Positions 1-64,000 of a stretch of DNA of 64,000 nt are shown here, piece after piece. The stretch comes from Neocallimastix lanati (nom. inval.) (taxonomy: Eukaryota; Neocallimastigomycota; Neocallimastigomycetes; Neocallimastigales; Neocallimastigaceae). The position numbers and the translations under genes are program-made. The notes beneath the pieces are model-generated. The model was not told the origin of the DNA. It did no database searches and saw only the letters and a list, made by a program, of their open reading frames with translations. The DNA is taken from the NCBI GenBank assembly GCA_016946835.1, contig JACVTC010000155.1, positions 184,501 to 248,500 of the forward strand. The letters run 5' to 3'. Numbering within the stretch: the stretch's first letter is position 1; every line of letters starts with the position of its first letter.

Positions 1-627
1 TTCAATTCTTTTTCTAGATCTTGTCATTATACGAGTTTTTTTTTTTTTATTTCTATTATCAATAATAATAATATCATCGTCAATTAAAGAATTTACTGTA
101 ATGTCTTGTCGTTTATTATTAGACCATTTACTGTTACCTTTAGTATTGTTATTGTTATTATTATGATTATTATCATTCTCATCCTCCTCATCATTATTAT
201 CATGATTAATGACTATTTCTTTATCATCTTTATTTATATCCTCTTTATTCTTATTTTCCTTTTCTTTTTCATTCTTTTCTTCATCATCATCATCAATAAC
301 AATCATTTCTATTTTATTATTTATTCTCTTAGTACTTTTTCTTTTACTTTTATTATTATTAGTATTATCATTAATAATAATACTTCTATTTCTTAATACT
401 CTTCTGTTGGTATCATCATTTTCTTCTTCTTCTTTTTTTTCTTTTTTTTCATTAATTCTTTTTTGTAATATATTAGTAAGAGAACCTGTCTCATTACTTA
501 AAATATCTTTCTCAATTTTATTAATTAATGTCTTTTTCCATCTTTGATTTCTTGGTATTCTTTTATTCACTGAAACACTTATATTACTAATGCTTGTTTT
601 ATTATTTGAATCTATTTAAATATATTT

Positions 628-679
<52 letters not shown>

Positions 680-943
680 AAAAAAGAAAAAGAAAAAGAA
701 AGGAAAAAGAAAAGAAAAAGAAAAAGGAAAAAAATAATAAAAAAAAATATATATATATATTATAATATAATTTAATATTGATTCCCAAAAAAAAAAAAAA
801 AAAAAAAAATTAATATATATTATATATATATCATATATCAATATAGGTAAAGTTTTTATAAAAATAATTTTATGATATTAACTTGATTTATTTCTGTAGT
901 TGGAAGAGGACTTTGATGTACTAACTTTATTGGATTTATCCAT
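1..943 (-). CDS. Lys/Asp/Asn-rich hypothetical protein, 5' part (two exons, runs off the left edge)
   Basis: The start codon is at 943-941. Exon 1 is 943-883, then a GT..AG intron (882-612) that holds a long A-run, then exon 2 from 611 to the window edge. The phases join (61 nt, then AT completing an Asn codon), and exon 2 stays open for all 611 bases, about 224 residues in view. The N-terminal part has a conserved-looking basic segment with IPRNQRWKKTLINKIEKDIL, followed by Lys/Glu-rich and Asn/Asp-rich low-complexity sequence. Two hydrophobic cores lie beside acidic runs (MIVIDDDDEE and DDDIIIIDN), a pattern like SUMO-interacting motifs. The C-terminus and any catalytic domain are outside the window, so I cannot name the protein. 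A nuclear role is a guess from composition. The gene model is well supported; the function is not. Confidence 0.7.
612..882 (-). other. Intron 1 of the left-edge gene, with a near-pure A-run
   Basis: The donor GT is at 882-881 and the acceptor AG at 613-612. The intron carries a homopolymer A-run near 631-677 and a second near 787-809 on the plus strand, so the exact length may be unreliable in any assembly. Reading frames seen inside it are only poly-Phe/Lys translations of the runs. Confidence 0.65.
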
Positions 944-1343
944 ATCACTGTCAGTAGAATTTAAATCTAAAATATCTATTAAATTATATGAAGATATTTA
1001 TTTTATTTTATTTTTTTATTACAAAATTTATAATTAAAATATATTATATATATATTTAATTATAAAATATAATTATATTAATATTGATATAATACTTATT
1101 CTCAAATTATAATTATTTATATATATATATTATCATACCACTTAAAAGTTTACTTTTAAAATTCAATTTTTCTTTCATTTTTTTTTATTTTTTTTTATTT
1201 TTTTTTTTTTTTTTTAATATATATATATACTTTCTTTCTTTCTTTTATAAAATATAATATTTTAAATTTTGGATTTTATTTTATTTTTTCTAATTATTAC
1301 TATCATTAAAGTTTTTGTCTTTATATTTTTTTTTCGAGTTTTC

Positions 1344-1380
<37 letters not shown>

Positions 1381-2490
1381 ATAAATTATTAATTAAGGAA
1401 AAAAAAAAAAAAAAAAAAAAAAAGTAAGTTACTTTTAAAAAATTATAAATATACTCTCTTTTTCTATGTAAATATATATATATATTTGTCTTCAAAAAAT
1501 TTCAAATTGTAATTTCAAAAGTTTTCCTTTTTTATTGATATATAGAAATATATAAAAATATATAAATATAAAAAAAAATAATAATAAAAAGAATTATAAT
1601 AATATAATTAAGAATGATTTAAAAATTTATTTTTATTGCAAGATATGTATTAATCCCATAGAACTACTATTTTTGATTATCATTTATTATTTTATTATAT
1701 TTTTTATTTCATTTTATTTTTGAGATTAAAATAAAATAAATTATTTGCTAAATAAAAATAAGATAATATAAAAAAAAGATATATTAATAATAAGATAATT
1801 TAAATAGGTAATAAAAAAAACAGGTATGCATATGCTTAGTATTTTTTTTAATAAAAAAATATATCTTTCAATTAATTGATGAAATTAATGTTTTTTAATA
1901 AAAAGTATTATTTCCTTTTTTCTGTAACATTTTATTAATCAATTAATTTTTTTTAAAATATATATATATATTTATTTATTTAAAGTTTTAATTTAATAAT
2001 AAAAGATTATCATCAAAAATTCATATAAAAGTTCATTGAATTAATAATTACCTCTATAAATAATGGATATATATAAACAAAGAGTAATTAAATATGAAAA
2101 TGAAAAGAAAAAATTTATATTATTAATGAGCAAAAATCTTCTCAATTTAAGCTTTCCGTCTTAATTATAAGAAATAAAAAAAAATATTAATATCGACTTT
2201 TTAATCAAATCAAATAAAAAATAAAAAATAAAAAAAAAATTTAATTAAATTAAATTAAATAAAATTGTAAATATGAAATCTTAATTATTATAAAAAAAAA
2301 AAAAAAAATTTTTTTTTTTTCATTTTTCATTTTTTTATTTTAAAGTTATTACTTTGTATTTTGATTTATACGAATTTTAAAATTATAATAAAAAAATGAA
2401 TATTACTATCATATATTCATTCATACTTCTAGTAAGAAAAGAGGTAATTAATTATTTTTATATTATAAATATATTTATATATTTATATAT

Positions 2491-2566
<76 letters not shown>

Positions 2567-2612
2567 ATTTTCTTTGAATTATTTTTATTTTAATTTATTC
2601 TTCTTCTTCTAC

Positions 2613-2644
<32 letters not shown>

Positions 2645-2717
2645 TATAATTAATAATAAACTATAGAAAATTATAATAATAATAATAATAATAATTAAAT
2701 AATTAAAATAAAATAAA

Positions 2718-2752
<35 letters not shown>

Positions 2753-3241
2753 TGTAAAATATATATAACATAGATGGAGTAAGAAAAAAAAAATTTTTTT
2801 TTTCTTTTTTATTATATAACATTATATAACATATAGATCAATTATACTTTTTTTTTTTTTTTTATTAATATTTTTTACCAATTTCATTTTGATTATTATT
2901 ACTATTATTTTAATTAATTATTCATTAAAAATGTTTTTTTTTTTTTTTTTAAATATATATATATATATAAATTTTATTTTATTTTATTTATTTTTTTTAC
3001 TTTTTCTCTCTCTCTCTTTATTATTTTTTTTTATTGTTTTTAATTTATAATTTTTTTATTTTAATTTTTATAATTTTTTCTTTATTTTAAGATTTTTAAC
3101 TAATAATTATTTAATTTTTTTGTTAAATTTAAAACTTAAATAAATTTGAAGTTGTCTTTTTTTTTTATTTTTTATTTTTTATTTTTTTTTTATTATTATT
3201 TATTTATTATTATGACTATAGATAAGTAATAAAAATTTTAT
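944..3241. other. Intergenic low-complexity DNA
   Basis: About 2.3 kb of A/T homopolymers, (AT)n and (ATT)n tracts between the divergent 5' end of the left-edge gene and the 3' end of the ubiquitin-fold gene. No reading frame has coding character; the one near 2396-2593 is a translation of A and AT runs. No RNA gene was recognised. Confidence 0.6.
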
Positions 3242-4290
3242 TTATGAAATAATACAACAGCATGATGCATTGGCTGGTTTTACATCATCTTCTTTATCTT
3301 TTTCATCTATGTATTTTTTTTTTTTATTAATATATTAATAACAAATAATTTTAATTAATAAATATTGAATTTTAATATATAAAATTTTAACAAATAATAA
3401 AAAAAAAAAATATTTATAAATTTATTTCATTAATACTATTTAAATAGATATACATATTAGATATACATTTTATATATCATTAAATAAAAGAGATAATATT
3501 TATTATAACAAAAATAAAAAATAAAAAAATAAAATATACCTAATTCCTTTTTAGAAAATTTAATAATTAAATGAACAATAGTAGTTTGACCTACTGGAAG
3601 TTTATTAGCTAATTAAAAATTATAATATTAATATTGTATTAATACATATACATATTTAAAATGAATTATTACAAATTTCAACAATAAAATTATTTTTTTT
3701 TTTTTTTAGTTTCAGTAGTTATATTTATTATTAAAGATACAAAATAAATATTGTATAAATATGGTTTAAATAATTTAAATCATAAGATGAGTTACCTTCT
3801 AAAGTACTTTCATCTTCCAAATATTTACCATAATGTAATATTTTGATATTGTTTATTGTTGTTGGCACTTCATCCGTCCATTCTATAATCAATTTTCATT
3901 TTATATTATAAATTTATATAATAATTATTAAATAAAATAATCATACCATTAATAAAAATTATTATGTAAAAAAAGTTTTAATGATAATTACAAATATATA
4001 TATAAATATATTTATTTCAATATAATATATTTTTATTTTTTTAATTATTGCTTTTAATTTCTATTAATTCTATTATAATGTTTATATTTTTTCTGCCATT
4101 TACCTTTTGGCCATGTATCCAATATTTGTTGTTTTAAGTTTAGTATAGTATCTGAAGATTCAAGTAGGACATCCGTTCGAGTTCCATTGGGTCTAAGTAA
4201 ACGTACATTAACTTTATCACTTGGTACTTCTTCATTAATTACAACACCATGGTTTGATGAGGTTTCCTTATTTTCAACTTCTTCACCAGC

Positions 4291-4321
<31 letters not shown>

Positions 4322-4796
4322 TATATATGTTAATATAAATTATACAATAAAATAACATGTTTAATTTATTAAAACTATGCTATTTATATGATAATAATAA
4401 TAAAAACAAATATAATAATATAAAGAAAAATTATTTTTATATTTATATTTATTGCTATATATTATTATATGCTTCACATATAAAAATAATAGTATTTACT
4501 ATTATATAGTTTACAATTAATTTATTAAAATAATGTTATATTTATATGATAATAATAAAAATATATATATTCATTGCTATATATTGTTGTATGTTAAATA
4601 TATAATAATAGTATTTACTGTTACATAGATAACAATAAATATTAAATTGCTTGTAAAATATATATATATATATATTCATTTGAACATTTATAGAGTTATT
4701 TTTTAAGAAAAAAGAATTGATAAAGTTAAAATTGAAAAAAAAAATACCTTCAACTAATTCGTCCTTATTAGTTGCTTCAGCGTTATCAGTATCCAT
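3242..4796 (-). CDS. UBL3: Membrane-anchored ubiquitin-fold protein, UBL3/MUB family (5 exons)
   Basis: The exons are 4796-4748, 4289-4104, 3882-3796, 3608-3540 and 3306-3242. All four introns are GT..AG and every exon boundary is in phase 1, giving 151 aa. After an acidic N-terminal tail of about 45 residues comes the ubiquitin fold: VNVRLLRPNGTRTDVLLESS, an LKQQILDTWPKEWTDE helix, IKILHYGKYLEDESTL, and KLPVGQTTIVHLI. These match the animal UBL3 and plant MUB pattern (NWP..W, Y.G..L, LP.G.TTVMHL). The C-terminus is SCCCIIS, a CaaX box (C-I-I-S) with extra cysteines, so prenylation, possible palmitoylation and membrane anchoring are expected. There is no C-terminal di-glycine, as usual for the family. 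In other organisms these proteins work in membrane sorting or E2 recruitment; the role here is inferred. The longer acidic N-terminus is the main difference. Confidence 0.9.
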
Positions 4797-5502
4797 AAGT
4801 GGTGAATAATATTTATATTTGTTTGAAAACGTCGTTGTTAAAAATATTTTTTAAAAAAAAAAAAAAAAAAGAGGAATATGAAAAATGAATGTATTGATAA
4901 AAGGCTTTAAGAGAGTTTTTTCTACTCCTGATTATTGACTTTTTTTTTTTTATTTATATATTATTATATATTTTTTGTTTTTATATTATATGTTGCTATA
5001 CTTTATTTTTACTATTTTTTTTTTTTATTTGTTTTTTTAATTGTTTTATTAATTCCAAAATTGCTTTTTTTTTTTTTTTATTTTTTTTTTTATTGAAATA
5101 TATATTACTTTAACGGAAATAAAAAAAATAATTTTATTTTATTCAGATAAGAAATAGTTATATATATATTTATGTGTGTGAAAATAATATATATATTATT
5201 CTTTCAAATTGAAATAATTTTTTTTTTTTCAAAAAAAAAAAAAAAAAAGAATATATTAAATGAATAGCTCTGAAAATATATATATGTATATTTTTTTTCC
5301 AATCAAAAGATATATCCTAAATGAAAGTATCCAAATATTCCAATATTAATTGTATCAATTAAAATATAAAATAATAATAAAAAAAAAAAAATAGAATATA
5401 TATAAATAAAAATATCGATTAAAAAATAGATTAGTTTAATATGATATGAAATAATTAATAATTAATTATTATAAAATAGAAAAATAAAAAAAATATATAT
5501 AT
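4797..5502. other. Upstream region of the UBL3-like gene
   Basis: AT-rich non-coding DNA containing poly-A/T runs just upstream of the start codon. It probably holds the 5' UTR and promoter, but no individual element can be supported. Confidence 0.45.
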
Positions 5503-5779
5503 AATATAGTATAATAGTGTTTTTTTATTGTTGTATTTAACTTGTCATAACATATTTAATATAGTATAATAGTGTTTTTTTATTGTTGTATTTAACTTGT
5601 CATAACATATTTAATATAGTATAATAGTGTTTTTTTATTGTATTTAACTTGTCATAACATATTTAATATAGTATAATAGTGTTTTTTTATTGTTGTATTT
5701 AACTTGTCATAACATATTTAATATAGTATAATAGTGTTTTTTTATTGTTGTATTTAACTTGTCATAACATATTTAATAT
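5503..5779. repeat. 55-bp tandem repeat, five copies
   Basis: Units begin AATATAGTATAATAGTG at 5503, 5558, 5613, 5665 and 5720. Four steps are 55, 55, 52 and 55 bp; the short one has lost a TTG. The copies are otherwise almost identical, implying recent expansion. Each unit carries ACTTGTCATAACATATTTAA. No coding frame is present. Confidence 0.9.
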
Positions 5780-6032
5780 TATATTTAATTTATTTTTATT
5801 AATTATAAACTAAGAGAAATAATAATTATTATTTTTTTAATTAATAGATAATGTCATTTCTTATTACTAATATTTTTGATTCAATTTAATATTGTATTAA
5901 ATATCATATAAACAAATATTATTTATATTAAAGAAATTAATAATAGTATTTAAATTGAATTAAATATTCAACATTTTAAAAATAAATAATATATATAAAA
6001 AATATTATTTATAATGAGATGATTTCATCTTT

Positions 6033-6063
<31 letters not shown>

Positions 6064-6784
6064 CATTTTTATTATATATATATTAGAAAAAGTTTAATTT
6101 TTTTTCACGCATATTTATAATAATAATAAAATATTTAATCAAAATGAATAATACTCGTATTAATTAATAATAATTTTATTTTAGGTATTATAAATTATTT
6201 TATTTATTTATTTATTTTTGGAACTTTCATTTTGTGGTTTTGTGGTTTGCTTTGAAATATCTATATCTTACTTTACATAATCAAAATTTATGATTTATAT
6301 TTTTGAAAAACTTTTTTTTTATTTCTTTATTTCAAAAAAAAATATATTTATATATGAATTTGTATATATTTGTATATAGATTTAATGTTTCTATTATTCT
6401 TTTACATTTAAAGAGTATATATTAGATATTTTTATAGAACGATAAAAGATACTTTTTGTTTTAAATGAACTTTTTATTTGCAAATAAGATATTATATGTA
6501 TTATTATTAAATTATTAGAATTATACTGTAAAAAAAATATATATATATTATTATTTTAATATTATTATTGTTATAATAGTATTAATTATATTTGTTTTTT
6601 AATCTTCATTAAATAACAATATATAAATCCAAATATCATATTTGAAATGTCATATTAAATGGTTCTTTCTATTTTTATATTAAAATTTAAGCTTTTGTTA
6701 AAAGATATTTACTTTCTACTTTATGGTAAAAATAAATAACAAAAAAAAAGTAAAACAAAAAAATTCTTATTATTTTTAAAAATT
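5780..6784. other. Intergenic AT-rich DNA
   Basis: Roughly 1 kb without a credible reading frame or RNA gene. It contains a T-run at about 6038-6063 and then leads into the heptanucleotide array. Confidence 0.55.
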
Positions 6785-7410
6785 CTAATAATAAATAATA
6801 AATAGTAAATAATAAATAATAAATAATAAATAATAAATAATAAATAATTGAATAATAAATAATAAATAATTGAATAATAAATAATAAATAATAAATAATA
6901 AATAATAAATAATAAATAATAAAATAATAAATAATAAATAATAAATAATAAAAAGAGTATTTATTAATAAATAATAAATAATAAATAATAAATAATAAAT
7001 AATAAATAATAAATAATAAATAATAAATAATAAATAATAAATAATAAATAATAAATAATAAATAATAAATAATAAATAATAAATAATAAATAATAAATAA
7101 ATAATAAATAATAAATAATGAATAATAAATAATAAATAATAAATAATAAATAATAAAAAGAGTATTTATTAATAAATAATAAATAATAAATAATAAAAGG
7201 AGTATTTATTAATAAATAATAAATAATAATAAAGAGTATTTATTAATAAATAATTTAATAATAAATAATAAATAATAAATAGTAAATAATAAATAATAAA
7301 TAATAAAAAAAGCATTAATTAATAAATAATAAATATTAAATATTAAATATTAAATATTAAATATTATATAATAAATAACAAATAACAAATAATAAATAAT
7401 AAATAATAGA
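6785..7410. repeat. Heptanucleotide (AAATAAT)n array with recurring spacer, first block
   Basis: Long runs of the 7-bp unit AAATAAT are interrupted at irregular spacing by a conserved spacer, AAAAAGAGTATTTATTAAT (for example near 6949, 7155, 7196 and 7230), with degenerate versions near 7306. The unit is not the trinucleotide repeat common elsewhere in the window. The block decays into AAATATT and AATAACA variants near 7330-7400. Confidence 0.9.
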
Positions 7411-7980
7411 ATTTGAAATAAAGATAAACCTGAAACCATAATAAAAACAAAATAAAATAAATCAATATATACAGAATTTACATTCAATATATAACATTCA
7501 ATATATTAATATATGAATAAAATTTATTTTTAATATATATTTAATATAGAAAATTTTATTAAAATTTGATTAAAAATCAAAAAATTTAATATAAAATAAT
7601 AATAATAATTAATAATAATAATTAATAATAATAATAATAAATAATAATTAATAATAATAATTAATAATTAATAATAATAATTAATAATAATAATAATAAA
7701 TAATAAATTATAAAAATAATAATAGAAAATAATAATAATAATAGAAAATGATAATAAATTAAAATGATAATAAATGATAATAATAATAATTATAGATAAC
7801 AATAATAATAATTATAGATGATAATAATAGATAATAATTATATATAATACTAATAATTATAGATAATAAATTATTATAATAATAATAAGAGAAAATAATA
7901 ATTGAAAATAATAAGAGAAAATAATAATAATAAATAATAATAAAGATGATAATAATAAATAATAAATAATAATAAATAAT
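7411..7980. repeat. Degenerate AAT-rich stretch between the two heptanucleotide blocks
   Basis: Starts with about 180 bp of less repetitive sequence, then imperfect AATAAT, GATAAT and ATAGAT repeats. No gene signal. Confidence 0.65.
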
Positions 7981-8340
7981 AAATAATAAATAATAAAAAG
8001 AGTATTTATTAATAAATAATAAATAATAAATAGTAAAAAGAGTATTTATTAATAAATAATAAATAATAAATAATAAATAATAAAAAGAGTATTTATTAAT
8101 AAATAATAAATAATAAATAATAAATAATAAAAAGAGTATTTATTAATAAATAATAAATAATAAATAATAAATAATTAAATAATAAAAAGAGTATTTATTA
8201 ATAAATAATAAATAATTAAATAATAAAAAGAGTATTTATTAATAAATAATAAATAATAAATAATAAATAATAATAAAGAGTATTTATTAATAAATAATAA
8301 ATAATAAATAATAAATAATAAATAATAAATAATAATATAG
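7981..8340. repeat. Heptanucleotide (AAATAAT)n array, second block with regular spacers
   Basis: Same unit and same AAAAAGAGTATTTATTAAT spacer as the first block, but the spacer recurs about every 40-55 bp (near 7995, 8036, 8085, 8130, 8185, 8227 and 8274). This makes a higher-order repeat. It ends close to the 3' end of a truncated signal-peptide fragment at 8431. Confidence 0.9.
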
Positions 8341-8430
8341 ATGATGATAATAATGATAATAAATAATAATTGTTAAGACTTATGAATTTATAGTTTATTC
8401 TAGTATTTAATTATTCTAAATTAAATATTT

Positions 8431-8541
8431 TTATATTAATACATTATGATTTATACCAAGATCACTTATCCAATCACAATCAGATGCAATAATACTCTGG
8501 AATAATGATATAAACCAAACAATAATTAATATCTTATTCAT
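8431..8541 (-). pseudogene. Signal-peptide fragment of a secreted protein gene
   Basis: Reading from ATG at 8541 gives 36 residues: a short basic start, a hydrophobic stretch (ILIIVWFISLFQSIIA) and then SDCDWISDLGIN before a stop. This looks like a cleavable signal peptide plus the first residues of a secreted protein. A GT lies after the DLG codons, so it could be a first exon, but the sequence beyond passes into the tandem array and no second exon is seen. It is divergent from the Cys-rich gene at 8699, with only 157 bp between the two start codons. I call it a truncated gene; the mature protein is not recognisable. Confidence 0.5.
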
Positions 8542-8698
8542 TTTTATATATAGTTATATTTTTTACTTTCTTTATTACTGCCTAAAATCAATTGAAAAGT
8601 CAAATGAATTTATATATTTTTCATATCTTTTAAAATATCTTTATTAATTATTTATTTGTAAAAATAATTGTGATTATAAAAGAAATATATTCGCAAAT

Positions 8699-9445
8699 AT
8701 GTACTACATTAATTTTATTCTGACTTTAATTATATTTCATATAATTTTTGTTTATACTTCTGATTTAGAACAACCAAAAAAATACTATTATTATAACAAT
8801 ATTACCTCTTATAAATATCATGATAATTACATTCATAAAACTTGGCCTACAACCCAAGAAAAAGTATTACAAATTAAAGATATCAATTTTCCTGGGTTTT
8901 ATTGTAAAAAAAATCTTTGTATATCTGAAGGAGATGAACCATTTGTTGAATTCGCAGATAAAAATGGAAATATAAAAATGTATATTCCAAGCACATGTAA
9001 TTATAATATTAAAAATACTAATTGTGTTACCACCTTATGTTCTTCCAATGAATGCTTTTCAAACCAATGTACTTCGGATTCAGAATGTTTATCTAATAAA
9101 TGTTTTATATCAAACACTAAAGAAAATTTATTAAATGGATGTTGTATATTTAACGATGAATTTCCTATAACACATTGTGCTAATATTCATACTAGATACG
9201 GTGCGTCATATATGCATTGTGGTAAGACACTATATGACTCATGTCAAGATGATGATGAATGTGGCTCACTAAATTGTGTAAATAACTATTGTGAAAAACA
9301 AAAATCTGTTCAGGTTTTAGGTATAGGTGATTACGTAACAATGTATATAATTATACTAATAATTATATTAATAATTATAATTATTTTATGTTGTTTTTGT
9401 CATATTAAATTACATAAACATAAACCTGCATTATTATTACTATAA
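8699..9445 (+). CDS. Cys-rich secreted type I membrane protein, family not recognised
   Basis: Intact single-exon frame of 248 aa. Residues 1-20 form a signal peptide (hydrophobic, ending near VYTSD). The ectodomain is Tyr/Asn-rich at first, then Cys-rich from about residue 72 to 199, with patterns such as CTSDSECLSNKCF and CQDDDECGSLNCVNNYC that suggest several disulfide-bonded knots. A hydrophobic helix (MYIIILIIILIIIIILCCF, about 215-233) is followed by a short basic tail. The expected topology is extracellular N-terminus with one membrane pass. Its base composition is clearly less AT-rich than its flanks, which fits real coding sequence. The C-x4-C type spacing resembles cysteine-rich surface proteins, but no named domain is secure. 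Function unknown. Confidence 0.75.
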   Translation: MYYINFILTLIIFHIIFVYTSDLEQPKKYYYYNNITSYKYHDNYIHKTWPTTQEKVLQIKDINFPGFYCKKNLCISEGDEPFVEFADKNGNIKMYIPSTCNYNIKNTNCVTTLCSSNECFSNQCTSDSECLSNKCFISNTKENLLNGCCIFNDEFPITHCANIHTRYGASYMHCGKTLYDSCQDDDECGSLNCVNNYCEKQKSVQVLGIGDYVTMYIIILIIILIIIIILCCFCHIKLHKHKPALLLL

Positions 9446-10309
9446 TGATTATTTCTGTTTTAATATCTTTTATTATAAATATAAATCATAATAATTGATA
9501 CTAATGTGAAAACTAATCAACTTCCTAATAGTAATAAACTGTTAATAATCTGATACCATAAAACCCATATAATACAACCATTAATAATATATTTATGCTC
9601 TTTACTACAATTTGCAAACATATATATTTTATATTAATAAAATAATAATAAATAAATATGAATCTATTATTAGCATGCAATTTGAATGAATTATACAATT
9701 GAGCTTGATAAACATCTAAATATTAGAAATTCAACAATAAAAATTAGATTTATCAATAATAATAAAGAAAAAAAATAAAAATATATATCAACATCTAGAA
9801 ATCATGGATAAATAATTATTTATGTAATAGCAATAAACAATGAATTTTTAAAACTTCATTTCATAATTATAGTTTGTAAAAGGGAATTCTTAATTGGAAT
9901 CAAACACACCAAAAGCTGCAAAATACTGTCCTGGGAGGCTTAGGTTTGTTTATATGTAGTTGATATTATTGATATATGCAGTAGATCTGAATGTTGTTGT
10001 TAGTTATGCATGCTCATATACTATTTTAAATTATTAATATATGTTTATGCAATATTTGTGCATATTCTGTATATTTGCATAATCAATATATATATTAGTA
10101 TTGTAATAGAAATATTATATATCAATAGTAGCATTGCATCAAGTTTAATGAATGATATTTTATGTTATAAATTCTGTATTCTAATTGATGGTACAAATAA
10201 TGGTAGTTCTAGATACGTTGTAGAAATATGTGATTATTTAAATTTATTTAATTATAAAATATTTATTTAAATATTATTATTAAAATGTAATTTAAGTTAT
10301 ATATATGCA
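9446..10309. other. Non-coding or decayed sequence downstream of the Cys-rich gene
   Basis: Composition here (near 9880-9990 and 10130-10220) is less extreme than true intergenic DNA, suggesting gene debris. A short open stretch near 10150-10260 includes ILIDGTNNGSSRYVVEICDY but has no recognisable domain. Nothing intact. Confidence 0.4.
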
Positions 10310-10482
10310 TACTTGTAATAACAACAATGCTGTTTTATTTTCTATTTTATCTGTTGTAGAATTGTAATAATAAACATATTCTGGTAAATTGGATTTGATA
10401 TTTCCATGATAACATCTACCTTGTTGAGAATTTCATCAGAATATGAATAATATGAAAGTTCTGGAAGATCTGTTAATTCACA
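10310..10482 (-). pseudogene. Fragment of a possible leucine-rich-repeat or secreted protein gene
   Basis: Reading down from 10482 gives CELTDLPELSYYSYSDEILNK, with LTDLP like a leucine-rich-repeat start. After a one-base frame change near 10418 it continues GRCYHGNIKSNLPEYVYYYN with another N.LP motif. No start, no full repeat and a broken frame make it a remnant. The LRR assignment is tentative because only two partial repeats are visible. Confidence 0.35.
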
Positions 10483-10625
10483 ATTATTTCAGTAGTATCT
10501 CTATAAAGTTTCTGTTTGAAATGATGATTTTATTGTTATTTTATTGTGGAATCCAATTCAACATCAATGTGTAATCTTGAGCTATATGCAAATTGAATTT
10601 ATGATGTTGTTTTGAGTTAATTATT

Positions 10626-11369
10626 TTGGGTTGGTTAAAGCAAACTTGCATCATCACCATCGATGTAGAAATATTCAGTATAAAAATAAAACCCCTATAT
10701 AATAAAATTTCTAAAGAAATGGGACTTATATGTCCAGAATATAATTCAATTAAATCCCAAATATCAAGAAATTTAAATAAAAAACTACCATCCAATGTAA
10801 CAACATTTGCTGAAATTCCAAGTGAATCTGAATATTATAAAACAAAGCGAGGTGAAAATTTTATGATATTCAAAAATTCTAATTTAATAATTTTTCAATC
10901 CCCTTTTCAAGCAAAATTATTTAGGGAATATAATGATGATATATTTGTTGATGGTACATTTTTTATTGCCCCTAAATTTAGTTATCAAGTATTTATTACA
11001 AGAACTTATGCTAAAGAATTAGATAGTTTTACACTACTTCTTTTGCAATATTAAAAAATAAAGAACAAGAAACATATAAAATGTTATTTGAAAAATTGAA
11101 AAAAAATGCTAATACATGTAGCAATAATATAAGAATTGAACCAAAAAATTTGCATTGTGATTTTGAAAGGGCCATATCTAAAGCAGCAAAAACAATATTT
11201 CCTAATACAAATATTAAATATTGCTTTTGGCATTATAAAAAATCACTAGAAATTAAGAAAAATAAATTATGCTATAATGAAGTAAAAAATAATAATAATA
11301 TATTTATTTATTATAAAGCTATTTCAAATTTACCATTTATAAATCCAGGACAATTAAACATAATATGAA
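10626..11369 (+). pseudogene. MULE-type transposase fragment, frameshifted
   Basis: From about residue 18 the translation is closely related to the minus-strand copy at 41601-43022 (shared blocks: SKEMGLI, LPSNVTTF, SEYYKT, FMIFKNS, FQSPFQAKLF, DIFVDGTF.IAPKF). The VDGTF motif holds the first catalytic Asp and HCDFE the second. A one-base shift near 11030 breaks the frame, after which the sequence continues to FWHYKKSLE and stops at 11369 (LPFINPGQLNII). The N-terminal FLYWCH-type zinc finger and the C-terminal third seen in the other copy are missing, so this is an internal fragment. The family moves by cut-and-paste; this copy is not functional. Confidence 0.8.
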
Positions 11370-11537
11370 TAGATATTCTAGATTTATTATTATGAATAAT
11401 TTCGTTTTCAAATAATATAAAATAAAATATAAAGGATATTAGTTTGAAAAATCTTACGATGTAGTTAGTTTTATAACCATAATGATATTTATTTAATTTC
11501 ATAATGTTATGTATTTATTTTATTTCATAATTTTTAG

Positions 11538-12325
11538 TCGTTGGTATGTGAAAATTTAATAACTTTCAAATAAGAAGTATACAGGTTTTGAGATGGATTA
11601 AGAAATGAAAATGGTTTTATTGAATATTGACTAACTATATTAAACTTATATTTTTCAAATATTTTTAGTACTTTTTCACTGTTAATTGCATTTTCATAAT
11701 GTTCTGTTAAATTTGAATTTTCAATATTTCACAAACATTATATTATCACATTCTTTATGCACATATCGTAAATTGCTTATTAAATAAAACTGGTGATTCC
11801 TTGTCGAATGAATATAAAAATTTATTTTTATTTGTATCAATACATTGTCGATATTTTATGCAAGGAGAATCGATATCACCATTAAATAAGCTATTATCCA
11901 TAAAAAGAACAATAAACATTCCATTGATATTTTTGCTAATATGGTTCAACATACTTTCAACGTCACTATAATTGAAATCATTAAGGGCAAAAAAAGCATG
12001 TAGCAATATTAAAGGAGTCTTTTAATTTAATGTTTTGAATAGTATTTGGATAAACGGTGATACGATTTTTAATATCTGATTTTTTTTAATTCTTTCATTT
12101 AAATTTTTTAATTTCACATTGTCAGGTTCAACACACGCAATTTTTCGGAAGTATTTCCATTTATGAATATCTCCACCATTCCCAGAACCTATATCAAGTA
12201 AGTTTCCTTTATATTCATTAAATATATTGTGTTTTATTCTATTATGATATTTACGCATTAGGGTATTAGAATCCGGTGAAAATATTTCAATATTAATTTT
12301 TTGAAAAGAAGCAAGAACTATACTA
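11538..12325 (-). pseudogene. Capping enzyme remnant: guanine-N7 methyltransferase segment
   Basis: Pieces at 12325-12022, 12006-11755 and 11720-11538 in different frames. The first has the SAM-binding loop (LLDIGSGNGGDIHKW) and CVEPDNVKLKNLN; the second has FFALNDFNYSD, matching the substrate-side strand of viral N7-methyltransferases; the third contains a plausible closing strand region (YSIKPFSFLNPSQN). The end at 11538 is the first stop in the last frame. Confidence 0.75.
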
Positions 12326-13292
12326 TTAAAAAGTATTTAAACTATTCGAGGTCCACTTATCTTCCCGTTCTTTCACATATACGCCTTTATCCAAATCGAA
12401 TTCTATAATAAAAGGAATTTTCTTTTCTTTCATTAGTTGATAGTAAACAATACGTTTATTGAACGGAGTATCATTGATAATATCCACTTTTTTATGGTAA
12501 TACATAATACTTTTATTTTTATCACAATTTAACTTTTTATATTGATGATACTTTAAACATATTTTTTTAAATTCCGCTAATGTCAATTTTAGATTCGACT
12601 TTTTAATTGAATGTTGTTTAGCGTAAAAATAACGACCATCAAATCGAAGATCAACCGTGTTCCTTGTTTTAATCTTATAAACTCTAATATGTTCAACCTT
12701 ATGGCTATCAAAAGGAATAATATTTTGCAAAGTATACGTAGAAGCACCATCTGTAATAATAATACCATTATTTGGCACTAAATTTTTATTTTCATTTTCC
12801 ATTTCATTTTCTATAAAATTTTGTAAATCGGATTAATTTCCGCATTTCCTAATTTTCTTTCGCTTAAATTTGTTCTTGAAAGAGTCAAAATTTAAAGAAT
12901 CAAGAATAGCAACGAGTTCCTTATAACTCTTTAATCTTAAAATCGACATTATGATAAAGAATATCAAATGGGATAAAATCATCATTTACAAATTCACAAT
13001 CGAAAACTAAATGAAGATCGGAGTTAATACAATCTATATATTCCACCTCGAAATTCTCAGATACACTAAACATTAAATGATTGATGATAATGACTAATCG
13101 ACGTAATCCGTCTGTTTTAGCAGCCACAAAGAACGTGTTTTTTACAAGATCATCAGCGATGTCGAATATGGTGTCCAGTGATGGTGTAATTGGTTTTTGG
13201 AATTCAAAGTTTGGTAATAAATAAAATAAATAATCTAATACGAAATTAGAACAATCAAGTAATAACATAATATCATGTACAATGTTTATCAT
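12326..13292 (-). pseudogene. Capping enzyme remnant: guanylyltransferase segment
   Basis: Two open pieces (13292-12921 and 12802-12326) joined by a short broken stretch. The first holds motif I (KTDGLRRL) with the nucleophilic Lys, motif III (DCEF) and IIIa (FDIL); the second holds motif IV (DG..IT) and V (K.KTRNTVDL) and then the start of the OB-fold region. The key residues are still present, so decay is probably not very old. At least two frame changes lie between 12921 and 12802. Confidence 0.85.
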
Positions 13293-13382
13293 ATCACATC
13301 TTTCATGATTTATATTTCTTGAGAAATCAATCTCGAATTGGCTTTTATCCTCATACTTCGTTACATCAATCCGTACATCCTA

Positions 13383-13592
13383 GTGAAGAATATATGATTT
13401 TCTATATTTTATAGTTGGAGTAATGAATTGTAAAATATTTAGCCCCTTATTAGATTTAATTTTTTTATTATAACCATTTTCTGTTTCAACCAAACCGTTG
13501 TCTAGAAAACTTACTATGTCGCTTACATCTAGATTGGTTTCAATACTAAGCACAATTTTATAAACGAAATAATAAGCCGTCATCAAAGTCAT
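13383..13592 (-). pseudogene. Capping enzyme remnant: N-terminal (triphosphatase) segment
   Basis: An open piece of 70 residues beginning MTLMTAYYFVYK and ending just before an in-frame TAG. The same frame resumes after the TAG with a DVRIDVTKYEDK..FEIDF block, typical of the basic/acidic strands of a triphosphatase tunnel. Upstream, a frame change in an A-run near 13595 separates it from about 35 further residues. The triphosphatase call is by position and strand pattern, weaker than the guanylyltransferase call. Confidence 0.55.
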
Positions 13593-14687
13593 TTTTTTTT
13601 GGTGAATTCAACTTTTCCATTTAGCGTTTCGGTGATTTCCTTTTCTGAATTGGTATCTTTTTATTTTCTATGTTTTCTTCATTATTTATATTACAAATAT
13701 ATATCAACACATTTGAAGCTTATTTTTCACATATTTCACATATTCTAACATTACACCTTTAATCAAGTTATTCTATAATGAATAAATTGGTTTACTGGTG
13801 AATATATGTATATAAAATTATACTATTTTATAAAATAAACTTAATGTTATTAAACAATTATTTATTTCTATTCAAAATTAACCTTGAATTTCACATGAAT
13901 AAAGTAATTTTAGATTATATTAATTAAATTTAAATATTGTTAAAATAATTTCCCCTAAAACTAAGTATTTAGTATTATTACACCATTTATATTAGATGTA
14001 TCTCAAACATCTTTTATAATATATAGTTTATATATTACTATTTATATGATAGGTGATATTATACTATTGTAATTTATGTGAATATCTCTTATATATCAGA
14101 TTTTACATCACTTTTAGTTATAATTCGCTTTGTAGTTTTAGTGATAACTATTAAAATTAATTGTTAATTATATATCAATGTATTTGATAAATTATAATCC
14201 TGGGATATTAAAATTGATTACATTTATAGCTTATTATATTTTTCTAATCATTTAAACTTATTAGTAAATAATATAAATTATTTCATAATTTATTACGATT
14301 CAATATTTCAGTTAATTACTTCTTGGAAGCTAATTTTCACTAATTTTCTCTATTTAGGCCTTAATAATCATCACAAAGAATCTCTTAAGTAGCTTTCCAT
14401 AAATATTTTAAGTTCCATATTTTATTTTGCCTATTTCCCCTTAAAATTCAAAATTTCTAAAAGGATTTTATATATTCGAATTTTTCACTATTAAAATATT
14501 AATGAGAGAATTTTAAATATAATAACTTTGTGAATATCTGGTAATCAATAAGTATAGTTTGCAGATGGAATAAATATTATCTATTTTTATATAATTCATG
14601 GTTATATTTATTATTTTATTATACCTTTCATCATGAAGGTATGTGTTATGATTATAATTAATTAGTTATTTTTAAACCCATTTCTCG

Positions 14688-14722
14688 CAAGGTTTAATAA
14701 TACTATTATCATTAGAATGCAC
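14688..14722. repeat. 35-bp direct repeat, copy 1
   Basis: CAAGGTTTAATAATACTATT followed by ATCATTAGAATGCAC. The second copy at 15794-15828 differs at two positions (transitions). The 1.1-kb spacing and orientation would fit LTR remnants, but similarity does not clearly extend beyond the 35 bp. Confidence 0.65.
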
Positions 14723-15793
14723 CATTTTACGCTAGGTGTAATGTTTTGCTTATTATTATTAAATGGAATTAGTTATTAATAATATAATACAAAACTTTAT
14801 TGACTCAATGGGTCGACATTATAACTATATAAATAAAGTAAAAATAAAGAAGATTGGTTTATTAAAATATTTGTTTAATTAATAGTAAAAGTATTAAAAT
14901 ATTGATTAATAATAACTAAAGTATTACTTATAAATTAATTATTAATAAAATAAAAACACAAATAAAAATATTTTGTTAAAGAAATCACTAATATTTATAC
15001 TTTTTCGGGGAAAAATAGTTTCTTGAATGAAAAAATATAAAAAGTTCTAAAAAAAGATTTTTATAACAGAATCATTAATTACAATTATTTTATTATTTTA
15101 ATATTTAGTATTATTTTTCAATAAAGTTTTAAAACAAATAATTAAATTTAAAAAATATTATTTCTGATATAGTTGTTAGTAACTAATACCATGAATCAAA
15201 CTACTTAGGGTTCGATTCACATTTATTATTATTTTATAGTTTTATTCTAAAAAATATCTAGAAGATTCTTTATAGTTCAAGAAATTACTAGAATTTCTTG
15301 ATAATTCTTGTGTTTAATTAATTAAAATTTATTCTACTAAATTCTTAATTCTATTGTTTTATATTTTTTTTAAATTTTTCGATTTTTAAGAACTTTTTAG
15401 AAACTTTTATTTTTATTTTTAATAACTTTAACTTTTGAAAAAAATATAAATATGAGTAAAATTCTTAATAAAAAATATTCTTTTCTTTGTGTTTTTTATT
15501 TTAATTTTGTTTAGTTAATAAAACTTAATTTTTTAATAAAACTTTTCAATATTAATACTATATCAACCCTTGCGGCTTATAGTATTATAATAAATATAAT
15601 TAATAAAATAATTAGAATAAAAAAATAAATAAAAAATAAAATAATTTTTGTTTTTTTTTGAGTGTTATTATATTTATTATAATATTTTGTTATAATTTTA
15701 ATCGATGGAAATGAATCATATGATAATAATAATAAAATTATTTTCTAAAATTAGAATTTTCTAAAAATTTTTGAAATTCTTAGATTCGTTACA

Positions 15794-15828
15794 CAAGGTT
15801 TAATAATACTATTATTGTTAGAATGCAC
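15794..15828. repeat. 35-bp direct repeat, copy 2
   Basis: Matches 14688-14722 with two transitions. Followed by TCATTTAATGATAGGAATT, where copy 1 has a different sequence. Confidence 0.65.
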
Positions 15829-18638
15829 TCATTTAATGATAGGAATTACCATTCTATGATATTTCCCATGAATATTTAGGATATTAAATTTTAAATTATT
15901 TTGAATAGGATCTCTGATATACAGTCTTCTCCATTATTTCAGGTTATATATACATACGAGTTTGATATGTATAAATACGTATTAAAATAACTATACTTTA
16001 AATAATATATTTTGTGGTTTAAAACAAAAATCATTACTTAATATATGATTGCTTAAATCTTCGTAATGTATATTATTAAATTGTGTTTTGTATATTTAAG
16101 AGTAAAAATAGTTTATGACATAATAGATTCCTTATGTATAGATATATTGCATTAATAATAGCCTAGAGTTTTATTTGTTAAAATATCAAATTATAATTTC
16201 AATTAAGAGTTTCAAATGTGAAGATCAATAATTTTCTCTTATAAACGTTTAAGCATGGTTTTCTCTATTGAATTGATATTTTTATATTTTTGGAGTTTAA
16301 TTAAATTACTGTAAAGCTGTGCTTAACAATAAGAAACAAGAATTTAAATTTATAACCTAATAAAATAAAACTTATTATTAAACATAAATCTTAAATCAAA
16401 AGATTGGTGCCAAAAAATAATTTATTAATTATTAATTTTTTAAATAAAAACATGATTAATAAATTACATGAAATTTTTGAGATATTTATACGACTTTTCA
16501 ATTAAATAAATTAATTAAATTTTTATGAATTAAATTTTTATAATTTAAACCAATAAAATAAATTTTATGCTAAAATATTTTAATAATAATAAATAAAAAT
16601 ATCTAAAGACTTAATAAAATCTTTAATAATTAATTATGTAATAATTGATTAATGTAATAAATTTACATAAATTTATAAAACAGCAGCAATTAGTTTGAAT
16701 ATGACAGTAGATGAATTTAAGAAATTACTTCAAAAAAATGAATCAATTGAGTAGTATTTATAATTTACTGTATATGAAAATTAATTATTAATTTATGTAA
16801 ACTTTTCATAAAAGGATAAATTATTATTTAAATAATTTTGGATAATAAATTTAATCTAAATAATTTATTTATTTAAGTTAGTTAAGTTAGTTAATTTAAT
16901 TTAGTTAATTTATTTAACTTAGTTAATTTAGTTTAGTTAGTTTAAAATACTTTAAAATTAATTTCGGAATAGTTTTAAATAGTTAAAATTAGTTTAAATA
17001 GTTTACAAAAATAGTTTTGAATTGTAAATATATAAACATTAGTATTAATAATATTTAAATAATAAATAAATAATAAATGAGTTCTTATTGAATTTAATTA
17101 TTATTGTAAATAAGTTGAAAGTTTATTGAATTAATTATTGTTTAGTTTTAGTTAATTTTAATTTAATAAAATTAGTAATAAATATTTTGTTTATAAATAA
17201 ATAGTAATATATGTATATTAAATAGGATTGATATATTAAAATGTAATCATGAAAAAATATAAATACATGTAAAATTCATTATTTAAATTGATGTATTAGT
17301 TATTGATTATCAACTAGTTAATAACAATAAGTGATTTGTTTTTATTAATAAAGATTATTTTATTTAAAAAACAAATTTTTATTACGTTTTCTTTTAATTT
17401 TAGTGTTAAAATTTTGTTATTTGTAATCTGTTTCCATTAGAACATTTTACAAAATAATAAATTTTTTAAAATAAATGTTCATATTCTAACTCACGAACTT
17501 AGCTATAAATTTTAAGTATTAAACACTAAGATATATCATTCATTTCTATAATCTATTATAATTACATATATTTTAACATAAAGCTATTCTAATGAATTTT
17601 ATTAAATAATAAATTTATAAGCTATAGCTAAATTTAGTAAAATATAATTATTAATTAAACTAAATACTAAATAATTTAAATTAAATACATTTATTATCTA
17701 TTTATTATTGTAATATTATAATTAAAAATTTAAGATTAATAAAAGAACAATGTAAGCTTAAAATAATTAATATTGAAATTAAATTTAACTAATCTTATTA
17801 TATAAAATATATTTATAATAAAAAAATAAGTCTTTTTTTGATATATTAGTAAATAGTCATTTTATCTTAAAAATTAATAATTAATTTTCATTTTAAATAT
17901 AACGAGACACTTTTGTTACGTTTTAAACTCAAGAGTATTGATTTAAAATTAGAAATTTAAAACTTTATAAAAATTAATAATTAAAAAAATTAAATAATTT
18001 TTATTTATTAAAACAACATTAGTGTTTCTAATAAAGCAATTTTAAAAAATTTTTATAATAAATCATACTTTAATTATTTTAAATTTTATCTTTTTGATAT
18101 AGTGTTATTAATAGACTAAAACAAGTTATTAATAATACCTTATCAGATTAGTTATAAACACTCAAAAAGTATTTTGATTCTGTTCCTGATCATTGCGGTA
18201 AAACGGATATTTATTTTTGTTATGGCAATACTTGAACTTCAATAATTGGGAAGAGGAATCATCATTTGATTTCTTTGATACTCCAAATATTTTAAAGGGT
18301 TAGGATTGATGTCAGAAATTATTATTATTATTATTTAATATCTATCATTAATAAAAAGATGTTTATTTTTATTATTATTATAAGTATCAGAAAATTTATT
18401 ATTACTGAGAATATTATTATTTATATTTTTATTAAAAATTGTTTCAAATCAAGTGTAATATTATCCAAATATAATAAAGAATAAATAATATAATGTGAAA
18501 ACATAATGCATAAATTTATAAAATATAATAACATAAATATAATAACTAACATTCACATTAGTGGCGTATTTTTGATCATATGTTTTTATGATATATATAT
18601 GTATAATATATTTTTATGTATAATACAAAATAATAAGT

Positions 18639-18905
18639 AAGGATACGTTAGATAGAAGTAACTTTGAGTTATGGAAAAAGGAACTCTTTGTATTATATAT
18701 ACAAGAAAAGTTTTTTGACCATATTCAACAAAAGAAAATAATGAGAAAGGATGAATCTGCTCTAACAAAAGAAGAAAGGACTAAATTAATTCCTGTTCAA
18801 GGAAGGGCCAACACTTTCTTTATCAATGGTACAACTGATGATGATATAACAGCTGACGCTAAGTTTAAGAGTACATTAATTGAAAGTGTTATAAGTATTG
18901 ATTAA
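18639..18905 (+). pseudogene. Ty1/copia Gag N-terminal fragment
   Basis: Open stretch of 88 residues starting KDTLDRSNFELWKKELFVLY, the typical L..NF..WK..L pattern at the start of copia Gag proteins, and ending with a stop after SVISID. A Met start is missing (an upstream stop lies at 18621-18623). It is followed by AT-rich sequence and then by a second, different Gag-like frame at 19208, so the two may be nested or independent remnants. Confidence 0.6.
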
Positions 18906-19207
18906 AAATATTAAAATTAATTATTAGAAATAAATAAATTAAAATTCATAATTTAATTAAAATATTAGTAATTATTTTTATAAATTTGTAATTAAATTTA
19001 TTCGCAATTTTTTATGTAAATTAGAAATAGTTTTGATCAAATGTTAAATAATATCAAGCCAGAACATGTATATAAATAATATTCATTTTATCCTAATTTT
19101 ATATCCTTGTATTTACCTTATTATTTCATAAATAATAAATAAATAAACAAATAATTATTAAATAAATAAGTTTAATATATTTATTAGATTAAGAGTCTTT
19201 TTCTACC

Positions 19208-20361
19208 ATGAACTCCGCCACTACTACTACACCTTTTGTCCAAAAACTCAATGGAAAAAATTTTTGAACTTGGTACCTCTTTATTCAAAATTTCCTTAAA
19301 GGAAAAAGACTATTTCAATATACTGAAGTCGATATCATTGCTGAACGAACCAACGTTTTTAATCAATTAACTAATGAACTCCAAAATCTACAAGCTCAGG
19401 CCGAGAATAATCAAAATAACTTGGAACTTCAAGCCAAAATTCAAAATATTCAAGAGAAATTAATTCAACAACAGGACACTATAGAAGAGGCGATTGCCAA
19501 CGACGCTATGGCTAACTCTATAATCAACCCTAATGTAACAGAAAAGTTTTAAAATTTAGAGGAGAGAAAGAGCATTTGAAAAAATGGAGAAACTTAAACA
19601 ACTCTATGAAAGAGACGAAGAAGAAGAACATTCTATATGGTAAAAGAGGCTCTATAAACTTAAAGCAAGTGACATCAATAACACTATGGATGTCATAAAT
19701 GAAATTATGGAACTTTTCGATATGTTACACGAAATAAATTTAAATCCAAACAATTTAAAAAAACTCTCAATTTTACATAATGCTCTTCCAAATGAAATCC
19801 AAAATATTGTCAATTTTAGTGCAGACGTCAACCCAATTGAATTCTTCAATGATATCAAAAATAAGATTTTTATTAGAATATAATAGTAAATCCAACAGAT
19901 TCACCAGTTTAAACAACAATTATATTCAAAATTCTCCAGAAGACAACATGGACCTTGATTATGATCTTGACCACGTCTACCAACATAATAAAAATCTATG
20001 CAACTCAAAATCTTAACCTTCCAACATGAAATTTTATCACATATGTAAAATCAATGGACATTCCACCGACGAATGTTTTTTCAATGCAAAGATCAACAAA
20101 AGAATTCGAAACTCAAAAAATTACAAAAACAAAAGAATCAATCAAAAGAAACATAAATATAATTACAAAAAAACAAACTGGATCATTAAAAAACATCGAA
20201 CATAACGATGACTATGTCTCCTTCGATGAACTTTATAATAACTATTATGATTATTCCATTAACAGCATTGAATATACCGATGATGAATCCAAAAATAACA
20301 TAGAAACAATGGATAATCACGTGATAATACATAATAATAATTTTATCTTAAACTACAATTA
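19208..20361 (+). pseudogene. Ty1/copia-type Gag, broken, with a damaged zinc knuckle
   Basis: ATG at 19208. The first residues read FVQKLNGKNF, then a TGA in frame, then TWYLFIQNFLKGKRL: the copia Gag L.G.NF..W pattern. A Gln-rich coiled segment follows (LQAQAENNQNNLELQAKIQ), then several stops and frame changes. At 19686-19880 there is a helical Gag segment (MDVINEIMELFDMLHEINL). At about 20026 a CCHC-type zinc knuckle is visible as FYHICKINGHSTDEC: the second Cys, the His and the last Cys are kept, but the first Cys is Tyr (TGT to TAT). No pol follows, because a minus-strand gypsy element begins at about 20400. Confidence 0.7.
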
Positions 20362-20399
20362 ATAATATTTCATTTTTCATTAATATTATACTTACCAAT

Positions 20400-20453
20400 G
20401 ATCAGAGTCCAACGCGCTAACGACTGCGTCAGCCGGGAACCCCCACTATGAAA
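20400..20453 (-). repeat. tRNA-5'-half-like LTR block, copy 1
   Basis: On the minus strand it contains TGACGCAGTCGTTAGCGCG and TTGGACTCTGATC. This follows the box A and D-arm pattern of tRNA genes and continues into an anticodon-loop-like CTCTGAT (CUG, Gln-type). No T-arm follows in this copy. It sits 27 bases inside the 3' LTR start. Confidence 0.55.
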
Positions 20454-20484
20454 AACTCTTTCAATACTCTTAAACATTACAATG

Positions 20485-20494
20485 CCCCCCTTCT
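20485..20494 (-). other. Polypurine tract of the chromovirus
   Basis: AGAAGGGGGG on the minus strand, overlapping the stop codon of the chromodomain frame and directly before the LTR start. This is the usual primer for plus-strand synthesis in LTR retrotransposons. Confidence 0.7.
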
Positions 20495-21137
20495 AATGTC
20501 GGATTCCATACGACATAGGATGTGGTTTATCCGGAAATTTCTTGTGAAATTCCTTTAATAACCGAGGAGCATGTATGTCTTCAGCATTTTCCCATGACCG
20601 GTCTTCGGCGGGATATCCTTTCCAATCTATAAGGTACTATAGAACACCATCGACTATTCTTGAATCAAGAATTTCGTTCACTTCATATTCTAATTCATCA
20701 TTGACTAAAATTGGAGGTAGTTTAACAATGTTGCTGTCCGGGAAAGGATTTTCAAAGTAAGGTTCAAGGCGTGATACATGGAAGATTGGGTGTTTTCGAT
20801 CTCCTTTAGAAAGCTTTAATTTATAATTTTGATTCTCTAATACATCAATAATTTCGAATGGTCCTGATTTTCTAGGGTCAAGCTTCTTCAACTTCAAATC
20901 TCCTTTAGGATATAAAAGCCATACTTAATCACCCGTATTAAGCGTGGGAGGTTCTTGCCTTTTAAGATCTGCGTATTTCTTGAATTTCTCTTGAGCTTCT
21001 TTAATATTTGATTTTAGAGTGTTTAATGTAGTCTTGATATCATAGACTACTCTTTCAGCTTCAGGAACAGCCGACGAGGTGGGATTATCAATTAGGAATT
21101 CAGGCTCATACTTTAAATTTGCTTGGAATGGTGACAT
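20493..21137 (-). pseudogene. Chromovirus integrase C-terminal region with chromodomain
   Basis: Begins with SPFQANLKYEPEF, the GPY/F-type lead-in, through a helical segment and TLNTGD-stop-VWLLYPKG. Canonical elements read GDQVWL here, so the stop is probably CAA to TAA. Then come GPFEIIDVLENQNYKLKL and HVSRLEPYF, and a chromodomain: YEVNEILDSRIVDGVL, a TAG, then [17 protein letters not shown]. The TAG again sits where Gln is normal (LQYLVKWKGY). The chromodomain probably guided integration to methylated histones in the active element. Confidence 0.85.
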
Positions 21138-22065
21138 CTTAATTGATTCCTGAACAGTATTATTGTAAGCGAATTCTGCTAACGAAATGTAAGAACTCCA
21201 ATCTGAGAGTTATTGGTAAAACATCGAAGATACTGTTCAATGATACTATTAAGTCTTTCTGTTTGTCCGTCAGTTTGTTGATGATGAGCAGTAAATAATT
21301 TTGATTCACAATGTAATAGTTTACAAAACTGTTTGAAAAATTTTGAATGGAATTGTTTACCACGGTCTGAGATAATTTCTTTAAGTATACCATGTAATTT
21401 GAAGATATTATCTAATATTATTTTGGATGTTTCTTCAGTAGAGGGGAGTTTTTTAAGAGGGATAAAATGACCCATTTTTAATAATCTATCAACAACGATT
21501 AAAATAATTGTATAGTTATTTGAATTTGGTAGATCCGTGATAAAGTCGAGCGATATTGAAGACCAGTGTTTCTCAGGAATTGCTAAGGGTTGAAGTAGCC
21601 TATATGGTTTATGATTATTATTTTTATTTCTTTGACAGATGTCACAAGAGTTTACAAATCGGCGTACATCCCCCGAAGAGTCTTCCACCAAAAGTTTCTA
21701 CTAATAAGTTCAAAAGTTTAGTAATTCCAAAGTGACCTGAAGAAGGAGTATTATGATGAGATTGAAGAATATCAATACGAACAACTTCAGGAACATAAAT
21801 TCTATTGTTGTAAAATAATACATCATCATGAAAGGAGAAGGGAGAGTTTCGTAACTGTAGTCTTCTATTGTTATCAGTGGAATTAAAATAAGGGTCATTT
21901 GGTAATGAAGCACGGATTCCCTCAAGAAGAGAGTTATTGGTAATAGCGATAGTAGAACGTGTGCAAAAAAAATTCGAAGAATTAAGAATTGTACCAGGAT
22001 TAATAACTTTTCGTTCATAATCAGGTCTGCGAGATAGACAGTCAGCTCTATTCTTGGAGCCAGGT
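21138..22065 (-). pseudogene. Chromovirus integrase zinc-binding and catalytic core
   Basis: The HHCC zinc finger is visible as HHNTPSSGHFG and CDICQRNK. The catalytic triad is present: LDFITDLP (first Asp), IISDRGKQF (second Asp) and QTERLNSIIEQYLR (Glu). Frame changes occur near 21665 and 21180, so the core is a pseudogene although the catalytic residues survive. Confidence 0.85.
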
Positions 22066-22484
22066 TTACATTTGATAATAAAGTCGAATATGACGTTGAG
22101 ATAAATGTTCAGGTTTTCGTTCAAACAAAAGATTTCGGTGATCGGAGTAAACAGTATCCTGGTGTTTGGCACCTTCTAAGTGGTGTCTCCATGTTTTAAA
22201 GGCTTCCTTGATGGCTAAAAGTTCTTTATCATATATAGGGTAATTGTATTCAGCATTAGTAAGGGCTCTAGAATGGAAAGAAATTGGATGAAGTTTACCG
22301 TCAAACTCTTGGAGGAGTACACTGCCAATAGCAAAATTACTAGAGTCAGCATCAACAATAAATGGCTTATTAGGATCAGCGTGACGAAGGAGACCGGCAG
22401 ATTTAAAAGAGTTTTTGAGATTCTCAAAAGCAGAAACAGCGGCATTATTCATTACAAAGGGAACATTTTTCTTTAAAAGAGGAG
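22066..22484 (-). pseudogene. Chromovirus RNase H region
   Basis: Open from 22452: AFENLKNSFKSAGLLRHADP, then PFIVDADSSNFAIGSVLLQ (first Asp of RNase H), ISFHSRALTNAEYNYPIYDKELLAI and VYSDHRNLL. The standard gypsy RNase H order is intact, with a frame change at the 22452-22490 junction to the RT region. Confidence 0.85.
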
Positions 22485-23627
22485 TTAGAGGAGATGCAAT
22501 TTTTGAGAAATATTTTTTATGAAGCGCCTATAGTAATTGCAAAGACCCATAAATTGTTGTATGTGCTTGGTGTTTTCAGGTATAGGCCAGTTAAGAGTAG
22601 TGTCAACTTTATCTTTTTCCATAGAAATACCAGAACCAGAAAGGTGATGACCAACAAAATCTATTTCAGAGACGTCGAATTCACACTTTTCAAGTTTTAC
22701 ATATAAGTGGTTTTCACGAAGACGCTCCAAAATTAAACGTACGTGTTTGTGATGTTCTTCTAAGGTATTAGAAAAGATAAGAATGTCATCAATATAAGCG
22801 AAAGCGAAGACATCAAGATAATCACTGAGGACCTCGTTAATAAAGTGTTGGAAAGTAGCTGGCGCGTTCTTTAAACCGAAAGGCATAACTAAATATTCGA
22901 AATGACCAAATCTAGTATTGAAAGCAGTCTAAAATTCGTCACCTTCCTTAATACGGACTAAATTATAAGCTGATCGTAAATCAAGTTAAGTAAAATATTT
23001 AGCACCTCTAGCTTTCTCTAAAAGGTCGTTAATAAGGGGAAGTGGATAAGAGTTTCGAATAGTAATATCATTTAATATTCTATAATCAATGCATAATCGA
23101 AGTGTGCCATCTTTTTTACGAACAAAAAGAATAGGAGCACCAGCAGGGGAAATAGATTTATGAATGAAATTCTTTTCTAAATTTTCTTTGATATAATCTC
23201 TAAGGGCTTGAGTTTCCTCAACAGTTATTGGATAAATAGGACCATAAGGTAGAGAAGAGTCGGGTTTTAAGTCGATTCGACAGTCATAAGGTCTGTGAGG
23301 AGGGAGTTCATTAGCACCGTTTTCAGAAAATACTTCTAAAAGATCTAGGTAAACTTCAGAAATGGATTGATTTTCTTTAGATTTATCAATAGAAGGACAA
23401 GATACATAAATTGCGAATTTCATAGAAAAATTTCTAGGAGAGACTTTAGGAGTTTTAATAGGTTTATCTTTAAGATTATTTTTAGAAATGTTACTAGGTT
23501 TTGGAGAAATAACATTTAGAGCAGTAGTAGGAGTCGATTGATTAGAATTGGGAAGTGGAGGATGAATGGTAGTTGGAAATAGAATTTTTAGTATTAGATA
23601 CAACACAACGATTATTACAAGAATCAT
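22485..23627 (-). pseudogene. Chromovirus reverse transcriptase
   Basis: The upstream piece (23627-22986) ends [50 protein letters not shown]. After two stops (near 22985 and 22930) it continues MPFGLKNAPATFQHFINEVL and AYIDDILIFS, the catalytic YxDD. Then FVGHHLSGSGISM and the thumb region. Both stops interrupt a very conserved block (YFT.LDLRSAYNL...TAF), so no active RT can be made. Confidence 0.88.
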
Positions 23628-24110
23628 TATTAGAATTATTTTTAGTTATATTGTTATCTTTATTAATTTCACAATTTACTACATTTACTACATCCTTTTG
23701 TTTGAAATACAAATTTTCGCAATCGAATTCAACGACTGCTCTATTAGATTTGAGCCAAGGGGTACCAATAATTGGAGGTAAAGAGTCATCATCAATAATA
23801 ATAAATTTGATAGAAAATGAGTCGTTTTTATAAATAATCCGAAGAGGTTTAGTAATTCCAATAATATTGGAAGTTTTTCCACCACATTCAATAGTACCGG
23901 AGATTTTAGTGTCTGACACAGGAATATTATATTTGTTGATAAGGGATTTGGAAATTGTATTTTCTATTGCTCCAGAATCAACTAAAATGAAAATAAGGGT
24001 GGGTTCCTCTAAATCGAGTAAAAATGAAAAGACTGGGTAATTGCTATGGGGAACAAATGGATTATTTATTTTTAGATTATTGGTAGAAAGCTTAGCTCCA
24101 AAAGGATTAT
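23542..24110 (-). pseudogene. Chromovirus aspartic protease
   Basis: ILVDSGAIENTIS near 23960 on the minus strand carries the DSG catalytic motif, followed by the flap and by PPIIGTPWLKSNRAVVEFD, the usual ..ILG..WL..... block. The frame overlaps the RT-upstream frame by a shift near 23580. Confidence 0.75.
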
Positions 24111-24148
24111 ACTAGAGTAAGATTTAGGCTCAGAATCTACTCTAGAAG

Positions 24149-24957
24149 TTAGTTTTTTGGAACTTTGGGACAGCCAGCAACTAAATGACCGTCGGCACCA
24201 CAATACATGCAAAGACCTTTAGCTCTTCTTCTTTGTTTTTCTTCAAGAGATAAAGGACCACGACGTTTATTTTCTTTATCTTCTTGATTGGTTTTTCTAC
24301 GGAAAGGATTAGTCTTGTCACTTTGCATTTTCCTAATAAATGGATTATAGATAGAAGCATCATGGTAGCTTTTAAATATTTGATATTTCTTAAGCAAATT
24401 TGAATCAATAAGCATAGCTTTATGGAATGCAGCAAGTAAGGTTGGAATGTTATCTCCACACATCAATAATTCGCATTTTACTTCTTCATGTAGTCCATCA
24501 ATAAATTTAGCAACAAGAGCTGATTGATTCCATCCAAGATGAATAGAAGCTTGTTCAAATTCTCTAATATATTTACTAACTTCACCGATACGTTTTTATA
24601 TAAGTGCCATAAAGATTTGTGTACAGTTAAAGACAATATCAATATTACCGAATATTCTTCTAAGGAGTGCAACGAAGGCACTGTAGCTATTCAAAACGGG
24701 GTTTCCTGATTGCATCAAATGGACAACGAAGAGCTTAGCATCTCCCTCCATAAAAGAAAACATGTAAGCTATTTTATGGGCATCTTTACCTGAAAAACTA
24801 TTTCGCAATGTTGGATAAATCCTTCAAGGTCCAAACTGTCACCAGAGAATTTAGTAGGCTTTCCAAGTGGTAGGGCAAAATCTAAAGCAAAAGGGTCCAG
24901 CTGGGGGTTTCCATGTTGTTGAGGAACTGTGGTAGAGTAAAATGGATTGTATGACAT
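24149..24957 (-). pseudogene. Chromovirus Gag with intact zinc knuckle
   Basis: Starts MSYNPFYSTTVPQQHGNPQL; the matrix/capsid region includes PTKFSGDSLDLEGFIQHCE (retrotransposon Gag) and ALLRRIFGNID. Frame changes occur near 24790 and 24600. The nucleocapsid end has a complete CCHC knuckle, CMYCGADGHLVAGC, at about 24170-24215. This contrasts with the damaged knuckles of both copia remnants. Confidence 0.8.
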
Positions 24958-25320
24958 TTTTTTAAAATCGTTTTATTAGAAAGGAGTTTTATTATTAGTT
25001 ATTATAAAGTAAAAAAAAAAAAATTGTGTTAAGGTAAGTCTTGGTTTAAACGAGAATTAGTATTGTAATAACTCTAACAACTCAGGTTAACACAATACTA
25101 AGAAACCTTTAAATGTTTAAGATTATTTATTAATAATAAGTTTATTTATTTTATTATTATAATTAATCTAATCTTAATACTAATTCTAGCGACTAATTTT
25201 ACATGAAATTACAAGAATATATATATTTATAATTTAGAAATATACATAAACAATAGTTATGAGTGAAAATCACTCACAATGATTGGTTTATTTCATGGTT
25301 TATGAAGAAAAATAATGGAA
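24958..25320 (-). other. Chromovirus leader between the 5' LTR-like block and Gag
   Basis: Less AT-rich sequence with TTGTGTTAACCTGAGTTGTT near 25075-25100 and a poly-A run at about 25008-25022. A primer-binding site is expected here but none is certain. Confidence 0.4.
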
Positions 25321-25324
25321 GAGC

Positions 25325-25369
25325 TATGGATCAAAATATAACTAATAAATAGTTATATTTTGATCCATA
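25325..25369. repeat. Perfect 19-bp inverted repeat with 7-base loop
   Basis: TATGGATCAAAATATAACT (25325-25343), loop AATAAAT, then the exact reverse complement (25351-25369). It lies about 40 bp from the tRNA-like block at 25410-25463 on the LTR side of the chromovirus. Absence of mismatches in a region this decayed suggests it is recent or maintained. Confidence 0.9.
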
Positions 25370-25409
25370 ACTGAGGGTCGATACCCGGGGTCGAAACTCA
25401 TGACAAGTA

Positions 25410-25463
25410 GATCAGAGTCCAATACGTTAACGACTGCGTCAGCCGGGAACCCCTACTATGAAA
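25410..25463 (-). repeat. tRNA-5'-half-like LTR block, copy 2
   Basis: Same 54-bp block as 20400-20453 with four differences, all transitions. Beyond it, on the minus strand, the sequence GAGTTTCGACCCCGGGTATCGACCC contains strings like tRNA T-arms, but no consistent cloverleaf can be drawn, so it is not called a tRNA gene. Confidence 0.55.
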
Positions 25464-27349
25464 TGATGTAAGAAATTTAGATAATTTATTATAAAATTTA
25501 TCTATCTTTCTTATTTAATACATTAATTTAATACATTAAATTATTGTATTTATTTTAACCAAAAATATTTATTTATTAATTTATATATATTTGATTCTCT
25601 TGAGTTCTCTTCGAGAAATCAAGAGTTATTATTTTAGAATTTTTATAATAAATAATAATTCAAATAAAATAATTAATTAATAAACAAAACCCTTTTTAAT
25701 AAAACATATTTTATAAATATTTGTGTCTTTTATTCCTTTTGTGTTATTGTTTATTATAAACTTTCTATAATAAACTCTCTTATATATTAAGTATAATTAT
25801 TTATTTATATTATTTCATATTTATTTAATTATATTTAATTCTATTTTCTCAAATTAATGTTAATTAGTAATAATTAATGTTAATTTGTAGTTAAGAAATT
25901 ATTTATAATTAATTTTAAAAGAAATTTCTTACAAATGATAAATAACAAAATTAATAAATCTTGAAAACTTATTATACATAAAATCAAAACTAACCAAGTT
26001 TAATAATTTAATAAAATAAAAAAAAATTAATTAATTAAATAAATCAAATAAATTAAAAATTAAATAAATACCCAGATAAGAAAGAAATAATATATATTTT
26101 TTTCAAAATAAAAATATTAAGATTAAATTTAAAATAAAATAATTAATTTTTATAATTAGTTTTATAATAATTTTTATAATTAATTTTATAATTAAATAAT
26201 AATTTTATAATAACAAAATTAATTAATTTAAATAACAAAATATTTTTAATTATTTTTATAATAAACAAATTTATTTATTTTATCATTAAATATTTATTTT
26301 ATTATTAATTTTATTACTTTTATTTTATTAAATTATTCTTTTTATTTATAAATTATAAATAGTATAATTTTAAAGAAAAATATAAATACTTGTAAATATT
26401 TCATGTAAATATTATTATTATTATTATTAATTAATTTTATAATTTTAATAATCACTTTTAAATTTTATAATGTTTAATAAATTTTAATAAAAAGATTTAT
26501 AAAATAAAATATTAGAAAACAAGTGTTCTAATAAATCAAATTTTTAGTGTTATTTTTAATAAAACATTTTTTTAATCCATAAATAACTTATACAGTTATT
26601 ATTAAAATAAATTGAAATTATCACTTTTTAATTCTATATTAAAATTAAGATAATATCTAAAATTTATCAGAAAATGTAAGAAACTCTAAAAAAAAAAAGA
26701 TATTTTATAAGAGTTTTCTTTTATTTTTTTATTAATTTTTTATATAAAGTTTGAGTTTATTATTAAAAAATATAATAAAGAAAAATACTTATATCGGTAA
26801 AGAAAGTAGAGATATTGTATATGAATATATATATATATATATTTTTTTTTAAAATAACACAAAATTTTTTTTAGAAAAAGTTTTTTTAGAAAATTTAAAT
26901 TTTAAGTTATTATTTTAATATTTCTTTATTAATATTCATTTAATAATAATAACTCTTGATTCTGAAAAAACAGAAATCAATCGTTATTTTATACTTTTTT
27001 GTTTATTAATCTTAATTTATAATATTTATTTATTTTTGTCATATGTTTATTTAATTAATAATTGTTCAATATAAAATATTTTAATATAATTTACGTTAAT
27101 AGTAAAACTAATGTTACAAATTTAATTTCATGATTTATTTATACATGTCAATAATTATATATATAATTGGTTAATTATTTAATTAATTATAATTTACTAA
27201 TCATTTGACTATAAATTTTCTAAGAATACAAATAATTAAACATAAAATTTAATAATAAAATAATATAAATTTAATACGAAATAATTATATGAAATTTAGC
27301 CATAATTTTATATATATGACAAAAATATATGCTAACTGTTTATATATAA
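25464..27349. other. AT-rich region without genes
   Basis: About 1.9 kb, no reading frame with coding character. There is a short palindromic TTGATTCTCTTGAGTTCTC stretch near 25589. It may include LTR tissue of the neighbouring elements, but boundaries cannot be placed. Confidence 0.5.
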
Positions 27350-28270
27350 ATTATAAAACCATAAGAATATCAAAAAAAATAACCTTAATTTCACTATATA
27401 TCTGTTACAAGGCCTCTTCCAAGGAGCTTATTCCAAACTTATTGGCAATTCCTAATAAGGTTAAGTCACTAGCATGGACACTGGATACATGTTGGGAAAT
27501 GGAGAAATATTGATATCTAGTCTGTAATTCTTTTTGGCTGGTCTACACCTATTACTTTAAATGGTCCGAACTTACCGATAGATAACTTATAAAAAGGTAG
27601 CACATCTTAATTCTCTGGTTTCTACAGCCATACTTTATCATACAATCTTTACATGGCCTAGTGAAGTTATTTGGGAAACTTTTTTCCATATTGCCTGTAT
27701 ATCTTGTTTAAGAGGTCTATAGGATTTAAGGAAGCATTCGGTGTCTTGATTGCGTTAGCAATATGACAGAAACATGTTAAATGTATCATATTGGGTAATT
27801 CATTAAGCATTCAAAGATACAACATATCCTTTTAGTTTTTCTTGAAAATCCATACTCTTTTCTGATATGTTTTTTCTTTAGTAAGTCAGTTATAAATTCT
27901 AGTTGAACCTCTTATCGGGTTAGATCAGATATTGGGAAATTGATATCCGAACAGCTATACCATATTCTTTATGGCTGTCATTTTATGAGTATGGCAAAAT
28001 TTGCAACTTTGGGTTAAACCCTGTCATTTGATTTGCCTAGGAGTTAGCAATTGTCGTTTGTTAACGAACGGAAAATTTTAATCGTCACAATAAATAATAA
28101 TTTCATAATTCACACCTTAAAGAAATGTCGTCATTCGGTAAATGCCATCTCTATTACTATAAGTTCTTTTTCTGTTATTGAGTAATTAACTAACTCTTGC
28201 TGAGAGACTTAGAATATTAAAAGATCATATGAAGAGTCTTGTCATCTATTTTTTGTTGAAATACTGCTAT
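27350..28270 (-). mobile_element. Second, heavily decayed Ty3/gypsy remnant (RNase H to integrase C-terminus)
   Basis: At 28100-28230 the minus strand reads VSYSITEKELIVIEMAF, a stop, then RHFFKG..YEIIIYCDD and LLTPRQIK, the gypsy RNase H block. At 27500-27620 it reads PFYKLSIGKFGPFKVIGV, the integrase C-terminal SH3-like region. Only about 600 bp lie between them, so most of the integrase core was deleted. Stops are frequent in every frame. It differs in sequence from the chromovirus at 20-25 kb. Confidence 0.7.
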
Positions 28271-28329
28271 TATATCATAATTATTAGTTTAACAAATGCT
28301 ATTTGTCGTTTTTATGATATAGTAGCACT

Positions 28330-29115
28330 AGCGAATACTTAAGTATTTCCTTTAGATTTTCATTAATAAAAAAATTTACAATTGCTTCCGCTACATCATC
28401 ACAATAAGTTCCCCCGAAACTACCACTAGCTATTTCCATTAAAGCTTTTATAATATCTTTCTTACTTTTACCTATCTAAGGCATTAAATAACTTAGCTAA
28501 TTTGCCCAATACTACTCCTCCTCTCGCCTCTACCGTTATTTCACCAATATATGGAAGTAATAATGGTATAATAATAGAGCCTGCGACAAAACCATATTGT
28601 ACTTTTTTATTTATGGATCTAGTATTGAATTCTCCATGTATACTCTTAATATCTAATTTAAGTGTACATGGATCATTATGATATCTATAGTTGAATCTAT
28701 ACGGATCATTAGTGTGCATGTCTAAATCATGCAAATTCCTATTATTGTTTTTACCTTCGGCCCAAAAGCTTGGAATAACAGTTGAGCAATGACAAATATT
28801 ATGAAACGTATTAATTGCATTAGTAGGCGTATCATAAAAGGTTATCGTTATGACATCATCGTACTCAACTTGTACGTCAATCTGTCATTTTAAATTTAAT
28901 TCATAATTATAATTATAAGCACACTTTTTTAATCCGAATCCCCTTGATTCTTTATTATATGATGTAACAAATGGTCTTATAACGTGAATACCCCAACCAC
29001 CAAATTTATCATTTGGTAATGTCAATTTACAATCCTTAACTGTTGCTGCAGAAATGATGTTAGTATTAATAAATGAATTTATTAATTTTATATTAAATAT
29101 TTTTTTAATTTTCAT
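28330..29115 (-). pseudogene. Small secreted protein gene, unrecognised, with in-frame TGA
   Basis: ATG at 29115. A weak signal peptide (IFNIKLINSFINTNIISAATV) is followed by DKFGGWGIHVIRPFVTSYN. After an in-frame TGA at 28885-28887 the same frame continues 139 residues (DVQVEYDDVITITFYDTP, HNICHCSTVIPSFWAEG, LHDLDMHTNDPYRFNYRYHN) to a hydrophobic segment GFVAGSIIIPLLLPYIGEIT and a Gly-rich VEARGGVVLGKL, stopping at 28468. A one-base shift there opens a further stretch (KSKKDIIKALMEIASGSFGG). So it is a once-longer gene with one nonsense and one frameshift. I do not recognise the family. Its base composition resembles host coding sequence rather than the transposons. A read-through protein cannot be excluded. 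Confidence 0.5.
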
Positions 29116-29267
29116 AATAAAATATAGAATAATTTTATTTAAAATTTATGTATTTTTTAATTCTATTTGTTCTATTTATTATTTTAAAAATATTATTGAA
29201 TGTTTAATTTATTATCTTTTTTTTTTTTTTTTTTTATTTTATTTTTTTTCTATCTTAAATTAACAGT

Positions 29268-30700
29268 TTAATAATTTGTTTTTATGTAATTCTTATACCA
29301 TAATGAATGCTTTGTGCATTCGCTCAAACTATAATACTCATCTTCGGACGTTGAGATAGAAACGTAATGTTGCAATTTCGAGAACCAACTGGTTGGCGTT
29401 CTTCCCATCATCGTCAGGAATCCTGAAGTAGATTTTCTTGTGATTGAGTCTCCAGCGAAATCTGCGTCGAGATAAACCTTAAGATTAATACCTTTTCCAA
29501 TTTTTATACCGTAGTTTTTTGTGTACATTAAGTATCTGAATATTTTAAGAACATTTTTCCAATCCTCTAAGTTAGGGTTATTGGATTTTCTTGCCGCTCT
29601 GCTCACAGCAAATAGGATATCAGGTCGGGTACAGATAGCAAGATACAATAAGTTCCCAATGGCACTTCGGTATTTCGTTTCATTAAATTTTATGCATTTC
29701 AATTTATTATTTTCTACTGGTATTAAATTTTTCTATGGTGTAAGTTTATTAATTTCATATTTGAATAATATATCGTTAATATATCTTATTTGATGTAAAA
29801 TATAACCATTTCTGATCTTATTAAATTTAATTCCTATAACGAATTCTACATTACCTATATCTTTATATTAAATTTTCTTTTTATTGAATCTTTTACAATA
29901 TTGATTTCATGATTTGTTCTGGCAATTAATATATCATCTACGTATACCGACAAAATGCATATTATTTTATTATTCCTATCTGTTTAATTTAAGAAGCTCA
30001 TTATTCAATTTTTCGTTCCATTCTTTTCCAGCTTGCTTTAAGCCATAAAGGGCTTTTTTAGCTTCCAAAAATATTTATTGAATGAATGATGACCTTCGGG
30101 AGATTTCATATATATATCTTCTTTTAAATCTGCATTAAGGTATGCAGAGTTAATGTCTATTTGTTCGATATTAAAATTATGCTGAAAAGCTATTGCTGTG
30201 ATAATCCTTATTGTATCTTGTTTTAAAGTTGGAGCAAACGTTTCCTTGAAATCAATTCCATATCGATGCGTATAACCTTTCGCAACTAATCTTGCTTTTC
30301 TTATTATTATATTAACGTTTGAGTCTCTTTTATATTTAAATACTCAACGTGATGATATAACGTTAGATCATTCTGGAACAGAATTTACAATCTGAAAAAC
30401 GTTTAACTTTTCCATATTTTTTAATTCTTCATTTACGGCTTCCATCCATTGCTCTTTATCTTTAAGGTTAAATATATCTTTAAAGTTATATGGTTCTCTG
30501 TATATATTGTTTTCTTCATTTAATTTTGATATATTCTTATCACTATATTTTATTCTTTTGTTTGATGCTTTTGCTTCATAATTAATGTTTCTTTTATTTA
30601 TATTATTGTTTGTTTTATTATGTTGATAGTGGAATATTTCAATTTTATTGTTATTAGTATTGCTTAATTTATTTACGTAATTAATTGTACTTTCCATATT
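29268..30700 (-). pseudogene. Copia reverse transcriptase and RNase H
   Basis: Starts with NFKDIFNLKDKEQWMEAVNE (the copia RT lead-in) near 30480, then DFKETFAPTLKQD, INSAYLNADLKEDIYMKSPE and VYVDDILIA. The RNase H end includes YRSAIGNLLYLAICTRPDI, LDADFAGDSITRKSTSGF and STSEDEYYSLSECTK (catalytic Asp and Glu kept). Several stops lie between 30370 and 29702; the last 144 residues are open. Confidence 0.85.
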
Positions 30701-31062
30701 AGATTCTTCAGTTGTATTTTTATTAGAAATATTATCATAATTTTTATTAAGATTATTGGTAATATTATTGTTATTAAATTCAATATTTCTATAGTTCCTT
30801 GTATTTGTGTTGCAAATATTATTGTTGTTTAATTTATTATTATTATTGATTGATGAATCATTGATATAGATATCACTTTGATTATTAGTGTTATTTTTAT
30901 TGTTATTGAAAATATTATTACTTGTATTGTTAATGTTGCTTTCATGATTGTTGTTGATATTATTTGAAGTAATGTTGTCATTTTCTGAATTATTATTATT
31001 TTCTGGATTATAATTTTTATTTTGTTTTTGCTTTTTATAAGTTTTATGTTTATTTTTATTTC

Positions 31063-31902
31063 TTAAAATATTGCTATTATATTGTGAATCGTTAATATTA
31101 TTATAGTTGTTTTGATAGTTGTGATTGTTGTTGTTGTATTTTTGATAATTATAATTGTTATAATTATTGTTTGAAAATTTTTGACTGAGTAATCATTCAC
31201 CCTGAATTCGTTATTAGAATTATAGTTTAGTAAGACTGAATTTCCAGGATCGTTTTCAAAAAATTGGACAGTTCGAGATAGCACGATTTTATTGTTGGTT
31301 AAATCAAGGATTTTATAAGATGATGGGTTATTACAATATCCTAAGAATATTCCAGGGTGTGAATTATCGAATTTGGATTGTAGTTTTTTTGGTATAAAGA
31401 AAAATATTCTGCATCCAAAAACTCTAAATATGCTGTAATCAACAGGTTTATTATATAGAATCTCAAATGGTATTTTATTGTTTATACCCTGATGGGGTAA
31501 ACGATTGTGAATATAATTTACTGTATCGACAGCAAATTCCCAAAAATTATGAGAAAGTTTTGATTTATTTAGTAGAGCTTTTGCGGAAGACATAAGTATG
31601 CCGTTGAATCGTTCCGCTTTCTCGTTTTGGGCTGGATTATATGATATAGTGTATTGATGTATTATACCATTATTTTGACAGAATATTTTTAAATTATTAT
31701 TAAAAAATTCCTTTCCATTATCTGATCGAATGTTTTTGATTTTAATGCTGAATGTGTTTAAAACTTCTTTGTACCAAATAATAAATTTATTGAATGTTTC
31801 ATTTTTATGTTGTAGGAATAAGACCCAGCCATATCTGGAAAAGTCGTCCAGGATTGTGAGGAAGTATATATTTTTATTTAAGGATGGCAATATGGGGCCC
31901 AC
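31063..31902 (-). pseudogene. Copia integrase core with C-terminal Asn/Thr-rich tail
   Basis: The catalytic core shows LTILDDFSRYGWVLFL (first Asp), IRSDNGKEFFNN (second Asp) and NEKAERFNGILMSSAKALL (Glu), followed by NRLPHQGINNKIPFE and VFGCRIFFFIPKK. The open frame is 279 aa, but the end, after residue 235, drifts into Ile/Thr-rich sequence from a frame change. Confidence 0.88.
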
Positions 31903-32830
31903 TAAATCAAGATGTATAAGTTCGAAAATGTGTTTTGTTTTATTAATTGATCTTTTGAAAGGTTTGTTCCTTAATTTTGAATTGGAACATATTTGAAATT
32001 TGTGATTTGTATTGGTATTTTTAAATTATCTTTTATTTTAGTAATGTCGAAATGACCCAGGCGTCTATGCCAAAGATCAAAATCTCGTTGATTGTTGATA
32101 TACGTTGAATAATTTCATTTAAATTTTCGAAATTATTGTTCTTATGAAAAATGGAAGGTGCTTTTAATAAATATATTTTAAATATATTTTTATTGTCTGC
32201 TGCTGATTGATATATTCTATTACCTTTGTCATCATAGATGATTGCGATTTGTGAGTTTTTATAGTTATTGAAAACAATTTTATAATTGTGTGTTATTAAT
32301 TGATTGATTGATATTAAAATTTTCTTGATAAATTTAGAATAATGAACGTTCTTTAAAATAAATTTATGATTGTATATAAATGCGTTGAAATCACCAATGT
32401 AGTTGGCATATGTTTCCTTTCCATTGGCAAGAGATATTTTTATTTTTTCTTTTCTGATGTTTGATAATATATTAATGTTATTTGTTACATTAATTGAGGC
32501 ACCGGAATCCAGAATCCATTGTGTAATATTATTATTGTTGCTTCTTATATCAATTTTTGTTAGCTTGTTGATTTCTAAATTGTTTAATTTAAAACAGTTG
32601 TCTGAATTATAATCTCTTGAGAAGTCTTCTTGGTAGTTTTTATTATAATCCTTTTTATCGTTTACTAGATATGCATGACCTTCTCTTGGTTTTTCTTTGT
32701 TGAATTTTTTTTGTACTACTTTTTCTTTTATGTTGCTTATTGTTTCTTTTGTTTTTATTGAATTTGTTTTTTAAGCAGTCTTTTCGGTAGTGTCCGAACT
32801 TTCCATAAAGGTAGCGTTTTCCATTTGGAA
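31903..32830 (-). pseudogene. Copia protease and remnant zinc knuckle
   Basis: DSGAS protease motif near 32520-32500 with TQWILDSGASINVTN, then LANGKETYANYIGDFNAF and LKNVHYSKFIKK. Near 32820 the knuckle reads RYLYGKFGHYRKDC: the His and last Cys remain, the first two Cys are lost. Immediately upstream the sequence becomes AT-rich, so Gag is truncated here. Confidence 0.75.
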
Positions 32831-33223
32831 TATGTTTGTTTTATTAATATTTTATTAATCTGAATAATATAGATTAATTTATCTTTTAAATTTATTTTAA
32901 AATAAAAAAAATACACTTTAACGGTAATAGTAAAATATTTATTAAGAGATTTGATTTATATATAATTTTTATTTATATTTAAAATTAATATATTTATTAT
33001 AATTAGAAAAACTTAGTAATAATTATTTGTTTAAATAAGAAATCGTTATTTAATACATATATAGTTATACAAGTTTTTCAAGAATAAAACAAAGATTAAA
33101 ATTTATAAAGAATTAACATATTTTTATAGAAATTTATTTATTAAAGGTATCAGTTTTATTCACTGACTTATAACCTATTTTATTTGATAGTTATAGACTA
33201 ATTCTAATAATATTTTTAAAGTT
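32831..33223. other. Junction between the copia element and the integrase-less gypsy-like element
   Basis: About 390 bp of AT-rich DNA with TATTTTATTTGATAGTTATA near 33175. No integrase or recombinase frame is present. It could be a 3' non-coding end or LTR of the element at 33224-36929, but no matching copy was found on its other side. Confidence 0.45.
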
Positions 33224-33630
33224 TTATTTTTCGAAGTGTAGGCGGCTTAGCCAATCAGCTATATCATTTGTTTTTCCTTTTATATGGATCCCTTTTACTT
33301 TATATTCTAATGGACGTTCAATATAACGTTTTCTTCTGTTATCTACGACTTTCTGTGAGTTTCCATTTAATATATCTTTGGATGCTTTATTATCAGTTAA
33401 GCATATGATTGGAAATTTTGTATTTGATGTGAAATAAGAGAAATGTTCTAAAGTTTTAATAATTGATAATAACTCTTTATCGAACATTGAATAATGTAAT
33501 TGTGTTTTATCGAATTTAAACGAATAGAATCCAATTAATTTAATTAATTTGTTTTTATATAATTCCGAAGTGATATTTTTATTATTATTGGAGTTTGATA
33601 ATTGGTTTAATACATCGCCTTCCCCCCTTT
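33224..33630 (-). pseudogene. RNase H of the integrase-less element
   Basis: After a frame change in a G-run near 33630 the frame reads IGFYSFKFDKTQLHYSMFDK, KELLSIIKTLEHFSYF, ICLTDNKASKDIL and DIADWLSRLHFEK, the gypsy RNase H with D in LTDNK. It ends with TAA at 33224. Confidence 0.8.
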
Positions 33631-34950
33631 CCGAATTTGATAAAGGACACCAGAGCCAGCAAATTCCGAAGCATCGGAAACTAAAATAAGTTGTTCATCA
33701 AACGTAAAGGCGTTACGAGGGTACAGCTCAAGTTTATTAATACAATCGTAAAAGTGGCGTTGAATGTGTTCTTTATTGAATTTAGAAAGATTATCAGAAA
33801 GGGGCTTGATAATAGAAGCGTAGTTTGGAATAAAATCAGAAAACCAATTAAGGAGGCCAAGTACTTTTTGTAGTTCATTAATGTTATTGGGACAAGATAA
33901 ACCACTAAGTTTATTTTTATTCAAGGGGAGATACGCACCTTTTTTAATTAAAAAACCTAAGTATTCAACTTTGGAAGGAAAAAATTGGCACTTTTCAATC
34001 TTTGAAAATAGCTTAAATTTTCTAAACCTAGATAAGACCCATATACAATTGTCAAAGCATTGTTCCTTAGAATCACCATATATTACTATATCATCCAAGT
34101 AACAGAGTACACCGTTAAATAATTTTTCAAAGAGAACGTAATTCATAAAAGATTGGAAAAAAGGTGGTGCATCACTAAGATCAAAGGGCATAACATTCCA
34201 AGTATAGATGCCCCATTCACAAATGAAGGCAGTGGCTTTCTTCGTTAAAGGGTCTGTTATACGAATTTGATTATACGCTGAACGAAGATCCAAACAGATA
34301 ATATATCGGTGTTTGCATAGTTCATATACTTGTTCTCTTAAATTGGGTATAGCATTTTGGGCAATATCGCACACCTTGTTTACAGGAACATAATTATAGA
34401 CATATCGGAATGATCCATCGTGTTTTGGTACTGGGAACATATTAACTGCATGTGGCAAAACAGCTGGTTCGATCTATCCTTCCTTCATGTAGGATTGGAT
34501 CATTTCTTTCATTGCAAAGGATACTTCCTTAGAGGTAGCTTTAGCTTTGGCAAGTGGTAACTTCCGGAGATCTTCCTTTGTGATTTTTAGCTTAAAGTCC
34601 CATTTACCTCTGGATGGTGGTAAACCTCGTGGAACCTGGAAAACGTCACTAAATTCTTTTAATTCTTTCGGAAGGAGCTTTGATATTAATTTATCATTAT
34701 TAAGAATAGTTTTAGTATTTGTTAAAGTTACTTCATTCCGATGTAAATCTCTTTGTAAGTTCAACAGCTCAGACTCATCTTCCTGGGCTATTTGATTGAT
34801 GATATTATGAAAGGAGACATTATAATGATTACTAGTATTTATAATGTTTGCGTAGATTTCGTTCATTCTGCTTCTGAATTCGGCATTTTCTTGGTTTGCA
34901 GTAGAATTCACTCTTACTTCTCTCCATCTTGTAGATGAATGATCTCCCAT
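33607..34950 (-). pseudogene. Reverse transcriptase of the integrase-less element
   Basis: The lead-in ELKEFSDVFQVPRGLPPSRG is the usual gypsy pattern. After an in-frame TAG at 34474: VPKHDGSFRYVYNYVPVNKV, ICLDLRSAYNQIRI, MPFDLSDAPPFFQSFMNYVL and CYLDDIVIYG (catalytic YxDD). Then KVEYLGFLIKKGAYL and a thumb region. Only one stop interrupts it. Confidence 0.85.
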
Positions 34951-36054
34951 ATTTCTTCTAGGATGAGTAGTGTCTAGATTATTTTCTAAAGTTTAGCCCA
35001 TATTTTCAAGGGGTACACCAGAGCGGATAATTTCTTGTTTGTCTTTTTCTTCAGCTAATAGTTGGGATTACATACACCCTTCCATTGTTTGATTAACTAA
35101 TGTGTTATTACCCGGACTGTCTTGATGTAGTCTATAGTCCGTAGGAAAGAATTCTTCTATTCTTTCTATAGGAATGTTATACTTTCTTTGAGCCATCTGG
35201 CCAATACTGAACATGTAGTCAGGTGAATCGATTACATTAAAAGGAAGATTTTTGATAGCAATAAAATGAGTATAGGTAGGAACTGCATTGAGGAATTATT
35301 CAGAGTCATTTTCTCTTGGTCGGTCCTTAAGTTTACAGCAGAGAGAGATTAAGGTGTTTTGTGAAGCCTTCACTTTTCCAGCTATGGTAGAGAATTCTTG
35401 ATAACTGGCTTTGCAAGGGAGTTTGAGTATATTGACTAATTTTTTGCTTATCAGATTAAGGGATCCTCCTGAATCAATTAACATTAGTAGGCGGATTATA
35501 GGTTGTTTACCATTAGTTGGAGAGGCTATTACTGGATTAACGTACGCTTCCGCATATTTAGTAATTTTCCATGGTGCTTTTACTTGTATCTTGTCAATAA
35601 TTTTTTGTATTTCTACACTGTCTTTAAAGAATTTTGGATCAGGATTAAACATTTCATTAATAAAATAATGTGAGACTTCTTTTGTGCATTCAATTTCCTG
35701 GATTGAATATTTATCATTATTGCATTTCAATATATCGTTTAATTGCTGTTGTAGAATCTCATCTTGGGAATTTTCTGATGTTTCCGATTCTGATTCGTAT
35801 TGTGAATCTTCCGTAATATTTTTAGTTATTGTAAAGTATGAAAGTTGTCTATTACTTTTGTATTTATTTCTTTTTTTGTAGGCTTTGTATCTCGATTTGT
35901 TTGTTTTCTTAGTGATATTTGGATTATTGTCTTTATTTGACTTTTTCTGGGTAGATTTTGTTTGATTTCTTCTAGAACTACCCTTCCTAGAAGCTTTTAT
36001 AAAATTATTACCAATTTCCTTTGGTTTTGTATTCTTTACTCCGGATAGTTGCAA
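34950..36054 (-). pseudogene. Basic linker and aspartic protease of the integrase-less element
   Basis: Begins LSGVKNTKPKEIGNNFIKAS, a very basic stretch, then an acidic Glu/Ser segment, then APWKITKYAEAYVNPVIASP and LLMLIDSGGSLNLISKKL, the DSG protease motif. A TAA at 35296 follows ENDSE; the same frame goes on (FLNAVPTYTHFIAIKNLPFN, YMFSIGQMAQRKYNIPIERI) with two more TAA codons. Confidence 0.75.
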
Positions 36055-36120
36055 ATACTCGTTTCTTTGGTCGTTCAGGACTTTTTCTTCATAGTTCCTT
36101 TGGTATTCAGGAAGACAGGA

Positions 36121-36929
36121 TTAGAATGCGGTGGCGAGATATTCCTCATTTGGAGGGTGAGCAAAGCGGTGTAAGTAATCGTAAAAACTGTAGACAAAGT
36201 CATCAGCATCTTCTACATGTCCCAAAAATGTGGGTTTTTTAATGTCAAATATTTTTTGAAAGGTAGCAGGGTTATCCGCTTTATCTGAAGACGAATCAGT
36301 GAATGTTAATTCGTAAGGGACGTGGAAAGAGACTCTTTGATGATTAGTACTGAGTTTAACAGTTGTAGATTTAGCCCAGTCTTCAACGTTAGCATCTAGC
36401 ACTTTATATTCACAATATAGAGTACGGCTTGGGAATCTTTTAAGAGAGTCCGCTTCATTTAGCTTTGTATTTTTCTTAGTTTCACGACCTCTAAGTTCAC
36501 TGGAAGAGATACTTGGAGAAGAGATTATTTTGGGACTGGAAGTAGAAGCCATGGGTACTTCTAGTGGTTTCGGAGGAATAACGACAATTTCAGGAGATTT
36601 TCCTTTATCCTTTCTAGTGAGTAAATTTCGATAGGGAAGGTTTAAAACGTCTGCTGTCTTTAGGCTACAAATTGAGGAAAGTTCATCAGAGATTTCGTAT
36701 TTTTTGAAGATATAGTTAAATAAATTTTTTGTATAAGATTCGAACTTTTTCTTAATTTTAATATCGGTGATGAACCCATTGCTGTCCATTGAATAATCGA
36801 AAAGGATAGCTGTTTTCGGGTACCTAGAAATAGTGTCAAGGTATAGTCAAAGATGTTCTTGTTTTGAAATCTTAACTTTTTATTCAGTTTATAGCCTAAA
36901 TAGCTGAATCTATTGATTATAGTATTCAT
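36121..36929 (-). pseudogene. Gag-like protein of the integrase-less element
   Basis: Open from 36789 (MDSNGFITDIKIKKKFES) to a TAA at 36121, 222 aa, with a Ser/Pro-rich middle and a C-terminal fold containing PTFLGHVEDADDFVYSFYDY, which looks like a Gag dimerisation or capsid segment. A further 43 codons can be read upstream to an ATG at 36929 in another frame. No zinc knuckle is seen; a Lys/Arg-rich stretch (about 35900-36010) may replace it in nucleic-acid binding. Confidence 0.6.
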
Positions 36930-37272
36930 CTTATATTTTTGATAGCTGACTCTTTTTTTATCTTTTATTCAGCTTATAAGTTTTTGATTTTACTGTCAAT
37001 TTCTGTTTAAACTTTTAAAACTATAATTTAATTTTATTTTTGATTATTCGGTTCCTTATATTATCATATTATTTTAATAACTTGTATGAAATTATTTTTT
37101 TAATGTTATTGTTTAGAATTGGATATTTTGTTGAATTATTATTATTTTATATATTATTATTAATTTTGTTTTATTTTTATTATTTAAAATAAATAGAGAA
37201 AAAATAAATTAGTATGAATTTATATTTATTTGTCTTAAATAAGTATATATATTACTGTAGCTATTAATACTT
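36930..37272. other. Leader or flank of the integrase-less element
   Basis: AT-rich, includes TTTTATTCAGCTTATAAG near 36965. A possible LTR or leader; no copy could be matched with the 3' side. Confidence 0.4.
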
Positions 37273-37279
37273 AACTTTC

Positions 37280-37325
37280 ATTCTATCTCAATCGGTTGAG
37301 ATTGAGACTCTTAATCTGTTAATAA
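37280..37325 (+). other. tRNA-Lys(CUU)-like 5' half
   Basis: ATCTCAATCGGTTGAGAT forms a D-arm (TCTC/GAGA with an AATCGGTT loop), followed by TGAGACTCTTAATCT with an anticodon-loop-like CTCTTAA (CUU, Lys). The 3' side of the anticodon stem pairs only partly and there is no T-arm or acceptor end. So it is a truncated tRNA-like sequence about 350 bp upstream of the gypsy-like element's Gag. Confidence 0.55.
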
Positions 37326-38099
37326 ACACACAATTAAGAGACACATGATATTAAAATAATATTATAATTATGTTTAAGTAAGTATGTTTTATATTCCTTT
37401 ATTATATATTAATATTTATTATTTTAAATATATATAATTAAGTATGTATGAGCGTATATATATTAAGGTTTTTTATTGTTGAAGAGAGAAAAAAAAAATT
37501 TAGAATTATTACTTAAGCACGTTTTATAGTATTTCGAGTATTTATGTATTTGTAATTTATTGGATAATCATAGATTAAATTTTATATTAAAATATAGTTT
37601 TAACAAAAATAAATAATAATATCCATTCATTGAATATAATTTATCTAATTCAAAAGAGTTCATTCATTTAATTATAATAGTAATTTACTTAGTTCATAAT
37701 AATTTATTTACATATTTAAAAATAATTAAATACTTTGTATTTTTTTAATTTGGCCAATCATGCAATAATTACAATAGTTTTTCTGAACATATAAATTCAT
37801 GTATTATTTTTTATTTGACTCTTTGAGTCGATATTAAAAACACCAGTTAATAATAAAATAATATAAACATAAATAAATAAATAAAACAATACTTCTTTAA
37901 TAAATCGTAATAATTAAAATAAGTGGATGATCTTAATTTTTAAATAAATATTCCTATTGTTTTATTTATTATTAATTCCTAAAACAACCTAGTGGAATTA
38001 ATTACCAATTCGATACACTATTTATAACAATATATAAATTTTCAAAATTAAAATTTAAATTATTTAAACAAAAATAAAACAAAAATAATTACATTCAAA
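37326..38099. other. AT-rich region without genes
   Basis: No reading frame. A short GACTCTTTGAGTCGA palindrome occurs near 37817. Confidence 0.5.
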
Positions 38100-39455
38100 A
38101 TGAAATTTATATTATGAATTTAATAGACAAATATATCAAAATAATAATTCTAATAATACAATAAATAATAAAAAATATTAATAACAATTTAAATGAAATT
38201 ATAAATCTAAATAATTCGATCAATATAAACAATGAAAATTTAAACGTTCAAAGTAAGATATACAATGACAATAAAATAAACCAAAATATAAATAATCCAA
38301 AAAATAATAAATCTAAGAAGGTACGTAATTGAATTAAATTAATAATCAATGAAAATTTAAATATAAATAATTTAAATTCAAATGATCAGATTAATTTAAA
38401 TAAACAATTAAAATTGGACGGAAAATTTAACACGAATAATTTAAATGGCATTAATAAAAATGTAAGCTGTCAAATAAATCAAAATATACAATAAATTGTT
38501 GAATATAAATAAACAATTAAAAGTAAGCAATTCAATTAGCGATGATGATAATAATATAAATGATATTTCGATTCCAAATAGTAAAATTTCAATAAGTAAA
38601 AAAACAGATGTAGACAATAAATCGAGTATAAATGATTCAATAAAGATAAATAATAGCAAGAATGTTATTATACCAGGATAAAAGAAAAATAATAATGAAA
38701 ACAATAAAACTATTCCTGAAGAAAAGAGATAAAAAAGAAAATATAAAGATTTTGAAATAGAACATGAACCAATGAAATTAAAATCCTTCAATGTAAAAAG
38801 AAATTATCAATAATAATTATTCACTATTATCAGTGAAAGAAGAATTATGTGAACCTTACGATTATAAAGATATATTTAATATAGTTGATAAAAATGAATG
38901 GTTAAATGATGTTAAAGTTGAGTTAAACAGCATGAAAAGCTTAAAAGTCTATGAAGAGTTGATAAATTTCCAATAGGTAGTAATGTTGTATCTTCAAAAT
39001 GGGTAATTAGATACAAATATAATTCAGATAAGACCATAAATAAAAGAAAAGCAGGATTAGTTGCTAGGGGTTTTACTCAAAAGCAAAATATAGATTATAA
39101 TGAAACCTTCTCTCCAACATTAAAACAAGATTCTTTAAAGAATAATCACAGCTATTTTTGCAGTTTATAATTTCAATATATATCAAAATAATATAAAGAC
39201 GGTTTATATATATACTAAATTAACTGAGGATGTTTACATGAAGATTCCAGAAGGTGCAGAGGGATATAAACATGATTATTATAAATTAAAAAGGTTTTAT
39301 ATGGTCTAAAGTAGTCAGATCGTTTTTGGAATGATACATTGAATGACAAATTAATTGATTTTAAAAAATTGAAAAGTGAATCATGTGTTTATAATTTTAT
39401 TAACGTTAATTCAAATAATACTAATCTAAATATTAATAAATATAATAAAAGAAAA
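38100..39455 (+). mobile_element. Ty1/copia remnant, RT part (first of two joined elements)
   Basis: An Asn-rich linker (38100-38800) is followed by RT: EPYDYKDIFNIVDKNEWLND (38850), SSKWVIRYKYNSDK, RKAGLVARGFTQKQNIDYNE, TFSPTLKQDSLK, EDVYMKIPEGAEGY and SESCVYNF. Stops and shifts are frequent. It ends before the YxDD motif, and a second copia RT start follows directly at about 39680. Confidence 0.75.
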
Positions 39456-40890
39456 TTTAATTTTTACCGATAGTAATATTATAAAACATTTTACACCTAA
39501 TATTAATCGTTTTAATAATATTAATATTTACAATTATAATAGTAATTATATTTATAATCATGATAATATTAATTTTAATAATAATAATCCTAAAAATATT
39601 AATTATAACAAAAACAATATCATTGAAACTAAAAACAAGGAAGTACCAAAAACTTATCAAACATCCCTCAAATGTGATCATGTCAATGAATGAGATCTTG
39701 TAATTCAGGAAAAACTCAAAAATTTATATGATAATAATACAATGACTTTTGTTTAAAAATTACCTAGAGGAAAAAGTTTAAATTCTACAAGATGGTTTTT
39801 TTTTCAATTAAAAAAAATATGTAATTAATAATAAAATTATTAAAAGAAAAGTCAGGCTTGTTGTAAGAGGATTCGACCAAAGTCTTAAACAGTCAGTTCG
39901 CCACCAGTGGAATCAAACCATTGCAAAGTTTTTAAATAAAATAAAATTTTAACAATCCAATACTGTTCCATGTGTTTTTTTTCAAAAAGCTTAAGGATAA
40001 ACTCACTTTTGTTGTAAGACTTTATGTTGATGATATGCAAATTATTGTTAAAATTTCGCATAATTGTTAACACCGTTTCAAGATTTAAAGAAAATTTTAA
40101 AGTATCAAAATGTGGATTTACTGACTTTATATTAGTAATCAAAATAGAAATAGAAGATAATGGCATTTATATCTCACAAGAAGCATTTATTGATAATCTG
40201 TTAAATAAATATAATATAAATAATACAAGAAAAATAAAAATTCCATGTGCAGAATATAATAATAATAAAAATAATGAACCTGTGGACAAAATTAAATTCA
40301 AAAGTATTATCGGTTCTTTAATTTACTTTGCAAGAGGTGCACGTCCAAACATTGCGTCTGCTTTTAATTTTAATTTTACATCCAAAAAATCAGAAAATTC
40401 AACTCAAGCCGATTGGAAAAAAGCTATTCAAATATTAAAATACTTAAATGGAACAAAACAATATAAAATAAGATAATATAGTAAAGGTAAAATAAATGCA
40501 AATAGAGATTTGAATTTTTACGATGATCCAAACAAAAGAAAATTTACTTTAGGACACATTATTCAAATGAATAGAAATCCTATTTCATGGTACTCCAAAT
40601 AAAAAAAAACAAAGGTTGCTGAAGCTGAATATTTAAGTACTATATATGTATTAAGAAAGTATTACCAATTAAAAAATCTACTTTATGAATTATATATAAA
40701 AGCTTAGACATATTAGTGTTAACTACTATTTCAATAATGAAAATATATCAAATGAAAATGTTTTAATTTAAAATATATTAATACAAATGATATACTGGCT
40801 GATCCATTAACCAAAAACCTTAATGGAAACAAAATAACAAATTTTACAAATAAAATTTTTATAAATTAAATTTGAGGAGTATTAACATTA
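39456..40890 (+). mobile_element. Ty1/copia remnant, RT and RNase H (second element) with polypurine tract
   Basis: A new Asn-rich linker, then QEKLKNLYDNNTMTF, RGKSLNSTRWFFF and RKVRLVVRGFDQS (RT start), a deletion, then VRLYVDDMQIIV (the YVDD catalytic motif, about 40020), KFKSIIGSLIYFARGARPNI and ILKYLNGTKQYK, and RNase H with ISWYSK and VAEAEYLSTIYVL. It ends TKNLNGNKITNF near 40850, followed by TTTGAGGAGTATTAAC, a typical copia polypurine tract at about 40870. Confidence 0.8.
40869..40886 (+). other. Copia polypurine tract
   Basis: TTTGAGGAGTATTAAC directly after the RNase H end: TTGAGGAG is the usual copia tract and TATTAAC would be the LTR start. Confidence 0.5.
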
Positions 40891-41040
40891 TTAATATAAA
40901 GTTATATTCGGGAGAGGTCCAAAACGCCAATTTTTTTCACGTGATATATCAAATTTTGAAGCTTTTTAAATTAATAGTTATACGTTACTATTTTTTTACA
41001 AAAAAAAATAAAATAAAATATTCAAACAATTAAAAGGTTT

Positions 41041-41044
41041 ATTT

Positions 41045-41092
<48 letters not shown>

Positions 41093-41262
41093 TAATAAAA
41101 TACTTTAACAATTATATAGATTTATTTATTTAAAAAAAATATTAATAAAATACTTTAACAATTATATAGATTTATTTATTTAAAAAAAAATATTAATAAA
41201 ATACTTTAACAATTATATAGATTTATTTATTTAAAAAATATTAATAAAATATTTAAACAATT
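41041..41262. repeat. Long A-run followed by a 50-bp tandem repeat
   Basis: About 40 A, then units TATTAATAAAATACTTTAAC plus AATTATATAGATTTATTTATT at about 41090, 41140 and 41191, with a partial fourth at 41239. Units are nearly identical. Confidence 0.85.
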
Positions 41263-41600
41263 ATTAATAAAATTAATTATAAATATTAATAATAAAATAT
41301 AAAAATATAAAAATATATTATTGATATTAATAATAAAGTATAAAAATATAGGATTATTTATTTTAAAAAAAAATATTAATAAAATATTTAAATAATTATT
41401 AATAAAATTAATTATAATAATAAAATTATAGAATATTTATTTAAACTACATAAATTTTATCAAGTATATAAACATTTTAACTTTTTAATAATTATAAAAT
41501 TTTAATTAATAAATTTAATTATATGTATGAAAGAATTTTAATGATTTTTTCTTTTGGAAATTCCTCTGTCATTACATAATTATTTATTATAAAATAATAT
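41263..41600. other. AT-rich spacer downstream of the MULE pseudogene
   Basis: Degenerate copies of the tandem unit and AT-rich DNA. No gene. Confidence 0.5.
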
Positions 41601-43022
41601 TTATAAAATATTATTTAAATTAGTTAAACATTCAAACCATAATTTAGTAAGATTACTTCTATCATATTTAATATCAATTAACTTGGCTTCTTTATTTTTG
41701 TATTTTTCAATTAAGATATTAATTTCATCAGTTTTTGTTTTTATTTTTTTTTCATTCTCCAAATTCCTTTTATTTTCATTTGGTAATCATAATATGATAA
41801 ATGTTCCTGTTCTTTTAATTTATTTATTAATTCATAAAAATTTGGTTTCATTGGAAATAGTTTATTTAAAGAATTATTGAGTGATTCTGAAGCATTATTG
41901 GTTATATGTTCAATATTATTATAATAATTCCAACTTTTCATATCGTAACCAAACAAATATGTTTCTTAAAAATATTCTAAAAATTTTAAAAATTGACAAG
42001 AATTTTTTTCAATGGATTTAGTTTTAATTAATGAAAAAATATCCATTATGTATTCAGGGTTGATAAATGGTAAGTTTGAAATTCCTTTGTAATAATTAAA
42101 TATTTTTTCATCATCGTTCACTTCATTATGGCACAATTCATTTTTTTTTAATTTCTAATAAATTTTTATAATGTCAAATACAGTATTTAATATTTATATT
42201 AGGAAATATTTTTTTAACTGCTTTGGATATGCCTTATTCAAAATCGCAATGTTCATTTTTTGGTTCAGTTATAATATTATTATTAGAATTTTGTTTTAAT
42301 TTATTGAATAATATTTTATATGTTATTTGCTTTTTATTTCTTAATATTGCATAAGAAGTAGTATAAAAACTATTCAATTCTTTAACGTAAGTTCTAGTAA
42401 TAAACACTTGTTGACTAAATTTAGGTGCGATATAAAAAGTACCATCCACAAATATATCATTATTATATTTCTTAAATAATTTTGCTTGAAAAGGGGATTG
42501 AAAAATTACTAAATCAGAATTTTTGAATATCATAAAATCTTCATTTCGTTCAGTTTTATAATATTCAGATTCATTAGGAATTTCATTAAAAGTTGTTACA
42601 TTGGATGGTAGTTTTTTATTAATACTTCTTAATATTAGAGTTTTAACTGAAATATATTCTGGACACGGATATATTAATCCCATTTCTTTAGAAATTTCAT
42701 TATATAGTCTTTTTCGTTTTATATCAAAAGGATTTGAATGTTTTTTAATTTCATCTTTAATTTTATGTTTCATTACAGATAGGGATACACTGTATTCGTT
42801 TCCAGGATGATTATGTAAACTCTCATATTTTAAGATTTCTTTCTCATTATTTAAAATAATAAAAGATTTACATTTATTATTTTTTTTATATTCTGTACAT
42901 TTATAAACTCTTAAATTATCTTTCCTTGAATGTGAAAAATTAAATTTATATTGTTTATTAATAATGATTTGTTCTTCTCCTTTATTAGACTCACTTATAT
43001 AAATAGTTATGTTTTCTTCCAT
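41601..43022 (-). pseudogene. FLYWCH/MULE transposase, decayed
   Basis: ATG at 43022. Residues about 30-75 form a FLYWCH-like zinc finger (VYKCTEYKKNNKCKSF, YESLHNHPGN). The MULE core then follows: NKKLPSNVTTF, SEYYKTERNEDFMIFKNS, FQSPFQAKLFKKYNNDIF, VDGTFYIAPKF (first Asp), FITRTYVKELNSFYTTSYA, and HCDFE (second Asp). An in-frame TAA lies at 42234-42236, and a TGA at 42174-42176 replaces the conserved Trp before HYK. Further down: HITNNASESLNNSLNKLF (third catalytic region), then a frame change in an A-run near 41745 and an end at 41601. It is a longer relative of 10626-11369. Terminal inverted repeats were not found. Confidence 0.85.
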
Positions 43023-44094
43023 TTATAAATTTTAATATATAGTTTTTAATTATATCTTTTAAATTATTATATTAATTATCTAAATATTATTATTTTTTAA
43101 TATTAATTCTGAACAATTAATATGAAATATACATATATTTCATATATTTAATGTATATAAATGAAAATTAAAAAATATAATTAATATAAATGAAAAATAC
43201 ATAAAATATAAAAATAATAGAAATATTATATATAATGTAATGAAAAAATAAAATAAAATAAAATATAAAGTTTGATACATAAAAATGATACATTGAATAA
43301 TAATATAATAATAAAATATAGAAAAAATAGAAATATATAAAATATAAAATATAAAAAATAAAATATAGATATATAAGAAATATAAGAAATATAAAATATG
43401 GAAATATGGGAATATATAAAATATACAATGTAGAAATGTAGAAATAAAAGAAATATTAAAATTTAAGATATATAGAAATATTAAATATTAAATATAGAAA
43501 TATAAAATATAAGATTTAATTAATATATAAAAAATACCTAAAATAATAATAAAACATTAATATACATATAATATGAAATATTTAAAATGCATTTTATAGA
43601 AAAAAAAATAAAATATATAAAATATAAAATATAGATAATATAGAAATATTAAAATTCTTTTCAGTAAAAAATAATAAAGTTCAATTCTTCATAAATTCTT
43701 TTAACATAAAACTTTAAATATTAACAAATTAAAAATATTAATAATTAAAGTTTTAAAAATTTAAAAAAATTTTTTTTTTTTCTATTATTAATTAAAATTT
43801 TTTATTTTTTTTATTTTTAAATTTTATTTTTAAAAACAAAACAATTTTTTAATTTTTTAAATTTTATTTTTAAAAACAAAACCAAACAATTACAATTAAT
43901 TAATGAAAAAAAAAAAAAAAAATGTATGTAGCAGCACAATTTAATTTTAATTTTATTTTATTTTTTTTTTTAAATTTCATTAATTATCATTTTTATTAAT
44001 CAAAATATATATACAAAAAAAAAAAAAAGAATAAATAAGTAAAAATAACAACATTATTGATTTATATTATTAAAAAGACTCTAAAAAGAAAAAA
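43023..44094. other. Intergenic low-complexity DNA with ATAAAATATA-type repeats
   Basis: Imperfect ATATAAAATATA and GAAATATA runs from about 43180 to 43660, then homopolymers. It includes the promoter side of the gene at 44095, but no element is distinct. Confidence 0.6.
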
Positions 44095-45484
44095 ATGAAT
44101 TATAATTTCGATTTAAATTCACAAGAGTCCATTTCATTTGCAAATGTTGTAATGGAGAATAATGATAATAATTTAGCTGGTATTATGATTCTATAATAAT
44201 ATATATATATATATTAGATAAAATTTTTTTTTTATTTGATTTTTTTATTTTAGTAATAATTTAATAAATATATTCTTGAATATATCTATAAATCACTATT
44301 TAAAATATGTATTAGCAAGAGCATTATTACAATCATGGGCAGAGAACATACCAACTAACTTATCATTATTAAATAAAAATACTAAGAATACAACGACATC
44401 ATCACCATTAAATAAAAAAGACAGAATAATTACACCTAAAAGGAGAAACTCAACAGCAGGGTAAATATCTGTTAATAAAGCAATATTTCGAACTAAAATT
44501 AATAATATTTTTTTTTAATTATTTTGAATCTATTTTTCTAATTATATATAATAATTCTACTTACATATATACTTTGATGACTATAAATAAATATATATAT
44601 TTATTTATTTTTTTTTAAATATTATTTTTAATTTTCTTATATAGTAAAAGGATTGAAAAATTAGAGAATCAACTTGAAAAAGAAAAAAAATTACAAAAAT
44701 ATAAACAAGAAATTTTAGAACAAAAATTAAAAAGTGATTTAGAAATTTATAGGTATATATATATATATATATATGTATGTATATCTAAGAAACGTATTCT
44801 AAAAATTATATTATTTCTTTTTATAATAATAATAATAACAAAAAAAAAAAAAAAAAAGAAAAGAATATAAAATATTAAGAGAATTAGAGAAAACAATGAT
44901 AAAACCAAATAATAATAATTCAAAGACATCTAGGTAAATATATATATAGAATTATATTTTTTATTTTTTTTTCTTATGAAGTAATATGATATTATAATCA
45001 TTGTTTTATTAATTGATTAAACGTTTTTTATATTTTAATTAAATAATTATATACATTTAGAAATGAAATAGGATTATCGATAAGAAACAAACATACTAAT
45101 AATGAAAATGATCTAGAAATAGTTGATATTGAAAATAAAGAAAATCTATTGAATGAAGCAAATAAAATGATAATAGAAAATAAAAAATGTAGAAATAATG
45201 ATAAACTAAATATAGAAAATAGAAAAAGTCAAATCACTTCTGTGATTAATTCAAATAATAACAATATAAATACTAAAAATAAAAATACTCAAAAAACGAC
45301 TTTATATGAAAATAAGGAGGAAAAAAAAGATGAAGGCGTTTCTGTTACAAACTCAACGAAAACTAATATCAATTTCACTATTTCTAATCATATTGCAAAT
45401 ACTCTACAATCCCTTAAAAATTGTTCTACGGACGAAGTGATTCATATAATTGATGATTTAATCCAAAATAATACAATGAGTAAC

Positions 45485-45515
<31 letters not shown>

Positions 45516-45901
45516 GTAATAATATTAATAGTAATAATAGTAACGATAATAATGATGATGCTATTGATATTAATAATAAGAATAATAATAAAAATAGTAA
45601 GATCATTAATAATACTAATAATAATAAAAATTCCAAAGATTCTAAAAATAATATCAATAACTCAAATTCAAATATAAATGAAGAAAGTGATATAAATTAT
45701 CATGAGAATTTTGATTCTGAAAATCCTATCATATACAAGGAAAAGATAATTCATGAAAAAGTAATTAAAATAATTAAAAATGAAGAAAATAGTAACAATA
45801 ATGATAAGAATAATACTGACAATAATGAAATAAAAATTGAAAACAAGGAAATTATTAATAGGTCAAGTATTGAATCCATATATCATATGAAAGTATGTTG
45901 A

Positions 45902-45947
<46 letters not shown>

Positions 45948-47483
45948 CTATACTTTAATTTATATATAAAAAAAATAATAAATTTATTTTTTTTAAATTA
46001 AATATAAATGCTAAATTACTACATATAATTATTATTTCAATATTAATATATATATATATATATTTATGTAATATGTAATTCTTTATAATTATATAATTAA
46101 AAAAAAAAAGGTCCATTTAAAAGCATGGTATTTATTAATTATAAATGATAAATATAAATGCAATAATTTCCAGGTAATTATAAATATTTTTAAAATAATA
46201 ACACAAAATATATATATATATATACGCAAAATAAAAAATTTGAATAGAGATAGTTATTATTCATATTCATATCTACACATCAAATTTGTTATTAATATTA
46301 ATATTGATGATAGGAAAAAAATAATTGGAAATTAAAAAATTATATATTTTCTACTTGGATGAAAGCCTATAAAAGAAGTAAAAATCAAAGGTATGAATTA
46401 AATAATAAATAAATAAATTTATAAATAAATTATTAAGTAACAATAAATTTATATGATAAAAAAAAGTAAAAAAAAAAAAATGTATTAATTATTATTCTAT
46501 TTTTTATTAAAATAAATAATAATAATAACTATAAATTGTATATATAAAAGAGAAATAATTCAAGAGGCAGAAAATTATAAAAATGAACAAATAAAATGGA
46601 TTAAAGCTACTAAATTTTGGATGCAAACTACAAAATCAAAATATTTTGCTGCTTGGACAATCTTTTCTCAAATTATAAGTAAATAATGAGAATATAAATG
46701 AATTAATTATAAATAAAATATAATTAATATCTATTATATAGATAATATCGATACAAAATGATTATAATCATATCATTTATTATAAATTAAAATGACTAAT
46801 AATAATAATAATAATAATAATAATATTAATATTAATATATATTTTTATTAATTTGATTATTATTATTACTTTATTATTTTTTTTTTTTTTTTAAAAAAAA
46901 AAATAAATTGAATTAATATATAAATATATAAATATAAATATATGAATGAAAGAACAAGAAAATCAAATAAAAGAACAACATAAAACTAGAGTTAAAAAAA
47001 TGAATGAATTTTTAAACAGAGCAAAACAAAGATTAACACAAAAGGATTGTAAAGAAGAAGGAGAATTAAAAATGAATTCATTCAACTCTATCGTTAATCA
47101 AGATAAAAATTTATCAAAAAAATTATCTCAAAAAAATAATGAAAATGGTAACTTTACTTTAAATGAAAAGAATAAGGAAATTAAAAGGGAACTATCATCA
47201 TCATCATTCTCAAAAGATTCAAAATCTATTGAAGCAGAATCAACACCAACAACCATAATTGAAGATACCTTATCATCTACAAATACCATATCAAATACTA
47301 ATAATAATAAAAAAATAGTTACCCCAACAACAAAGTCATCGTCAACAATTACCTCTTCTTCTATTCGAAAATTAAAATTGACAAAACCTAAAATTACAAA
47401 AGCAGATAAAAAATTCTGTGAAGGTAATTTTTTCTCTTATTTATATATTATTTATGATTATTATTTAATTCTTATTTTATCTT

Positions 47484-47523
<40 letters not shown>

Positions 47524-47909
47524 TAAATTCATATATATATATATATTTAAATAAAAAAATATAAATTATTAATTTTAATATATGTAATATTAATTTACAA
47601 ATATATATATATATATAATTTTTTTATTTAATTATTTATATCAATATATCTATCTATTTATGTGAATATTTATATGTCTGTTTATTTATTTTTCAACCCA
47701 AAAAAATTCATTTGATTAATAAAAAAAAAAAGAAATGGAAAAAAGAAATCAAGCTATATTAGAAAGAAAAAGACAATCAGAGAAGCGAAGAAAAGAAAAA
47801 GAAGAAAAATTAAAAGTAATTATCCTATTTATTAAAATGAAAAATTAATAAAAAAAATAATAGAAATAATTAAATAAGTTTGCCTTTATAGAAATAAGGA
47901 CTATGGAAT

Positions 47910-47945
<36 letters not shown>

Positions 47946-48448
47946 TAAATAATAATAAAATAATAAATAATAATAAATAATAATAAATAATAATAAATAT
48001 TAATAATAAAAATTATTAATATATAATATATTGATATTAATTAAAATAAATAACTACTTATAATAATATATATATACAAATACTATAAATTTAAAAAAAA
48101 TATATACATATATTTTGTAAATATTGCTATTATTATTGTAATTATTATTATATATATATAAAGAAACAAAAAGAAGAAGAAGAACGAAGAAAAGAGGAAG
48201 AACGAAAATTAGAAACACAAAGAGAACGTCAAAAAAAAATAGAAGAAAAGAAAAAAGCAAAATTAGTAAATAATTAATAATATTTTTTTTAGTAGTGTTA
48301 ATATATTATTAAAAATTTCCATTTCATAAATTTTATTATTTATATAATTTTTTTTTGTCTTAATTCAATCATATATTTATATATATATATTTAATAACAA
48401 AGGAACATAAAAATATTATTAATTAATTATATTTATTTTTTTTTATTT

Positions 48449-48503
<55 letters not shown>

Positions 48504-50064
48504 TTATTTTTTCATTTTAAATATTTTATTTAAATATTATTATTTTTTTTTTTTATTATTAAAAAAAAAAAAAAAAATTAGGAACAAATTGAAAAAGAAA
48601 AAAGACGTGAAAAATTTTTAAGGAATGTTGCTAGAGCCAAAGAGCACTACCAGAAAACCTTGATTTCAAACTACGGATTATACCCTTGGATACAATATCG
48701 TAAATTGATTCAGTGTGACACTCGAGAGGCTGAACAATCCTACCAAATCAAAATTAAAAAACAGTTTTTCCTTCATTGGTATTCTAAAATATTAAATAGT
48801 CAAAGTGAAAAGGAACATCAAGCTCTCATGTATTACAGAAAAAAATGTTTAAAAAAATATTTCAATATTTATTATGAGGTAAAAAAAAAAAAGTATTAAA
48901 GATTTTTTTTTTAAAATTAATTTTTTTTTTTTTTTTTTTTTTTAATGGAAATTCTCAAATTTTAAGTTTTAAATTTTTATTTTATTTTATTTTATTTTAT
49001 TCAATCTGTACTTTATATTTATATTTCAACTATTTATTTTATTTTATTCAATCTGTACTTTATATTTATATTTCAACTATTTATTTTATTTTATTTTATT
49101 TTATTTTATTTTTATATATTTTATTTAAAAATAATAATAATAATAACGACAACGACAATGACAACGACAATGACAACGACAATGCTAATAATAATGCTAA
49201 TATTAATATTTTATATATAAATATGTATTAAAAAAAAAAAAAAAAAAAGGTTTATCAAGAACAATTAATGATATTGGAAAATTGTGATGAACTCTACCTT
49301 TTCAATTTAATGAAATTTATTTGGCGACAATGGCTCAAAAGACATGAAGAGAAACAAGAAGAAGAAAGAGAAAAACAAGAAAAACAAGAAAAAATAGCCG
49401 ATAATTTTGCTAAAGAGTACCTTTACATATATATTATTATTATTATTATTATATTATTATTATTATTTTAAATTTTATATATTATATATATATAATATAT
49501 GTGTACATGTGTACATATACTTATAATATCTATATCATATTAAAAGTTTTTTTTTTTTTTATTTATTTTTTTTAATTCTCTTTTCTTTAAAATAATAAAA
49601 TTCATTATAATTATAATAAATTAAATAAATCTTAAATCAAAAATCATACATAGCTATATACCCAAACGCTTTTTAAGAAAATGGATAAGTTATTATAGAA
49701 ATAAAAAAGATGAACAGTGGAGAGAGTATAGAAAAGATCTCTTAAGAGGAAAAGTTAAAGTAAGTTATTTTTTTTTTTATTTTTATTTTTCTTTTTATGA
49801 AAAAATTAATAATAATAATACACTTTAATAATAATTATTTTTTATCTATTTTAAATAATTTTTACGGATGAACTCATTTTAATTTTTTTTTTTTCTTTTT
49901 TTAATATAAATAATTTAATATTGTAATTAAAAAAAATATTATTTATTTATAATATTTTTATAATATATAAATATATGTATATACATATACATATATTTTT
50001 TTGTAAATTAAAGGAATGGTTATCCCATTCTATTTTAAATACTAAAAATATATGCCAACAATAA
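44095..50064 (+). CDS. CCDC191: Sfi1/CCDC191-like coiled-coil protein (15 exons)
   Basis: Exons: 44095-44179, 44316-44460, 44645-44752, 44859-44933, 45061-45892, 46111-46173, 46314-46390, 46551-46678, 46953-47423, 47733-47815, 48164-48265, 48582-48878, 49250-49416, 49654-49759, 50014-50064. All introns are GT..AG and all phases join, giving about 929 aa, close to animal CCDC191. Order: ALLQSWAEN; a coiled coil (about 78-130); an Asn-rich region (to about 410); Trp-centred helices LKAWYLLI, FSTWMKAYKR, KYFAAWTIFS; a Ser/Thr-rich part; a long Arg/Lys/Glu coiled coil (about 650-740); then PWIQYRKL, FFLHWYSKIL, FIWRQWLKRHEEK and FLRKWISYYRNK. These repeated W..W/Y helices resemble the Sfi1/centrin-binding type. 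A centriole or basal-body role is likely by family and fits a zoosporic fungus; it is an inference. The name is tentative because similarity rests on the repeat pattern. Confidence 0.8.
45061..45892 (+). other. Asn-rich low-complexity exon of the CCDC191-like gene
   Basis: Exon 5 carries an AAT-type run near 45480-45540 encoding about 13 Asn in a row, plus Asn/Ser/Asp-rich sequence. It has the same triplet composition as the microsatellites outside genes, but stays in frame. The antisense Leu-rich reading is an artefact. Confidence 0.75.
49001..49095. repeat. 47-bp tandem duplication inside an intron
   Basis: TCAATCTGTACTTTATATTT occurs at 49001 and again at 49048, followed both times by ATATTTCAACTATTTATTTTA. 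Lies in the intron between exons 12 and 13 of the CCDC191-like gene. Confidence 0.85.
49146..49187. repeat. 12-bp minisatellite (ACAACGACAATG)n inside an intron
   Basis: ACGACAACGACAATGACAAC is followed by further GACAATGACAACGACAATG units. It is unusual here because it carries regular G and C in otherwise A/T-only intron DNA. Confidence 0.8.
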
Positions 50065-50606
50065 AAAATAAAAAGAAAATAAAAGGAAGAATAAATAAAA
50101 TATTATTATATTAACTTTTTTTTTAAAAAAAAATCTTTAAAAAAATAATATATACTTATTTATAATATGTATATATATTAATTTATATAAAAAATGTATT
50201 ATTTTATAACATTCTTTTATATATTCTATTCATTTACAAATGTATTAAAATTATTATTTTTTTTTTTTTTTTAGAATTATTTTTATTAAAAAGGTTTAAA
50301 AACCTACTTATTTAATTATCTCTTAAAATATAACCATTTTTATTTATATAACAATAATAATGAATAAAAATTGAAATAATACCAATAATATTTATTGATG
50401 AATATGTACAAAAAATGATAATGATTATAATGATAATAAATAAATATTTATATAAAAATTAAAAAAATATAAATAATTTATTTTTTTAAATGTTTTATTT
50501 ATGCCTCTATATGTAACTAAAAAATTTTAAATATATATGTATATTAATATTCTAATGATAATAATGATATTTTTTTGATATATATTTATATAATTATCTA
50601 TAATAC

Positions 50607-50638
<32 letters not shown>

Positions 50639-50991
50639 CTTGTTTTGTGGTTTAAATATTTTATTAATTATACTAATAAAATCTATATATATAGTTTTTT
50701 TTTTATTAAAAAATGGAAAAAAAAAAAAAAATCAAAAACATAAATAAATACAAAAAAAAATAAATAAATAAATAAATAAATAAAATTTGAGCATATATAT
50801 AAATATGTATATTATATATATATATACATTATTTTTTTTTTTAACCAAAAATACTTATTATTGTTATGATTTATATTATAAGATGAAGAGAGTTATAATA
50901 TATATAAATATATATTCTATATACTTTATGTATATATTTATTATTATTATTATTGTTATTGTGACTTTTAATTTTTATGAAGTTCACTCTT

Positions 50992-51030
<39 letters not shown>

Positions 51031-51065
51031 TTATTTATTTTAATTTTTTATTTTAATTTATTATT
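50065..51065. other. Convergent intergenic region between the CCDC191-like and flippase genes
   Basis: About 1 kb holding both 3' UTRs, with long T/A runs (50996-51029) and AT repeats. No gene; a reading frame at 50787-51056 is a Phe-rich translation of low-complexity DNA. Confidence 0.6.
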
Positions 51066-57018
<5,953 letters not shown>

Positions 57019-57685
57019 TATGAAATATTTATTTTTTTTTTTAAATAAGATGAAATGAATTTAAATATATTTTTATTTCTTATATATAAATATATTTATT
57101 TTTTAATTTTGATTTAACTGTTCTTTATTGTACTGAATGACAATATTTAATTATACTGACAGTTCAATATATTTAATTTTAAATACGATCTTAATAATAG
57201 TATTAAAAAAAATAATTTTTTTTTTTTTTTTTTTTATTTTTTCTTTCTTTTAATATAAATAAATTAAAATTATATTTAATTTTAATTTCTTATTATTAAT
57301 TTATTATATTTCTGAATTTTTATTTTTTTGTTTTTATTTTATATTTATTTTTATTACAAAAATTTAATATGATAGTTGTATTTTATTATTCCAAAAAATA
57401 TAAATATATATTAAACTACTTAAATTAAATTTTATGTTGAAATCTGTCAAAAAAATATATATACATATATTTATAAAATGTTCCAAAAAAAAAAAATACA
57501 AATAAAAATAAAAATAAAAATAAAAATAAAAATAAAAATAAAAAATATTAAGATAATATAATATTTATGTATTTCTAAATCTATTTAATTAATAATAATG
57601 TCTATATTTCTAATAAATTCTGTACATTTCAAAAAGAATTTGATAAATTAAAAATGTATATACATATAATACAAAAATTGTTTTT
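57019..57685. other. Upstream region of the flippase gene
   Basis: AT-rich, with T-run at about 57218-57236 and AAAAAT repeats near 57495-57545. It holds the promoter, but no element is distinct. Confidence 0.5.
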
Positions 57686-57695
57686 AATAAAAAAT

Positions 57696-60290
<2,595 letters not shown>

Positions 60291-61018
60291 TCTATATTAT
60301 TATTATTATTTATTATTTATTATTTATTATTTATTATTTTATTATTTATTATTTATTATTTATTATTTATTATTTATTATTTATTATTTATTATTTATTA
60401 TTTGTTATTTATTATTTATTATTATTATTTATTATTTATTATTTATTATTTATTATTTATTATTTATTAATAAATACTCTTTTTATTTTTTTTATTTATA
60501 ATTTATTATTTATTATTTATTATTTATTATTTATTATTTATTATTTATTATTTATTATTTATTATTTATTATTTATTATTTATTATTTATTATTTATTAT
60601 TTATTATTTATTATTTATTATTTATTATTTATTATTTATTATTTATTATTTATTATTTATTATTTATTATTTATTATTTATTATTTATTATTTATTATTT
60701 ATTATTTATTATTTATTATTTATTATTTATTATTTATTATTTATTATTTATTATTTATTAATATACATACTCTTTTTATTATTTATTATTTAATTATTTA
60801 TTATTTATTATTTATTATTTATTATTTATTATTTATTATTTATTATTTATTATTTATTATTTATTATTTATTATTTATTATTTATTAATATACATACTCT
60901 TTTTATTATTTATTATTTAATTATTTATTATTTATTATTTATTATTTATTATTTATTATTTATTATTTATTATTTATTATTTATTATTTATTATTTATTA
61001 TTTATTATTTATTAATAA
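60291..61018. repeat. Heptanucleotide array in the opposite orientation to that at 7-8 kb
   Basis: Runs of TATTATT/TTATTTA, the reverse complement of AAATAAT, interrupted by TTAATAAATACTCTTTTTATT at about 60466 and by a variant TTAATATACATACTCTTTTTA at about 60753 and 60886. The spacer is the reverse complement of the AAAAAGAGTATTTATTAA spacer at 7-8 kb, so it is the same repeat family. Confidence 0.9.
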
Positions 61019-61373
61019 ATATATTATTATATTACAATATAAAATTATATATAATAATAATTAATTATTATTTAAAATTGATATATATATTACTTTAATT
61101 GGTAAAAAAAATTTTTTTTTATTAAGTGGATTATCCACTTTGTGTTTCCATTTTAGTATCTTTATGAAAAAAAAAATGAAAAAAAAAAAAAAAAAAAAAA
61201 GTGGAATAATTAAATTTTATGCATAATTGCAAATGTATTATCAATAATGAGTAGTAAAATATTTGATAATAAAGAATATATAAGATTAAGATATTATTTA
61301 TAATTGGTAGTACTCAAACAGAAAAGATAATAAAATTTTATATTATAAACCAATTTTTAGTACATATTATTGA

Positions 61374-61406
<33 letters not shown>

Positions 61407-63803
61407 TTATTATTGTACTAATATTACTATTATTTGCCTTATTATTCTAATAAATATTAATTTATAGTGATTAATTACTACTTTTTATTATTAATTTATT
61501 GTTCACTTCATTAATAGTTAAACTGTTTTTCTCTAATTTTATTTTTTTTTTTTTTTTTTTTAGAAAATTATATTAATAATATATATTTTTAAATTATATT
61601 GATTATATATAACTTTAATATAATTTAATTTTAATTTTAAAATTTTTCTATTTATAAATATTTAAAAATATTGTCGAAATTTTATAGAACTATTTTAATA
61701 TTAACAATTAAAAAAACTTTTTTTAATTTTTTTTTATACTTTTTTTTATTTTTATTTTTATTCAAATATTAATGAAAATGAATTATCAAAAAAGTTTAGT
61801 TTATTAGAAAAAAAAAAAGTTTAAAATTAAATTATGTTATAATTCTTTTCTTTCTTTAAAAGTTTATTTTAGAAAAAAAAAAAATAATAATAATTATTAT
61901 CACTGTATTGTTTTCAAATAAATAATTTAAAAATTAATTATATTTATATATACTATATTATTTATTTAACTTAATATACTTACTAGTATATATATATAAA
62001 TTATTATTATGTACAAATATATTTAACTTTTATACTTTTTTTTTTTTTTTTTTTTTGTTTATTTAGAGTAAGGAAGTCTGAAGTATTTTTAAAAAAAAAT
62101 CTTCCAATAAAATAATAACAATTTTAAATATATTTTTTTTAGAAAAATATACATATATATATCAAAATATTTATATTATAATTCTTAAAATCATTTAAAA
62201 ACTAATTAAAAAAAAATTAAAATAAAGACTTAACCAGTAATAATTATAAAATATGACATGTCTGATTAATAATATTATAATTTTATTGCCTACTTTAAAT
62301 CTATTAATTAATTTTATTGACCACTTTAAATCTATTAATAAATTAAAAGTTTTTTCCTTTATTAATTATATTGAGTAAAACCTATTAAAATTTTTTTGCA
62401 TAGTATACATTGTAATGAATATATAATTCTGTTTTTAATTAAATTTATTACAACAGCAACAATAATATAATAATAAAATATTAAAAATAAAAGAATTAAT
62501 TTCCTGTCTGAATTTTTTAATTTATTTTTCCTTTTCTCCTTTATTATAGTAATAATAATAAAAAAAAAAAGATAAATTCACAGTATAATTATTATCATAT
62601 AAATTTCAATATTAATAAATAATATAATATATTATTATTAAAAGTAATATTCAAAAGTATTAAATTAATTTATATAATACAAAATAAATATATATTGATA
62701 AAAAAAAAAATAGTGTAAAGTATTTTAATTTGCTTTTTCCATGTTTATCATAGTAATTATAATTTTTTTTCATTATTAATATATATTGGATTTAATTTTA
62801 AATAATACATAAAATAATACTTTAAACTTTTATTATTATTATTATTTATATATTTATAGATAAAGTTAATAAGTATATTATCAATATATTTAATTTTATT
62901 TTATTTTTTTTTCTCTTTTTTTTTTTTTTAAAAAAAAAAAAAAAATAAAATAAAAATTTGTTTATAAAAATTTTGGTTTTTTAAATTTATTCATTTTTTT
63001 TTTAAACTGTTTACTAATTTAAAATTATTAAGGTTTTTAACAAAAAAAAAAAATTTCTTTGATATATTTATTAATTATTACTATTTATAAAGATATTTTA
63101 AATATACTATGTAATGCGATGATATACAGATATAAAATAGTTTTTTTTTTTTAATTATTAAATATTAACATTAAATAAAAAAAAAAAGTTTAATAATAAA
63201 ATACTTTTATCATGAACCATCGACACTATCTTATTCTATTTTCTTTTTCTTTTTCTTTTTTCTTTTTTTTTTTTTTTAAAAAAAAAATTATTTAAAACTT
63301 AATTTATCAAACCAACAATTAAATATTTTATCCAAAAAAAAAAAATTTTTTTTTTATTCATTAGTATGCATAAAAAATATTACATAAAGGATTTTAGGAA
63401 TACAATTTTTACAACAATTAATAAGATTTTTTTTTTTTTAAATATGCATAAGATTGTTTCGTTTCGTTTTGCTTTGTTTTTAATTTTTAATTTATTTTAC
63501 TTTATCATTTTTTTTTTTTTTTTTAAAAAAAAAAAATGAACAAAGTTTAAATTATAAGAATATTTTAATCATGTACCATAAAACATTTAGTTTTAATCAA
63601 TTCTTTTTTTTTTTTTTGAATGCAAAAAAAACAAACTATTTATTTTTATATGCACTAATTTTTTTTTCTAGAATATACATCAAAAATACTTAAAAAAAAA
63701 TTTATTAAAATAATAAATAAAAATAAAGGATTATAATAATTATTGAAGAAAATAAACTTTTTTTTCTACTATTTTTTTTTTATAGTGAAAACTAAAATAA
63801 TTA

Positions 63804-63844
<41 letters not shown>

Positions 63845-64000
63845 TAATGATGTATTTTAATTTTATAAATTATATATATTTTGTCATTTTTTAAATCTTA
63901 AATCTATATTAATATGTATATTTTGTCAATTTTTAATAATTAAAAATAATAATAATAATAATTATAAATCATAACAATAATAATAATAAATGGTTTTATC
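61019..64000. other. Low-complexity intergenic DNA to the right edge
   Basis: A/T homopolymers and AT-rich sequence, long poly-A runs near 61177-61200 and 63807-63842. No gene, no intron-like or RNA-like signal that could be supported. Confidence 0.6.

What the first reader, a model, noticed from the sequence alone, without database searches (positions are those of the whole stretch)
11530..13700. Broken virus-type fused capping enzyme in a fungal-like nuclear locus
The order triphosphatase, guanylyltransferase (AAKTDGLRRL, GIIIT, KTRNTVDL) and N7-methyltransferase (LLDIGSGNGGD) in one chain is a hallmark of asfarvirus-, poxvirus- and mimivirus-type enzymes and of yeast linear-plasmid capping proteins. 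Nuclear fungal capping enzymes are separate. The motifs survive while the frame is broken several times, so this is a recent fossil of a large DNA virus or cytoplasmic plasmid, flanked by transposon debris. It suggests this fungal lineage hosts, or hosted, such an element.
Basis: partly seen in the sequence, partly recalled or inferred. Interest (0 to 1): 0.9.

Follow-up and report, generated by a model that had tools for sequence, protein, structure and literature searches.

The report
Dead copy of fungal DNA-virus gene
This stretch of a gut fungus's genome is a broken copy of a virus-type gene for capping messenger RNA, likely left by a DNA virus or plasmid-like element whose 57-61 kb copies, carrying genes for their own DNA and RNA polymerases, still sit elsewhere in the same genome.

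Summary
Observation confirmed. Window 11,537-13,680 (minus strand) matches a fused triphosphatase-guanylyltransferase-methyltransferase capping enzyme in consecutive blocks. It is broken by three in-frame stops and at least five frame changes and lacks the start of the triphosphatase. The window lies in contig C63 of a 199-Mb genome that is Neocallimastix lanati, judged by matching contig lengths.

By my reading, 26 contigs carry an open capping frame of 925-984 aa. Such contigs also carry a B-family DNA polymerase, split Rpb1, Rpb2, a D5-type primase-helicase, an NPH-I/VETF-like helicase, a uracil-DNA glycosylase and secreted chitin-binding proteins. Four of five contigs tested repeat their first part 56.6-61.1 kb further on (99.8-100%), so units are circular or head-to-tail. 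Eleven distinct copies show dN/dS about 0.27 (purifying selection). Relatives occur in Anaeromyces and Piromyces.

No capsid gene was found, but that test was weak, so virus, plasmid or integrated array stays open. The window copy belongs to a separate subfamily with no full-length member seen; "recent" is unproven. Ten literature searches listed no report of such an element in anaerobic fungi.

The parts
13595..13680 (-). shifted-frame scraps of the middle of the triphosphatase domain; upstream part of the gene is missing
   Evidence: tblastn of P0005/P0010
13380..13607 (-). second half of the triphosphatase domain, ending in a TAG stop
12921..13379 (-). last triphosphatase strands (RIDVTKY...QFEIDF) and start of guanylyltransferase with KTDG.R motif
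12833..12922 (-). guanylyltransferase linker in another frame, closed by a TAA stop
12326..12832 (-). guanylyltransferase motifs IV and V and OB-fold part (Pfam mRNA_cap_C, weak, 0.0063)
12022..12336 (-). start of cap N7-methyltransferase (LLDIGSGNGGD; Pfam PF03291, weak, 0.0022), ending in a TAA stop
11755..12021 (-). middle of the methyltransferase
11537..11728 (-). C-terminal end of the methyltransferase
10605..11368 (+). remnant of a MULE-type DNA transposon next to the fossil (not part of the capping gene)
   Evidence: Pfam PF10551 2.3e-11 in 11,027-11,368; weak RNaseH-like 0.1 in 10,605-11,054

Best explanation
Window 11,537-13,680 (minus strand) is a broken copy of a three-domain mRNA-capping-enzyme gene that was likely captured from a 57-61 kb virus-like DNA element, copies of which lie elsewhere in the same Neocallimastix genome. 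Shown: intact sister genes keep the catalytic motifs (nine in 28 of 28 proteins, the tenth in 27 of 28) and evolve under purifying selection. They sit on contigs that also carry a B-family DNA polymerase, a D5-type primase-helicase, Rpb1 in two separate ORFs, Rpb2, an NPH-I/VETF-like helicase, a uracil-DNA glycosylase and secreted chitin-binding proteins. Inferred: the element replicates and transcribes its own DNA with these enzymes, probably in the cytoplasm as poxviruses and yeast linear plasmids do. Its capping enzyme would remove the 5' gamma-phosphate of element transcripts, add GMP and methylate it, so that they are translated without nuclear capping. Copies sometimes enter chromosomes. 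The window copy is such an insertion (one gene only), of a divergent subfamily, which then decayed and gained transposon neighbours.
For: Ordered blocks and breaks. Motifs kept in 28 of 28 (nine) and 27 of 28 (triphosphatase A) members of at least 680 aa (the patterns were written loosely, after seeing the sequences). Element genes. Contig starts repeated further on in 4 of 5 contigs tested. 16 of 20 fetched copies have a frame of at least 900 aa, 11 distinct in DNA; dN/dS median 0.27, 0 of 50 pairs at or above 1. Separate guanylyltransferase gene matches on C51 and C1. Relatives in Anaeromyces and Piromyces, and a Piromyces gene model that runs from the capping enzyme into a polymerase exonuclease domain. 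Open-frame copies on long contigs: C146 (1.65 Mb), C721, C100.
Against: The window holds no other element gene: of 22 element ORF pieces only the capping enzyme hit it at E 1e-3. A retrocopy or recombination of that one gene is therefore not excluded. No capsid family was found, though the control rang nowhere, and the same kind of search also missed the element's own uracil-DNA glycosylases (1 match, on C112). Rpb2 matches Pol II subunits (1.2e-60) and, best, a chain that I recall as archaeal (1.9e-61) far better than poxvirus (2.8e-23) or ASFV-type (about 7e-25, recalled) ones. C197 does not repeat cleanly (98.5-99.4%). Self-repeat could equally be a tandem array.
Confidence: 0.88

Rival explanations
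1. The capping enzyme is a fungal gene family: long domesticated, duplicated host genes of ultimately viral origin, of which the window copy is a dead paralogue.
For: Many copies per genome and presence in at least three genera; purifying selection.
Against: Copies sit with their own DNA polymerase, RNA polymerase and primase-helicase on units that repeat themselves. A separate guanylyltransferase lies elsewhere.
Confidence: 0.07
2. The intact units are an integrated, transposon-like tandem array rather than a free plasmid or virus; the window fossil is a stray piece of one. (This differs from the best explanation only in the present state of the element.)
For: Open-frame copies on chromosome-sized contigs (C146 1.65 Mb, C721, C100). 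On C721 three 500-base probes at 40, 62 and 75 kb show no element sequence apart from one 91-base, 74% match. Self-repeating contigs fit tandem arrays too.
Against: 16 of 20 fetched copies are full length and the C209 pieces are dense with large ORFs (60-93% in ORFs of at least 150 aa, against 26% in the whole window and 10% in window 1-18,000). No integrase was identified among the ORFs scanned.
Confidence: 0.4
3. The element is a relative of yeast cytoplasmic linear (killer) plasmids.
For: Shared kit of capping enzyme, helicase and own RNA polymerase (yeast kit read in passages of PMC6211774). Secreted chitin-binding proteins recall killer-toxin chitin binding (recalled).
Against: The polymerase matches PF00136 and PF03104 and no other family at E 0.1, so not the protein-primed family. 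The element has a D5-type primase-helicase. Its units repeat as circles or tandems would, unlike linear plasmids.
Confidence: 0.1
4. A chimeric or contaminated assembly.
For: Many intact copies sit on short contigs.
Against: The same fossil is modelled in a second Neocallimastix on a 2.3-Mb contig (P0008), and relatives come from independent genomes and metagenomes.
Confidence: 0.03

Closest known systems
Fused capping enzymes of nucleocytoplasmic large DNA viruses (vaccinia D1, ASFV, marseille- and pithoviruses)
   Same: same domain order and motifs; best structure matches (low TM-scores)
   Different: sequence very distant: no named virus protein came up with E at or below 1, only the unnamed P0049
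Yeast cytoplasmic linear plasmids (virus-like elements, pGKL2)
   Same: fungal host, capping enzyme, helicase, own RNA polymerase (passages of PMC6211774)
   Different: here circular or tandem units of 57-61 kb, with D5-type primase-helicase, uracil-DNA glycosylase and another polymerase family
Rhizophagus irregularis 1.5-Mb endogenous Asfarviridae-like region (PMC10640383, abstract and passages read)
   Same: large DNA virus genes including PolB, RNA polymerase and capping enzyme in a fungal genome
   Different: one 1.5-Mb region there; here many 57-61 kb units and isolated fossils in anaerobic gut fungi
Mirusvirus episomes (PMC12768974, passages read)
   Same: persistent circular DNA plus an integrant in cultured eukaryotes
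   Different: no HK97 capsid search was run here; gene sets were not compared

Membership tests
Virus-type fused mRNA capping enzyme | triphosphatase (ExE), guanylyltransferase (KxDG), N7-methyltransferase in one chain | tested here: met
   intact sister proteins: 28 of 28 keep nine motifs, 27 of 28 keep the tenth
Virus-type fused mRNA capping enzyme | window copy intact | tested here: not met
   three stops, at least five frame changes, N-terminus missing: a pseudogene
Nuclear fungal Ceg1/Abd1 enzymes | separate spliced genes | tested here: not met
   fused in one open frame in sisters; a separate guanylyltransferase lies in exon-sized matches on C51 and C1; no tree against Ceg1/Abd1 was possible
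Nucleocytoviricota | B-family DNA polymerase | tested here: met
   PF00136 4.7e-68; viral affinity not tested by a tree
Nucleocytoviricota | D5-type primase-helicase | tested here: met
   PF08706 6.9e-8; best solved structures primase C962R and primase D5
Nucleocytoviricota | own Rpb1/Rpb2, NPH-I-like helicase | tested here: met
   Rpb2 is closer to Pol II than to poxvirus
Nucleocytoviricota | double jelly-roll major capsid protein | tested here: inconclusive
   PF04451: 0 matches, but control rang nowhere; several ORFs have no family
Nucleocytoviricota | A32 packaging ATPase, VLTF3 | not tested
   not searched genome-wide; not hit in the ORFs scanned
Yeast linear plasmids | linear genome with protein-primed polymerase | tested here: not met
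   contigs repeat their starts; polymerase hits PF00136 and PF03104 only

The most novel reading that the evidence does not exclude
Anaerobic gut fungi carry a living DNA virus or capsid-free virus-like plasmid: a 57-61 kb circular element related to large cytoplasmic DNA viruses, with its own DNA polymerase, split RNA polymerase, primase-helicase and capping enzyme, and secreted chitin-binding proteins fitted to a fungal host. It would stand between yeast killer plasmids and poxvirus-like viruses, and would be the first such element of this fungal phylum.
Probability: 0.5. Interest if true: 0.93.

Novelty: new variant of a known kind. Interest (0 to 1): 0.86.

Why it matters
[quoted passage not shown] That paper gives 70 kb to 2.5 Mb for genomes of the large DNA virus phylum, so a 57-61 kb unit with a full replication and transcription kit would lie below that range. 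The fungus has been cultured (recalled), so the element's state (circle, particle or integrant) could be tested directly. It bears on how capsid-free plasmids and large DNA viruses are related, and fossils like this one record past insertions.

Tried and rejected
(protein search) used a frame one base off and is void. Viral-contig scans gave no relative of the capping enzyme; a degenerate cap-methyltransferase pattern found nothing at all, so that collection probably lacks such viruses. One search gave two weak polymerase matches (24-25% identity), not followed beyond an ORF list of one. Genome contigs gave none. The structure model is poor, so searches are support only. P0018 searched in its own genome did not list the window copy, since only 49 of 5614 first-look candidates were scored; counts are lower bounds. 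A window-type query of the genome (P0006) did not complete, so the number of such fossils is unknown; the host cap methyltransferase search (PF03291) did not complete either. Tree rows left out before building: P0008 (a gene model of a fossil) and all but the first 125 residues of P0048. The capping tree has one distant outgroup, so it cannot place the family among viruses.

Full report
1. The observation. Six stop-to-stop pieces on the minus strand between 13,607 and 11,534 carry the quoted motifs. Single pieces give only weak Pfam scores: mRNA_cap_C 0.0063 and mRNA_G-N7_MeTrfase 0.0022. The piece-wise protein search removed doubt. The triphosphatase/guanylyltransferase pieces (one frame, X at stops) hit 36 proteins with E at or below 1 among 556 candidates. 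All those with an organism name are anaerobic gut fungi (Neocallimastix, Anaeromyces, Piromyces), and the best reach 95% identity. tblastn maps the relatives in order over 13,680-11,537. The window copy has stops at 13,380-13,382, 12,833-12,835 and 12,022-12,024, at least five frame changes, and no N-terminal ~120 residues.

2. Where the window lies. When the genome search answered, it placed the window at C63:184,501-248,500 of a 199,045,447-bp, 762-contig genome. C267, C222 and C264 have the lengths listed for N. lanati proteins P0018, P0033 and P0038. A gene model in N. sp. 'constans' (P0008, 2.3-Mb contig) follows the same broken pieces, nearly identical where it covers them. The locus therefore seems to exist in two assemblies; its DNA in the second was not seen.

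3. The family. A profile of the guanylyltransferase-methyltransferase part gave 44 hits with E at or below 1 among 7996 scored. 43 are anaerobic fungi or unnamed metagenome proteins close to them. The exception, P0049, is a 768-aa fused enzyme from an unnamed environmental contig (E 8e-14), collinear over 392 columns. No Ceg1- or Abd1-type protein appeared, but only proteins sharing exact words are candidates. Of family members of at least 680 aa, 28 of 28 match nine motif patterns and 27 of 28 the triphosphatase A pattern; P0036, the exception, lacks that region (motif names recalled, patterns written after seeing the sequences). In a quick tree of 47 rows the window pieces fall with P0005-P0007 and P0042-P0047 in a 12-row set (SH-aLRT 100), apart from a 21-row set of mostly full-length Neocallimastix proteins (SH-aLRT 100). 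The fossil is therefore not a decayed member of that intact set. No full-length member of the window's own set was seen, and the fossil's age is open.

4. The intact copies. P0018 has 89 matches in its genome. By my reading of those rows, 26 contigs hold a frame of at least 925 aa (up to 984) without a stop; one search tallied 24, leaving out C146 and C238 by oversight. Of those 24, 15 also carry a polymerase exonuclease match. Of the 26, 19 have known lengths of 15-87 kb, three are longer than 200 kb (C100, C721, C146), and four were not measured. Of 20 fetched copies, 16 are at least 900 aa and 11 are distinct in DNA. Over the 50 of 55 pairs with dS above 0.02, dN/dS has median 0.27 and maximum 0.51. 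An earlier run on the plus-strand loci alone gave a median of 0.22. Degenerate copies with stops or short frames lie on long contigs such as C55, C112, C752 and C742.

5. What they sit in. Pieces of contigs C209, C193 and C184 were scanned. Reading C209: NPH-I/VETF-like helicase 2,796-6,302 (best solved structures poxvirus NPH-I 5.3e-15 and VETFS 2.8e-7); Rpb1 second part 11,910-13,409 (PF04998 4.1e-14); PolB 14,073-17,603 minus (PF00136 4.7e-68); D5-type primase-helicase, the part at 20,002-21,711 (PF08706 6.9e-8; the C193 homologue hits TIGR01613 1.5e-34 and primase C962R 1.9e-7); Rpb2 as two frames 22,554-26,085 minus (PF00562 3.7e-54), one 1005-aa frame plus a short one in C193; uracil-DNA glycosylase 26,084-26,698 (PF03167 5.5e-8; its GQDPYH-type motif, name recalled, reads GDEPYQ); capping enzyme 27,273-30,059; secreted chitin-binding proteins at 30,973-31,545, 31,724-33,577 and 51,488-53,350 (PF00187); two very large proteins with signal-like starts (by eye) at about 37,902-44,240 and 44,922-50,852, each read from two pieces; and Rpb1 first part 54,873-57,029 (PF00623 5e-21). 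The two Rpb1 ORFs cover complementary parts of domain 5 (profile positions 1-54 and 43-265). ORFs of 736, 480, 290, 283, 233, 196 and 151 aa matched no family convincingly. A genome-wide search for the glycosylase family listed only one match, on C112, so such searches miss divergent copies; this weakens the empty capsid search.

6. Shape of the unit. Contig starts recur further on: C184 base 1 at 61,097 (99.98-100%), C193 base 1 at 58,616 (99.8%), C194 from base 636 in register 59,445 bases on (99.97%), C209 1-3,124 at 56,598-59,722, its end (99.97%). C197 shows only 98.5-99.4% and from base 4,208. This means circles or head-to-tail arrays of 56.6-61.1 kb. C721 (934 kb) carries a copy near its start, and three 500-base probes further in (40, 62 and 75 kb) show no element sequence apart from one 91-base, 74% match. 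At least one copy thus seems joined to other DNA.

7. The window itself holds only the capping gene of the element: 22 ORF pieces were compared and only the capping enzyme matched.

8. Mechanism. Directly shown are gene content, motif conservation, selection and the breaks. Cytoplasmic replication, the enzyme's three activities and insertion followed by decay are inferred from named relatives (poxvirus, ASFV and yeast plasmid systems). Against a simple poxvirus origin, Rpb2 scores far better with Pol II and other cellular subunits.

9. Literature. Ten searches listed no report of a large DNA virus or such an element in Neocallimastigomycota; several lists were capped at 20, and one search matched 19,857 papers on other terms. 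Only open-licence papers are held. Five papers were read as passages: PMC10640383, PMC10328495, PMC6211774, PMC9894930 and PMC12768974; of the others only listings were seen.

Noticed in passing
L030 / L039 / L042 (G000 contigs C193 and C209): Rpb1 of the element is encoded in two ORFs far apart, split inside domain 5; Rpb2 is one long frame in C193 but two frames in C209.
   Followed up: partly
P0024, P0029, P0031, P0035 against P0018, P0026, P0033: Intact capping proteins share nearly the same front but have two different types of methyltransferase end, which suggests recombination between copies.
   Followed up: partly
L039:6084-6698 (C209:26,084-26,698): The element's uracil-DNA glycosylase has an altered active-site motif (GDEPYQ where GQDPYH is usual), so it may be inactive or structural.
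   Followed up: no
L040, L041, L042 (C209 30-53 kb): A block of secreted chitin-binding or lectin-like proteins and two proteins of about 2000 aa with signal-like starts and no known family.
   Followed up: partly
window 51,069-57,060 (minus): Large host gene for a phospholipid-transporting P-type ATPase (PF16212 8.7e-79), with its N-terminal domain in a separate ORF upstream.
   Followed up: no
window 19,000-37,000: Reverse-transcriptase-like and integrase-like ORFs of several retrotransposons by eye (not run against a library); FLYWCH zinc-finger ORF at 42,237-43,022.
   Followed up: no
G000 C55:364,024-385,586: Two polymerase matches of opposite orientation flank a degenerate capping copy inside a 425-kb contig; one polymerase frame is open over 1184 aa.
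   Followed up: no
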